From positions 1 through 50,516 of the forward strand of contig JAGCPG010000053.1 in the NCBI GenBank assembly GCA_017645245.1: a stretch of 50,516 nt of DNA. The letters run 5' to 3'. The notes beneath the pieces are model-generated. The model was not told the DNA's origin and searched no databases. It was given only the letters and a program-made list of their open reading frames with translations. Within the stretch, counting starts at the first letter, position 1; the number at the start of each line of letters is the position of its first letter. Source of the DNA: Bacteroidales bacterium. GTDB taxonomy: Bacteria > Bacteroidota > Bacteroidia > Bacteroidales > F082. The translations under genes and the position numbers were made by a program. This document shows positions 1-50,516 of this stretch, piece after piece.

Positions 1-305
1 ACCGTCCTGTCAGATCCCCTACCCATCGTCGCCTAGGTGGGCCGTCGCCCCGCCTACTAGCTAATGGGACGCATGCCCGTCCCGCACCGCATCGCTGCTT
101 TCGACAACCCGGGATGCCCCGGAATGTCGGCATGGGGTATTACCCGGCGTTTCCACCGGCTGTCCCCCAGTGCGGGGTTGGTTGCATACGCGTTACGCAC
201 CCGTGCGCCACTCTCACCACCCCGAAGGGTGGTTCCCGTCCGACTTGCAGGTATTAGGCCTGCCGCTAGCGTTCATCCTGAGCCAGGATCAAACTCTTCA
301 TTGTA
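1..305 (-). rRNA. rrs: 16S ribosomal RNA, 5' part (continues beyond the left edge)
   Basis: On the minus strand the sequence contains the universal 16S start (complement of positions 286-297 is AGAGTTTGATCC), followed by the Bacteroidota-type continuation GGATGAACGCTAGCGGCAGG. Reading leftwards come the expected V1/V2 helices and the conserved region around positions 1-30. About 300 nt of the gene are present; the rest lies outside the window. The mature 5' end is placed at about 305 by similarity and is approximate. Short reading frames here are not coding. Confidence 0.97.
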
Positions 306-484
306 TTATTGTTTTACTTTTTCTTTTTCCTGTTTTAGGGCTCCGCTATGATTCTTTGCTGTTCCTTACTCTCGAAACGGTTCGAGCCTCCCGGCTCCCC
401 GTCTCGGACTTATGCTGGCCTCAAGCTTTCAAAGAACTTCCCAAAGTTTCTGCTTCACTGTGCTTCCCTCGTTGTTTGGGACGG
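306..484 (-). other. rRNA leader (pre-16S 5' region)
   Basis: This non-coding stretch lies between the rRNA promoter and the 16S gene. It contains CTTTGGGAAGTTCTTTGAAAG on the minus strand, resembling antitermination/processing leaders upstream of 16S in Bacteroidota. Two overlapping hairpins are visible: CTCGAA/TTCGAG at 371-376 and 381-386 with a 4-nt loop, and GAGCC/GGCTC at 384-388 and 393-397 with a 4-nt loop. They share bases, so only one can form at a time. Processing or antitermination roles are inferred. Confidence 0.65.
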
Positions 485-514
485 CAAAAATACAGCAAAT
501 ATTTTTCTCCGCAA
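485..514 (-). promoter_or_regulatory. rRNA operon promoter
   Basis: The minus strand has a -7 element TATTTTTG (complement of 485-492) and TTG at -33 (complement of 512-514) with a 19-nt spacer, matching the Bacteroidota primary sigma pattern. Upstream (about 515-550) are long A and T tracts that could act like an UP element. Transcription would start near 481, giving a leader of about 175 nt. Confidence 0.65.
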
Positions 515-576
515 GCGTTTTTTTCAATTTTTTTTCAAAAAAATTATAATGGATTGAAGATCAAGGAATTATTTTT

Positions 577-1227
577 TCAAAGATTTTCGTCATTCAATTG
601 AAAAAAGGTGCCTTGACTCGTCAAATGCATCTTGATGGTGCCAATCAGTATGAAATTGATCAGGATGTTCTCAGCGCGTTTTCTATTAATAATAGGTGTA
701 AGCTCCAAAAACTCCTGAAGCGTGATGGAGGAGTGCTCTGAAAGGTAATGCAGCAGGGCCATCTCAGGCTCGGTGAACGAAATCTTGGTGAACTTTTTGT
801 TTTTCTGGTATTTCCAAACCTTCAGCAGGATGGGATCAGCCACCAGATTCTCGTCCTTGACCCTGACAAATACCTTGTATTCGCCCTGATTGTCAGGCGC
901 TTTGTGCTTGTCGTGCTCGTCTTTTGGGATGATGACCTCGAGCACCGTCTTTCCATTGATCTCCCATTCCTCGGTGGAATAAATGACTTTGGGCTGGCAA
1001 TACATCTCAGCGGCGGCCTGGATCATGTGGATCTCTTCGTCGCTTCTGACCCCGGCAATGGCACCGTTGTCCTTCACACCGACCAGAAGCCGACCGCCAT
1101 CGGTGTTGGCAAAGGCTGCCAGCGAACGCGCAATCCTCCGACTGTCGGAAATCTCAAATTTGAAATCCAATTGCTGATGCTCGCCCTCTGCGATCAAATT
1201 TTGTATGTGCTTATCCGGGTTTTTCAT
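577..1227 (-). CDS. AlbA_2/Schlafen-type ATP-binding domain protein
   Basis: A 216-residue protein. Residues about 14-130 match the AlbA_2 (formerly AAA_4) domain also found in Schlafen proteins: the early EGEHQQLDFK stretch, the alanine-rich helix with AFANTDGG, and the following LLVGVKD strand. The C-terminal 70 residues look like a winged helix. Family members are often annotated as putative transcriptional regulators or nucleic-acid-binding proteins, but their role is mostly unproven. The frame could open at a GTG one codon upstream; the ATG at 1227 is preferred. It is expressed from a TAATTTTG -7 element (1235-1242) and points toward the rRNA promoter, with its stop only about 60 bp from the rRNA -33 element. 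No clear terminator separates them. Confidence 0.85.
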   Translation of the reverse strand: MKNPDKHIQNLIAEGEHQQLDFKFEISDSRRIARSLAAFANTDGGRLLVGVKDNGAIAGVRSDEEIHMIQAAAEMYCQPKVIYSTEEWEINGKTVLEVIIPKDEHDKHKAPDNQGEYKVFVRVKDENLVADPILLKVWKYQKNKKFTKISFTEPEMALLHYLSEHSSITLQEFLELTPIINRKRAENILINFILIGTIKMHLTSQGTFFQLNDENL

Positions 1228-1234
1228 CACGCTG

Positions 1235-1242
1235 CAAAATTA
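1235..1242 (-). promoter_or_regulatory. -7 element of the AlbA_2 gene
   Basis: CAAAATTA on the plus strand reads TAATTTTG on the minus strand and fits TAnnTTTG. It lies 7 bp upstream of the ATG at 1227, so the leader would be very short. No convincing -33 element was seen. Confidence 0.5.
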
Positions 1243-1814
1243 CAAATTTGTCCGAATCGGAAAAAATAGGGGAGTCGAATTAAGGCCGTTTTTAAGCCCG
1301 CTGAACAACCCTGTTTTTCGACCTTGTCATACCTCAACCAAACGTGAAATCGTTGAAAATATGAGGTTGTTACAAAATTAATACTGTTAAAACATTGAAT
1401 TTACAAAAATAAACACAAATAATTTAAACGAATAAAAATCAAGAAATTAAGTAATAAATTACAATAGTAAAATATACAAATACAAATGTAATATTCAGTA
1501 TTGAAATAAAAAATCAATAAAAAGTCATAGAATTAAATATAAATATCAAAATATCAGTATTTTATAAATAAATATCTAAAGAAAAATATGAATGATTAGG
1601 TGTGATTTTGAATATTTTTGTGATTATTTATTAATGATAAATAAAATATTGAAAATAAAATAAATAAATAATATAAAATCATGTAAAACTTCAATGAATT
1701 AAGAAATAATAAATAATTTACAAAAATAAAATTGAATTTCTTGGATTTTGTAAAGAAATAATTTTTACTTTTGTAACGATCAAACGATGTAGAATCGAAA
1801 AAAATCGGGACATT
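1243..1814. other. AT-rich intergenic region
   Basis: This spacer of about 570 bp separates divergent genes. From about 1360 to 1800 it is extremely AT-rich, with short A/T runs and repeated aaataaata-type motifs, unlike the roughly 50% GC coding DNA around it. A 79-codon minus-strand frame in it is low-complexity Phe/Tyr/Leu/Ile/Asn and is not credible as a gene. I found no tRNA, DnaA-box cluster, tandem repeat with a fixed period, or transposon end. It may be regulatory DNA for the downstream XRE-type gene or a site for AT-binding proteins; that is inference. Confidence 0.6.
1766..1773 (+). promoter_or_regulatory. -7 element of the XRE-type regulator gene
   Basis: TACTTTTG fits TAnnTTTG and lies 41 bp upstream of the ATG at 1815. 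It is at the downstream edge of the AT-rich spacer. Confidence 0.55.
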
Positions 1815-2231
1815 ATGAAAGACAGGATTGCTCATATCATGAAAGCGAAAAACCTAAAGGCAACGGATTTTGCTACTTTGTTGGGGGTACAACCTTCCGG
1901 CGTTTCGCATATTTTGGCTGGCCGAAACAAGCCGAGCCTTGAGTTCGTCAAGAAGATCAAGGAGACGTTTCCTGAGTATAATTTGGACTGGATTATTTTT
2001 GGAACGGGCCCCATGACCACCTCTGAGCCTTTCAAAGAACCCTCACCAATTACCCCGAATGTGTCCCCCGCTGAATCGGATTTGCTGCCTTTCGACTTTG
2101 ATGCCGATACCGAGAATGGAGTTCTCACGGATCCAACCGAAATGCCAAACGATCCCGTGAAAGACGCCGGTGTGAAATCGATGCTCATTCTTTACGAGGA
2201 TGGGACCTTTGAAACCTATTCACCAAGATAG
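1815..2231 (+). CDS. XRE-family helix-turn-helix regulator
   Basis: A 138-residue protein. Residues about 3-62 form an XRE/Cro-type DNA-binding domain: an N-terminal helix, the ATDFATLLGVQPSGVSHIL helix-turn-helix, then NKPSLEFVKKIKETFPEYNLDWIIFG. Ending on the LDW(I/L)I.G motif is typical of Bacteroidota regulators of this class. The remaining 75 residues are acidic and proline-rich and match no domain I know; they could be a flexible partner-binding tail. It stands alone, with its own promoter at 1766-1773 and a GC-containing inverted repeat 20 bp after the stop. Target genes are unknown; autoregulation through the AT-rich upstream spacer is possible. Confidence 0.85.
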   Translation: MKDRIAHIMKAKNLKATDFATLLGVQPSGVSHILAGRNKPSLEFVKKIKETFPEYNLDWIIFGTGPMTTSEPFKEPSPITPNVSPAESDLLPFDFDADTENGVLTDPTEMPNDPVKDAGVKSMLILYEDGTFETYSPR

Positions 2232-2251
2232 CATTTGGCTCTTTTATTTAA

Positions 2252-2268
2252 ATAAGGTGTCGCCTTAT
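2252..2268 (+). repeat. Inverted repeat between the regulator and nrnA
   Basis: ATAAGG (2252-2257) and CCTTAT (2263-2268) flank a 5-nt loop. The centre lies about 25 bp upstream of the nrnA -7 element, so the site covers the expected -33 region. It could be an operator for nrnA or a weak terminator for the regulator gene; there is no clear T-tract. Confidence 0.4.
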
Positions 2269-2281
2269 CAAGAATAATGCT

Positions 2282-2289
2282 TACCTTTG
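2282..2289 (+). promoter_or_regulatory. -7 element of the nrnA operon
   Basis: TACCTTTG is a perfect TAnnTTTG. A longer reading frame could start at the TTG at 2287-2289, but that codon lies inside this element, so translation must begin downstream, at the ATG at 2308. Confidence 0.65.
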
Positions 2290-2307
2290 CAAATTATTTT
2301 GGCCAAA

Positions 2308-3330
2308 ATGCAAAGAGAACAGTTTTTTGAAGCGTTAGATACTGTGATTCAGTCTCCTAAGCGATTCGCAGTTGTGTCGCACGTCAACCCTGACGGCGAT
2401 GCCATCGGATCATCGCTGGCATTTGCACAGTTTCTCAAAAAATTCGGACACGAAGCAGAAGTAATGGTTTCCAACGACTTTCCAGATTTTTTAGCTTGGA
2501 TGCCAGGCGCTTGCAATATCCATATCTATGATAAAGCTTCTGAGACCTGTGACCAGATCCTGAATGTCGCTGACGTTCTGGTGATCTTGGATTTTAACCA
2601 TAGCTCTCGTTCCGGATTGATTCAAGAAACTCTTAATAAGCTGAATACCAAAAAGATACTTATCGATCATCATCGTGATACTGACCTGAGCCAATTCTTC
2701 TGTGCCTTGTCTGAGACAAACGTCTCAAGTACCTCGGAACTGGTGGCTGAGGTGGTCATGCATTATGGGGAGCAATATCTGGATGAATCCATCGCCACCA
2801 ACCTTTTGGTGGGTATCATGACCGATACGGGATCGTTTTCCCATTCCATCTATCATTCCGAAACGCTCGCCATTTGTGCCAAATTGATCGATAAGTCGAT
2901 ATCGTACAATCAGATACATCAACTTGTATATGATACCTTCTCCGAAGGAAGGCTGCGCTTGCTGGGCTATTCCATTAGCAACAAGATGGAAGTGTTGGAC
3001 GAATATGCCACGGCAATCATCGCTTTGAGCAAGGAGGAGTTAGCACAGTTTAATTATCAAGTTGGTGATACTGAGGGTGTTGTAAATTTCCCTTTGAACA
3101 TGAAGAAGATCAGAATGTCGGTGTTGGTGACGGAGCGTCAGGGAATTATCAGGCTCTCGTTTCGCTCGAAAGGGAATTTCTCGGTCCACGAGTTGGCCAA
3201 CAAGTACTTCAATGGCGGTGGTCATACCAATGCGGCGGGCGGCACGCTCACCTGCAGCCTGGAGAAGGCTTTGGAGCTGTTGCATCAGGTGCTTCCCGAG
3301 TATAAGGAGAAGCTAAATCAAATCGGCTGA
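2308..3330 (+). CDS. nrnA: DHH-family bifunctional oligoribonuclease/PAP phosphatase
   Basis: A 340-residue protein of the DHH/DHHA1 phosphoesterase family. It degrades short RNA oligonucleotides (nanoRNA) and dephosphorylates pAp in Bacillus and Mycobacterium homologues. Visible motifs: HVNPDGDAIGSSLA near residue 30 (metal-binding DxD), a second aspartate in LDFNHSSRSG, the signature DHH in LIDHHRDTD, and the DHHA1 glycine-rich loop GGGHTNAAGG near the C-terminus. Length is typical. The start at 2308 was chosen because an upstream TTG lies within the promoter. The GldI-like gene follows after 5 bp, an arrangement also known beside gldI in Flavobacterium, so the three genes to 4770 probably form one operon. 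Confidence 0.93.
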   Translation: MQREQFFEALDTVIQSPKRFAVVSHVNPDGDAIGSSLAFAQFLKKFGHEAEVMVSNDFPDFLAWMPGACNIHIYDKASETCDQILNVADVLVILDFNHSSRSGLIQETLNKLNTKKILIDHHRDTDLSQFFCALSETNVSSTSELVAEVVMHYGEQYLDESIATNLLVGIMTDTGSFSHSIYHSETLAICAKLIDKSISYNQIHQLVYDTFSEGRLRLLGYSISNKMEVLDEYATAIIALSKEELAQFNYQVGDTEGVVNFPLNMKKIRMSVLVTERQGIIRLSFRSKGNFSVHELANKYFNGGGHTNAAGGTLTCSLEKALELLHQVLPEYKEKLNQIG

Positions 3331-3335
3331 CGAAG

Positions 3336-3863
3336 ATGAAAAGCGTTTGGATGATCGTGGTTTTGGCGGTAGGCATACTGCTTCAGTCCTGTGCCGAAAA
3401 GCCGAAGGAAAAACAGCAAGTTTCTGATACACAGATCAAAGAGAGTCTTGAAAAAGCCAACCGGTATCTGGTGAACGACGAGGAGGAGGACATCCAAAAT
3501 TACATTGCCCGTCATCAGTTGGACATGGTGTCCACGGGCACGGGCATGCGTTATCAGATCTTGCAGGCGGGTTCAGGAGAACAGATTAAGCCTGGTCAAA
3601 CGGTTACCATGGAGTACGTGTTGAACGATATCACGGGCGATATTATTTATTCATCTGAAAATGATGGTGTTATGAAGGCTGTGGTAGGTTGTGGCGATGT
3701 GGTATCCGGCTTGGATGAAGCGTTGAGGCATTTGCACTTAGGCGACGTGGCCAAGGTGATCGTGCCCTCGCATTTGGCTTACGGTTTGCTGGGCGATCAA
3801 AAGGACATTCCACCCCGATCCACCTTGATCTACACCATCAAAATCATCAAAGTTGAAATTTAA
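3336..3863 (+). CDS. GldI-like FKBP-type peptidyl-prolyl isomerase lipoprotein
   Basis: A 175-residue protein with a lipoprotein signal peptide (lipobox LLQSC, Cys about 19), then a linker of about 50 residues and a C-terminal FKBP domain (residues about 70-175). FKBP signatures include GQTVTMEYV, the VVSGLDEAL helix that follows the binding-pocket valine, and HLAYG near the end. It would catalyse cis-trans isomerisation of X-Pro bonds outside the inner membrane. The closest described relative I recognise is GldI, a lipoprotein needed for gliding in Flavobacterium. Gliding itself is not implied here, since many Bacteroidales keep this gene without gliding; a folding role for exported proteins is more cautious. 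Confidence 0.85.
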   Translation: MKSVWMIVVLAVGILLQSCAEKPKEKQQVSDTQIKESLEKANRYLVNDEEEDIQNYIARHQLDMVSTGTGMRYQILQAGSGEQIKPGQTVTMEYVLNDITGDIIYSSENDGVMKAVVGCGDVVSGLDEALRHLHLGDVAKVIVPSHLAYGLLGDQKDIPPRSTLIYTIKIIKVEI

Positions 3864-3897
3864 TTCATTTATTCACAATAACTTAAATCAATTACTA

Positions 3898-4770
3898 ATG
3901 AAAAGAAGCATTTATTTGGCGGCGATGAGCCTCCTGCTGTCCGCAACGGTGATCTCCTGCGGTCAGAAGTCTCCGTTCCCGGGTTACAAACCCACAGGAA
4001 CCGGATTGTATTACAAGGAAATTGTCAAGGGTACTGGCAAAGCTTTGGAAATGAACGATGTCGTCAGGGTGAAACTGGCCTATTACATCAACGACTCGTT
4101 ACTTTTCACAACCGATAACCTTCCTGAGCCCGCTTACGACCTCATTCATGAATCCATCTTCCAAGGTGACCTTTACGAAGGCTTTAAGATGATGCATGTG
4201 GGTGACTCCATGTCGTTCATGATCAATGCCGATTCGGTGTTCCGCAAGCAATTCCACACTCCTGTCCTTCCTGAGTTTGTCACTCCCGAGGCCTATCTGC
4301 GCTGGGAAGTCAAGGTGGAGGACGCCATGACGGAAGAAGCCTTCCAACAGAAGAAGATGGATGAGGCTGCAGCCTTGCAGCAGCAGGCCAATGATGTATT
4401 CCAAGCCTATCTTTCGGCCAATGGCATTACCACTGAACCTCAGGAAAGCGGTTTGGTGTATGTTTGCACGAAGCCCGGCAAAGGCCCGAAACCTGGCTAC
4501 AAACAGCATGTGAAGGTTCATTATACCGGCAAGTTGCTTGACGGCACTGTATTTGATTCCTCAGTAGAACGTGGCGAACCGATTGAATTCGAACTTGGCG
4601 TTGGTCAGGTGATTCCCGGTTGGGACGAAGGTATTGCCTTGATGAGCAAAGGTGAGAAGGGCGTGCTCTACATTCCTTCGAACCTCGCCTACGGCGCACG
4701 CCAGGCTGGTGAGTTGATCAAGCCTTACTCAAATTTGATGTTCGAAGTTGAATTGGTTGATTTCAAATGA
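3898..4770 (+). CDS. FKBP-type peptidyl-prolyl isomerase lipoprotein with two FKBP-like domains
   Basis: A 290-residue protein. The frame extends upstream to 3853 inside the previous gene, but the ATG at 3898 begins a clear lipoprotein signal (lipobox ATVISC). Residues about 35-150 look like a divergent FKBP-like domain with poor pocket conservation. Residues about 185-290 form a canonical FKBP domain: VKVHYTGKLLDGTVFDSS, VGQVIPGWDEGIALMSKGEK and IPSNLAYG, with the catalytic-pocket Tyr, Phe, Asp, Val-Ile and Trp present. It is the third gene of the nrnA operon. Its last 8 bp overlap the 3' end of the converging O-antigen ligase-like gene. Confidence 0.9.
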   Translation: MKRSIYLAAMSLLLSATVISCGQKSPFPGYKPTGTGLYYKEIVKGTGKALEMNDVVRVKLAYYINDSLLFTTDNLPEPAYDLIHESIFQGDLYEGFKMMHVGDSMSFMINADSVFRKQFHTPVLPEFVTPEAYLRWEVKVEDAMTEEAFQQKKMDEAAALQQQANDVFQAYLSANGITTEPQESGLVYVCTKPGKGPKPGYKQHVKVHYTGKLLDGTVFDSSVERGEPIEFELGVGQVIPGWDEGIALMSKGEKGVLYIPSNLAYGARQAGELIKPYSNLMFEVELVDFK

Positions 4771-6199
4771 TTTCCTCGAACTTCTCCTGATTTGCGTAAT
4801 ACAGATCAATGACCACGATGAGCGCGGCGCAGCTCCAAACCGGAACGGCTAGCTTGTCGGTGTCGAGGAAGTTGTTCAGGAAACCGTGAACAAAATAACT
4901 GAAGAAAGCCAGGGTGGATCCAAGAACCAACACCTTGGCTTTTTTGTTTTTTGCCTTTTTATAGGCATTCAAGCCAGTATAAATCACCGCGATGACAAAT
5001 GCCAACACCAGCATGACCCCGATGAATCCCTGTTCGGCCAAAGGTCCGAAATACTCGCTGTGGGCATTGCCGGCGTCGCCGACGTTGGTGCTGATGTCGG
5101 TCTTTTCCTTTGACCTCTGATAGGGGGCGTACACAAACTGATAGGTTCCCGGACCCCAGCCAAACATCGGGTGTTGGGCAAAGAGACGGAAGGCTGATTG
5201 CCAACGGTTGATGCGTTCCAGGTTGGAAGTGTCGGTGGAGATGTTTGTGATGGATTGGATATTTTCGACCACATCGCCCGAGGCGTCCTGGTTGTTGCGC
5301 TCAAGCGCGTCGATGATCTGATGTTGGAAGGTAAAGAAAAGACCCACGAGGATGACGAAAATGCCGAAAACCCATCTGAATTTGATCTTCAGCAACACGC
5401 AAGCGAGCATGACCAAGGCAGCGGCGAGGCTGACCCAGGCGGCACGGCAGCTGGACAGGATCATGGCGACGCTGAGGAGGATGATGACAGCCAGAATCAG
5501 GATCTTTCGTTTGGCCTTTATTCCAGGAATGAGCGCGTAGGTGATGGCGTAAATCAGGTAAATGGCCAATGCGGCTCCGTAGGCGGTGTGGTCGTTGTAG
5601 AACGGCGTCATGACCCAGTGGGCGGAGTGGTTGTCAAATCCATGCTGGGAGTGGTTGATGATGGTATAGACCACCACGATGCAGAGGCTTGCCATGTAAA
5701 GCCAGATGAACCAGTCGATGTACTTGGGCTTCTTGAAAAGCAACGCGCAGAAGAAGAATGACGGCACGATGAACCAAAGCCTGGAGGCGATGAATTTGAT
5801 GGAGACCAACGGCAGCTCACTGGTGATGGCGGTGACAGCCATCCAGATGAACATGCAATAGATGATTACGGACACAGGGTGCCTGGCGATGTTTCGGTCA
5901 TATTGTCCGTCGTAAAGCAGTTTGGCTATAAACAGCACGAGCACACCGGCCAACAGCGGTTCGGCCGGAAGTGACACGGTTAGCCCGCTATATCTTTCGA
6001 AAAGAAGCGAAAGCGGCACGACGAAGCTGACGAGCATCATAGCCTTGTCGAGCGAGAAGATGTAAAGGAGCAGAATGCCCACTACGACAGGCGTGGCAAA
6101 GAACATGTAGTTGTTGCGTTTGACAACAAAATACAAGGATATTGCGACAAAAAGCGCCGCAATGAGGTAGAGCCATCCTATCTTAGCCTTGTTGCTCAT
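4763..6199 (-). CDS. O-antigen ligase/polymerase family membrane protein (Wzy_C)
   Basis: A 478-residue polytopic membrane protein with about a dozen hydrophobic segments. The large extracytoplasmic loop and following helix carry Wzy_C-type residues: HPMFGWGPGTY, then a conserved HSEYFGPLAEQGFIG (histidine followed by an acidic residue). Family members join or polymerise undecaprenyl-linked surface glycans on the periplasmic face. Sequence alone does not separate a WaaL-type ligase from a Wzy polymerase. The start overlaps the stop of the upstream Wzz gene by ATGA, so the two are translationally coupled. With the flippase and two Wzz proteins it forms a polysaccharide export and assembly cluster. 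Confidence 0.85.
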   Translation of the reverse strand: MSNKAKIGWLYLIAALFVAISLYFVVKRNNYMFFATPVVVGILLLYIFSLDKAMMLVSFVVPLSLLFERYSGLTVSLPAEPLLAGVLVLFIAKLLYDGQYDRNIARHPVSVIIYCMFIWMAVTAITSELPLVSIKFIASRLWFIVPSFFFCALLFKKPKYIDWFIWLYMASLCIVVVYTIINHSQHGFDNHSAHWVMTPFYNDHTAYGAALAIYLIYAITYALIPGIKAKRKILILAVIILLSVAMILSSCRAAWVSLAAALVMLACVLLKIKFRWVFGIFVILVGLFFTFQHQIIDALERNNQDASGDVVENIQSITNISTDTSNLERINRWQSAFRLFAQHPMFGWGPGTYQFVYAPYQRSKEKTDISTNVGDAGNAHSEYFGPLAEQGFIGVMLVLAFVIAVIYTGLNAYKKAKNKKAKVLVLGSTLAFFSYFVHGFLNNFLDTDKLAVPVWSCAALIVVIDLYYANQEKFEEII

Positions 6200-7131
6200 T
6201 TATCAGTCGAAATGAATCTTTTTCTGTTTTCAATGATGAAAATCGTAAGGATGGAGATCAGCATGGCTCCAAGACCCGAGATTACCACAATGACCCATCT
6301 GACAGGATAGGCTTTCTTGTCGGCAGGATAGGGCTCGGTGATGATGTTGGAATAGGAGAGGTTCCCAAGGAAAAACCTTTGGTTTTGTTCATAAACTTCC
6401 TTGATCTCGGTATAGGATCTGGTCTCGGCAATGATCTTGTTTTCAAGATCAACTTGGTCGGGACCGTATTTCTCCAAGTTGTGCATCAGTTCGGTGGCTT
6501 TGGGTGAACCGGCGAGATAAGCCCTGGTAACCTCACGGCTTTGTTGCTGGTAGTTGGCGATGCCGTAGTTGGAACCCAACTCAACCAACTGTTGCTTCCA
6601 GTTGTCAATGTCCTGTTGCTTGAACTCAAGCTGTTTCGCATACATGTTCAGAACCTCGGCCGTCTTGATTCGGTGGAGTGTGTTGATTTTTTTGTCGAAG
6701 AAATACAGAATGTCCTTTGCAATGTTGCATGCAGTTACCGGATCCATGTCGTTGACCACGATGGAGACGGCATCGTATGGGGTCTTGGAGATCTTGATCC
6801 TCTCATGATACAGGTACATCATGTAGGATTTGGCATATTCGTAGTTACGGTCAATGCCGTAATGGGTCCAAAGGTCATACTTCTCAATGATGGAATCGAC
6901 GATTGACTGAGAGTTGATGATCTGAAGCATCTGCTCAGTCTCGCTTTCCTCGGAATAGGGAGCGATGTTGGCAGGATAGGCGATGGCCTCGGACCTGTAG
7001 AGCGGCGTGATGAACGTCGAGCTTGAGAAGATAGCGCCACAACAGGCAGCAATGGCCGTGATGATAAGGATATGCCACTTCCGTTTGAAAATCAGCTGAA
7101 GAAGAGAGAGGTTGTTGTAATTGTTATCCAT
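6196..7131 (-). CDS. Wzz/chain-length determinant-family protein (second paralogue)
   Basis: A 311-residue protein with the Wzz layout: a short cytoplasmic N-terminus, TM1 at about residues 17-37 (ILIITAIAACCGAIF) followed by FITPLYRSEA, a periplasmic coiled region of about 220 residues, and TM2 at about 280-302 preceded by PYPADKKAYPVRW, the proline-rich segment typical of the family. There is no kinase domain. It is homologous to the next gene upstream: both carry (F)ITPLYRS, a TEQMLQ(I/V)(I/L)NS block and HYGI. Such proteins set glycan chain length by oligomerising around the polymerase; the downstream polymerase/ligase gene overlaps its stop codon. Confidence 0.85.
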   Translation of the reverse strand: MDNNYNNLSLLQLIFKRKWHILIITAIAACCGAIFSSSTFITPLYRSEAIAYPANIAPYSEESETEQMLQIINSQSIVDSIIEKYDLWTHYGIDRNYEYAKSYMMYLYHERIKISKTPYDAVSIVVNDMDPVTACNIAKDILYFFDKKINTLHRIKTAEVLNMYAKQLEFKQQDIDNWKQQLVELGSNYGIANYQQQSREVTRAYLAGSPKATELMHNLEKYGPDQVDLENKIIAETRSYTEIKEVYEQNQRFFLGNLSYSNIITEPYPADKKAYPVRWVIVVISGLGAMLISILTIFIIENRKRFISTDK

Positions 7132-7145
7132 AAGTTATTGTGTTT

Positions 7146-8144
7146 TTATTTCTTATCAATTAATTCCAAAATTAGGACCGTGAGAAGGAAGGTCGAGATG
7201 ACGGTGACGATCACGATGAGCCACCTGTTGGGATAGGCCTTGTATTCCGCTTGGATCGCCGAGGTAACCAAAAACTTGTGGGGAAGGATCTGGGTGGCAT
7301 CCACCTTGGCTTCCTCGTACTTGGTCTTGATGAGCGAAAGCTGAAGGCGATCGTGGTCGAGTTTTTCGCTGATGGCGTAGTAGGCACCGCCGTATTTCGC
7401 CAAAATGTCGAGCTGGCCTTGGAGGTTCTTTACGCCTTGGGTGTTGCTTCGGCCCAATTCAACGGCGAGCTGCTGGGTAAGCATCTCCACCTGCGATTCG
7501 TAGTCGAAAACGCCTAGGGAACGAAGTGTATTGAGGGAGTCTTCCAATGCGGCCATTTCGGCGCAAAGACTGAAATATTCGTTTTCCACCAACTGGAAAG
7601 CCTTGACGGCGACTTCCTTCTGCATGTTGTTCATGGTGGTGTCGAACAGGTCGGCGATCTCATTGGCCATCTGGGCAGCCAGTGCTGGGTCGGAATCCAA
7701 AACTGTGATTTTCACAGCGTTGTATTCCGTCTTGCGGAACTTGATCCGGCTGTCATATAATGCATTGAGTCTGGTGTAAGGATATTTCTCTGTCGGACTG
7801 ATGCCATAATGCTCCATGAGGTTGAAACGCTCAATGACCTTGTCGCGGACACGGTTGGAGTTGAGCACCTGAAGCATCTGCTCAGTCTGTTCGTTCTCTC
7901 CGAATTCCAAGATGTCCTTGTTCGATTGGTATGTGGTGCTGATCAACACCTTTGAGATGGAATTGCTTGAGGTGGGATAGAGGATGACCGATGATCGGTA
8001 AAGTGGCGTGATGAACAACGGGGAACTAAAAAGAAAGGCTAATAGGGCGGCTGCAATCAAAATAATCAAGACGCTCTTTCTGTATTTCAGCAACAGCTTA
8101 AAAAGGTATTCAGAATTGAATGAGTCCTTTTGTTTATCGTCCAT
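7146..8144 (-). CDS. Wzz/chain-length determinant-family protein (first paralogue)
   Basis: A 332-residue protein. The open frame extends to 8246, but its first 34 codons cover the promoter at 8173-8207, so the ATG at 8144 (MDDKQKDSF) is the start. TM1 spans about residues 20-42, followed by LFITPLYRSSV. The periplasmic part is largely helical, and TM2 at about 305-325 follows QAEYKAYPNRW, the usual Wzz proline segment. It differs from its paralogue by a longer insert after TM1 (about 20 residues). The second paralogue begins 14 bp downstream. The two may make hetero-oligomers or give two modal lengths; this is inferred. Confidence 0.85.
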   Translation of the reverse strand: MDDKQKDSFNSEYLFKLLLKYRKSVLIILIAAALLAFLFSSPLFITPLYRSSVILYPTSSNSISKVLISTTYQSNKDILEFGENEQTEQMLQVLNSNRVRDKVIERFNLMEHYGISPTEKYPYTRLNALYDSRIKFRKTEYNAVKITVLDSDPALAAQMANEIADLFDTTMNNMQKEVAVKAFQLVENEYFSLCAEMAALEDSLNTLRSLGVFDYESQVEMLTQQLAVELGRSNTQGVKNLQGQLDILAKYGGAYYAISEKLDHDRLQLSLIKTKYEEAKVDATQILPHKFLVTSAIQAEYKAYPNRWLIVIVTVISTFLLTVLILELIDKK

Positions 8145-8172
8145 AAAAAAATGCAATTCTTGAATGAAACGA

Positions 8173-8207
8173 CAAAGATACGACAATTCATTGAAATGGC
8201 AAGCAAA
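8173..8207 (-). promoter_or_regulatory. Promoter of the wzz-wzz-ligase genes
   Basis: The minus strand has TATCTTTG (complement of 8173-8180) and TTTG (complement of 8204-8207), 23 nt apart. It lies between the flippase stop (8221) and the first wzz start (8144), so these three genes can be transcribed separately from the flippase. Confidence 0.55.
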
Positions 8208-8220
8208 AAATGGTTTTCGG

Positions 8221-9708
8221 CTATTTTTTTTCGGCGGGAATGACAAGCGCGACGATCTCTTTCAGGCGCAAAAGCTTGGTGGCGAAAATCAGGCCTATGT
8301 TGACGAAGAAGCAAGCGGCGAACGACACCATCCAGTCCCAATGCAAAAGCTTCGAAAGCCACGAACATAGGGCGACGCTTCCGAGGAACAGCAGCAGGTG
8401 CAGCCAATAGCCGGCGCCGAGTCTCAGTTTGAAAATCTTCTCTGACAGCAAGTATTGGGCAAACGCGGTGAGGAACTGCACGCAAAGGCTGGTGCAGGCG
8501 GCGCCGACGGATTTGAAGCGAGGGATGACGATAAGGTTGAGCAGGATGTTGAAAATCACACCGATAGCCGCCACCAGATTGAGTTGCCTGAGGCTGCCGT
8601 TTGCGGTGAGCAACGTGCCGAAAACGTAGGTCGTGGAAAGGCAGAAGAAGCTGCCCATCAGGATGGGGAACACCTTGGCGTATTGGCCTACGCGCAGGAG
8701 GTATTCGGCTTCGGTCTCACCCTCTGCCGCGCGGGTCACCAGCTGCATGATCTCCTGGCTGTAGAACACACACATGATCATGATGATGCCCGTCATCGCC
8801 ACCATCACGTTGAATGAGGTCCTGACTAGGTTGCCGAGCTCTGTCTTGTTTTTCAACGAGGCCGTAAACATCGGCAGAAGCATGACGGCAAACAGGTTGG
8901 AGATGTTGTTGCCCGCGTCGAACAGGCGGTAGGCTCGGCCATAGATGCCGGCTTGCACGCCTTGGTCATCGAGAAGCCGCTCCAGCAGGAAGGGCTCAAT
9001 GCGGCTGTAAATGCTCATCAAAAGGACCAACAGGGCGAAAGGCAGGCTCTGGACAAGGATCTCTTTGAAAAACTTGAAGTTGATCCTGAAGCTGAGATGG
9101 TCGGTATGCTTGAGCACGAGAAACAACGCCAAGGCGATGGTGCTGAGGTAGGCGATTGTCTGCACTTGAAGGAACCAGACCACATTGAAATGTCCCAGCG
9201 AAAACCATCCCGACCAAAGGACGAGCGCCATCAGGAGAATGGCGAGCACACGGTCGAAGATGGAGAGGAAACTGTCGGCCTTGAAAAGCAAGAGCCCCTG
9301 CATGTTCGATCGCAAAAATAGGACGAATGAAAGCAGGATCTGGTTCAAGCCGCACCAAAACAGCATCTTCAGCTGATAGCCTTCGCGGAAGCCGTTGAGA
9401 TAGCCGATCGCAAAGATCACGATGGCATAGCACACGCCAAGCAACAGCTTGATCTCAGCCAGTCCGGCGAAGTGTTTGGACAGCATCTTGTTGTCGCTCG
9501 CGATGTTGCGGCTGTTGAAGTTGGTGATGCCCAGGTCGAGCAGGATGTAGAAAAGGTACGAAAAGTTGAAGATGGAGAGGTACTGGCCGTATAGCGCGTC
9601 GCCAAGCCTGTTCTGAACCTCAAGGTCGATGCCAAAATACCAGAAAGGCTTCACCAACAGGTTCAAAAAGAGCAGGAAAATGATATTCTTGATGAAGCGG
9701 TTCTGCAT
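8221..9708 (-). CDS. Wzx-type oligosaccharide flippase (MOP superfamily)
   Basis: A 495-residue integral membrane protein with about 14 hydrophobic helices, length and pattern typical of the polysaccharide-export branch of the MOP/MATE superfamily. Family-like features are the N-terminal segment with LGDALYGQYLSIFNFSYL, a central polar helix with LVQSLPFALLVLL near residue 220 followed by an arginine/glutamate pair (IEPFLLERLL), and LPMFTASLKN. It would move lipid-linked oligosaccharide units to the periplasmic face for the Wzz and polymerase/ligase proteins encoded downstream. The -7 element at 9727-9734 is 18 bp upstream. No glycosyltransferase genes are nearby, so the repeat unit must be made elsewhere. 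Confidence 0.87.
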   Translation of the reverse strand: MQNRFIKNIIFLLFLNLLVKPFWYFGIDLEVQNRLGDALYGQYLSIFNFSYLFYILLDLGITNFNSRNIASDNKMLSKHFAGLAEIKLLLGVCYAIVIFAIGYLNGFREGYQLKMLFWCGLNQILLSFVLFLRSNMQGLLLFKADSFLSIFDRVLAILLMALVLWSGWFSLGHFNVVWFLQVQTIAYLSTIALALFLVLKHTDHLSFRINFKFFKEILVQSLPFALLVLLMSIYSRIEPFLLERLLDDQGVQAGIYGRAYRLFDAGNNISNLFAVMLLPMFTASLKNKTELGNLVRTSFNVMVAMTGIIMIMCVFYSQEIMQLVTRAAEGETEAEYLLRVGQYAKVFPILMGSFFCLSTTYVFGTLLTANGSLRQLNLVAAIGVIFNILLNLIVIPRFKSVGAACTSLCVQFLTAFAQYLLSEKIFKLRLGAGYWLHLLLFLGSVALCSWLSKLLHWDWMVSFAACFFVNIGLIFATKLLRLKEIVALVIPAEKK

Positions 9709-9726
9709 TTATTTTGTTTTGAATGG

Positions 9727-9734
9727 CAAAAATA
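9727..9734 (-). promoter_or_regulatory. -7 element of the flippase gene
   Basis: CAAAAATA on the plus strand is TATTTTTG on the minus strand, 18 bp upstream of the ATG at 9708. It lies back to back with the clpS -7 element at 9748-9755. Confidence 0.5.
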
Positions 9735-9747
9735 GAAAAAATAGTTG

Positions 9748-9755
9748 TATCTTTA
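9748..9755 (+). promoter_or_regulatory. -7 element of the clpS-rel-cotH operon
   Basis: TATCTTTA matches TAnnTTTG except for the last base. A longer clpS frame could start with TTG at 9745, but it overlaps this element, so the ATG at 9778 is the start. TTTG at 9718-9721 is a possible -33 element with a long 26-nt spacer. Confidence 0.45.
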
Positions 9756-9777
9756 CCACGGATTAGGATTTATTGAA

Positions 9778-10050
9778 ATGAACAAGGAACAGGAAGCCGT
9801 CGATGTGATGACGGAAGAATTGATCGAAGAAGAGAAGAGTCTGTTGCTCCACAACGACGACCACAATACATTCGAATACGTAATCAAGACCTTGATTGAG
9901 GTCTGCGACCATACCCAGGAACAGGCTGAGACATGCGCCTGGATCACCCATTACAAAGGGAAGTGCGCCATCAAGCACGGCACCTTCGAGGAGTTGAAAC
10001 CCTATTACAACGCCATGCTGAACCATCAGCTTTATGTCAGCATCCAATAG
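9778..10050 (+). CDS. clpS: ATP-dependent Clp protease adaptor ClpS
   Basis: A 90-residue protein matching ClpS over almost its whole length: a disordered acidic N-terminus, then LLLHNDDHNTFEYVIKTL, containing the conserved NDD/N-T-F-x-Y-V pocket that binds N-degron residues, and ITHYKGKCAI, equivalent to the family's conserved VHxxGxAxV. ClpS delivers N-degron substrates to ClpA/ClpC-ClpP in the cytoplasm. The Rel homologue starts 8 bp after its stop, so the two are probably cotranscribed. Confidence 0.93.
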   Translation: MNKEQEAVDVMTEELIEEEKSLLLHNDDHNTFEYVIKTLIEVCDHTQEQAETCAWITHYKGKCAIKHGTFEELKPYYNAMLNHQLYVSIQ

Positions 10051-10058
10051 TCAAGCGT

Positions 10059-12260
10059 ATGCCCTACACAAAAGAAGAACGTGAATCCATACAGAGGGCG
10101 TATGAGTCGATGTTGGTTGACATCCGGCCCAATGTATTTGATCCTCAGAAACTTAAGGTTGTCGAGGACGCCTATCAGTTTTGCTTGGAGAAGTATGATG
10201 GCAAGTATATGATCTCGGGAAAGCCCTATCTTTTCCATCTGATCGACTTGGCTCGCATCGCTGTGTTGGAGGTCGGTCTGGGCTATATGTCGGTGGTGGC
10301 GGCGTTTCTGCATGGCATCACCTATAAGGAAAATGTCGACATGGCCTACCTGGAGGAACGCTTCGGCAAGCGAATTGCCACTGTTTTGAGAGGTTTCGAC
10401 AAAATTTCGGCGCTTCATACCGAGCGAGTGGCCTACAACTCCGACAATTTCCGCGACCTCTTCCTCTCGCTTGTCGAGGATATGCGTACGGTGTTGCTGA
10501 AAGTGGCCCACCGCGTGTACGACGTTCGCAATCAGCAGGATGTGGATGCCGACCGCCTTGGTAAGTATTTCCACGAAATCAAATACATCTACATCCCGAT
10601 AGTGCATCGTCTTGGTCTTTACAAGATCAAGGCGGAACTCGAGGAAAAGCTGATGCTGTTCGAGAACCCTGAGGTGTTTCAGGAGATCAAGTCGAAAATC
10701 GAAGCCACCGAGGAAAGCCGTAGACATATCGCGGAGCGTTTCCTGGCCCCGATTCGAAACCGCTTGGATTCGGAGATCAAAAACGGGAAATACAAGTTCA
10801 CCTATTTGATTAAATGGCGTGTCAAGTCCATCCCTTCCATCTATGCCAAGATGAAAGCCCAAAACGTGCCTTTCGAGAAGGTTTACGACCTGTTGGCCGC
10901 CCGTGTGATCATCGACTGTGCTCCAAAGGATGAAATTGGCTACTGTTGGTGCGTTTATGCCGACATCACCAACCTCTATGAACCCGTGCCTGAACGCATG
11001 CGCGACTGGATAACCGTTCCCAAAGCCTCTGGCTATGAGTCGCTTCATGCCACCGTGAAATTCGATGAAAAGGTGTTTTTCGAGGTTCAGATCCGAACAA
11101 CGCGGATGGACGAGATTGCTGAGATGGGACAAGCGGCCCACTATCTTTATAAAGGTGACAAGCAGAGTTCGGAGGATTGGCTGGTCGGGGTTAGGCAGGT
11201 GCTTGAAAACCCTGAATTGGTGTCGCTAGAGAACTCCTATAAGAAGAATTATAAGTCTGACAAAATCTTCATCTTCACGCCTGAAGGCGACCTGAAGCAG
11301 CTGCCGCAAGGCTCCACGGTGCTAGATTTCGCTTACGAGATCCATACCAAAGTGGGCGAGACCTGCAATGGCGCCAAGATCAATGGCAAAGTGGTGCCCA
11401 TCCGCCATGTGCTTACCAATGGCGACAAAGTGGAGGTCATCACCAATAAGAAGCAGTCGCCCAATGCCGATTGGCTCAACTGGGTGAATACTGAGAAGGC
11501 CAGGAACAAGATACGCCGCTTCCTAAAAGAGGAGGAACTGAAGGAGTCGGAATTGGGCAAGGGATTGCTTTTCAGAAGGTTGAAGAACTGGAAACTACCT
11601 GTGACCGAGGATGTAGTCGAGCAGTTGGTGAAAGAGTTCAAGGTGGAGAACTCCTTGCAACTGTACCATCGGATAGCCACGGAGAAGATCGACTTGGCCA
11701 ATGTCAAGCATTTCCTTGAGGCGCAACAATCAACCAAGGCCGAAAGGGAGGAACATCCTTTGGTGGAGCAGAGCGAAGCCAAAAAGGAAGATATTCAAGA
11801 CAATGGCGAGAGCCTCTCTATCGGCGAGGACATCAAGAACGTGAAGTACAAGCTGGCCAAATGCTGCAACCCCATCCCTGGCGACAAGGTCTTCGGCTTT
11901 GTGACCAACGAGGGCAACATCACCATTCACAGGGTGAACTGCCCCAACGCCAAGAGCTTGCAGGATCGTTACGGCTACCGCATCATCAAGGTGCGATGGA
12001 ACGGCATCGAGAACGGCGTGTCGCAGGCCACGATTAGGATTTACGGCAACAACATGCATGGCCTTCTCGGCAAGATCACGAAAGTGGTCTCTGAGGATAT
12101 GCAGGTGGACATGAAGAACGTGTCGTTCAACGCCGACAAGGAAGGCTATTTTGAAGGAAAAATGGTGTTGCAAATAGCTGATATTGAATCTCTTGAATTA
12201 CTTATGGATCGTATCCGCGCCATCGAGGGCATTCTGGAGGTGATCCGTATCGATGAATGA
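10059..12260 (+). CDS. RelA/SpoT-family (p)ppGpp synthetase with degenerate hydrolase domain
   Basis: A 733-residue long RSH protein. Domain order: HD hydrolase-like (about 30-190), RelA/SpoT synthetase (about 230-390), TGS (about 395-460, starting near KIFIFTPEGDLKQLP), a helical/zinc-finger-like region with AKCCNPIPGD, and a C-terminal ACT domain. Synthetase residues are well kept: RVKSIPSIYAKM, the GYESLHATV loop and EVQIRTTRMDEIAE. The hydrolase site is not: His60 and His85 remain, but the HD aspartate is Gly86, the following Glu-Asp pair is absent, and the usual LADRLHN is VAHRVYD. It is therefore predicted to be synthetase-only, like a RelA. It lies in an operon with clpS and overlaps the cotH region. 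Confidence 0.9.
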   Translation: MPYTKEERESIQRAYESMLVDIRPNVFDPQKLKVVEDAYQFCLEKYDGKYMISGKPYLFHLIDLARIAVLEVGLGYMSVVAAFLHGITYKENVDMAYLEERFGKRIATVLRGFDKISALHTERVAYNSDNFRDLFLSLVEDMRTVLLKVAHRVYDVRNQQDVDADRLGKYFHEIKYIYIPIVHRLGLYKIKAELEEKLMLFENPEVFQEIKSKIEATEESRRHIAERFLAPIRNRLDSEIKNGKYKFTYLIKWRVKSIPSIYAKMKAQNVPFEKVYDLLAARVIIDCAPKDEIGYCWCVYADITNLYEPVPERMRDWITVPKASGYESLHATVKFDEKVFFEVQIRTTRMDEIAEMGQAAHYLYKGDKQSSEDWLVGVRQVLENPELVSLENSYKKNYKSDKIFIFTPEGDLKQLPQGSTVLDFAYEIHTKVGETCNGAKINGKVVPIRHVLTNGDKVEVITNKKQSPNADWLNWVNTEKARNKIRRFLKEEELKESELGKGLLFRRLKNWKLPVTEDVVEQLVKEFKVENSLQLYHRIATEKIDLANVKHFLEAQQSTKAEREEHPLVEQSEAKKEDIQDNGESLSIGEDIKNVKYKLAKCCNPIPGDKVFGFVTNEGNITIHRVNCPNAKSLQDRYGYRIIKVRWNGIENGVSQATIRIYGNNMHGLLGKITKVVSEDMQVDMKNVSFNADKEGYFEGKMVLQIADIESLELLMDRIRAIEGILEVIRIDE

Positions 12261-12297
12261 TATTTTAGAAGTCAGAAGACAGAAGAAAGAAGTAAGA

Positions 12298-13794
12298 ATG
12301 ATGAGAAGAGTTTTTTTAAGTTTGTTATTGATTGGATTGATAGGGTGCATGTTTGCCCAAAACAATGCCATGCCCACCGTAACCATCATCACCGACGGGC
12401 CTATTGTGAATACGCCCGCCGTGCATGGCACCATCCAGGTTGACGACCATAACGGCACCGTGATCGTGATGCATGCCGGATTCAAGATCCGTGGCACTTC
12501 ATCGCAGCAATACGACAAGAAGTCGTATCGTGTGGAGCTTTGGGCGGATGAGACAGGCACTGCGATGGCCGACACCACCTTCCTCGGCATGCGCAGCGAC
12601 GACGACTGGAACTTGGAGGCTATGTGGTCTCAGCCCTTGCGTCTCCGCGACAAGGTGGCCAACGAGCTTTGGATGGAGATGTATCAGCTGCCGTATCTCG
12701 AGAACCAGCCTGATGCCTTGCCGGGCATCCGCATGGAATATGTCGACGTGTATGTCAATGGCACCTATCTGGGCGTTTATGCCTTGACCGAGCGCATGGA
12801 CCGCAAGCAGCTCCAACTGAAGAAATACAATGGCGAGCTCCGTGGCTTGCTGTTCAAAGGAAACGGCAACGGCGCCCCGACTTTCGAGAGCCTTCCCGAT
12901 TTCGACAACACCTCCGATACCTGGGACAACTACGAGTGGGTCTATCCCAACGAGAGCGACACCGTCATCGATTGGACTGCCTTGTACAATCTGACCAATT
13001 TCGTGATGAACGCCCCCGACAATGCCTTCTATTCGCAGTACGGCTTGATGTTCGACGTGAACAATGCCATTGATTATTTCCTGTTTATCAACGTGTTGAA
13101 GGCCATGGACAACATGGGACGCAATCTGTTTGTCGCAAGATACAAGAAATCGAGCGAATTTTTGTACCTGCCTTGGGACTTGGATGCCATCCTAGGCTTG
13201 GATACGGACGGTCAGCAAATGGCTGATGCCACCGGCCTGATGTCCAACGGCTTTTACGACAGACTCATGGACGATTGCCGCTCGACTGGCTTTGTGGCCT
13301 TGGCCAAAACCCGTTACAACGACCTGAGAACCACAGTGTTGAATCGCGATCATATCATGGCCTTGGTGCAAGCGCAATACAACGCTTTGGTCGAAAATGG
13401 CGCCTACGATCGTGAGCATGAGGCTTGGCCTGATTTCAACGTGGATGCGAGCCAGCTCGATTATATGAACGCTTGGCTGGATGCCAGATTCACCTATTTG
13501 GATGAGCAGATCAACGCCACCTGTGGCACTTGGGACGCTGATGAAGCCGTCGAAACCTCATGGATGGAGGTCTTCCCGAATCCCGCCAAGGATCGGATCA
13601 ATATCCGCTTCAGCGAGAATCAACCATGCGATGCGACGGTCAGCCTATACGACATGACGGGTCGTTTGGTGTATTCCATCAGCAGCGGCGATCAGGCATT
13701 GACCATTCCTACGCAGGGATTACGCAAAGGCATCTATACAGTCCTTGTCCGGCAACAAGGCAATCAGTCCACGGAACGTATCATCATTGAGTAA
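12298..13794 (+). CDS. CotH-kinase family secreted protein with T9SS type A sorting domain
   Basis: A protein of about 498 residues. The frame can open at 12253, overlapping the rel stop, but the ATGs at 12298 and 12301 begin a good signal peptide (MMRRVFLSLLLIGLIG, cleaved near FAQ). The main domain (about residues 30-405) matches CotH: FKIRGTSSQQYDKKSYRVEL near the start, a YLGVYALTERMDR segment with the family's ERxD-like motif, and LPWDLDAILG, equivalent to the metal-binding WDxD. CotH proteins are atypical protein kinases in spores; substrates in Bacteroidota are unknown. The last 80 residues (EVFPNPAKDRINI, SLYDMTGRLVY, LRKGIYTVLV) are a classic type IX secretion sorting domain. The 3' end overlaps tatC by 31 bp. 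Confidence 0.88.
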   Translation: MMRRVFLSLLLIGLIGCMFAQNNAMPTVTIITDGPIVNTPAVHGTIQVDDHNGTVIVMHAGFKIRGTSSQQYDKKSYRVELWADETGTAMADTTFLGMRSDDDWNLEAMWSQPLRLRDKVANELWMEMYQLPYLENQPDALPGIRMEYVDVYVNGTYLGVYALTERMDRKQLQLKKYNGELRGLLFKGNGNGAPTFESLPDFDNTSDTWDNYEWVYPNESDTVIDWTALYNLTNFVMNAPDNAFYSQYGLMFDVNNAIDYFLFINVLKAMDNMGRNLFVARYKKSSEFLYLPWDLDAILGLDTDGQQMADATGLMSNGFYDRLMDDCRSTGFVALAKTRYNDLRTTVLNRDHIMALVQAQYNALVENGAYDREHEAWPDFNVDASQLDYMNAWLDARFTYLDEQINATCGTWDADEAVETSWMEVFPNPAKDRINIRFSENQPCDATVSLYDMTGRLVYSISSGDQALTIPTQGLRKGIYTVLVRQQGNQSTERIIIE

Positions 13795-14600
13795 AAATCA
13801 GTCTTTTTTTTCCGTTCCATTCTTTTCAAAATCCCGATACTCACCTCAAAAAGCAAATACAGCGGTATGGTGACCAGGATCAAGGTCATCAGATCAGGCG
13901 GCGTGATGATGGCGGCCACCACCATGATGACCACCAGGGCGTGTTTGCGGTAACGCTTCAGGAAATCGGACTTCACAACCCCGATTTTGCCAAGGAAATA
14001 AGCGATGACGGGAAGCTGGAACACCAGTCCCATGATCAAGGTCAGGGTGGTGAAAGTGCTGATGTAGGAGTGCAGCGTGATGTTGCTCTCCACTTTGTCG
14101 GAAACACTGTAGGTGCCCAAAAAGCGGAACGAGATGGGGAAGAGGATGAAATACGACATCAGCACGCCGATGATGAACAGGACATAGACGATGACGGCCA
14201 CACGGACGGAATACTTCCGCTCTTTTTCGTACAGCGCCGGCGTTACAAAACGGAACAGCTCCCAAAGGATATAGGGCGAAGCGCCCAAGAGACCTAGATA
14301 CATGGCGGCGGTAACGTGTGTCATGAACTGGCTCGACAGCTCAGTAGCGATCAGATTGACGTGGTATTCGTTGAACGTGAAGCTCGATCCCAACCAATGC
14401 AGGAATTTCTCGATGTAGCGGTAGGTGATAAAGTCCCATTGGCTGGGTGCCATGAGCAACCGGAAAGTCCAGTCCTTGAAGCAGAAAGCTACGATGGCGA
14501 TCGCCATGACCACGGCCAGGACGCGAAACAGCATCCGACGGAGCACCTCGAGGTGCTCACCGAAGGTCAAAGCATTGGGATCGTCGCCTTTTATGCCCAT
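13764..14600 (-). CDS. tatC: Sec-independent protein translocase TatC
   Basis: A 278-residue membrane protein with six hydrophobic helices. Signature residues are FGEHLEVLRRMLFR at the N-terminus (the twin-arginine-peptide-binding region, Glu near residue 15), the extracytoplasmic LGLLGASPYILWELFRFVTPALYEKE between TM2 and TM3, and FQLPVIAYFLGKIGVV. It would recognise folded Tat substrates together with TatA, which is not in the window. It starts 10 bp inside the end of the AtoE-type gene and is the last gene of that operon. Its 3' end overlaps the cotH 3' end. Confidence 0.95.
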   Translation of the reverse strand: MGIKGDDPNALTFGEHLEVLRRMLFRVLAVVMAIAIVAFCFKDWTFRLLMAPSQWDFITYRYIEKFLHWLGSSFTFNEYHVNLIATELSSQFMTHVTAAMYLGLLGASPYILWELFRFVTPALYEKERKYSVRVAVIVYVLFIIGVLMSYFILFPISFRFLGTYSVSDKVESNITLHSYISTFTTLTLIMGLVFQLPVIAYFLGKIGVVKSDFLKRYRKHALVVIMVVAAIITPPDLMTLILVTIPLYLLFEVSIGILKRMERKKKTDFYSMMIRSVD

Positions 14601-15940
14601 AGCAGCAATCCTGAACAGATGATGAGGCCGGTGACGAACAAGTCGATAATGCAGAAGCCCATGATGTCCTTGGCGTTGAGTTTGGCGATAGCCAAGGCGG
14701 GAAGGGCCCAGAAGGGCTGTATGAGGTTGGTCCAGGCGTCACCCCAAGAGATGGCCATGCCCGTCAGGCCGGGATCGACACCCAAGGCCGCTCCTGCCGT
14801 GAACATGATGGGCGCTTGGATGGCCCAGTGACCACCGCCGGAGGGGACGAACATGTTCAGGATGGCCGCACACAGGAAGGTGAACAGGGGATAGGTCTTC
14901 GGCGTGGAGATGGTCACGCAGGCGTTGCTGATGACGGTGCCCAGGCAGATGCCAGAGGCGCCCACGCCCGTGATGATGCCCATGATGCCCGCGTAGAAGG
15001 GGAATTGCAATACGATGCCCGCTGCGCCGCTCACTGATTTGCCGAAAGCCTTCACGTAGGCGAGGGGCGTGCCGTGCAGGATGATGCCCGTGAACAGGAA
15101 GAGCATGATGACGGAACCCAGATCGAAGGCACCTTTGCGGACAAACAGGTGGATGACCAGGTACGACAAGCCGAGCAAAGCAATGATCCATGCCAGCAGA
15201 CGGCTATTCTCCATCTTCTCGGCTGGGGTGTTGGCTTTGGGCAGGGGAGCGGGCGCTTCCTCATAGAGCAAGGCAGGTTCCACGGCAATCACCTGATCCT
15301 TCTTGGGATGCATCAATGAGTTGACCACGACGATGGCGATGATGACGATGCACACCATAAGGAGGTTTTGTGGCGCCAAGATAGTCTGGCTTACGGGAAC
15401 TGGATTTTGCAAAGCACCTTTGGTGATCTCTTTCAATCCAGAACCGGGTGTTGCCATGGTCAATGGGATGGATCCGGAGAGTCCGGCGTGCCACACCACG
15501 AATCCGCTGTAAGCCGAGGCAATTAACAGGCGGTAATCGACGCCGCGCATCTTGCGGGCGATCTCCTTGGCGAAGATAACGCCCACGATCAAGCCGAAGC
15601 CCCAGTTGACCCAGCAGGCGATGGCGGAGATGACCGTCACCAAAGCGATGGCACCTGCGGGTGTCTTGGGTTTCGATGCCAAGGCGCTAATGCCTTTCTT
15701 GATGGAAGGTGCCGCAGCCAAAGCAGAGCCGCTGACCAACACCAGGGCCATCTGCATGGCGAAAGCCAGCAGCGACCAGACACCGTTGCCCCAATGCTCA
15801 ATGACTTCCAGGGGCGTTTGATGGCAAACTGGAATGGCGATGGCGATGGCCACTAAGGTAAGTATCACTGCGAAGATGAAAGGCTCGGGCAGGTATTTCT
15901 GAACGAGCTTGACGCAGAATCGGATGAGTCTTTGAAACAT
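14591..15940 (-). CDS. AtoE-family short-chain fatty acid transporter
   Basis: A 449-residue polytopic protein matching the AtoE family throughout. Visible features: the N-terminal YLPEPFIFAVILT, WVNWGFGLIVG, HAGLSGSIPL, and the C-terminal block MFVPSGGGHWAIQAPIM followed by ISWGDAWTNLIQPFWALP. Characterised or assumed substrates are acetoacetate and short-chain fatty acids. Here it sits 11 bp behind a cysteine desulfidase gene and overlaps tatC. In Escherichia coli the desulfidase is paired with a cysteine importer of another family, so a role in moving a related small acid or amino acid is possible but unproven. Confidence 0.9.
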   Translation of the reverse strand: MFQRLIRFCVKLVQKYLPEPFIFAVILTLVAIAIAIPVCHQTPLEVIEHWGNGVWSLLAFAMQMALVLVSGSALAAAPSIKKGISALASKPKTPAGAIALVTVISAIACWVNWGFGLIVGVIFAKEIARKMRGVDYRLLIASAYSGFVVWHAGLSGSIPLTMATPGSGLKEITKGALQNPVPVSQTILAPQNLLMVCIVIIAIVVVNSLMHPKKDQVIAVEPALLYEEAPAPLPKANTPAEKMENSRLLAWIIALLGLSYLVIHLFVRKGAFDLGSVIMLFLFTGIILHGTPLAYVKAFGKSVSGAAGIVLQFPFYAGIMGIITGVGASGICLGTVISNACVTISTPKTYPLFTFLCAAILNMFVPSGGGHWAIQAPIMFTAGAALGVDPGLTGMAISWGDAWTNLIQPFWALPALAIAKLNAKDIMGFCIIDLFVTGLIICSGLLLWA

Positions 15941-15951
15941 GTCAGACGGTT

Positions 15952-17223
15952 TTATTCCACCATGATTTTGAGGATTTCCACGTCGGTCTCTTTCATGCCG
16001 AGACGGCCGAGGCAGCCGATGTGGTCGATGGTCTCTTCCACGTCCTTGCCGATGATGCCGTCACCACCCAGGAGGTTGTCGCCTTGCTTGCTCATCTCGT
16101 AGCCGAGGATGCCAGCCTCAATGGCCAAGGCGATCTTGCCCGCGCACGAAGGCTTCGCGCCGTCACACACAATGCCGGCAGCCATGCCGAGGGCGTTCTC
16201 AAGGGTATGTTCGATGATGCTCAACGGCTCACCCAAGAGGAAGGCGATGCCGCAGGCCGAAGCGCAGCCGGCGCTCACAGCGCCACAGTAGGCGGAGAGG
16301 CGGCCAATTCCGGTCTTCTGGTGGATGGCCACTAAATTGGATAAAGCGATGGCTCGGATGGTGCGTTCTTCGCCAATGCCATATTCTTCGGCGTATGCCA
16401 AGATGGGCAAACTGACCGTCATGCCTTGGTTGCCGCTGCCTGAGTTGATGATCACGGGCATCTCGCAGCCGCTCATGCGGGCGTCGCTGCCTGCCGCGGC
16501 CCAAGCCCTGGCACGGTTGCGGATGTCGTTGCCGAAGCTCAGGATGGTGCTGCCGATGTTGGCGCCCCAGTTGTTCTTGAGGCCTTCCATGGCGATGGCT
16601 TTGTTACATTCGATCTGAGGGCAGATGATGGGCTTGAGGTCCTCGAGGTCGACGGTGTTGGCGAAGTCGAAGATCTTCTGCATGTTGAGGCATCTGCGGT
16701 CGGTGAGCTTGGCGTTGGCATCGGCCTCGTAACCCGAGTCGAACAGCACCTTATCGTCCTTCTCGATCTTCACGATGTTGGTGTGGTGACCGGCGATGCG
16801 CACGCTCGCTGAGTGTTCGTCATGGTACAGGGTGACGGTCACGTCGAGTTGGGCGATGATGTTCAACGGCACGATGGTCATCAGGGTGTCGTCGAGGAAC
16901 TTGGATATCTCTTTCTTTTGTTCAGGCGTCACCTCGGCGATGACCTCCAGGGCTTTCTCGGGGTTGCCAGCCACGATGCCAGCCGCCACGGAGGCCTTCA
17001 GGCCTTTCATGCCCTTGGTGTTGGGCACGATGACGCTCTTCACGTTCTTGATGATGTTGCCGCTGGCTTGGATCTCCACCCGTTTGGGCATGGTGCCCAG
17101 CACTTCGCGTGCCTTGGCGGCGGCGTATGCCAGACAGATGGGTTCGGTACAGCCCATGGCGGGCACGAGTTCTTCTTTCAGGATGGCCAGATAGGACTGG
17201 TAACAACAATCGCTTTTATCCAT
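15952..17223 (-). CDS. L-cysteine desulfidase / L-serine dehydratase-like protein (UPF0597, CyuA family)
   Basis: A 423-residue protein. The frame extends to 17352 across the promoter at 17241-17248; the ATG at 17223 (MDKSDCC) is the start. It matches the CyuA/YhaM family: PAMGCTEPICLAYAAAKA near residue 22 (Cys25), GNIIKNVKSVIVPNTKG, and a central NSGSGNQGM loop. Near the C-terminus YCGAVSAGCASACG carries cysteines in the region where relatives bind a [4Fe-4S] cluster. These enzymes split L-cysteine to pyruvate, ammonia and sulfide without PLP. It heads an operon with the AtoE-type transporter and tatC. Confidence 0.88.
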   Translation of the reverse strand: MDKSDCCYQSYLAILKEELVPAMGCTEPICLAYAAAKAREVLGTMPKRVEIQASGNIIKNVKSVIVPNTKGMKGLKASVAAGIVAGNPEKALEVIAEVTPEQKKEISKFLDDTLMTIVPLNIIAQLDVTVTLYHDEHSASVRIAGHHTNIVKIEKDDKVLFDSGYEADANAKLTDRRCLNMQKIFDFANTVDLEDLKPIICPQIECNKAIAMEGLKNNWGANIGSTILSFGNDIRNRARAWAAAGSDARMSGCEMPVIINSGSGNQGMTVSLPILAYAEEYGIGEERTIRAIALSNLVAIHQKTGIGRLSAYCGAVSAGCASACGIAFLLGEPLSIIEHTLENALGMAAGIVCDGAKPSCAGKIALAIEAGILGYEMSKQGDNLLGGDGIIGKDVEETIDHIGCLGRLGMKETDVEILKIMVE

Positions 17224-17240
17224 TGGATCAAAATTTTTGG

Positions 17241-17271
17241 CAAAGGTAAGAAAAGAAGGAATATTTACAAA
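17241..17271 (-). promoter_or_regulatory. Promoter of the cysteine desulfidase operon
   Basis: The minus strand has TACCTTTG (complement of 17241-17248) and TTTG at -33 (complement of 17268-17271) with an exact 19-nt spacer. It is divergent from, and only tens of bases from, the promoter at 17280-17287. Confidence 0.65.
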
Positions 17272-17279
17272 AGAATTTG

Positions 17280-17287
17280 TATCTTTG
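17280..17287 (+). promoter_or_regulatory. -7 element of the DUF4886 gene
   Basis: TATCTTTG lies 33 bp upstream of the ATG at 17321. It is divergent from the desulfidase promoter, so the two polymerases would compete for overlapping DNA. Confidence 0.6.
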
Positions 17288-17320
17288 CTTTCACCGATAT
17301 GAACTAACCTAGGATAGACC

Positions 17321-18925
17321 ATGAAAAAAGCATTGCTTACCTTGATTTGCATTGCCGCGATGCTGGCAGCAACCCCGTGTTTTATGGCTCAGGAAATCAC
17401 CATCACATTGCATCAGGAATGGAACTGGATCAGCTATCCGCGAGCCGATACGTTGGGCTTTGCCGAAGCGATGGGAACATTCACCCCAATGGAAGGCGAC
17501 ATCATAGCGGATCAAAATGATTATGCCGAATACAATGAAGGCGGATGGTATGGTACCATCGAGCAGTTTTTCCCAGGATGGGGTTATATGTATTATTCGA
17601 ACAGGACTGAGCCTGTGACATTCACATTCCAATTGCAACAGCCCGTTTCGGAAGTGACGATAACCACTTTTGATCCTTCCAAAATCACACCATCAAGTGT
17701 CACGTTGGGTAGCACCGTGACCATGGATGAGGGCAACCATGTCTTCGCCCGTGGCGTGTGTTGGAGCACGGAGCCGAATCCTGACGTCGACGACAATTCC
17801 ATGGTGGGCGATCCCGTTGCTGACAGCCTGAGCCATACGATTGTTGAGCTGACCCAAGACACCACCTATTATGTCCGTTCCTTTGTGGTGACGGATAACG
17901 GTCTTGTCTATGGAAATGAAGTGAGCTTCACCACACCCCATCTGACAGAGATCAAAATCCTTTCCTTAGGGAATTCCTATTCATCGGATGCTTTTGCATA
18001 CGTCCCGTTCATTTTGGAGAACATGCTTGAAAATGTACACGTCCAAATAGGCATCCTCAATATGGCCAGTGCAACGATACCTGTCCATGTTGCAAGTTTT
18101 GAGAATGAAGATCCTGGCTACCATTTTTATCTGTATAACGGAGGCGGTGCATGGCAATATCGCAGCCAACATACCATCCAATATGCACTCGACAATTACG
18201 AATGGGATATCATCATGCTGCAGCAGGCTAGCGGGTATGCCGCATATTGGTCATATTACCAACCCAGTTTAGATACTCTTTTAAGTCTTTTCAATAATTA
18301 TCTGGATTATCCTGTGAAGTACGGCTGGTATATGGTGCAAGCAAGACCCGCAAGGGCTATCAACGGCGAAAACTATCCTGAGGAAACGATCTTGTCCAAA
18401 TATTCAAGAATAGTTGAGAACTCACAAAGGGTAATTAATGAGACAGCATGTGAGTTTTTAGTACCTATCGGAACAGCCGTCCAAAATGCAAGAACCATCC
18501 CTGAGCTTAAGGCAATGGGTGATTATGCCGACATTGAATTGAACACTTCCGGACTTGGTTATATGTGTCAAGAGGGAATTCATCTCCAAGAGGGACTTCC
18601 TAGTCAGATAGCAGCCTATACCATGGTGCATGCCATTCTTGAACAATACGGTTGTCTTGAGAACCATTCCATTTTAGGTGAAAACACTAGGGTTACGGCA
18701 GAGTGGTTGGAAGGGAAGAAAATACCCGGAAAGAACGGTGAACCGATAGGATCTAATGACACCCTTTGTCTTATTGGTCAACAATGTGTCATCGAGGCTT
18801 TCAACAATCCTTACGAGATCACCGATATGAATGATTTCTTTAATTACTTCTTGAAATCATCACCAAACTCACTTCAACGTCGTCGTTCTCAGAAATCAGC
18901 TCAATCCAGTTGTTGTTCTCACTGA
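17321..18925 (+). CDS. Secreted DUF4886 (SGNH-like) protein with N-terminal WNW module
   Basis: A 534-residue protein. Signal peptide residues 1-23 (cleavage near FMAQ). Residues 25-104 are the tryptophan-rich module found twice at the C-termini of the two giant proteins at 32-45 kb: EWNWISYP, EAMGTF, EGDIIA, GGWYG and PGWGYMYYSN. Residues about 110-205 are a fibronectin-like domain of the GVCWSTEPNP / TTYYVRSFV type. From about 208 the DUF4886 domain begins with ILSLGNSYSSDAF, where GNSYS resembles SGNH block I; GIHLQEGLPSQ supplies a possible C-terminal His. Substrate is unknown. The last 28 codons (Ser/Arg/Gln/Cys-rich) are antisense to the next gene and look like 3' readthrough rather than domain. 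No T9SS tail is seen. Confidence 0.8.
   Translation: MKKALLTLICIAAMLAATPCFMAQEITITLHQEWNWISYPRADTLGFAEAMGTFTPMEGDIIADQNDYAEYNEGGWYGTIEQFFPGWGYMYYSNRTEPVTFTFQLQQPVSEVTITTFDPSKITPSSVTLGSTVTMDEGNHVFARGVCWSTEPNPDVDDNSMVGDPVADSLSHTIVELTQDTTYYVRSFVVTDNGLVYGNEVSFTTPHLTEIKILSLGNSYSSDAFAYVPFILENMLENVHVQIGILNMASATIPVHVASFENEDPGYHFYLYNGGGAWQYRSQHTIQYALDNYEWDIIMLQQASGYAAYWSYYQPSLDTLLSLFNNYLDYPVKYGWYMVQARPARAINGENYPEETILSKYSRIVENSQRVINETACEFLVPIGTAVQNARTIPELKAMGDYADIELNTSGLGYMCQEGIHLQEGLPSQIAAYTMVHAILEQYGCLENHSILGENTRVTAEWLEGKKIPGKNGEPIGSNDTLCLIGQQCVIEAFNNPYEITDMNDFFNYFLKSSPNSLQRRRSQKSAQSSCCSH
17393..17632 (+). repeat. Single WNW module (coding)
   Basis: Residues 25-104 of the DUF4886 protein. The conserved order is WNWIxxP, EAxGxF, EGDxxA, (Y/F)xxxGxWYG, PGxG(Y/F)MY(Y/F)SN, as in the second half of the doubled modules at 32011-32511 and 38756-39256. 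Confidence 0.7.
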
Positions 18926-20744
18926 ACCACTTGTATTGGGCGCCGATGCGGAAGATGTAGGTCTTGGTCTCCTCGCTCTCGCTGATGGCGAGCACGAAAC
19001 CGCCATTCTTGCCGCTGTCGCTGCCGAAGGAGACGATCATCGGGAAGCTCTTGCCTGGTGTGAGGTTGCGGGCTTTCAGGATGACGTAGTTGGAACGGCG
19101 TGAGGCCACGTCGACAGGATTGAAGGTGAACCTGCGAGGCGTGTTAGTAGCTAGGGTGAAGGCATCGGTATTGAGCTCATAGAGTTTGTTGTCCTCGATG
19201 ATCTTGTCGATGCGGGCAATCATCTCGGTGGGGTAGGTCTCACCGATGTTCAGCTCCTCAGCCTTGGTGTAGTTCTCCACAGCCTTGTCGAAGGCCTTGG
19301 CGGCAAACTGTTTGTCGCCTTCCTTGATGAATGTGTTATACTGGGGACGCAGCGACTCTATCCTCTCGCGCTCCAGACGGGCGGCTTCTTCTTTTGCGGC
19401 GATCTGGGCCAAGATACCGTCGATCTCCGCGATCTTGGCTGTGGCTGTGACGTTGCCTTCGTCAAAGGCAAACACCTCTTGGTATTTCTTTTTGGCTTCC
19501 ACATAATTGGCTTGCGCAAAGAGTCCATCGGCAGCCTCGAGGGTCGCTTGGATCTTTGCCTGGCGTTCCGCTTCAGCTGCAGCTGCGGCTTCTGCGGCCA
19601 AGCGTGCCGCTTCAGCCTCGGCAGCAAGTCGTGCTGCTTCCTCTTCCGCAGCTTTACGGGCAGCTTCCTCAGCGGCTAGACGCGCGGCTTCAGCTTCTGC
19701 AGCCAACCTTGCGGCCTCAGCCTCGGCAGCGAGTCGAGCGGCTTCTTCTTCTGCCGCTATGCGGGCAGCTTCGGCCTCTGCGGCCAAACGAGCGGCCAGC
19801 TCCTCGGCGGCGAGGCGCTCGGCCTCCTCTCTTTCCTGCTGTTCGATGAGCGGGACGATACGGGTAAGCATATCGGTGGCGTAGGCGTCGCCGGCAACCA
19901 CCGTCAAAGCGCTTTGGTATTGGGTCCTGGCTTCTTTGTAGGACTTGGCTTCGTAAAGGCGGTCGGCCTCGGTGATGAAGGCGTTGTAGCGGTCGTTCAC
20001 ATCCTTCAAACCTTGCATCTCCTGAAGCTTCTGCTGGGCTTGGCCATCGTTGGGGAAGATCTCCATAGCCTGGTTCAGCTTGTCGATGGCGCCATCATAG
20101 TTCTTGCGCAGGGCAAGGTTGTTGGCATCGTCCATCAAGGCGTTGAAACGGGCAACCTTTTCATTGTAAAGGGCTTGAAGACGTTTGGCCTCGGCGATCC
20201 TTTCCTTGGGGAGGTTGTCGTTGGGGAAGATCTCCTTGGCGGTCTCAAACTGCATGATGGCGGCGTCATAGTTCTCCTCTTCGAGGAGGCGGTTGCCTTG
20301 GTTGATGGCGGTGTCGTAGGCGTCCTGCTTGTCTTGGCGCTCCTTGAGGATGCCACGGATGGTCTCGGCCTGAGCGCCCACGTACTTGTCGTCAGGGAAG
20401 ATGGCCAAAGCCTTGTTGTACTCTTCCAAGGCCTCGGCGTATTTGTTCTGGGCGTTGAGGGCGTCGCCGGCGTCGAGATGGGCGTAGAAAATCTCCTGCC
20501 GCTCGCTGTCCTCCTGGATCTTCACCAAGGTCTGGTCGAGCTTTTTCTTGGCTTCGGCGTCGTTGGGCCTTTGCTTCAGCGCCAACTCATAATAGGTCTT
20601 TGCACTGATGTAGTCCTTGGCGGTGAACTTGGTGTTGCCGCTGCGCATCAGCGATTCGTACGACTCGGCATTTTGGGCTTGAACACCGGCTGACAGCAAC
20701 ACGGCCGCACCCAATATGATTCCAAATATGATGTTTCTTTTCAT
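18840..20744 (-). CDS. Exported TPR protein with alanine/glutamate-rich coiled-coil segment
   Basis: A 634-residue protein with a signal peptide (residues 1-23, ending GVQAQ). Residues about 25-300 hold seven or so TPR-like units with the recurring pattern NYDxAIxxFxxAxEIFPND. Residues about 303-395 are a TolA-like, low-complexity helix of AARLAAEAE repeats. More TPR units follow to about 515. The last 110 residues form a non-repetitive domain (NTPRRFTFNPVDVASRRSNYVILKA region) I do not recognise. It is probably periplasmic or outer-membrane-attached and could span the envelope. It follows the LolD-like ATPase gene by 12 bp, so the pair is probably one transcript. Its 3' end overlaps the DUF4886 gene by 86 bp. 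Confidence 0.8.
   Translation of the reverse strand: MKRNIIFGIILGAAVLLSAGVQAQNAESYESLMRSGNTKFTAKDYISAKTYYELALKQRPNDAEAKKKLDQTLVKIQEDSERQEIFYAHLDAGDALNAQNKYAEALEEYNKALAIFPDDKYVGAQAETIRGILKERQDKQDAYDTAINQGNRLLEEENYDAAIMQFETAKEIFPNDNLPKERIAEAKRLQALYNEKVARFNALMDDANNLALRKNYDGAIDKLNQAMEIFPNDGQAQQKLQEMQGLKDVNDRYNAFITEADRLYEAKSYKEARTQYQSALTVVAGDAYATDMLTRIVPLIEQQEREEAERLAAEELAARLAAEAEAARIAAEEEAARLAAEAEAARLAAEAEAARLAAEEAARKAAEEEAARLAAEAEAARLAAEAAAAAEAERQAKIQATLEAADGLFAQANYVEAKKKYQEVFAFDEGNVTATAKIAEIDGILAQIAAKEEAARLERERIESLRPQYNTFIKEGDKQFAAKAFDKAVENYTKAEELNIGETYPTEMIARIDKIIEDNKLYELNTDAFTLATNTPRRFTFNPVDVASRRSNYVILKARNLTPGKSFPMIVSFGSDSGKNGGFVLAISESEETKTYIFRIGAQYKWFSENNNWIELISENDDVEVSLVMISRSN
19559..19838 (-). 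repeat. Alanine/glutamate-rich coding repeat
   Basis: About 90 codons of imperfect 6- to 10-residue units (AARLAAEAE, AARIAAEEE, AARKAAEEE). DNA copies differ at many third positions, so this is an old repeat rather than a recently expanded tract. It also creates long, spurious Ala/Ser-rich frames on the plus strand. Confidence 0.8.
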
Positions 20745-20756
20745 GATGTTAAATGC

Positions 20757-21410
20757 TTAATCCAAAATCTTTCCGTCTTTGATGGTTATGGTCCGGTCCG
20801 ACATGGCTGCCAAATCGGGGTTGTGGGTCACGATGACGAAGGTCTGGCCCAACTCATCGCGGAGCTTGAAAAACAGCTGATGCAATTCCTGTGCCGATTT
20901 TGAGTCGAGGTTGCCCGAAGGCTCGTCGGCGAGAACCACGGCCGGCTTGTTAATCAGGGCACGAGCCACAGCGATGCGTTGCTGCTCGCCTCCCGAGAGC
21001 TCCGACGGCTTGTGGTCTTTCCTGTCGGTAAGGTTCAGATAATCCAAAAGTTGCATGGCATGCTTGACGGCTTCGTCCTTCGGTGTGCCGCCAATGAAAG
21101 CGGGGATGCAGATGTTCTCGATGGCGGTGAACTCAGGCAGCAGATGGTGGAACTGGAACACAAAGCCGATGTTCTTGTTCCTGAAATCGGCCAAAGCCTT
21201 GTCATTGAGCTTGTTGATCTCGGTGCCGTCAATCTGGAGCGATCCCTTGTCGGCACGGTCGAGGGTGCCGATGATGTGGAGCAGGGTGGACTTTCCCGCA
21301 CCCGAGGCTCCGACAATGCTCACGATCTCCTTCTTGGCGATGTGAATGTCGATGCCCTTCAGCACCTCAAGGCTGCCGTATGACTTATGGATGTCTGTCG
21401 CTTGGATCAT
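20757..21410 (-). CDS. LolD-like ABC transporter ATP-binding protein
   Basis: A 217-residue ABC ATPase starting at the ATG at 21410 ([12 protein letters not shown]); an alternative start seven codons upstream lies too close to the promoter. All motifs are present: Walker [10 protein letters not shown] (residues 34-42), Q-loop [11 protein letters not shown], signature LSGGEQQR, Walker B VVLADEP, and the switch histidine in IVTHN. The [15 protein letters not shown] segment is typical of the LolD/MacB branch, which drives lipoprotein release or mechanotransmission rather than import. No permease gene is next to it; instead the downstream partner is the exported TPR protein. Confidence 0.9.
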
Positions 21411-21428
21411 ACCGATGATTTGAGTCCG

Positions 21429-21436
21429 CAAAAATA
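21429..21436 (-). promoter_or_regulatory. -7 element of the LolD-like gene
   Basis: CAAAAATA on the plus strand is TATTTTTG on the minus strand, 18 bp upstream of the ATG at 21410. Confidence 0.55.
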
Positions 21437-21443
21437 CGGATAT

Positions 21444-22256
21444 TTATTGTTTCTTTTTGGCTTTACCGTCTTTTGTTGGTAATTTCTTGGGTTTCAATCC
21501 TTTATATGCTTTATCGAGGATGGCATTGGTCATGGTGTAATTGCGGTTGACCGTCCTGACGGAGTCGTTCAAGGCATGGGAGAAGAGCCAATCGTAGGTT
21601 TGGTCCATGTAAAACACCCTGGCCAGTCGGGAATGGTTGATCTTGTCCATCTTGTTGAAAATGAGCAGGCTGGTATCGCCGCAGGAACACATCGAGTCCA
21701 CCACCCGTTGGGAGCATTTCACGGGAACCATGTTGTCGGCGGTCCCATGGATGATCCATAAAGGCACCTCGGTGAGTCCACACAGGTCATTGGCTGTTGA
21801 CCCGCCGCACAAGGCGATGGCGGCAGCTACCTTGTCGGGGTAGGTGGCCACGAAGTCGAGGGTGCCATAGCCGCCCATGCTCATCCCGAGGACATAGAAC
21901 CGGTTGGTGTCGACGGCATAATGCTCGGCGGTCCATTTGAACAGGTCCATCACCTTTTTGGGTTTCCAGGCGCCGTTGGTCTGGGGTGCCACCACGATGG
22001 CTTCAATCTCCCTGCCCATCTTGAGGGCGTCGATGCTGCCGTATTGGAGGACCTTCTCCAAGTTGTTGCCACAGAGGCTCTTGCCGTGAAGGAACATCAC
22101 CACAGGCAATTCGCACAACTCAGGATCATAGTCCTCGGGGATGTAGATCCAAAAGTTGTAACCTCCCTTGATGGAGTCGCGGCAGGCGATCAGCTGGGCG
22201 GAGACCATCGTCGGGATGAGGAGTATGAATAGAAGCAGTATGCCTGTTTTTCTCAT
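21444..22256 (-). CDS. Exported alpha/beta hydrolase (esterase or peptidase-like)
   Basis: A 270-residue protein with a signal peptide (residues 1-20, MVSAQ). The fold signature is clear: LPVVMFLHGKS (oxyanion region), a nucleophile elbow GMSMGG with Ser126, an acid in IIHGTADNMVP, and a candidate His in KINHSRLARV. It resembles the predicted-peptidase/phospholipase-carboxylesterase group. Relatives act on feruloyl or acetyl esters or peptides, and the substrate cannot be told. The lysine-rich C-terminus (KLPTKDGKAKKKQ) is unusual. It starts 3 bp after the PQQ-propeller lipoprotein gene. Confidence 0.82.
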   Translation of the reverse strand: MRKTGILLLFILLIPTMVSAQLIACRDSIKGGYNFWIYIPEDYDPELCELPVVMFLHGKSLCGNNLEKVLQYGSIDALKMGREIEAIVVAPQTNGAWKPKKVMDLFKWTAEHYAVDTNRFYVLGMSMGGYGTLDFVATYPDKVAAAIALCGGSTANDLCGLTEVPLWIIHGTADNMVPVKCSQRVVDSMCSCGDTSLLIFNKMDKINHSRLARVFYMDQTYDWLFSHALNDSVRTVNRNYTMTNAILDKAYKGLKPKKLPTKDGKAKKKQ

Positions 22257-22259
22257 AGA

Positions 22260-23849
22260 TTACTCTAACGCAATTTTATAAATTTTATTGCCTCTGGAGC
22301 CAAGAATCACCTTGTCGTCGACGACGATGGGCGACGACTCGAAGTTGGATCCGATCCTCTTGCTGGCCACAATCTCGCCGGTCTTGCCTTTGATGAGGTA
22401 AACGTATCCGTCACAGTCTCCTGTGAAGATGAACATCTCGTTCCGGTCGTTGAAGAACGGGATGGGCGACGACCAGGCGTATTGCTTGGTGTTGGTCCTG
22501 TAAGCGATGCTTCCGTCCGCTTTGTTGAGGGCGACGAAGCTGCCTTTGACGAGGCTGTCGTTGACACAGAAATTGCCGAAAATCAACCCATCGCAATCCT
22601 TCGATCCAAGCAAGGGTGAGCCAAACATGCCTCCATTCAAGGTCTTGTCGTCAATGTCGACTTGGTTGCCTTTGATGGCGGTTTTCCAGACGAGTTCACC
22701 GGTCAGGCCGTTGAGTTTGACGAAATAGGAGGCGCCTGACAGGCCTTGCTTGTCGATCTCGCATCCCGTGTACACGTAGGGGATGCCGTCTTCTACGTCG
22801 ACGAGCGGCGAGGCGTCGGTGTCGTCGTGGTTGAAATAGCGCCACACGGGTTGCAGGGTGTTAAGGTTGACGCAGATGATGTTGCCCATGTTGTCGGTGA
22901 TGTAGCCGTAGTTGCGGCAGACGGCCATCGACGACTCGATGCCAGGCGACTTGTGGGCTTTTGACGTGGAGTAGCGCAGGGTGGAGTGCAGCAGGTACTC
23001 GCCATTGCCGATGTAATACTTGTAAAGGGTTCCGTTTTCCCCTGGACGGAACAGGAAACTGTCGATCACCACGGGCGACGAGTCGTAGGCGCCCCATTTC
23101 CGCCAAGCGTTGGGATCCTTGCCGAAGACATGGGTCTGCTGGTTTGAGAACAGGTTGAAGACGGCATTGCCGAAAGGCGCTTCCTTTTCCACACCGTGAC
23201 CGATATACAGGTTGCCGTTCATCGAAGGGTCGAACGAAGGCGTTCCTTTCAGCACATTTTTGGCGTCGAAATTCGCTCTTGAGGGCTCTCCTGTCTGGAA
23301 ATCAACGAAATAGACATATCCGCAGAGCGATCCGAAGATGATCTCCTGGAGACTGTCAGGCCAATGGACATAAAGCGGTTGGCCAGTCCATCCGGTGCCG
23401 CCGCCCCAGGTGCCGTAATCGGTCTTGGTTTGGTCAAAATACGTGGCGAAGACCCATTCCGTGTGGATGTCGATAGCATCGCCATGGATCCTTCCCGAAA
23501 AGTTCGGGTTTCTTGTCGGCGATCCCCTGAAGGTGAAGATGCCGTTGATGCCGTCGTACTTGTCGCTCAAGTCGCTCATCATGCCTGAGATGCCCGTCTG
23601 GTAAGTGTCGACCACAAACAGGAGCTTCTCGGCGGAAGGGAAGATGGTGTCAGGGAATGGAGTGAGGACGATGGTCGGCGTTTCAATGTTGGCAGTGAGG
23701 GTGTCTAAGCTGGCACTGACCGTGTCGGGAATCGAGACCAAAACCGAATCCACCATGGTGACGTCTGTGGCAGGCGCCTTCTGGTGCGAACGGCATGAAA
23801 CTATGGCCAGCAAAAGGACCGACAGACCGATGATGAGTGCTTTTTTCAT
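22260..23849 (-). CDS. PQQ-like beta-propeller lipoprotein
   Basis: A 529-residue lipoprotein (signal with lipobox LLAIVSC, Cys 19). After a 60-residue Thr/Pro/Asp-rich linker there are about seven beta-propeller blades of the PQQ-like type, with recurring GYVYxxDxxTGE, GxLYKYYI, GxIICVNLNTLQPVW, SYFVKLNGLTGELVWK, GSFVALNKADGSIAY, GYVYLIKGKTGEIV. These blades form binding scaffolds (as in BamB), and no PQQ cofactor need be present. It is probably anchored in the envelope facing the periplasm or outside. It is followed, after 3 bp, by the exported hydrolase, which suggests joint action. Confidence 0.83.
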   Translation of the reverse strand: MKKALIIGLSVLLLAIVSCRSHQKAPATDVTMVDSVLVSIPDTVSASLDTLTANIETPTIVLTPFPDTIFPSAEKLLFVVDTYQTGISGMMSDLSDKYDGINGIFTFRGSPTRNPNFSGRIHGDAIDIHTEWVFATYFDQTKTDYGTWGGGTGWTGQPLYVHWPDSLQEIIFGSLCGYVYFVDFQTGEPSRANFDAKNVLKGTPSFDPSMNGNLYIGHGVEKEAPFGNAVFNLFSNQQTHVFGKDPNAWRKWGAYDSSPVVIDSFLFRPGENGTLYKYYIGNGEYLLHSTLRYSTSKAHKSPGIESSMAVCRNYGYITDNMGNIICVNLNTLQPVWRYFNHDDTDASPLVDVEDGIPYVYTGCEIDKQGLSGASYFVKLNGLTGELVWKTAIKGNQVDIDDKTLNGGMFGSPLLGSKDCDGLIFGNFCVNDSLVKGSFVALNKADGSIAYRTNTKQYAWSSPIPFFNDRNEMFIFTGDCDGYVYLIKGKTGEIVASKRIGSNFESSPIVVDDKVILGSRGNKIYKIALE

Positions 23850-23865
23850 GAGCCTTAATAATGTG

Positions 23866-23899
23866 CAAAGTTAGGAAAAACACTTTTCCATGAAACAAA
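23866..23899 (-). promoter_or_regulatory. Promoter of the PQQ-propeller operon
   Basis: The minus strand has TAACTTTG (complement of 23866-23873) and TTTG (complement of 23896-23899), 22 nt apart, just upstream of the ATG at 23849. It is divergent from the nth promoter. Confidence 0.6.
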
Positions 23900-23907
23900 A
23901 ATATATG

Positions 23908-23915
23908 TACCTTTG
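23908..23915 (+). promoter_or_regulatory. -7 element of the nth gene
   Basis: TACCTTTG, 20 bp upstream of the ATG at 23936. Confidence 0.6.
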
Positions 23916-23935
23916 CCTTTTCAATACGGTTTTCC

Positions 23936-24604
23936 ATGGCAAGTTCCAAGATTCAGCAGAAGTATGATGCCTTTGTGGCCTATTTCGAAGAGCACATGCC
24001 TTTGGCAGCGTCGGAGCTGGTGTATCGCAGCCCATACGAGTTGCTTGTGGCAGTGATCCTTTCGGCGCAATGTACCGACAAGCGTGTGAACATGACCACG
24101 CCAGCGCTGTTTGAGCGTTATCCCGACCCCGAATCGATGGCAGCATCGACGGCGGAGGAGATCTACACCTATATTAAATCCATCTCTTATCCGAACAACA
24201 AGGCCAAGAATCTTTTGGGCATGGCCCAAACTTTGGTGAACGACTTCGGTGGGGTAGTGCCCGACAATTTGGAGGATCTGCAACGCTTGCCCGGCGTGGG
24301 TCGCAAGACGGCCAACGTGATGATGGCGGTGGCCTTCGATCAGCCCGCCATGCCGGTCGATACGCATGTGTTTCGCGTAGCGAACAGGATAGGCCTGACC
24401 AAGAATTCGAAGAATGTGACCATTACGGAGCGAACGCTGGTGAAGCATTTCCCTCGTGAGGTGCTTTCGAACGCCCATCATTGGCTGATTCTGCATGGCC
24501 GTTACGTCTGCCATGCCCGCAAGCCGCAATGCGAAAAGTGTCGAATTTTTAATATTTGTGATTATTATAAGAAAAAATTATTATCTTTGCAACTGGATAA
24601 ATAG
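23936..24604 (+). CDS. nth: Endonuclease III (DNA glycosylase/AP lyase)
   Basis: A 222-residue protein matching Nth in length and motifs. The helix-hairpin-helix LPGVGRKTANV holds the catalytic lysine (Lys124), and the following VDTHVFRVANR holds the catalytic aspartate (Asp142). Four cysteines at 192, 199, 202 and 208 (C-x6-C-x2-C-x5-C) bind the [4Fe-4S] cluster. It removes oxidised pyrimidines and nicks the abasic site in base-excision repair. The recA promoter lies inside its last codons, and recA follows 34 bp downstream, giving a compact DNA-repair locus. Confidence 0.96.
   Translation: MASSKIQQKYDAFVAYFEEHMPLAASELVYRSPYELLVAVILSAQCTDKRVNMTTPALFERYPDPESMAASTAEEIYTYIKSISYPNNKAKNLLGMAQTLVNDFGGVVPDNLEDLQRLPGVGRKTANVMMAVAFDQPAMPVDTHVFRVANRIGLTKNSKNVTITERTLVKHFPREVLSNAHHWLILHGRYVCHARKPQCEKCRIFNICDYYKKKLLSLQLDK
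24554..24589 (+). promoter_or_regulatory. recA promoter inside the 3' end of nth
   Basis: TTTG (24554-24557) and TATCTTTG (24582-24589) are 24 nt apart and lie within the last codons of nth. This lets recA be expressed independently. No LexA-like box is evident next to it. Confidence 0.6.
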
Positions 24605-24638
24605 CGTGTAAATAATTAATAATTTAAAATAAATAGTT

Positions 24639-25667
24639 ATGACTACGGAAAAAGTACAGGAAGACGCCCAAAAAATCAAGCAGGAGAAGCTGAAGGCTTT
24701 GGAAGCTACCTTGGGCAACATTGAGAAGAATTTCGGCAAGGGCAGCATCATGCGCCTGGGTGCCGAGGCTGAGAAGATGGAATCCATCTCGACGGGTTCG
24801 CTGGGCCTCGACTTCGCTCTCGGCGTAGGCGGTCTGCCAAAAGGCCGAATCATTGAGATCTACGGACCGGAGAGCTCCGGTAAGACGACCTTGGCGCTGC
24901 ACGTCATCGCTGAGTCACAAAAAAAAGGCGGCATTGCAGCGTTCATCGACGCTGAGCACGCCTTCGACCGTTTCTATGCCGCCAAGCTCGGCGTGGATGT
25001 GGAAAACCTGCTGATCTCGCAGCCCGACTACGGCGAGCAGGCCTTGGAGATCGCTGAGAACCTGATCCGCTCGGGTGCCATCGACGTCATCGTGGTGGAC
25101 TCTGTCGCCGCCTTGACGCCCAAGAGCGAGCTGGAAGGCGAGATGGGCGACAGCAAGATGGGCTTGCAAGCCCGATTGATGTCACAAGCCATGCGTAAGC
25201 TGACGGCTACCATCAACAAGACGGGATGCATCTGCATCTTCATCAACCAGCTGCGTGAGAAACTCGGCGTGCTGTTCGGCAATCCCGAGACGACCACTGG
25301 CGGCAACGCCCTGAAGTTCTACAGCTCCGTGCGCCTTGACATCCGCAAGGTCAGCCAGATCAAGGACGGTGAGAACGTGATCGGCAGCCGCGTGAAGGTG
25401 AAAGTGGTGAAGAACAAGGTGGCTCCGCCGTTCCGTAAGGCTGAGTTCGATATCCTCTACGGCGAGGGCATCTCACGTACGGGTGAGATCGTGGATCTCG
25501 GCGTGGAGACAGGCATCATCAAGAAAAGCGGCTCATGGTTCAGCTATGGCGACTCCAAGCTGGCTCAAGGCCGTGACGCAGTGAAACGTCTTATCGACGA
25601 CAACCCCGAACTGGCCGAGGAACTGTCCGAAAAAATCCTGGAAGTGCTTGAAAAGACTGAACAATGA
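24639..25667 (+). CDS. recA: Recombinase RecA
   Basis: A 342-residue protein, nearly full-length standard RecA. Features: Walker [10 protein letters not shown] (residues 76-84), Walker [12 protein letters not shown]1/L2 loop regions with the [21 protein letters not shown] block, and a C-terminal [10 protein letters not shown] domain. It forms filaments on single-stranded DNA for homologous recombination and SOS signalling. The C-terminal tail is short and acidic ([12 protein letters not shown]). Its stop overlaps the start of the TPR lipoprotein gene by 4 bp (ATGA). Confidence 0.98.
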
Positions 25668-26704
25668 AGAAAAACAGATTGACTTGGCTATGCCTGTTCG
25701 TGGCTCTTGCCGTCACGGCTTGCAACCATTCGGGCAACAACACACCAAAGAACAATAACGGTCAAGAGGTCGAAGAGGTGGGTCCAGCCGTGGATCCCCT
25801 TGACCTCTTGAACGACTCCATCGCCATGGACGAGAACCGTGCGGACCTTTACCTGAAAAGGGCTCACGTGTATATGGAAAGGGAACAGGTGGGTATGGCC
25901 ATGATGGACGTCAACCATTCCATCCAGCTCGATTCCAAGAATGTGGATGCCTTCCTGTTGCTGTCCGACATCTATTTCCTTCTGGGTGACGATGCCAATA
26001 TCACGGCTACCTTGAACAAGGCACTGGAAGTCGATCCATACGATGCTCGGCCAATGGTGAAGCTCGCTGAGTTGAACTTGCTGCAACAGAACTACAACCT
26101 CTGTTTTGGATATGTTGACAATGCGCTGAAAATCAGTACCTTTAATCCAAATGCCTATTTTGTGAAAGGCATGGCTTATATGGCCAAGCAGGATACCGTG
26201 TCTGCCTTGAAAAATTTCATGATTGCCCGTGAGCAGGATGCCACTTTCCTGGATCCCCAACGGGAGATCTGTGGCATTTATCAAGCCCAGCACAACCCCT
26301 TGACGGAGAGTTTCATGCGTTCCATGCTCGCCAACTTCCCCGACCAGCCGATGGTGCGCTATGACCTTGCCCTGTTCCTTCAGGACAACGGCTATCCCGA
26401 GGAGGCACTGGCCCATTACGACACCTTGCTGATGCTGCAGCCCGACAACAGCCGTCTGCTCTTCAACAAGGGTTATGTCTACTTCGTTTATCTGCGTGAA
26501 AACGAGAAGGCTTTGGAGTATTTCAACAAATCGTTGCAGAGCGATCCGAGCTATCTCGACGCATTGTTCAACAAGGGCCATGTCCTTGAGCAAATGGGAG
26601 ACTACGTCCAGGCCAAGTCCATCTACGAAGAAGTGCTACAGCAACAGCCAGACTATCGTTTGGCCATCGCCGGAATGAATAGAATTTCGAATTTGGCGGA
26701 ATGA
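25664..26704 (+). CDS. TPR-repeat lipoprotein
   Basis: A 346-residue lipoprotein (lipobox VTAC, Cys about 20) with an Asn/Gly/Glu-rich linker. From about residue 45 there are at least seven tetratricopeptide repeats, for example [46 protein letters not shown] and [16 protein letters not shown]. It is probably an outer- or inner-membrane-attached scaffold. It is translationally coupled to recA (ATGA overlap), though a functional link with DNA repair is not evident. An inverted repeat follows the stop. Confidence 0.85.
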
Positions 26705-26721
26705 ATTGAAAGGTGAAAGGT

Positions 26722-26773
26722 GAGAGGTTAGAGGTGAGAGTTTTCACCTTTCACCTCTCACATCTAACCTCTC
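26722..26773. terminator. Long inverted repeat between convergent genes (likely bidirectional terminator)
   Basis: A 19-nt arm at 26722-26740 (GAGAGGTTAGAGGTGAGAG) is complementary, with one mismatch, to 26755-26773. The 14-nt loop is partly complementary to the 5' flank, so alternative pairings exist. The arms are pure-purine/pyrimidine GAGAGGT-type repeats. The right arm abuts and overlaps the stop codon of the phosphoglucomutase gene (26772-26774). Confidence 0.6.
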
Positions 26774-28490
26774 AACTTAATTGTTCTGCTGCGGCGTTGA
26801 GCTTCTCGTCAAGGCGTTGCATCGACTCGTCGATGCTGCCTTCGATCTTGCCTTTCATGCTGAAATAGAACTTGATCTTGGGCTCCGTGCCTGAGGGACG
26901 GACGCTGATCTTCGATCCGGTCTCGGTGAAGAACTGCAGCACATCCGACTTCGGGAGGTTGATTGGCGTGACCTTGCCAGTGAGCTGGTCTTTGGCCTCC
27001 AGGGTTTTGTAGTCGCGGATTTCCACCACTTTCTCGCCCACGATCTCGGTGGGTGGGGTGTTGCGGAACCTGGCCATCATGGCCTTGATCTCCTCGGTGC
27101 CGCTGATGCCTTTCTTGGTGAGGGAGACGAGCTTCTCCTTGTAGAGGCCGAACTCGCGGTAGATGTCGCAAAGTAGCTCGTAGAAGGTCTTGCCTTGCTC
27201 GGCGGCCCAAGCCATCGCTTCAGCCAAAAGGCTGGTGGCGATAACGGCGTCTTTGTCGCGGACAAAGTCGCCAGCGAGGTAGCCGTAGCTTTCCTCGCCG
27301 CCGCCGATGAACTGTTTCTTGCCTTCGAGCTCAAGGATCTTGTCGGCGATGAACTTGAATCCAGTCAGCACGTCGTAACGGTCGACGTTGTATTTCTTGG
27401 CGATCTCGAACAGCAGCTCGGTGGTGACGATGGTCTTCACCACGAACTCCTTGCCGGTGAGCTTGCCCAGCTCGTGCCAACGGGTCAACAGGTAGTAGAG
27501 GAACACGCTGGCGGCCTGGTTGCCATTGAGCAGGATGAACTCGCCCTTCTCGTTCTTGACTGCACAGCCCACGCGGTCGGCATCGGGGTCGGTGGCCAAC
27601 ACGAGGTCGGCGTTGATCTCCTGGGCCTTCTTAACGGCCAGCGCCATGGCGGCAGGCTCTTCCGGATTGGGTGACTTCACCGTCGGGAAGTCGCCGTCAA
27701 CCACCATCTGCTCCTCAACGCAGTAAACGTTCTCGAAGCCTTTGCGCTTCAGGATTTCAGGCACCAAGCGGCGACCAGTGCCGTGGATGGGGGTATAGAC
27801 GATCTTCAGGTCTTTGTGCTTCTTGATGAGATCCAAGGAGAGCGACAAGCCGAACACCTTATCTAAATAGATGTCGTCGAACTTTTCGTCCAACACGGTG
27901 ATCAGCTCAGGATTGCGCTTGAAGTTGACCATCGAGGGATCGAGGATCTTCTCGACCTCTGCGATCACATTCTTGTCGTGCGGGCTGACGAGCTGTCCGC
28001 CATCGTTCCAATAGGCCTTGTAGCCGTTGTATTCCTTGGGATTGTGCGAGGCGGTCACCATCACGCCTGCATGGCAATGCAGCTCACGTACGGCAAACGA
28101 AAGCTCGGGAGTGGGGCGGAGGCAGTCGAAAATGAACACCTTGATGCCATTGGCCGACATCACATCGGCGGTGACGTTGGCAAACGCTGGGCTGTTGTTG
28201 CGGCAGTCGTAGGCGATGGCCACGCGCAGTTCCTGGACACCCGGGTTCATCTTCTTGATGTAGTTGGCGAAGCCTTGGGTGGCCATGGCCACGGTGTAGA
28301 CGTTCATGCGGTTGGTGCCGACACCCATGATGCCACGCAAACCGCCGGTGCCGAACTCGAGGTTGCGGTAGAAGCTCTCAGTCAGCTCGTTGGGGTCGTT
28401 GTCGATGAGATACTGGACCTGCTTGCGGGTCTCTTCGTCGTATTGCTCAGTGAGCCATGCCTTGGCTCTTTCAAGAATGTTTTGATCCAT
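26772..28490 (-). CDS. Phosphoglucomutase/phosphomannomutase (alpha-D-phosphohexomutase)
   Basis: A 572-residue enzyme of the four-domain phosphohexomutase family. The active-site serine loop is TASHNPKEYNGYK (Ser148), the metal loop is ATDPDADRVG near residue 305, the sugar-specificity loop is GGGEESYG, and the phosphate-binding loop is SVRPSGTEPKIKFY near the C-terminus. It interconverts hexose 1- and 6-phosphates and so feeds glycogen, nucleotide-sugar and surface glycan synthesis. The rhamnose gene rfbD lies 5 bp upstream in the same transcript. Its stop codon is inside the convergent inverted repeat. Confidence 0.93.
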   Translation of the reverse strand: MDQNILERAKAWLTEQYDEETRKQVQYLIDNDPNELTESFYRNLEFGTGGLRGIMGVGTNRMNVYTVAMATQGFANYIKKMNPGVQELRVAIAYDCRNNSPAFANVTADVMSANGIKVFIFDCLRPTPELSFAVRELHCHAGVMVTASHNPKEYNGYKAYWNDGGQLVSPHDKNVIAEVEKILDPSMVNFKRNPELITVLDEKFDDIYLDKVFGLSLSLDLIKKHKDLKIVYTPIHGTGRRLVPEILKRKGFENVYCVEEQMVVDGDFPTVKSPNPEEPAAMALAVKKAQEINADLVLATDPDADRVGCAVKNEKGEFILLNGNQAASVFLYYLLTRWHELGKLTGKEFVVKTIVTTELLFEIAKKYNVDRYDVLTGFKFIADKILELEGKKQFIGGGEESYGYLAGDFVRDKDAVIATSLLAEAMAWAAEQGKTFYELLCDIYREFGLYKEKLVSLTKKGISGTEEIKAMMARFRNTPPTEIVGEKVVEIRDYKTLEAKDQLTGKVTPINLPKSDVLQFFTETGSKISVRPSGTEPKIKFYFSMKGKIEGSIDESMQRLDEKLNAAAEQLS

Positions 28491-28495
28491 GTTAT

Positions 28496-29362
28496 TTAGT
28501 TTTTATGATTGATTTCTTCGATGCATTTGGCAAGACTGTCGCGCCAAAACGGAATCTCCATGCCGGTAGTCGCCTTGATCTTGTTCAGGTCGAGCACACT
28601 ATAGGCGGGCCGCTGTGCCTTGGTGGGATATTGGTCGGTGGTGATGGGATTCACCTTGCAATGCTTTCCGCCGATTTCCATGATGGCGCAGGCGAACTCA
28701 TACCAAGTGATCTGTCCTTCGTTGGTGAAATGATAGATTTCGTGGACGGGTTCAAGGCCGTGTTTTTCGATCAGCTTGACAATGGCTTCAGCCAGGTCTG
28801 AAGCCCAGGTGGGACAACCTTTCTGGTCGTTCACCACGTTGATCTCGTCGCGGGTGTCGCCGAGGCTGAGCATGGTCTTCACAAAGTTTTTTCCTGTTGA
28901 GGAATAAAGCCATGCGGTGCGGACGATGATATGGTTGCAGCCTGATTGCTGTATGGCAATTTCGCCGTCGCGTTTGGTCATGCCGTAAACCGAGGTAGGA
29001 CAGGTGAGGTCGTCAACGTGGTAGGGGCGGACGCCTTTCCCGTCAAACACATAATCCGTTGAGACATGAATGAAGGTGGCATGATGTCTTTTGCAGCACT
29101 CAGCTAGGATGCTGGGAGCCTCAACGTTGACCTTTCGGGCCAGTTCCGGCTCGTCCTCGGCTTTGTCGACCGCGGTATAGGCGGCGCAATTAATGCAAAG
29201 CTCAATGCCCTTGTCGAAAAAGCAATGCTCCACGGCCTCGGGGTTGCAGATATCCAAGGTGTCGATGTCTGTGAAATGCCACTGGTGTGTGCAGAAATGA
29301 TCGGCCACTTTCCGCAACGCCGTGCCGAGTTGTCCGTAACATCCAGTCACTAATATATTCAT
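28496..29362 (-). CDS. rfbD: dTDP-4-dehydrorhamnose reductase
   Basis: A 288-residue short-chain dehydrogenase/reductase. It has the N-terminal nucleotide-binding motif TGCYGQLG, NCAAYTAVDKAEDE typical of RmlD, the catalytic STDYVFDG serine/threonine and YGMTKRDGE Tyr-x3-Lys, and RTAWLYSSTGKNFV. It makes dTDP-L-rhamnose in the last step of that pathway. The other rml genes are not in the window. Its neighbours are a cyclase-like gene upstream (15 bp) and phosphoglucomutase downstream (5 bp). Confidence 0.93.
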   Translation of the reverse strand: MNILVTGCYGQLGTALRKVADHFCTHQWHFTDIDTLDICNPEAVEHCFFDKGIELCINCAAYTAVDKAEDEPELARKVNVEAPSILAECCKRHHATFIHVSTDYVFDGKGVRPYHVDDLTCPTSVYGMTKRDGEIAIQQSGCNHIIVRTAWLYSSTGKNFVKTMLSLGDTRDEINVVNDQKGCPTWASDLAEAIVKLIEKHGLEPVHEIYHFTNEGQITWYEFACAIMEIGGKHCKVNPITTDQYPTKAQRPAYSVLDLNKIKATTGMEIPFWRDSLAKCIEEINHKN

Positions 29363-29377
29363 CGCGGCAATACGGGA

Positions 29378-30097
29378 TTAATCCTCCTCGAATGGCTTCT
29401 GGAAGTTGGTTTGGTAGAGATGCTTCTTGACGTTGTCAAACTCGTACGCTACACGGTTCCAGATGTCCACTTCCTTCTTGATGCCGAGGATTCGTTTGGA
29501 GGTTCTCTTCAGGCTGTCATCCAAATGATGGTAGACGGTGCCTGAGAGGCCGACGAAGAAGGGACGTTGACATTCCTTGGCTATGGTGCGGGCCTTTTCA
29601 ATATCGGGGCTGAACCATACCATTTGTGGGAATTTGTCGTTGCTAATGGTCTTTGTACCAAGAATATTGCCGTGGTCGATGCCCATTGAGAAGCTGATAT
29701 GGCTGTGTTTCTCGATAGGTTCTCTAAGAGTAGTGCAGAATAATGTGGCAGTTTTGATGGCCACATCCACCACATACGAAACGTTGTAGTGGTGTTTGGG
29801 GTAGATCATAAGGAAACTGTAGGGGGAATAGCAGCTGAAATAGCCGCCGGTTTCCTTGCAGATTTCCTGAAGGGAGTTGTAATAGATTTTGTAAATCCTG
29901 GCGGCCAGACGTTTACCGGTCTTCAGCAGGATAGGAATGTTCTTGATTTCAAAATAGATGACCGTAGCCTCCAACACGATGGCATTGCAGTTCGTGTCCA
30001 ACGTGTCGATGAAATTGAAGTCGCTCGTGTTGGTGTAGGTAACGTCAACATTCGACAATTCGATGGTTTTTTCCAGTAGGCTTTGGGTTAAACTCAT
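29378..30097 (-). CDS. Class III nucleotidyl cyclase-like protein, catalytic residues missing
   Basis: A 239-residue cytoplasmic protein without signal or TM segments. Residues about 35-205 follow the outline of a class III adenylate/guanylate cyclase homology domain: a first strand and turn VIYFEIKNIP (where active enzymes have a metal-binding Asp), a helix ending IYYNSLQEICKETGGYFSCYSPYSFLMIYP (in place of the GGxxxxxxGDxxxxxF block), and SFSMGIDHGNILGTKT (usual GIHxGxVxxG). The first metal aspartate is Glu and the GD aspartate position is occupied by Pro/Tyr, so cyclase activity is unlikely. It could be a nucleotide sensor. Assignment is by eye and moderate. It sits between yebC and rfbD in one operon. 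Confidence 0.55.
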   Translation of the reverse strand: MSLTQSLLEKTIELSNVDVTYTNTSDFNFIDTLDTNCNAIVLEATVIYFEIKNIPILLKTGKRLAARIYKIYYNSLQEICKETGGYFSCYSPYSFLMIYPKHHYNVSYVVDVAIKTATLFCTTLREPIEKHSHISFSMGIDHGNILGTKTISNDKFPQMVWFSPDIEKARTIAKECQRPFFVGLSGTVYHHLDDSLKRTSKRILGIKKEVDIWNRVAYEFDNVKKHLYQTNFQKPFEED

Positions 30098-30117
30098 GAT
30101 AAAAAGATTTTAAACTA

Positions 30118-30846
30118 TTACTCCATGTTGGTATAGACGGCTTGGATGTCTTCATCCTCGTCGAGTTTGTCGAGGAACTTCTCGATATCCACCATCTGTT
30201 CGTCGGTGAAGCTGACGGTGCTGTTGGGGAAGCGTTGCAGGGTGGCTTTCACGATGTTGATCTTGCGTTCCTCAAGGGCGTCATGCATGGTGCCGTAGTC
30301 GGTCCAGGCAGTGTAGACGGTGGTTGTGGTGGTGCCTTCTTCCTCGTCGGTCTCGGTGACGATCTCGTCCAGGCCAAAGTCGATGAGTTCGAGTTCCAGC
30401 TCGTCCTTGTCCATGCCGGCGGGCATCTCAATCTCGAAAACGGCCTTGCGGGTGAACATGAATTCGAGGGAGCCCATGGGGAGGAAGGTGCCTCCGCACT
30501 TGTTGAAATACGATTTCACGTTGGCCACGGTGCGGGTGGTGTTGTCGGTGGCGCAGTCCACCATGCACTGGATGCCGTGGGGGCCTTTGCCCTCGTAGGT
30601 GATCTCAACGAGGTTGGCGGCGTCCTTGTCGGAGGCGCGCTTGATGGCGGCATCGATGTTGTCCTTGGGCATGTTCTCAGCCTTGGCGTTCAGGATGGCC
30701 TGGCGGAGCTTGGGGTTCATGTCGGGATCTGGACCGCCTTCCTTGGCAGCGATGGTGATTAACTTACCGAGTTTCGGGAACACTCTTGACATGTGTCCCC
30801 ATCTTTTCATTTTGGCCGCTTTGCGGTATTCAAATGCTCTTCCCAT
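30118..30846 (-). CDS. YebC/PmpR-family protein
   Basis: A 242-residue protein matching the YebC/PmpR family over its full length: the N-terminal [16 protein letters not shown] with a [13 protein letters not shown] variant, the [17 protein letters not shown] segment, [16 protein letters not shown], and an acidic C-terminus. Members are cytoplasmic; some bind promoters, others help ribosomes translate proline stretches. It heads an operon with the cyclase-like gene, rfbD and phosphoglucomutase. The promoter is at 30884-30916. Confidence 0.93.
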
Positions 30847-30883
30847 TATGTTGTGATTTTTTTGTTTTTTAACTATTAGCCTG

Positions 30884-30916
30884 CAAAGTTAATAAAAAAA
30901 GTTTTATTTTCGCAAA
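30884..30916 (-). promoter_or_regulatory. Promoter of the yebC operon
   Basis: The minus strand has TAACTTTG (complement of 30884-30891) and TTTG (complement of 30913-30916) with a 21-nt spacer, 37 bp upstream of the yebC ATG. Confidence 0.6.
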
Positions 30917-30929
30917 GAAAAGAAAAATC

Positions 30930-31271
30930 ATGAAAATACTGGTCTTGAGCGAGCATGATGACTGCTGCGGTCCGATGGCTGCGGCTTTTCTGGCGGACTA
31001 TTCGCCGAAAATCGAAGTGGTGTCGGCGGGGAGACATCCAGCCAAAGGCTTGCCGTTGCTGCTTATAGCCGTCATGCGTGAGTGCCTCATCGACCTTCAG
31101 GGCTATGTTCCCCGTGATGTGGCCACGATGGATTTGAATGATTTCGACGCGGTGTATGAATGTCCCGATCTGCCTTGTCCCATTGAGGTTCAAGCATGCC
31201 GGGAACTGAGGGATCGGGTCAAGAATGAGTCTTTTTTGTTCTATCGCCGCCTTCTGTCTTCTGTCTCATGA
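30930..31271 (+). CDS. Degenerate low-molecular-weight phosphatase/arsenate reductase-like protein
   Basis: A 113-residue protein. The layout follows the LMW protein tyrosine phosphatase/thioredoxin-linked arsenate reductase fold: a first strand KILVLSEHDD, then CCGPMAAAFLADY, VVSAGRHPAKG (compare the family SAGxxPxxxxP), and a later DFDAVYECPDLPCP strand. In active members the P-loop is CxxNxxRS; aligned on the MAxA helix, the nucleophile is Ser and the Arg is Cys, so normal chemistry is unlikely. It might be a pseudoenzyme or a redox protein using its Cys-Cys. The last residues are encoded in a CTTCTGTCTTCTG repeat, which suggests an altered 3' end. It faces rpsP. Confidence 0.6.
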   Translation: MKILVLSEHDDCCGPMAAAFLADYSPKIEVVSAGRHPAKGLPLLLIAVMRECLIDLQGYVPRDVATMDLNDFDAVYECPDLPCPIEVQACRELRDRVKNESFLFYRRLLSSVS

Positions 31272-31285
31272 CTTCTTAAAAACAA

Positions 31286-31311
31286 AAAAGCCGCTCTTTC
31301 AAGCGGCTTTT
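31286..31311 (-). terminator. Rho-independent terminator of rpsP (possibly bidirectional)
   Basis: A perfect 10-bp stem AAAAGCCGCT/AGCGGCTTTT (31286-31295 and 31302-31311) with loop CTTTCA. On the minus strand the stem is followed by six T residues, 25 bp after the rpsP stop. On the plus strand four T residues end the stem 15 bp after the phosphatase-like gene. Confidence 0.85.
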
Positions 31312-31335
31312 ATGCGATTCGGAAGAGTTGTGCTC

Positions 31336-31899
31336 TTAGGCCTCGGCGTTCTCGGCGGGAGCTTCAGCAACTGGAGCTTCCTCGGCAGGAGCCTCAGCGG
31401 CTTGGGCAGCGGCTTCCTCAGCCTTCTTGGCCTCAAGCTCAGCGAGTCTCTTCTTAGCAAGTTCTTCAGCGCGGGCTTCATTGACTTTCTTCTCGGCTTC
31501 CAAACGGGTCTTCTTCTCGCCTCTGGCTTTTTCTTCCTTGGTCTTGGCAACCTGTTCCAACTTGGCTTCCTTTTCCTTCATCCAGTTCTGGAACTTGACT
31601 TCGGCTTGCTCCTCAGTCATGGCGCCCTTCTTCACGCCCTGGAGGAGGTGATACTTCAGCATCACGCCCTTCTGGGAGAGCAGTGAACGCACGGTGTCAG
31701 TCGGAACTGCACCGACGGTGTACCAATACAAAGCTCTGTCGAACTTCAGGTTGATCTGAGCGGGCTCAGTCAAAGGGTTGTAGGTACCGATCTTTTCAAT
31801 GAATTTACCGTCACGCGGTGAACGGCCATCAGCAATTACAATGTGATAGAAAGGCTGACCCTTCTTACCATGTCTTTGCAATCTGATTTTTGCTGGCAT
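31336..31899 (-). CDS. rpsP: 30S ribosomal protein S16 with long charged C-terminal extension
   Basis: A 187-residue protein. Residues 1-80 are canonical S16 ([51 protein letters not shown]). Beyond that is an extension of about 105 residues, first a Lys/Glu-rich helix, then an Ala/Glu/Pro-rich tail ([20 protein letters not shown]). Extensions of this kind are usual in Bacteroidota S16. The gene stands alone here, without the rimM-trmD neighbours seen in many bacteria. Confidence 0.96.
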
Positions 31900-31960
31900 A
31901 ATTTAATGTTTTAAGTTGATTATGAATGAATTAACTAAAACCTACCCGAGGTTTCGGCCG

Positions 31961-31990
31961 CAAAAGTACAACTTTTTCCCGAACTGGCAA
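31961..31990 (-). promoter_or_regulatory. rpsP promoter
   Basis: The minus strand has TACTTTTG (complement of 31961-31968) and TTG (complement of 31988-31990) with an exact 19-nt spacer. The leader would be about 58 nt. Confidence 0.6.
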
Positions 31991-32007
31991 GGGTTTGGCC
32001 CAAAAAT

Positions 32008-35000
32008 CTATCTTCGACGACCTTTTGAACTGCCGATGATCAAGGTCTTCGTCTCGTCGCTGTTGGAGAAGTACATGAAGCCTTGGCCGGGCGACAGGGT
32101 CTCCACGTCGCCGTACCATTCGCCGTCGAACTCGGTGAAGAATTCGCTGTTGGCAAACAGGTCGCCTTCTTCGGCATCGAAACCGCCAAGAGCTTCCTCA
32201 ATGGTCATCTCATAGTCGCAGGGGAACCCGATCCAGTTCCAGCCAGGGTTGATGGTGATGGCGTGATCCGCGGGATTGGCGGGCAGGCCTTCCAACTCGA
32301 TGGTGCATGGGGTTTCAACCAGAATCATGAACATCTGTTCATTGGTCACGCCTTCTTCGTCGAGGTCGCCCCACCAGTCGCCTTCGTCATTTTCCGTGAA
32401 GAGCTCAGCGGAGCTGATCTGCGTGGCGTTCTCAGCGAGAGCTTCTTCAAGCATCTGCAGCAGGACAACGGGATCATCCGCCTCAATGTAGATGCTCACC
32501 CAGTTCCAGCCTTCTTCCAAAGTCAAGGACTGTGTTACCAAAGTGGCATCTTGGGTGGTGAAGTAAACGGGCTGGCTCCATGGTGTGCCGGTGACACTGC
32601 CCGGAATGACTCCCTGCACCTCAAAACGATAATTGGTGTTGGGTCTGAGCCTCCTCAAGGTATAGGTGGTTCCTTCAATGCCTTCGATGACGGCATCCCA
32701 TTCGGTAGGTATGGTGGTCAGCTTGATGTCGTCGATATAGTAGCGGTCATCACCTGAACTGACACTGCTGTCTTTAGTGTACTTCCAAGTGAAGGTGTGT
32801 GTGCCGGCACCCACTTCAAAACTGTGTTTCACCCAGTCCTGTCCCGAGCCAGATTCCCGTAGTTTCTCTTCTCCATCAATTTCGAAGATACCAAAGTCGT
32901 AATTGGTTTCACTGGAAATAAGGCTGTAGAACTCAATTTTGCAAGTATCTTCCACGGTTTCCGTCAGCGAGATGGTTGCAGTAGAGCTATGTGTGGCAGA
33001 ATTGTTGCTTGCGATGCTGTGTAAACTACCATTGTTGGTTACGTCGTCCCAAAGGATCCAGCCAAGCTCGTCAGTTGCAAATTCATCGGGAATCCCGGTT
33101 TCAAAGTCAGTGCTGAATATGTCATCGTCGGCTGAACCGTATCTGATGTTAAAGGATTCCTGAAGTCCCGACCAGCTCAAGGTGGCCGTGGTGGCGGTGA
33201 CGGCATCGCAGCTCACATGAACGCAACGGGCGAAATCGAATGTGAAGTCGTCGAACAAAACCCATCCGACATTGTTGAAATGATCATTGGGTTCAGTGGC
33301 CAGCTTGATGGCAACGAACTTGGTGCCAGGGGGGAAGTTCATCTCATAGAAGGTCCATTCGTAATCGTCGCTGACGATCGGCTCACCCCATTCGAAGGCA
33401 TCGACTTCGCAGGTTGTGGTGGAGTAGCCTATGTAGAAGGTCTCTTCCATGACGGTGTTGTCGACATAGTAGTTTCTCGTCCAGAACGACACATAAAGGC
33501 CTTGTCCCTGATCATCCAGTTCAGGCGAGAAAACGTATTGTGGAGGGAATTGAACGGGGTCGAACACAAGCGTATAATTGCCTGTGTGAACAGCGTCGTA
33601 GCTGTTCACGGAAGGTGTTCCAGAGTATTGTGACTGGCCAAACCAGCAATCTAAATAGCCGGATTCGAAACTTTCTGTATAAGGAAGGTCCGGAGCGGCG
33701 CAAAGGGTGTTGAACGTGAAATAAACCCAATCGCTTTGTCCGTCGGAATCGCAGTCGGCTTGGATTTCCAAATTGTAATTGTTGTTTGGCTCCAAATTTT
33801 CAAGAAGATAAATGCTGTCGGTTACGCCTTCAATCACAATCCAATCTTCATCCATATTACCCATGTACCTGATATTCCATTGGTCCGCATAGTCGCTATC
33901 CCATGTCAAAAGTGCTGAGTTGCTTGTGGTAGTTGCATTGATGTTGTAGGGGGTGGGACAAGCTTCCAAGGTGGAGAACCAGACGGTAATGGCAGAGCTG
34001 TAGTCGTCTTCGCCGCAAACCACTCGCAGGTGGAAAGTATACCAAGTGCCCGGTGTGAGGGTGTCGTAACTGATGGTGTTGTTGGGCTCGGTAAGGGTGA
34101 TGTAATCTTCGTCGGAAGGAGATTCGCTACCCTCGACGCGGAGGCAACACTGATAGGTCTTTCCTTCGGTGACATCCCATGCCAACGTCGCATTATGGCG
34201 GTCAACTGAAACAAGGGTAGGAGATGCAGGTTTGACACAGTAATGGAACCGCTGGATGCGGAATTGGTTGATCGCCGTTGTCGGGGTACCGCTGCAGGTG
34301 GAGAGCTCTTGGGCGCTGAAAGCTTGGTCGTTGCGGCTGATATGGATGGCTCGGTTTGTCTCGGTTTGGAAGCTGCGGAAGCTTACACTTTCGCTTTCCT
34401 GTGCTGCGGTCTTGTCATTGACGATGACAGCCATGTTTTTCATTCCGTCATGCAGGTAGGCGTTTTCTCCGCCCAACTCGATGGTGGTCCAGTCATTGTT
34501 ATTAAAGGTGACGATGCCACTGAAGCGGGGATAGGTATTGCTGAAATCGATCCAGTCGTTAGGGCTGTCGAAGTGGTCTTTCTCTGTGGGGATCAAATAG
34601 ATGTCGAGATCTCTCTGGCCGCAAGAGGCGGTGCCGTCCTTGTAGAAGGAGATGCTCCAGATGACACCCTCATCGCCCAATTCGTCGGCGGTGTAGATCT
34701 GCTGCGTGAGCGAGTATTTGGCGCTGACGTTGGTGGGTAGATCGGTATTTGTTTCGTCGCCCGATCCAATGATCCTGCTGGGGATGAGGATGAAATCGTC
34801 AAGGAAAAGTTTAAACTTGTCATAGGAAGTATATTTGATGGCCACAAACCTGGTCCCGGCGGGGAAGTCTCTAACACAAAGCTTCCATTCGCCTGAGTGT
34901 TGGGCGGTGATCTCTTCGCCCCAGGTGAAGGCTGAAAGGTCTTTTGTGGTGGTAGAGTAACCCACACAGAAAGTCTCCGGCCAGTTGTTGCTTTCATTTG

Positions 35001-38000
35001 TGTAGTAGAATGATACGTTTAAACCATCTTCGGAGGTTTCAAATTCCGGAGAAATGAGGTATTGGGGTGGGGTATAGTTGTAATAGAACTCGAAACTCCA
35101 TGAGCCGTTTGAGGTGTGATTGGCTTCGTCGCTCCTTCTTGTATAGGATGCTTCATTCGCGATGGTCCATAAGGCCATTTCTGATTCACTCTCAAAATTG
35201 TAGGCGTAAGGCATTGGGATGGGAACGTTGAATGTCGTGCTGCTCCATCGGCTGGTGCCGTCGTTGCCGCAGTCGGCTTGCACCTGAACTTCATAAACAA
35301 TGGAATTGGGAAGGCCGGTGAAGGTGTAGGTGGGCTCGGTCAGGCCATTCACGAGAGTCCATTCCGTTTCGGAAAGTGCTTTGTACTTGAGGTTCCATTG
35401 ACTGGCTTCGCCGGCTTCCCATGTGGCCACCTTGTTGACGACACCCAGTCCAACGGGAGCGAGGCATGTAGGCTCCGTGGTGAATGATCCTGGGTAACTC
35501 CATGGGCTATTAAGCTCACTGTGCTCGCACATTGAGCGTACCTTGAAAGAATAGGTTGAATCAGGCTGAAGGCCGGTCAATGTATAGGGTTTGCTGTAGC
35601 AGGTGACAAGGTTGGATTCGTCATTGTTAAGGCAAATTTGCCAGTAGTCGGCTGTGCCGTTCTCCGTCCAGGTAACGGTGGCCGTGGTGGTCGTGGTGGC
35701 CGTACATTGCAAATTGCTGGGTTCTGGGTAATCCTTCGCCAGGCGGATTTGGCTTTTGCCAGTGATTAAAGAACCCTGACCAGGGCTTGAAGGATCAATG
35801 GCATTGTCGTATGATGAGCGACTGAGGGCTTGGTTGCCGTCGGATGCAATGACGTAGAAATACGAGGACTTCTGGTGGGCTCCGGTTTTGTCATGCACAA
35901 TGATGGCCACATTGTGCAGACCGTCATAGTTGAAGGGTTGGGATAGTTCGATGGAAGTCCAATCTTGAGCACTAAAGTTCACAGTGCTGCTGAAAACGCG
36001 GTTGCCGGTGTTGACCGTGATCCAATCGGTGTTGCTCTCGAAGGCGTTCTTGTCGGTATTTACCATGTAAATATCCAAGTTGCGGTTACATGGGCTTGTG
36101 CCATCCCTGTAGAAGTCGATGCTTCGAATGATACCGGCATCGCCCAAATCCTCAGGAGTGTAAATCTGTTGTGAATAGGTGTTTGAGTTATAGCATTTGA
36201 TAGGTAAGTAACTGTAAAGAGTATAGAGACGACCGACAGTGTACCTTGGAGCCATGTCGAAACCCAGTGGAACGCTCCATCCGCTTTTTTCGCTGCCATA
36301 GACGGCTTTCACGCGGACATAGTAGCGCTTCACGGAGCTGAGGTTGGTGAGGGTGACGGAAGGATTGCCCGATACTGACACCTGTTGGAAAGTGCCGTTG
36401 AAGAAGGAGTTGTAGTTGCCGTATTGAACCAGCCATTCCGTTTCATCGGAGGCAGGTGTCCAACTGATATTGGCGGATGAGGTCGTGATGTTTGAAACAG
36501 CAAGTTCGTTAGGCACTTCACGGATGCTGAAATTGTCCAAATAGAGATTCTTGGGCGTATAACCTTGGCCAGCCCAATCTGAGCCGCAGGCCAGGATGAC
36601 GTAGCAGGTGCCGCTATAGGGGATGTTGATACTGTAGGTGTACCAACCCGCTCCGCTCTCGGGTGGCGCGATGGCATTGGGATCGTTGTCGTAAAAACCG
36701 CCGGCGTAGCTGTAATTGCTGCTGATGTAAAGCAAAGGTTCAAGACCGTCAATGGATCCGTTTTGGCTGACGTATACTTTGACTTCGCATTTTGTGCTCG
36801 ACTCACGGTAGATGTCAAACGAGAACGCATAGTTGTCGGAAGGAAGTGTCAATACAGGAAGCCTCAACCTGCAAAAAGTTCCGTTCAATGCACCGCTAGT
36901 TTCGCCATGAGGCAGACAAAGTGCTCCGTTTTCAATACGGAAGTTACGATGGGAATTGTTGGTGTTGACATAATTCCAGCACGGACCGTATTGTGGCGTG
37001 AAATCATTGCCGTATGAGTTGAAGTCTTCTTTCCATGGGAAAGTGGCGATGCCGCAGGAGGTGGAGAAGCTTAAGGATTCACTCCATGCGGATTGCGATT
37101 CGCCAAAGTTGGAGCGTACCTTGGCCGTGTAGTTTGTCGAGCCGTTGAGTCCGGTGATCGTGAAAGGATTGCTGGTGGCCTCAATGAGGTTGTTTTCATC
37201 GTTGTTGAGGCAGATCTGCCATGCGGTGGCATCAGTGTTGTCTGTCCATTGCAAGGTGGCTGTACCGGCAGTGGTGGCGGTACACACTAAATTGCTGGGC
37301 TTTGTCTCTTTTAAGATACGAATCTGGTTCTTATAGTTATATAGGACTTGGTTCGAATAATCTATGGAACCCGTCGGGGAGAAGTTGTAGTTGTCATCAG
37401 CACCGCGGATGGCTTGTTGGGTGCTTGTTTGAAAAACCAGAAATTCTTCAGCCTGTTCCCAAGAGCCTGTGTTATCGTCTACGACGAGGAGAACGTTGCT
37501 TGTTCCATCGTATTCGAAAGGCGTATTCAAAGTAATGGTGCTCCATTCTTGGGCGGCAAAATTGACCGAGCCACTGAAAACAAGATTGTTTTCGTTGACG
37601 GGTATAAAACCGCTGATAGTGTTCAATTCAGTGTTCACCATGTAGATGTCCAAGCTTCTGCTTTTTGTGGCATAGCCTTTTTTATAAAAGTCGATGCTAA
37701 GGATGCTACCGGCACTGCCCAGTTCTTCGGGAGTGAAAATTTGTTCCGTTAGGCTATAGTTGTGATAAATGCTTGTGGGTAAATAAGAGTTGGTAACTGA
37801 GCCTGAACCAATGATGATTTTTTGGGTGGGCTCCAATTTCAGGATGTTACTCCATGCGCTTTGTTCATCGCCACAGTTGGCGCGCACCTTGGCATAGTAG
37901 ATGGTTTCGGTGGTGAGACCGGTGATTGTGTAGGGATTGCTGGTGATCTCGGTGAGGTTGGTCTCGTCGTCGTTGATGCATAGTTGCCAAGAGGGAATGT

Positions 38001-38616
38001 CACCGATTTGCGTCCAAGCGATAGTGGCGGTGCTGGGGGTGATTTCTGTGCAGTGTAAGTCTGTGGGTATGGGACAGCTGAAAGTGGCACTTGTGATGAT
38101 GACATTGTCGATGCCTACACCATAACCGTATTTGTCAATGGCCTCAAAAGCAATTTGATATGTGCTGGAGAGGTTGGGTAATAAAACCTCTGACTCAGTG
38201 GTCCATGTGGGAACATCTTCCGTATAAGCCAAGAGCAAATGCCATTCGCTGGTGCTTGAAGACCGGTAGTAAACCTTCAATTCGTCGATGTCATTCTCCC
38301 ATTTGCGCTCGATGTGCATGAACGATAGTTCGGCGAAATCGGTTGATGAAAGGTCAATTTCGGGGGTGATCAGTTTGGTGATATTGCCAACGTTTTCATG
38401 TTTGATTAAGGCATTTTGAGAGCCTTCTCCCGCTCCTGTCCCGGAATGGTGATCACCGGTACCCACCATCCAAGTGCCAGGGCCGTCGGTGGTCCAGCCG
38501 TTGGGTAGTCCGGTGAGGCCTTCAAAGTTCTCGCTGAATAGTGTGTTCTGTGCTTTTGCCGCCCACGGTACGAGGGTCCAGAAAAGCAGTAGAAAAAGTA
38601 AATGTTTAGTTTTCAT
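32008..38616 (-). CDS. Giant secreted modular protein (2202 aa): anchor-J, fibronectin III, repeated unknown modules, C-terminal WNW pair
   Basis: Signal peptide residues 1-22 (ends AAKAQ). Approximate domains: anchor-J/cleaved-adhesin-like 25-178; fibronectin III-like 181-262; unknown module A1 268-437; FnIII 438-520; anchor-J-like 520-700; FnIII 700-790; A2 790-960; two FnIII 960-1130; anchor-J 1130-1285; A3 1285-1455; two FnIII 1455-1630; anchor-J 1630-1780; an FnIII split by an anchor-J domain 1780-2030; WNW double module 2036-2202 ending in SKGRRR. The FnIII units have the recurring W.(I/L)C.N.DE.NL and L....Y..KVR..C patterns. It is most likely cell-surface or released. There is no canonical T9SS type A or B tail; the WNW pair occupies that place. 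A ligand cannot be inferred. Confidence 0.85.
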   Translation of the reverse strand: MKTKHLLFLLLFWTLVPWAAKAQNTLFSENFEGLTGLPNGWTTDGPGTWMVGTGDHHSGTGAGEGSQNALIKHENVGNITKLITPEIDLSSTDFAELSFMHIERKWENDIDELKVYYRSSSTSEWHLLLAYTEDVPTWTTESEVLLPNLSSTYQIAFEAIDKYGYGVGIDNVIITSATFSCPIPTDLHCTEITPSTATIAWTQIGDIPSWQLCINDDETNLTEITSNPYTITGLTTETIYYAKVRANCGDEQSAWSNILKLEPTQKIIIGSGSVTNSYLPTSIYHNYSLTEQIFTPEELGSAGSILSIDFYKKGYATKSRSLDIYMVNTELNTISGFIPVNENNLVFSGSVNFAAQEWSTITLNTPFEYDGTSNVLLVVDDNTGSWEQAEEFLVFQTSTQQAIRGADDNYNFSPTGSIDYSNQVLYNYKNQIRILKETKPSNLVCTATTAGTATLQWTDNTDATAWQICLNNDENNLIEATSNPFTITGLNGSTNYTAKVRSNFGESQSAWSESLSFSTSCGIATFPWKEDFNSYGNDFTPQYGPCWNYVNTNNSHRNFRIENGALCLPHGETSGALNGTFCRLRLPVLTLPSDNYAFSFDIYRESSTKCEVKVYVSQNGSIDGLEPLLYISSNYSYAGGFYDNDPNAIAPPESGAGWYTYSINIPYSGTCYVILACGSDWAGQGYTPKNLYLDNFSIREVPNELAVSNITTSSANISWTPASDETEWLVQYGNYNSFFNGTFQQVSVSGNPSVTLTNLSSVKRYYVRVKAVYGSEKSGWSVPLGFDMAPRYTVGRLYTLYSYLPIKCYNSNTYSQQIYTPEDLGDAGIIRSIDFYRDGTSPCNRNLDIYMVNTDKNAFESNTDWITVNTGNRVFSSTVNFSAQDWTSIELSQPFNYDGLHNVAIIVHDKTGAHQKSSYFYVIASDGNQALSRSSYDNAIDPSSPGQGSLITGKSQIRLAKDYPEPSNLQCTATTTTTATVTWTENGTADYWQICLNNDESNLVTCYSKPYTLTGLQPDSTYSFKVRSMCEHSELNSPWSYPGSFTTEPTCLAPVGLGVVNKVATWEAGEASQWNLKYKALSETEWTLVNGLTEPTYTFTGLPNSIVYEVQVQADCGNDGTSRWSSTTFNVPIPMPYAYNFESESEMALWTIANEASYTRRSDEANHTSNGSWSFEFYYNYTPPQYLISPEFETSEDGLNVSFYYTNESNNWPETFCVGYSTTTKDLSAFTWGEEITAQHSGEWKLCVRDFPAGTRFVAIKYTSYDKFKLFLDDFILIPSRIIGSGDETNTDLPTNVSAKYSLTQQIYTADELGDEGVIWSISFYKDGTASCGQRDLDIYLIPTEKDHFDSPNDWIDFSNTYPRFSGIVTFNNNDWTTIELGGENAYLHDGMKNMAVIVNDKTAAQESESVSFRSFQTETNRAIHISRNDQAFSAQELSTCSGTPTTAINQFRIQRFHYCVKPASPTLVSVDRHNATLAWDVTEGKTYQCCLRVEGSESPSDEDYITLTEPNNTISYDTLTPGTWYTFHLRVVCGEDDYSSAITVWFSTLEACPTPYNINATTTSNSALLTWDSDYADQWNIRYMGNMDEDWIVIEGVTDSIYLLENLEPNNNYNLEIQADCDSDGQSDWVYFTFNTLCAAPDLPYTESFESGYLDCWFGQSQYSGTPSVNSYDAVHTGNYTLVFDPVQFPPQYVFSPELDDQGQGLYVSFWTRNYYVDNTVMEETFYIGYSTTTCEVDAFEWGEPIVSDDYEWTFYEMNFPPGTKFVAIKLATEPNDHFNNVGWVLFDDFTFDFARCVHVSCDAVTATTATLSWSGLQESFNIRYGSADDDIFSTDFETGIPDEFATDELGWILWDDVTNNGSLHSIASNNSATHSSTATISLTETVEDTCKIEFYSLISSETNYDFGIFEIDGEEKLRESGSGQDWVKHSFEVGAGTHTFTWKYTKDSSVSSGDDRYYIDDIKLTTIPTEWDAVIEGIEGTTYTLRRLRPNTNYRFEVQGVIPGSVTGTPWSQPVYFTTQDATLVTQSLTLEEGWNWVSIYIEADDPVVLLQMLEEALAENATQISSAELFTENDEGDWWGDLDEEGVTNEQMFMILVETPCTIELEGLPANPADHAITINPGWNWIGFPCDYEMTIEEALGGFDAEEGDLFANSEFFTEFDGEWYGDVETLSPGQGFMYFSNSDETKTLIIGSSKGRRR
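32011..32511 (-). repeat. Double WNW module, C-terminus of the 2202-residue protein
   Basis: The last 167 codons. Half 1 begins GWNWVSIYIE and contains FTENDEGDWWGDLDEEG; half 2 begins GWNWIGFPCD and contains FTEFDGEWYGD and PGQGFMYFSN. The region is strongly similar in DNA to 38756-39256, with long runs differing only at scattered, mostly third, positions. Confidence 0.8.
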
Positions 38617-38665
38617 TTATTTAAAGAGTTAAGAGTGAATTTTCTTAAAAGTTTTTTAACGGACG

Positions 38666-38695
38666 CAAAAGTATGGAAAAAAAGGTCTTTGTCAA
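38666..38695 (-). promoter_or_regulatory. Promoter of the 2202-residue protein gene
   Basis: The minus strand has TACTTTTG (complement of 38666-38673) and TTG (complement of 38693-38695), 19 nt apart, 49 bp upstream of the ATG at 38616. Confidence 0.6.
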
Positions 38696-38696
38696 T

Positions 38697-38729
38697 AAAA
38701 AAAATCCGCCAAATATTTGACGGATTTTT
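38697..38729 (-). terminator. Rho-independent terminator of the 2031-residue protein gene
   Basis: Arms AATCCGCCAA (38703-38712) and TTGACGGATT (38717-38726) pair with one C-A mismatch around ATAT. On the minus strand the hairpin ends in eight T residues, 24 bp after the stop at 38753. The same 10-nt arms recur at 45143-45168. Confidence 0.85.
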
Positions 38730-38752
38730 ATTCAATGATGAAAGCGGAAACC

Positions 38753-41700
38753 TTACTTCTTTCTAGCGCCTTTCGAACTGCCAATGATCAAGGTCTTCAG
38801 CTCGTCGCTGTTGGAGAAGTACATGAAGCCTTGGCCTGGAATCAGGATGGCCACGTCGCCGTACCACTCACCGTCGAACTCGGTGAAGTCTTCGCTGTTG
38901 GCGAACACGTCTCCCTCCTCGGCGTTGAAACTGCCGAGGGCTTCCTCAATGGTCATCTCGTGGTCGCAGGGGAATCCGATCCAGTTCCAGCCTGGGTTGA
39001 TGGTGATGGGGTGGCTGGCAGGATTGGCGGTATTGCCTTGTAGCTCGATGGTGCAGGGCGTTTCAACTAGGATCATATACATCTGTTCATTGGTCAGGCC
39101 TTCCTCGTCGAGGTCGCCCCACCAGTCGCCTTCGTCATTCTCGGTGAAGAGCTCGGCGGAGCTGATTTGTGTGGCGTTCTCACCGAGGGCTGATTCCAGC
39201 GATTGAAGCAGGTCGATGGGGTTGCCTTCAACATAGAGGCTCACCCAGTTCCAGCCTGTTGACAAGGCAAGGGTCTGGGTCACCGTGCTTGCCCCTTCAG
39301 TCACGAAGAACACCGACTCGCTCACTTTGTTGGGGTCGCAGTCGGGATAGACGTGGACTTCGTATGAGGTTTCGGGGCTGAGACCGGCAAGGGTGGTGCT
39401 CACTTGGTAGGCGTTGCCTGCCACGGTAACGGTCTGCCATGCGCCGGCGGGGGTGTCAAGGCCTACCATGATGTTATCGATGTAAAGCATGTGCAAGTTG
39501 GAGGTGTATTTCCAGCAGATGTACTTCGTGCCGGCGGGAATGGGTTCGCTGTAGGTGAAATGCTGTCCTGAGGAAACGGTGATTTCGTCGCCGAAGGTGA
39601 ACGAATCGGTGGCGTTGTCTGTGGAACTGAAGCCTATTTTGAAAGCCTCAGGATCGGTCGAATTCACCGGAATATAATACTCGAATTCCAGTTTCATTCC
39701 ATCGGAAATGCCAATCAGTTCGGGTGAGATGAGATATTGGGCAGTATGGTAGTTATTGAATTGGAAAACAGCAATTCCTTCCCCGTAGGTCAAAATGCCA
39801 GTGGTGCTATTACAATTGCGAAGCGTCCAGTTGCCGATGCCGTTCTCAAAGCCTTCGCTGAAGACGATGCTTGCTTCCCTGTATTCCATCGTGTAGCTTT
39901 CCTCTTCTGGAACGCCCGTCCAGCTGAGGTCGGCGGTGGTTGCACCGACGTAGCTGACGGTGAGGTTTTCAGGTCTCGGGCAGTCTTCAATCGTGTTGAA
40001 GAACAGTGTTTCGCTCACCAATTCGGGATCGCAGTCGGGATAGACATAGACTTCGTATGAGGTGGCTGGCATGAGGTCGGTGAGGGTGGTGCTCACTTCG
40101 TCGGTGTTACCTTCCACGGTAACGGTCTGCCATTGAGAATCCACGCCTATCGAAATGTCATCGAGGTATAGGAACCAATCTCCTGTGGTGAAATATTTAA
40201 AGCAGATATACTTCGTTCCAGCAGGAATTGATCCACTGTAGAGGTGCCATTGGGCATCGGAGACAGTGATTTCATCGCCGAAGGTGAACGATTCTATCAC
40301 GTTGTCCGTCGAGCTGAAGCCCACTTGGAAGGTCTCAGGCACACCCTCGCCCCAGTTCTTATAATAGAATTCCAACTTCAGTCCCTCGGTAATGTCTGTC
40401 AGTTCAGGAGAGAAGAGGTATTGTAGACGCTTGCTGTGGTGCTCGAACATGAACCCGTAACTGCCTGAATGGGCAGCGTCGGTGCCAACACCTGTAAAAG
40501 ACCATTCTTGGGCGATCGTCCAGTCGCCGAGGCCGTTTTCAAAGCCTTCGGTGAAGACATTGCCTCTTGCCTTGTAATTCACCGTGTAGCTGTCCATATA
40601 ACGCGAGGCACTCCAACTGAGTTCCGCTGTGGTTGGGCTGACGTAGTCGAGGGAGAAGTTGGTGGGGGTTTGGCATAATTCTGGAGTTGTGAAGCTCACC
40701 GTCTCGCTCACTAATTCAGGATCGCAGTCGGGATAGACGAAGGCTTCGTATTCGGTTTCGGGCGTGAGGTCTTTGAGAATTTTGCTCACTTCGGTAGTGT
40801 TGCCAACCACGGTAGCGGTCTGCCAAGCGCTGGCAGGGACTTCCACTCCTACTACCACGATGTCATCAATGTAAAGATAGTATTGGTCGTTGGAGTTGAG
40901 TTTCCAGCAGATGTATTTTGTGCCTGCGGGAATCGTCTTGCTGTAGAGATGCCACTGTTCATCGGAAACATTAATCTCGCTGCCGAAGGTGAACGATGCT
41001 GTCTCGTTGTCTGTCACGCTGAAACCCACTTGGAAAGTCTCTGGATAAAGATAACTCATGTTCTTGTAATAGAATTCCAGCTTCGCCCATTCGCCAACGC
41101 CAGTCAGTTCGGGTGAGATGAGGTATTGCGGAGGAGTGGTGTTGTAACAGAATTGGAATCCGGCATTGCCCGAATGGACACCATTGGAGGAAACACCTGT
41201 GTAACTGTCGCAATCGCGCATTGTCCAGTCGCCTAGGCCATTTTCAAAGCCTTCGTTGAAGATGACATCCAAGGGTTGTGCTGTCCTGTAGTTCACCGTG
41301 TAGCTGTCCGTTGGGATCAAGGCGGTCCATCCAAGTTTGGCAGTGGTTGCGGTGAGGTTGCTCACAGTGAGGTTGACTGGAGTCGGGCAGGTAAAAAGGT
41401 CGATGCTCACGTTGTCGATGGCCGCGGGAGGGTTGGCTCCAGCATTGTTGTCGTTGCACCATGCAAACACCATCATGTATCTGCCTTCCATGGCAATCTC
41501 AATTTCTTGGAGCATGGTTTGCCAGTCGTTTGTCATGTTGAGTTGCGAGCCTCCGTCAAGGGCTATCCAGCCTTCTGGAAGAACATTGTAATTAAAGCCC
41601 GAAGGCAGTTCTGTGCCAGCTTCCAAACTTAGGGTGTCAGGGATCAGGGCGACTCTCAGGAAGTCGTAGTTGCTTTCTCCATTTGCTTCCCAGTCGTAGG

Positions 41701-44700
41701 AGAAGCGGTAAAAACCTTCCTCGAAGAAGAAAGTCTTATAGGCATACACCATGGTCTGATTGCCGTAGGTGTAGTTGTAGGCGTTGGTGGTGCCGCCGTC
41801 GTTTGAGATGTAGAGGCCGTGGGTGCCATTGCCGTTGTGGGCGGCGGTGCCCCATGTCCATTGGTTGGTGAGGTCACCGTTGACGAGTGTCCAGTCGCAG
41901 CCGGATTCAAAGTCGGTGGCATAATGGAAAGGAGGTTCTTCCGTCATGAATATCACCGGCTTGCTCACCTTGTCAGGGTTGCAGTCTGGATAGACGAAAA
42001 CCTCGTATGGGGTGCAGGGTGTGAGGCCATTGAGGGTGCTGCTCACATCGGTGGTGTTGCCTGCCACGGTAGCGGTCTGCCATTCGCCAGGGGGAGTTTC
42101 AAGACTTACTATGATATCGTCAAGGTGTAAAGAATGACCGTTGGAGAGGTATTTCCAGCAGATGTATCTCGTGCCAGCAGGAATCGTCTCGCTGTAGAGT
42201 TGCCACTCTTCAACCGAAGTGGTGATTTCGTCGCCGAATGTGAACGATTCGGTCGCATCGTCCGTTGAACTGAAACCTATTTGGATAGTATTTGGATAAC
42301 CCGAGGGTGAGCTACGATAACGGAATTCCAACTTCATTCCCTCGGCAATGCCTGTCAGTTTGGGAGAGATAAGGTATTGAGGAGGATTGTCATTTGAGGA
42401 GAAATCGAAGAAAGCATTGCCTTCTGCGGTCATTTCGATCCAAACATGTGTGTAATAGTCGCAATTGCGGAGTGTCCAGTTGCTGATTCCGTTCTGAAAG
42501 TTTTCAATGAAATAGATGTTTGATATCCTGTAATTTATGGTGTAGCTGTCCACTAACGAATCACCTGTCCAGCTAAGGTTGGCGGTGGTTGTGTTGATGT
42601 TACCGGCGTTGAGGTCGGTTGGTTTTGGGCAGGGATCTGCCATGGTGAAGTTCACCGTTTCGCTCACCATATCGGGGTTGCAGTCGGGATAGATGTGAGC
42701 AGCGTATTGAACGGCTGGGATGAGATTGGTGAGGGTAGTGCACACTTGGTAGGCGTTGCCTGCCACGGAAACGGTCTGCCAATCCATCATGCCTATCGCG
42801 ATATCATCGAGGAAAAGTAACGTGTTGTTGTCGGGACTGTATTTCCAGCAGATGTACTTCGTGCCTGCTGGAATCGGCTCGCTGTAGAGATGCCACTGTT
42901 CATCGGAAGCAGTGATTTCTTCACCGAAGGTGAACGATTCGGTCGCATTGTCCGTTGCGCTGAAGCCCACTTGGATAGTCTCAGAATAAATATCATAACA
43001 GTTTTTATAGTAAAATTCCAGCTTCATTCCTTCGGTAATTCCTGTCAGCTCGGGTGAGATGAGGTATTGTGGAGTATAGTAGTTGTTTGTGAAATAGAAT
43101 CCGCCATTGCCAGAATGGATACAACATTCATTCGAAATAACACCTGTGTTCAAACCGCAATCGCGGAGTGTCCATCCCTCAAAGTCTTCGCCAAAGTCTT
43201 CGTTGAGGATGTCTCCTCTTGTCTGGTATTCCACCGTATAACATTCAACATTTGGCTCGCCTGTCCAGCAAAGATTGGCAGTGGTAGTGGTGATGTTGCA
43301 AACGGCGATGTTGCGAGGTGTTGGGCAGGAATTTTCCGTAATGAAATAGACCGATGCCAGGTTGTCGGGGTTGCAGTCGGGAAAGACGTTGACTTCGTAG
43401 TAGGTTTCGGGACTAAGTCCGGTAAGGGTGGTGTTTACTTCGGTGTTGTTACCTGCTATGGTTAAGGTATGCCAATCGCCGGCGGGAACGGTTTCGGTTT
43501 GGGCTGTCCTATATTTCACCGTGTAACTTTCCACCTCTAGTAGGACAGTCCAGCTGATGTCGGCAATGGTTCCACCTATGTTACTGACTGTAAGGTTTGT
43601 GAGCGTGGGACAGTCTAAGGTGATGAAAAACACCATATTGCTCACCTTGTTGGGGTTGCAATTGGGATAGACGTAGGTTTCGTAAAGGGAGCTGGGCGTG
43701 AGATTGGTGAGGGTGGTGCCCACTTGGAAGGTGCCGCCTGCCACGGTAGCGGTCTGCCATTCGCCGGTGGGAACATTCGCATCCACGCCTACCATGATGT
43801 CGTCGATGGCCAAAATGGCATAGTTTTGGGCGGTAGGAACATACTCCAAGCAGATGTACTTTGTGCCAGCGGGTATCGGTGTACTGTAGAGACTCCATGA
43901 TGTTTCGGGGTTGACTATTTCGCTGAAAGTGAACGATTCTGTTGCGTTGTCAGTCGAGCTGAAACCCACTTGAAGAGAATTGGTATTAGTGTTTGTCACA
44001 CTGCTTCTATGATAGAATTCCAGTTTCATTCCTTCGGGGACGCCACTCAATTCGGGTGAGATGAGGTATTTTGTGCCATAGGGCGAGTAATTTACAAAAT
44101 TGAATCCACGACTGCCCGTATACGCATTTGTCCCAATGCTTAGGTTGTCTCCAATACATGTCCAGTCGCCAATTCCGTTTTCAAAGCCTTCGGTGAAGAC
44201 GGTTCCCGTTGTCCTGTATTTCACTTTGTAGCTTTCCACATCAGGATTGCCTGGCCAGCTGAGGTTGACAGTGGTTTGTTTGATGTTGTTGACGGTGAGG
44301 GTGGGGTTGGTGACGTCGCAGAGGTCAACGACCATGAATCTCAGTTCGGCCAGTTGGAAGCAGCCGCCGCTTTGGATGGCTGACACGTCGAAACGGAAAT
44401 ACTGGTAGGTCTCATGATTAGGGTTGTCGACGGTAAACTCAAAGTCAGTAAAGTTGACATCCTGTAGCACTTGGTCGTCGGTGACGGAGGCTATGGTTGT
44501 CCATTCGTCGTTCGGGTTGGCTTTGGCCTTGATGGTCCAGTCCTTCGGGTTGCGACCAGTCCAAGTTGCATTGTCATCCCCCGTGGTGAGCACATAACCA
44601 GTGGGAGTGATGGGATCGGTACTGTAGAACTCGATGTATAAACCGAGATTATTCGGGCTTGAAAAGCCACCGACACACCATTTGGTATTGATGTCGTTGT

Positions 44701-44848
44701 CCACCAGATACGGGTATCCCTCTTGCTGGTAGTCAGTGATACCGGCTGTTGCGATGTAGGAGGTGTATAGGTTTGGCGTTTGCGCCATAACTGCCCAGGG
44801 TAGGAGTGCCGCGAGGAGAAGGGTTAGGAGTAAATGTTTGAATTTCAT
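38753..44848 (-). CDS. Giant secreted modular protein (2031 aa): discoidin-like, six split fibronectin/anchor-J units, C-terminal WNW pair
   Basis: Signal peptide 1-22 (ends AVMAQ). Residues about 25-172 look like an F5/8 type C (discoidin) domain (NDINTKWCVGG, RNPKDWTIKA, YFRFDVSAI). Then follow fibronectin-like units starting C(P/Q)xPxNLxVS. Six of them contain, between the ESYTVNYR strand and the WQTVTVAGN strand, an inserted domain of about 140 residues with F.EGFENG, QYLISPEL, KLEFYYKN, QVGFSSTDN, IPAGTKYICWKY and LDDI. One unit (about 405-495) has no insert. A free anchor-J-like domain lies at about 965-1130. Residues 1865-2031 are the WNW double module ending SKGARKK. Approximate starts of split units: 175, 495, 725, 1130, 1370, 1605. 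It is probably a surface carbohydrate- or protein-binding adhesin. Confidence 0.85.
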   Translation of the reverse strand: MKFKHLLLTLLLAALLPWAVMAQTPNLYTSYIATAGITDYQQEGYPYLVDNDINTKWCVGGFSSPNNLGLYIEFYSTDPITPTGYVLTTGDDNATWTGRNPKDWTIKAKANPNDEWTTIASVTDDQVLQDVNFTDFEFTVDNPNHETYQYFRFDVSAIQSGGCFQLAELRFMVVDLCDVTNPTLTVNNIKQTTVNLSWPGNPDVESYKVKYRTTGTVFTEGFENGIGDWTCIGDNLSIGTNAYTGSRGFNFVNYSPYGTKYLISPELSGVPEGMKLEFYHRSSVTNTNTNSLQVGFSSTDNATESFTFSEIVNPETSWSLYSTPIPAGTKYICLEYVPTAQNYAILAIDDIMVGVDANVPTGEWQTATVAGGTFQVGTTLTNLTPSSLYETYVYPNCNPNKVSNMVFFITLDCPTLTNLTVSNIGGTIADISWTVLLEVESYTVKYRTAQTETVPAGDWHTLTIAGNNTEVNTTLTGLSPETYYEVNVFPDCNPDNLASVYFITENSCPTPRNIAVCNITTTTANLCWTGEPNVECYTVEYQTRGDILNEDFGEDFEGWTLRDCGLNTGVISNECCIHSGNGGFYFTNNYYTPQYLISPELTGITEGMKLEFYYKNCYDIYSETIQVGFSATDNATESFTFGEEITASDEQWHLYSEPIPAGTKYICWKYSPDNNTLLFLDDIAIGMMDWQTVSVAGNAYQVCTTLTNLIPAVQYAAHIYPDCNPDMVSETVNFTMADPCPKPTDLNAGNINTTTANLSWTGDSLVDSYTINYRISNIYFIENFQNGISNWTLRNCDYYTHVWIEMTAEGNAFFDFSSNDNPPQYLISPKLTGIAEGMKLEFRYRSSPSGYPNTIQIGFSSTDDATESFTFGDEITTSVEEWQLYSETIPAGTRYICWKYLSNGHSLHLDDIIVSLETPPGEWQTATVAGNTTDVSSTLNGLTPCTPYEVFVYPDCNPDKVSKPVIFMTEEPPFHYATDFESGCDWTLVNGDLTNQWTWGTAAHNGNGTHGLYISNDGGTTNAYNYTYGNQTMVYAYKTFFFEEGFYRFSYDWEANGESNYDFLRVALIPDTLSLEAGTELPSGFNYNVLPEGWIALDGGSQLNMTNDWQTMLQEIEIAMEGRYMMVFAWCNDNNAGANPPAAIDNVSIDLFTCPTPVNLTVSNLTATTAKLGWTALIPTDSYTVNYRTAQPLDVIFNEGFENGLGDWTMRDCDSYTGVSSNGVHSGNAGFQFCYNTTPPQYLISPELTGVGEWAKLEFYYKNMSYLYPETFQVGFSVTDNETASFTFGSEINVSDEQWHLYSKTIPAGTKYICWKLNSNDQYYLYIDDIVVVGVEVPASAWQTATVVGNTTEVSKILKDLTPETEYEAFVYPDCDPELVSETVSFTTPELCQTPTNFSLDYVSPTTAELSWSASRYMDSYTVNYKARGNVFTEGFENGLGDWTIAQEWSFTGVGTDAAHSGSYGFMFEHHSKRLQYLFSPELTDITEGLKLEFYYKNWGEGVPETFQVGFSSTDNVIESFTFGDEITVSDAQWHLYSGSIPAGTKYICFKYFTTGDWFLYLDDISIGVDSQWQTVTVEGNTDEVSTTLTDLMPATSYEVYVYPDCDPELVSETLFFNTIEDCPRPENLTVSYVGATTADLSWTGVPEEESYTMEYREASIVFSEGFENGIGNWTLRNCNSTTGILTYGEGIAVFQFNNYHTAQYLISPELIGISDGMKLEFEYYIPVNSTDPEAFKIGFSSTDNATDSFTFGDEITVSSGQHFTYSEPIPAGTKYICWKYTSNLHMLYIDNIMVGLDTPAGAWQTVTVAGNAYQVSTTLAGLSPETSYEVHVYPDCDPNKVSESVFFVTEGASTVTQTLALSTGWNWVSLYVEGNPIDLLQSLESALGENATQISSAELFTENDEGDWWGDLDEEGLTNEQMYMILVETPCTIELQGNTANPASHPITINPGWNWIGFPCDHEMTIEEALGSFNAEEGDVFANSEDFTEFDGEWYGDVAILIPGQGFMYFSNSDELKTLIIGSSKGARKK
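38756..39256 (-). repeat. Double WNW module, C-terminus of the 2031-residue protein
   Basis: The last 167 codons. Half 1 starts GWNWVSLYVE and half 2 starts GWNWIGFPCD. It is near-identical in amino-acid sequence to 32011-32511 across FTENDEGDWWGDLDEEG, NEQM.MILVETPCTIEL and GFMYFSNSDE. Confidence 0.8.
39299..44326 (-). repeat. Array of split fibronectin/anchor-J units (coding)
   Basis: Six tandem-type units of about 235 codons, plus one unsplit unit of about 90 codons and one free anchor-J-like domain. Each split unit repeats QVGFSxTDN...ESFTFG.EI and IPAGTKYICWKY. Copies differ by many substitutions, so the array is not newly expanded. Confidence 0.75.
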
Positions 44849-44985
44849 AGTTTTATTTTTAATTTAAATTATTATCTGATGTTTTCGGGGGGGGTAGCCA
44901 TTAAAACCTCAGTTGTCGTATAAGGCAAGAGGTTGACTCTGTGGTAATATGACTGACAAAGAGTCATAGGTATGCTTTGAAAGCA
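44849..44985 (-). other. Leader of the 2031-residue protein gene with C8 tract and inverted repeat
   Basis: About 130 nt separate the predicted transcription start from the ATG. The minus strand carries an eight-C homopolymer (G8 at 44887-44894 on the plus strand), 39-46 bp upstream of the start codon. An inverted repeat ATGACT/AGTCAT (44949-44954, 44962-44967) lies near the 5' end. No gene is credible here. Confidence 0.55.
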
Positions 44986-44993
44986 CAAAGGTA
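44986..44993 (-). promoter_or_regulatory. -7 element of the 2031-residue protein gene
   Basis: CAAAGGTA on the plus strand is TACCTTTG on the minus strand, 137 bp upstream of the ATG at 44848. No good -33 element was seen. Confidence 0.55.
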
Positions 44994-45142
44994 GGGAAAA
45001 AATGGGGGTTAAAAACGAAAAAAGTATTTTTTTGCATCAATCACTTGACAAATTGAAAATAATGATTTACTTTTGTAAATCTGTTGTATATGCAAATGAA
45101 CCAAAGGTCAATGACGGCTCCAGTTTCATTGTTGAGATAAAG
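44994..45142. other. Intergenic stretch, nothing recognised
   Basis: Between the promoter at 44986 and the mscS-family terminator hairpin there is AT-rich DNA with no RNA gene. A plus-strand frame from 45002 runs into the mscS-family gene in antisense and is not credible. Confidence 0.5.
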
Positions 45143-45168
45143 AATCCGCCAAGCGATCTTGACGGATT
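45143..45168 (-). terminator. Hairpin at the end of the MscS-family gene
   Basis: Arms AATCCGCCAA (45143-45152) and TTGACGGATT (45159-45168) around GCGATC; the stem touches the stop codon (45168-45170). On the minus strand the following TTCTTTAT is only a weak T-tract. The arms are identical to those at 38703-38726. Confidence 0.65.
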
Positions 45169-47909
45169 TAATCTTTCACCACGTGAACATCACAATGCGG
45201 GAACGGTATCTCAATGTTGTTCTCGTTCAAGGCATCGTAAATCACTTCCTTGGCTTTGTCGATGTAGGGGACACGTTCGGCCACCAGCACCCATTGCTTT
45301 AGGGTGATGGTCACGGCACTGTCGCTGAACTCGCCGAATACCACCTTGATGCCTCGGGTGGGATCCACCACGTCGCGGCCGAATGCATCCTTGGTTAGGA
45401 GCGCCTTGGTGGCTTCCTCCAGCACTTCGCGGACATGCTTTACTTCGGTGCCGTAAGCCACGCCTACGTTGATCTTGATCAGCTCGTAGGCATGGGTGCG
45501 CGTCAGGTTGCTGAAGTTCTTACTGAACAACGTGGCGTTCAGGAACGACATCTCAGCGCCATCGGTCGTTTCAATCTGTGTGCTCTGGTAATTGATCGAG
45601 GTCACCTTGCCGCGAATACCCTCACATTCAATCCAATCGCCCACCTTCAGTCGTCCCGACATCAGCTGGATGCCATAGATGAAGTTGTTGATGATGTCTT
45701 TCAAGGCGAGACCGACACCTGCTGAGAAACCTCCAGCTACCAGGCTCAATGATCCGGTTGGGATATGTAACGTCAGGAAAACGACTAAGATATAGATCAT
45801 CCAGATGATCACATTAATAATGCTGTTGCCCAGCGAAAGGTTGACTTCGTCCTTGAGGATGGTGGCGCGCTTGGTCTTCTTGAGGAACCGTGCATAGCGG
45901 CTTTGCTGCCAGATGGCATGGATGGCCTGGTTGGCATAGCGAAAAATGAAGAAGAGGTTAATCAGCAGGACGATGGAGTAGAGCGACAGCCTGAAGGTGC
46001 TTTCGCCTTCTTCGTTGGTGAGTTGGACGAAAGGCTTGTAATAAATGCTCTCATACAAGTCCTTGAAATCGAACACATCCATTGCCAGATGCAGGCAGAA
46101 CGGGATGGAAGTCAGCATCAGTATGGGTAGGACGACACCTTTTACGAGGTCGTAGAACCAAGTCACGGTGAAAAGGTAGGTCTTCTTGTTTTGTCCTGTC
46201 ACCATGGTGATGTTCTCGAGGTACTCGGAAATGCGGGAATTCATCCGGTTTTCCTTGTATTTGACGATCAGGTGCCAAATGGTGATGATGGTGAGGATGG
46301 CGGCCAGCTGGAAGAACCACCACACGAGAATCAGCAATGAGGCGAAGATGAAGCCAGCGATGGCTACGAGCATGGCTACACCTGTGAATGCCAGCGAGAT
46401 CCAGCCGAAAATGCGGTCGCTACGGTCGGCTTTTTTGCCGCGCTTGAGGCAGATGAGCAGCTGCCAAACGAAGAAGACGATGAGGAGGGGAGGAAACACG
46501 ATGTTCATCAGGGTGTTCGGGATAAAAAGCATACGGCATCCGATGACGATGATGGCGGTGAAGATGGTGGGCAGGTACAGTCTGACGCCGTTCCTGAGTT
46601 GGTCGGGATTCAACCTGATGAGCAATGCCATGATGATGGCGCCCAGCAGCCACATGTAGGTGTTGGCCATGCTGAAAGCCTTTGAGATGATCATGTTGAG
46701 GTTGACAAATGGCATGTTGAGCAGGATGAAGATCAAGATGCCGAGCAACAGGGCGATATAGCGTTTCTGCTGTTTGGCGACGGCTTTTTTGACGGGCTTG
46801 ACCCACTTGAAGACGGGCAGGAGTACCAGCGCGGCGACGAGCCAGCAGACGAGGATCTCGAGAATAAGGATAATCAAGATGAAGAATTGGACTATGTATT
46901 GGAAATTGGGGATCAAAAACAGCGTGTCGTTGTTTGAGCTTTCCGACGGGGCGCTGGCCATGAGGGTGTCGGCCACGGGAGGCGCGATCGGCAGCGTGTC
47001 GCTGAGAATGGTCTGCATCACTATGGAATCGATGGGAGGAGTCTCTTCAGCCGAGTTGTAAAAAGCGATGAGTTCGTCAAGGGCGTATTTCTCGCGGGTG
47101 TCCTCCTTGGCGCGTTTCCAGTAGCGGCTGAAGTGGGCGAGGATGGTGGGCCAGGGCGTCTGTCCCTCCACGAAGATGCGGTGTTGGAGCAGTTTGTAGT
47201 AGTTGCTGGCGTAGTCGTACGACTCTTTCAACCTGAGGTAGGTCTCGCTGTAATGGATGCTGTCGGCCACCAGGATGGCTTTGCTCTCGAAATACATTTG
47301 GAGCAGCTTTTTGGCGTAGAAGATGCATGAGTCGCGGTCTTGTAGACTCTGTCCATCGAGGACGAAAGGCATGGCCACGCTGTCGTCGAGGGTAGCGGCT
47401 TCAATGGCCAGTTCCAGCTGCGATGTGCTGAGTAAGTGGTGTTGGTCAAGGGAGTCGTTGTGATAGAGCAGGCTGTCAGCCACGCCGTCGATGTCATCCA
47501 ACTCTGGTGGGAGGCGGCGCAACGATTCGAGCAGGCGTGCATAGCGGTCGATTTCGATGTCGAGGTTGCCCACGATGCGGTCGTAGGGCATGCGGTCCTT
47601 CTCGAAGGCGTTGAACTCCTCGGTCACCTTCTCGAGGGCATAGCAGAGATCGAAGGTAAACTCTTGTTTTTGGGCATAGAGCAGTAACGAGAGCTCGTTA
47701 CTCCCCTTCATGATCTCCACCATCTTTAGATGTTGGCTTTCGTAATTCTCGGCCAAGCGTTCCTGGGTTTTGGCCATCTGGAGGTAGTCTCGTTTCAAGT
47801 TGCCGCGCAGGTCCTTGAGGGTGTAGCTGAGATGGTCATCGGGGTTGTCGGCCAGCATGGGCATCACAAACAACAGCGCAAGCAGTATGGGAATGATTCT
47901 TTTCTTCAT
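45168..47909 (-). CDS. Large MscS-family mechanosensitive channel
   Basis: A 913-residue protein. Signal peptide 1-20. A predicted periplasmic, helical region extends to about residue 330 (rich in Leu, Glu, Asp, with coiled-coil character), then about 10-11 TM helices between about 345 and 715. The C-terminal pore helix and beta domain match MscS: LVAGGFSAGVGLALKDIINNFIYGIQL (pore-lining Gly/Ala pattern), then KVGDWIECEGIRGKVTSINYQSTQIETTDGAEMSFLNATLF. The long N-terminal part resembles MscK/YbiO-type channels. It would release osmolytes on hypo-osmotic shock. The promoter (47929-47936) is divergent from that of the EamA gene. Confidence 0.9.
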   Translation of the reverse strand: MKKRIIPILLALLFVMPMLADNPDDHLSYTLKDLRGNLKRDYLQMAKTQERLAENYESQHLKMVEIMKGSNELSLLLYAQKQEFTFDLCYALEKVTEEFNAFEKDRMPYDRIVGNLDIEIDRYARLLESLRRLPPELDDIDGVADSLLYHNDSLDQHHLLSTSQLELAIEAATLDDSVAMPFVLDGQSLQDRDSCIFYAKKLLQMYFESKAILVADSIHYSETYLRLKESYDYASNYYKLLQHRIFVEGQTPWPTILAHFSRYWKRAKEDTREKYALDELIAFYNSAEETPPIDSIVMQTILSDTLPIAPPVADTLMASAPSESSNNDTLFLIPNFQYIVQFFILIILILEILVCWLVAALVLLPVFKWVKPVKKAVAKQQKRYIALLLGILIFILLNMPFVNLNMIISKAFSMANTYMWLLGAIIMALLIRLNPDQLRNGVRLYLPTIFTAIIVIGCRMLFIPNTLMNIVFPPLLIVFFVWQLLICLKRGKKADRSDRIFGWISLAFTGVAMLVAIAGFIFASLLILVWWFFQLAAILTIITIWHLIVKYKENRMNSRISEYLENITMVTGQNKKTYLFTVTWFYDLVKGVVLPILMLTSIPFCLHLAMDVFDFKDLYESIYYKPFVQLTNEEGESTFRLSLYSIVLLINLFFIFRYANQAIHAIWQQSRYARFLKKTKRATILKDEVNLSLGNSIINVIIWMIYILVVFLTLHIPTGSLSLVAGGFSAGVGLALKDIINNFIYGIQLMSGRLKVGDWIECEGIRGKVTSINYQSTQIETTDGAEMSFLNATLFSKNFSNLTRTHAYELIKINVGVAYGTEVKHVREVLEEATKALLTKDAFGRDVVDPTRGIKVVFGEFSDSAVTITLKQWVLVAERVPYIDKAKEVIYDALNENNIEIPFPHCDVHVVKD

Positions 47910-47928
47910 GAGAACAGGTTTGATTTGG

Positions 47929-47936
47929 CAAAGGTA
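47929..47936 (-). promoter_or_regulatory. -7 element of the MscS-family gene
   Basis: CAAAGGTA on the plus strand is TACCTTTG on the minus strand, 19 bp upstream of the ATG at 47909. It lies 8 bp from the divergent -7 element of the EamA gene. Confidence 0.6.
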
Positions 47937-47944
47937 AAAAAAAC

Positions 47945-47952
47945 TATTTTTG
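47945..47952 (+). promoter_or_regulatory. -7 element of the EamA transporter gene
   Basis: TATTTTTG with TTTG at 47919-47922 (22-nt spacer). A TTG start at 47950 would lie inside it, so the ATG at 47962 is used. Only 9 bp separate element and ATG, giving an almost leaderless mRNA. Confidence 0.6.
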
Positions 47953-47961
47953 CAGGCTGAA

Positions 47962-48843
47962 ATGGAAAAGAAAAAAGGACTTCATTGGGGATATATTGCA
48001 GGTATCGTCTCAGGTATCACCTACGGGATGAACCCTTTGTTTGGCGTGCCTGTCATCAACAAGGGATTGGATGTCAACTCGCTGTTGCTCTATCGTTATG
48101 GCATGGCTACGCTTTTGATGCTGGCTTTCATGCTTTTGACTCGCAGGCAGATTCGCATTAGTTGGAAGCAATTTGGACTGATGACGATTCTCGGCGTTTT
48201 GTTCACCGGCTGCAGCATCACACTCTTCGAGGCCTACAAATACATTCCATCGGGCATCGCCACGAGCATCCTTTACGTTTATCCCATCATGGTGGCGTTG
48301 ATCATGATGTTTTTCAGGCAGTTTCCGACGTGGCAGACATGGGTCTCCATCTTTGCCGGTGTGGCAGGTGCCGTGTTGTTGTCTCTTAAAGGAGGAGGAG
48401 GGTTCATCGACTGGAAGGGCATAGCCTTGGTGGTGGCTTCGGGTTTGTGTTACACCTTGTTCATTGTGATCGTTAACCTGAGCAAGCAAGTGAAGGCCAT
48501 CCCAAATCTCACGCTGACGTTTTATTGTTTTTTCATCGGCTCGTTGATGCTGTTTGCCTTGTCGGGTTTCGGTGTCAAGTTGAACCCCGTACCCGATGCC
48601 ATCAGTTGGCTGAATGTGTTGGGACTTGCGGTGCTGCCTACGGCGGTGGCTACGATCACTTTGGCGGCTGCAACCAAGGCTGTCGGCGCTACCAAAACAT
48701 CGGTTTTGGGCATCTTGGAACCCTTGACTGCCATTTTTGTCGGCACAATTGTCTTCCATGAGGCATTTACCTTCAATGTGGCTATCGGCGTAGTGTTGAT
48801 CCTGTTCGCCATTTTGTTTATGATTCTAACCGAAAAGAAATGA
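47962..48843 (+). CDS. EamA/DMT-family transporter
   Basis: A 293-residue protein with ten TM helices in two EamA repeats (residues about 10-135 and 150-290). Typical features are YRYGMATLLMLAFML at TM2, ITLFEAYKYIPSGIATSILYVYPIMVAL at TM3-4, and near the end ATKAVGATKTSVLGILEPLTAIFVG, which matches the family's AlxxxxAsxxsxlxxlePvfa pattern. Members export or import small metabolites; the substrate cannot be predicted. The stop overlaps the next start by 4 bp (ATGA). Confidence 0.9.
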   Translation: MEKKKGLHWGYIAGIVSGITYGMNPLFGVPVINKGLDVNSLLLYRYGMATLLMLAFMLLTRRQIRISWKQFGLMTILGVLFTGCSITLFEAYKYIPSGIATSILYVYPIMVALIMMFFRQFPTWQTWVSIFAGVAGAVLLSLKGGGGFIDWKGIALVVASGLCYTLFIVIVNLSKQVKAIPNLTLTFYCFFIGSLMLFALSGFGVKLNPVPDAISWLNVLGLAVLPTAVATITLAAATKAVGATKTSVLGILEPLTAIFVGTIVFHEAFTFNVAIGVVLILFAILFMILTEKK

Positions 48844-49139
48844 ATAAAGTACGCATCACTGCCATCCGCCAGACGGTCTATCCCGATTTGATGGCCCGAT
48901 ATGAGAATCCCATCGAGCATACCTGCAACGTGAGGGAAGGACAGCAATGGATTTCCGTTGACGGCCAATGTCCCGAGGGGATGTGCCCGTCTGCCTGGTA
49001 TTCCATGAAGGAATTCGTTGAAGCCTTGGCTCGTGGCGAAGGCAACTTTTACGATGGTTGGATGCGCAATCCGATGAGTGCCATGATCAGCTGCAACGAC
49101 GGCTTTAGGCCGTTCAGCTTCTATCTTGAGGTGGTTTAA
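48840..49139 (+). CDS. TIGR04076-family small protein
   Basis: A 99-residue protein resembling TIGR04076: an N-terminal (K)VRITAIRQTVYPDLMARY, a cysteine in HTCNVREGQQW, GQCPEGMCPSAWYSM, ALARGEGNFYDGW and a C-terminal ISCNDGFRPFSFYLE. Three or four conserved cysteines suggest metal binding or redox chemistry, but the function of the family is unknown. It is translationally coupled to the EamA transporter gene (ATGA), so it may process or bind that substrate. It ends 4 bp from the converging ybaK-like stop. Confidence 0.8.
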   Translation: MNKVRITAIRQTVYPDLMARYENPIEHTCNVREGQQWISVDGQCPEGMCPSAWYSMKEFVEALARGEGNFYDGWMRNPMSAMISCNDGFRPFSFYLEVV

Positions 49140-49143
49140 TACT

Positions 49144-49626
49144 TCAGCATAGGTCGGCCACGGTCATGCCGGCGGCTTGAATCAGGTCCTGTGGGTTGAT
49201 TTTGAATTGGAGTCCACGCACGCCAGCGCTGACGTAGATGATGTCGAACAGCTCGCAGGTCTCATGGATAAAGGTGGGGAAGGGCTTCTTCATGCCTATG
49301 GGTGAGCAGCCGCCTCGGATGTAGCCCGTGAGGGGCAGCAGTTCTTTCATCAGGATGAGGTTGCAGCTCTTGTTACCCGTGACTTTGGCGGTCTTCTTGA
49401 GATTGACTTCCTCGTTGCCCGGGATAACGCACACGAAATGGCCCGTTTTGTCGCCTTTCAGCACCAAAGTCTTGAACACCTGGTCGATGTCTTCACCCAG
49501 CTGGTCGGCGATATGTTGCGCTCCGAGGTCGTTTTCGTCCACCTCGTAGGGAATCAGCTCATATAGGATTTTCTTTTGGTCAAGAAGCCGGCAGGCGTTG
49601 GTTTTGTTGATTTTTTCTTTCGACAT
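49144..49626 (-). CDS. ybaK: Cys-tRNA(Pro)/Cys-tRNA(Cys) deacylase, YbaK/EbsC family
   Basis: A 160-residue protein; the frame extends upstream through the -7 element at 49649-49656, so the ATG at 49626 (MSKEKINKTNACRLLDQ) is the start. YbaK signatures: YELIPYEVDENDLGAQHIADQLG, VFKTLVLKGDKTGHFVCVIPGNEEVNLKK (with the catalytic-pocket Lys), and GYIRGGCSPIGMKK. It hydrolyses mischarged Cys-tRNA(Pro) in trans to prolyl-tRNA synthetase. It is monocistronic and convergent with the TIGR04076 gene. Confidence 0.93.
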   Translation of the reverse strand: MSKEKINKTNACRLLDQKKILYELIPYEVDENDLGAQHIADQLGEDIDQVFKTLVLKGDKTGHFVCVIPGNEEVNLKKTAKVTGNKSCNLILMKELLPLTGYIRGGCSPIGMKKPFPTFIHETCELFDIIYVSAGVRGLQFKINPQDLIQAAGMTVADLC

Positions 49627-49648
49627 TGTTTTTCTTTTTAATTTTGGG

Positions 49649-49656
49649 CAAAAATA
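49649..49656 (-). promoter_or_regulatory. -7 element of the ybaK-like gene
   Basis: CAAAAATA on the plus strand is TATTTTTG on the minus strand, 22 bp upstream of the ATG at 49626. Confidence 0.55.
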
Positions 49657-49675
49657 ATAAAACTGTCGATAACCC

Positions 49676-49933
49676 ATGAAAAAGCGTTATACCTTCAGCA
49701 CGGGCGAAATCATCGAGGCCGACCTTGACGACCTCCGTCGGCTTTTGGCAGAAAACCAACAGTATCTGGACAATTACCAAGATGTTTATTGTTCCCTCGA
49801 CGATGACGACTATGTCGCCCGAGGCAACGGCTTCTGCGACCGCAAATACAGTGACGACTTCATCGAAGGCCAGATTGAGAAATACGAAAAGCGGGTGAAG
49901 GAGATTGAAGGATGGATTATGAAATACTCCTAA
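49676..49933 (+). CDS. Small protein of unknown function
   Basis: An 85-residue, acidic, soluble protein. I do not recognise a family. It has an N-terminal beta-hairpin-like KKRYTFSTGEIIEADLDD, a helix, the cluster SLDDDDYVARGNGFCDRKYSDDF with one Cys, and a C-terminal charged helix (EGQIEKYEKRVKEIEGW). Codon use is like the neighbours. There is no clear TAnnTTTG element upstream; it lies 49 bp divergent from the ybaK-like start. It precedes the Panacea gene by 98 bp, which has its own promoter, so a link between them is not established. Confidence 0.65.
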   Translation: MKKRYTFSTGEIIEADLDDLRRLLAENQQYLDNYQDVYCSLDDDDYVARGNGFCDRKYSDDFIEGQIEKYEKRVKEIEGWIMKYS

Positions 49934-50018
49934 TTAATTCTTTACTTAGCTTTATTTATATTTATTCTAAATTTCAGTATTAGGGTATATTATTCTGTGA
50001 TCGTATATGTTTTTTATA

Positions 50019-50026
50019 TATTTTTG
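50019..50026 (+). promoter_or_regulatory. -7 element of the Panacea-domain gene
   Basis: TATTTTTG ends only 5 bp before the ATG at 50032. Transcription would start within a few bases of the start codon, so the mRNA is predicted to be essentially leaderless. Confidence 0.55.
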
Positions 50027-50031
50027 CAAGC

Positions 50032-50516
50032 ATGAAACGTGATATAAAATACATAGCGAAGTATTTGGGCCTCTCAATGCTATCTAAAGGATTGTCGGTA
50101 AGTCCGTTGAAGCTTCAGAAGATGCTTTATTATACGCAGTCATGGTATATGGTGTTTTTCGGCAGGGATAATACCTTGTTTGCCGAAAATCCTCAGGCTT
50201 GGGTGAATGGCCCGGTGTATCCAGTGATTTATCAAGAGTATAAGGATAAAACGAGTGATATGTGTGAGCATCTTCATGCCAAGGATTTCGGTTGTTCTGA
50301 TGATACATTGGCCGAAGAGGCAGGGAAACTGGCCAAAGAGATGAATCTTACCAATGATGAAATCAAGTGTATTGATTCCGTTATCATGCTTTATGGTTCC
50401 AAATCACAGAATCAACTTATTTTCATGACTCATGCGGAATCGCCTTGGGCTGACCAACGCAAGGGTTTGTCACCGTTCGATTATTCTCAGCGAGATATTT
50501 CGCTCGATGCGATGTA
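50032..50516 (+). CDS. Panacea/DUF4065 (SocA/GepA-like) protein, 3' end outside the window
   Basis: 161 codons are open from the ATG at 50032 to the window end with no stop, so the C-terminus is missing. The motifs fit the Panacea (DUF4065) domain: an N-terminal IAKYLGLSML, LKLQKMLYYTQSWYMVFFG, an acidic stretch, WVNGPVYPVIYQEYK, and later THAESPWADQRKGLSPFD. Family members include phage GepA, the SocA proteolytic adaptor/antitoxin, and many antitoxins that neutralise diverse toxins. A toxin partner would be expected directly upstream or downstream; the small unknown gene at 49676 is one candidate, and the DNA beyond the window is the other. Confidence 0.75.
   Translation, partial: MKRDIKYIAKYLGLSMLSKGLSVSPLKLQKMLYYTQSWYMVFFGRDNTLFAENPQAWVNGPVYPVIYQEYKDKTSDMCEHLHAKDFGCSDDTLAEEAGKLAKEMNLTNDEIKCIDSVIMLYGSKSQNQLIFMTHAESPWADQRKGLSPFDYSQRDISLDAM

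Follow-up and report, generated by a model that had tools for sequence, protein, structure and literature searches.

The window analyzed here, a stretch of 50,516 nucleotides from a Bacteroidales bacterium, encodes two giant proteins that end in a doubled, tryptophan-rich (WNW) module. Our analysis suggests that this doubled WNW tail is a putative second kind of surface-export tag in rumen-type Bacteroidales. We lean, if only slightly, toward a role in which the terminal module performs the task of the T9SS C-terminal domain (CTD), either bringing the cargo to the surface or keeping it there, by direct recognition or by docking. The modules are made of homologous halves, occur in two architectures, exclude the CTD when terminal, are swapped on near-identical cargo, and evolve in concert within genomes; a T9SS is present.

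Both giants lie on the minus strand, as do all the parts of them given here. The first, P0001 (2202 aa, 32008–38616), combines a signal peptide with fn3, MAM, and cleaved-adhesin-like domains and ends in a doubled module of about 167 residues (2027–2193), made of half 1 (residues 2027–2116, 32269–32538) and half 2 (residues 2117–2193, 32038–32268) and followed by a short basic tail with SKGRRR at its end (32011–32037). The second, P0002 (2031 aa, 38753–44848), has a signal peptide, fn3, and choice-of-anchor J/cleaved adhesin repeats, and a C-terminal segment of 176 residues, encoded by 38756–39283, that comprises half 1 (39014–39283), half 2 (38777–39013), and the basic tail SKGARKK (38756–38776), whose last five residues are disordered in the structural model (pLDDT <50). 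The original prediction described both C termini as two related halves with basic tails. The tails are present as claimed; half 1 used as a phmmer query finds the half 2 copies (best c-Evalue 3e-8), and the profiles of the two halves, 52 rows each, align with an hhalign probability of 98.7 (E 4.5e-16). Judged by their sequences, the halves are homologous and chance likeness is excluded. The doubled modules of P0001 and P0002 are 83% identical, in protein and DNA alike, and the 100 residues preceding them are 38% (protein) and 51% (DNA) identical; 4-fold sites match at 33 of 53 positions in the module versus 7 of 19 upstream.

The fifth of the five copies reported at the outset, besides these four halves, would be a single half of the second-half type at 17387–17632 (plus strand), directly after the signal peptide of P0007, a DUF4886 protein (17321–18925). 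Hence, the module is not restricted to C termini even within the window. A neighboring protein (ORF 12253–13794) offers a contrast case, with an ordinary T9SS type A sorting domain at 13570–13791 (plus strand). The whole genome of the window (2.44 Mb, 145 contigs), searched at E<=10, gave 16 module matches: six doubled terminal copies (P0001, P0002, and contigs C21, C116, C139, and C63), one internal copy with a type A CTD after it (C95), two proteins with a single half close to the N terminus (P0007 and one on C78), four copies cut at contig ends (C15, C68, C75, and C129), a broken copy counted as two matches (C128), and a weak match located in the related GWNL domain (C29).

The prediction that the module corresponds to no named domain was confirmed: searches of 52 modules against Pfam and NCBIfam at E<=0.1 returned only scattered unrelated matches, and no family explains the module. 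NCBIfam contains a type C CTD model; neither type B nor type C CTD models matched any of the 52 modules in these searches. The type A models TIGR04183 and PF18962 matched none of them either, nor did they match P0001 and P0002 up to an E of 1. A sequence search of solved structures gave a single chance antibody match (E 0.45), viral contigs gave 25 pattern matches, none of them a relative, and searches of open papers yielded no account of the module and, across 5.39 million of them, none of four of its motif strings. The AlphaFold2 model of the doubled module reaches a pLDDT of 95.2. Foldseek against the PDB found nothing at E<=0.001 for this model, and a CTD structure, with its Ig-like seven-strand fold, is absent among the 50 matches listed from Foldseek and VIA. 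In the model, half 2 may bear a weak topological likeness to cupin/double-stranded beta-helix folds.

The module was also said to lack T9SS type A or B features, and this agrees both with the missing type B family match and with profile comparisons. Homology to the type A CTD is rejected by hhalign probabilities of 0.2 to 1.1% against type A domains of the same genomes. Scored with a type A tail matrix, terminal-module tails reach −9.0 versus +25.1 for real type A tails; they stand above the other C termini of the window (p 0.001) and above shuffles, but no better than internal copies (p 0.08), so that any imitation of the final 22 type A residues is weak. Nor are the terminal ends under extra constraint, the entropy of the last 25 columns being 1.64 in terminal versus 1.54 in internal copies. 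A glycine-aromatic turn lies 19 to 23 residues from the end in 37 of the 49 terminal copies described below, and type A tails have a GxY motif 21 to 23 residues from the end in 55 of 56 cases. A published study reports that export needs no more of the HBP35 CTD than its last 22 residues (PMC10202324).

How widespread is the module? It occurs in 15 of 294 genomes of the class sample besides the window's own, in 87 of 149 genomes of the family sample (own genome counted), and in 62 of 75 genomes of the window's genus, with a maximum of 24 matches per genome. A scan of named genomes found 70 module loci, mostly in Bacteroidales- or Bacteroidia-named MAGs, many of them ruminant-derived; 18 of the 70 are terminal, as judged by reading their ends, and these loci overlap the other samples and are not independent of them. 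For the window's genus, 80 complete ORFs were taken from the highest-ranked module matches, a choice that favors the best-scoring copies: 49 are terminal and 31 are not, the latter including 27 that reach a stop with a type-A-like end and 4 cut by a contig end. Among the 22 loci listed for other families, where the extension past the module was read, 20 extend at least 323 residues beyond the module start and 2 are uninterpretable. The internal form of the sampled family consists of the module, then an unnamed domain of about 115 residues (called ECRG, motif AFVGxECRG), then a type A CTD.

The terminal copies have a regular end. They stop 21 to 27 residues past the start of a PGxGYxY motif in 40 of 49 cases, and their final residue is K or R in 37 of 49. 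Signal peptides, called by our own regex and hydropathy rule and not by SignalP, are of type I in 43 of the 49 terminal ORFs (0 of the lipoprotein type, 3 with none found, 3 cut), i.e., a Sec signal peptide in 43 of the 46 intact at their start, and of type I in 26 of the 31 other ORFs, where one is lipoprotein-like. The module had been presented as C-terminal, and this stands for its strong bias to the C-terminal region and for both giants; it fails in other families, where the module is internal, in the sampled family, where it precedes a type A CTD, and in the two proteins of the window's own genome with an N-terminal single half. The profile search that had been proposed had a mixed outcome: it matched no described domain and showed a strong C-terminal bias, yet copies that are strictly terminal came from the window's genus and from closely related named MAGs only. 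The module is not inherently a terminal domain.

In P0001 and P0002 the module sits where a T9SS sorting domain belongs, as had been predicted, and so it does in some peptidases. Among C25 peptidases, counted in five genomes (62 matches, of which 58 ORFs were used), 42 have a type A CTD, 12 a terminal module, and 3 neither, and 1 is cut. The two endings exclude each other (Fisher p 6e-10 over 57 complete ORFs; 6e-9 once L227, a C25 protein by homology from outside the census that carries module and CTD together, is added), and 12 of the 15 C25 ORFs without CTD have a terminal module. For C10 peptidases in four genomes (40 ORFs of 43 matches), a type A CTD is present in 33, a terminal module in 3, and neither in 2, with 2 more cut; in the window's own genome, 10 of 11 C10 peptidases have a TIGR04183 match on the same ORF, the exception lying near a contig end. 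As to the ORFs with neither ending, one C25 ORF has a CTD-like end (L270), another a CTD interrupted close to its end (L293), and a third is short (L285), and both C10 ORFs (L335 and L336) have an odd tail that by eye looks type-A-related.

Cargoes that are otherwise closely related can differ in their ending. A protein with module, ECRG domain, and CTD (L257) shares 73% of its cargo residues over 1258 aa with one that ends at the module (L267), and other pairs with differing endings have cargo identities of 62% over 1702 aa (L227 and L268) and 54% over 1122 aa (L249 and L225). Three of the 12 terminal copies on C25 enzymes (L273, L307, and L312) have a profile match that continues past an in-frame stop, so that some ends may be damaged. 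No in-frame remnant of the post-module region was found downstream of terminal modules; at nine loci, ECRG domains lie in a separate ORF downstream of the module. Since module and CTD are mutually exclusive in distribution, a sorting or display role is favored for the putative function of the module, and a role in oligomerization is possible. The internal form always comes with a CTD and L227 has both, hence the module alone cannot abolish the need for a CTD there.

Homogenization per genome is seen in the modules and not in type A CTDs. In a tree, 85 modules cluster by genome and not by cargo, with at least 4 changes between the terminal and internal states. Rooting with 13 added outgroup modules, in a quick tree with unstarred deep branches and 4 changes of state, gives at least two origins of the terminal state; the terminal copies form two main groups (38 and 16 rows), apart from one lone row. 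Of 76 modules, 58 have their nearest neighbor in their own genome (shuffling gives a mean of 3.9 and a maximum of 11), and of 64 cargoes, 4 do. In a separate control set of C25 and C10 enzymes, this holds for 11 of 15 terminal modules (chance 3.1), for 1 of 15 catalytic parts of these terminal-module enzymes, and, among 75 type A CTDs, for 14 (chance 14.8). Of the 36 cargo pairs that span two genomes, 27 are more alike in cargo than in module, the exceptions including one with identical modules (L213 and L214). In the pair L209 and L224, the cargoes are 98% identical over 1539 aa and the modules 60%, identity falling about 40 residues into the module, and each module is 90 or 87% identical to another module of its own genome. 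For L213 and L246 identity falls at the module start. A run of 140 identical nucleotides of module DNA is common to two unrelated cargo genes of the window's own genome (on C129 and C75), with divergence setting in near the start of the module. Copying thus occurs at the DNA level. The homogenization could be neutral gene conversion.

The genome of the window encodes SprA, PorV, and PorP, and has 115 type A CTD matches (109 over the cutoff). SprA is found in 145 of 149 genomes of the family sample. In the class sample 286 of 295 genomes have it, among them each of the 15 module-bearing genomes besides the window's own; co-occurrence with the module says little, because the T9SS is nearly universal in the sample. 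In one genome (G416) the module is present and SprA was not detected. A dedicated extra shuttle for terminal modules was considered and rejected: PorV-family matches number 3 to 5 per genome in 34 of 34 genomes, PorP/SprF-like genes one per genome in most of them and two in 6, in both groups, and overall the counts do not set terminal-bearing genomes apart from internal-only ones, the latter being those with no terminal copy among the ORFs fetched. A second strong PorV paralogue was seen in 4 of 17 terminal-bearing genomes (G386, G394, G408, and G420) versus 1 of 17 internal-only ones (G438), and so is not a general feature of the former. An SprA insertion tied to terminal modules was also dismissed, since a split SprA match appears, by eye, in both kinds of genome. 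Partner genes encoding ECRG and GWNL domains, and a CTD where the ORF is complete, lie directly downstream of the module genes of C139 and C63 in the window's own genome. Where enough sequence was available, such a gene follows the module gene in 14 of 95 terminal cases and in 15 of 68 internal ones, counts that are not independent because the loci overlap; it is thus no commoner beside terminal modules, and a partner gene specific to them is rejected. It is missing next to 63 of the 95 terminal genes and next to the P0001/P0002 pair. The relation of the GWNL domain to the module is borderline (hhalign 72 to 82% over 22 columns).

These observations could be combined as follows. The doubled module would be a display or sorting cassette at the C terminus of T9SS cargo. 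It lies inside the chain in most Bacteroidia that carry it, with the ECRG domain and the type A CTD coming after it in the sampled family. In the window's genus, the chain end would have moved to the module at least twice, and the terminal form may then have replaced the CTD on peptidases (the gingipain-like C25 and the streptopain-like C10 enzymes) and on giant adhesin-like proteins, P0001 and P0002 included. The terminal module would bring cargo to the cell surface through direct reading by the T9SS or through docking, whether on a partner that bears a CTD or on other proteins with the module. Homogenization per genome could then reflect the copying of a cassette constrained to fit a genome-specific partner. 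The direct-signal, docking, and by-product readings considered next overlap with this one.

The terminal module could itself be a non-canonical T9SS export signal, read by the translocon or a shuttle and forming a CTD class beside A, B, and C. We find this somewhat unlikely. Its mutual exclusion with type A CTDs among the C25 and C10 enzymes, the fixed distance from motif to stop, the glycine-aromatic turn placed much like the GxY of type A, and the sufficiency of so short a piece of the HBP35 CTD all point to it, but terminal copies resemble type A no more than internal copies do, have no extra constraint at their end, and come without a general expansion of shuttles. Also tentative, and somewhat improbable, is the proposal that terminal modules are a fourth, genome-tuned T9SS signal class, where the cassette of an incoming cargo would be overwritten by the resident version, giving one matched set of tag and receptor per species. 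It is rather unlikely that the module serves in docking or self-association, its cargo being exported with, or held at the surface by, CTD-bearing partners, be they the adjacent ECRG-GWNL-CTD proteins or other module proteins: the partner gene is at least as frequent beside internal modules and absent next to most terminal genes and next to the pair of giants. Still, the partner genes downstream of some module genes, the fusion of module and ECRG domain in the internal form, the borderline GWNL relation, and genome-specific modules, which are consistent with a genome-specific partner, speak for such docking.

The terminal form could also be a by-product: the CTD was truncated off, the cargo is periplasmic or released by lysis, and the likeness of modules results from neutral gene conversion. 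Terminal copies are numerous, usually intact, and end at a fixed point, C25 enzymes almost never lose the CTD without carrying the module, and the post-module remnant was not found in frame, even if ECRG domains persist in separate ORFs at nine loci. This explanation is therefore unlikely, despite the evident copying of DNA between C129 and C75, the excess of matching 4-fold sites in the modules of P0001 and P0002, and the in-frame stops of some listed copies. Quite unlikely, to us, is a ligand-binding domain of secreted proteins, with a double-stranded beta-helix-like fold and no relation to export. The reading that we prefer, in which the terminal module takes over the task of the CTD, has its own difficulties: the module shows no sequence kinship with type A, a matching shuttle was not found, single halves occur near N termini, and one module-bearing genome has no detected SprA.

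If the module replaces the CTD, predictions of the T9SS secretome, which search for type A, B, or C domains, would overlook part of the cargo of rumen-type Bacteroidales, peptidases and giant adhesins included. It is unusual for a cassette at the export site to evolve in concert beside CTDs that are not homogenized. Whatever covaries with the module from genome to genome would be a lead to its receptor.

Known systems resemble the module in part. Like the T9SS type A CTD (TIGR04183/PF18962), it is C-terminal on cargo with a Sec signal (adhesins and peptidases of the C25 and C10 families, for instance) and has a glycine-aromatic turn at a similar distance from the end; unlike it, the module lacks an HMM match or profile kinship, is doubled and twice as long, and is homogenized per genome. 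The type B CTD with its cognate PorP/SprF shuttle (PMC12618676) is likewise a second signal class often found on large adhesins, but the module has no type B family match, and both genome groups have one or two PorP/SprF-like genes per genome. With cupin/double-stranded beta-helix folds the module would share the topology of half 2, weakly, and it has neither a significant Foldseek match nor a sequence match to them. The type C CTD of ChiA (PMC10202324) is also a C-terminal signal, of about 100 residues, that is unlike types A and B, yet 0 of 52 modules match its NCBIfam model at E<=0.1.

The module also occurs as a lone half placed directly after the signal peptide in two proteins that are otherwise unalike: a DUF4886 protein of the window (half module at 17387-17632) and a Lcl_C / FISUMP-like protein on contig C78 of the same genome (locus L024:6687-8852). 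Four further contigs of this genome (C15, C68, C75, and C129) all terminate within a module copy, as if the assembly had been broken there by near-identical modules. In G403, a genome of the comparison sample, module genes form an array (C9:66911-88648) where one member has retained the T9SS sorting domain (CTD) and its near neighbors stop at the module; several of the array's module genes have in-frame stops within the profile match.

The giant genes are adjoined by a gene for ribosomal protein S16 (31336-31899 in the window), which bears a long C-terminal extension rich in alanine and glutamate. A second family of putative secreted proteins adjoins module genes (L022:3514-5472 on contig C139, L027:5090-6724 on C63, and L023:434-2326 on C95), combining ECRG and/or GWNLVGNP-type domains with a weak type A CTD. 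In these proteins, Pfam gave no meaningful match other than this weak CTD. The GWNL part may be a distant relative of the module.

The open frame that holds the PorV-family match at G394:C10:88002-88934, in another comparison genome, spans 24510 codons and is either an extraordinary gene or an artifact. In part of the window's genus, the match to the translocon protein SprA is split in two (2-1574 and about 1540-2318), as at C30:13133-20365 of the window's own genome and in many relatives. This split match within a longer ORF suggests an insertion in SprA near model position 1574.
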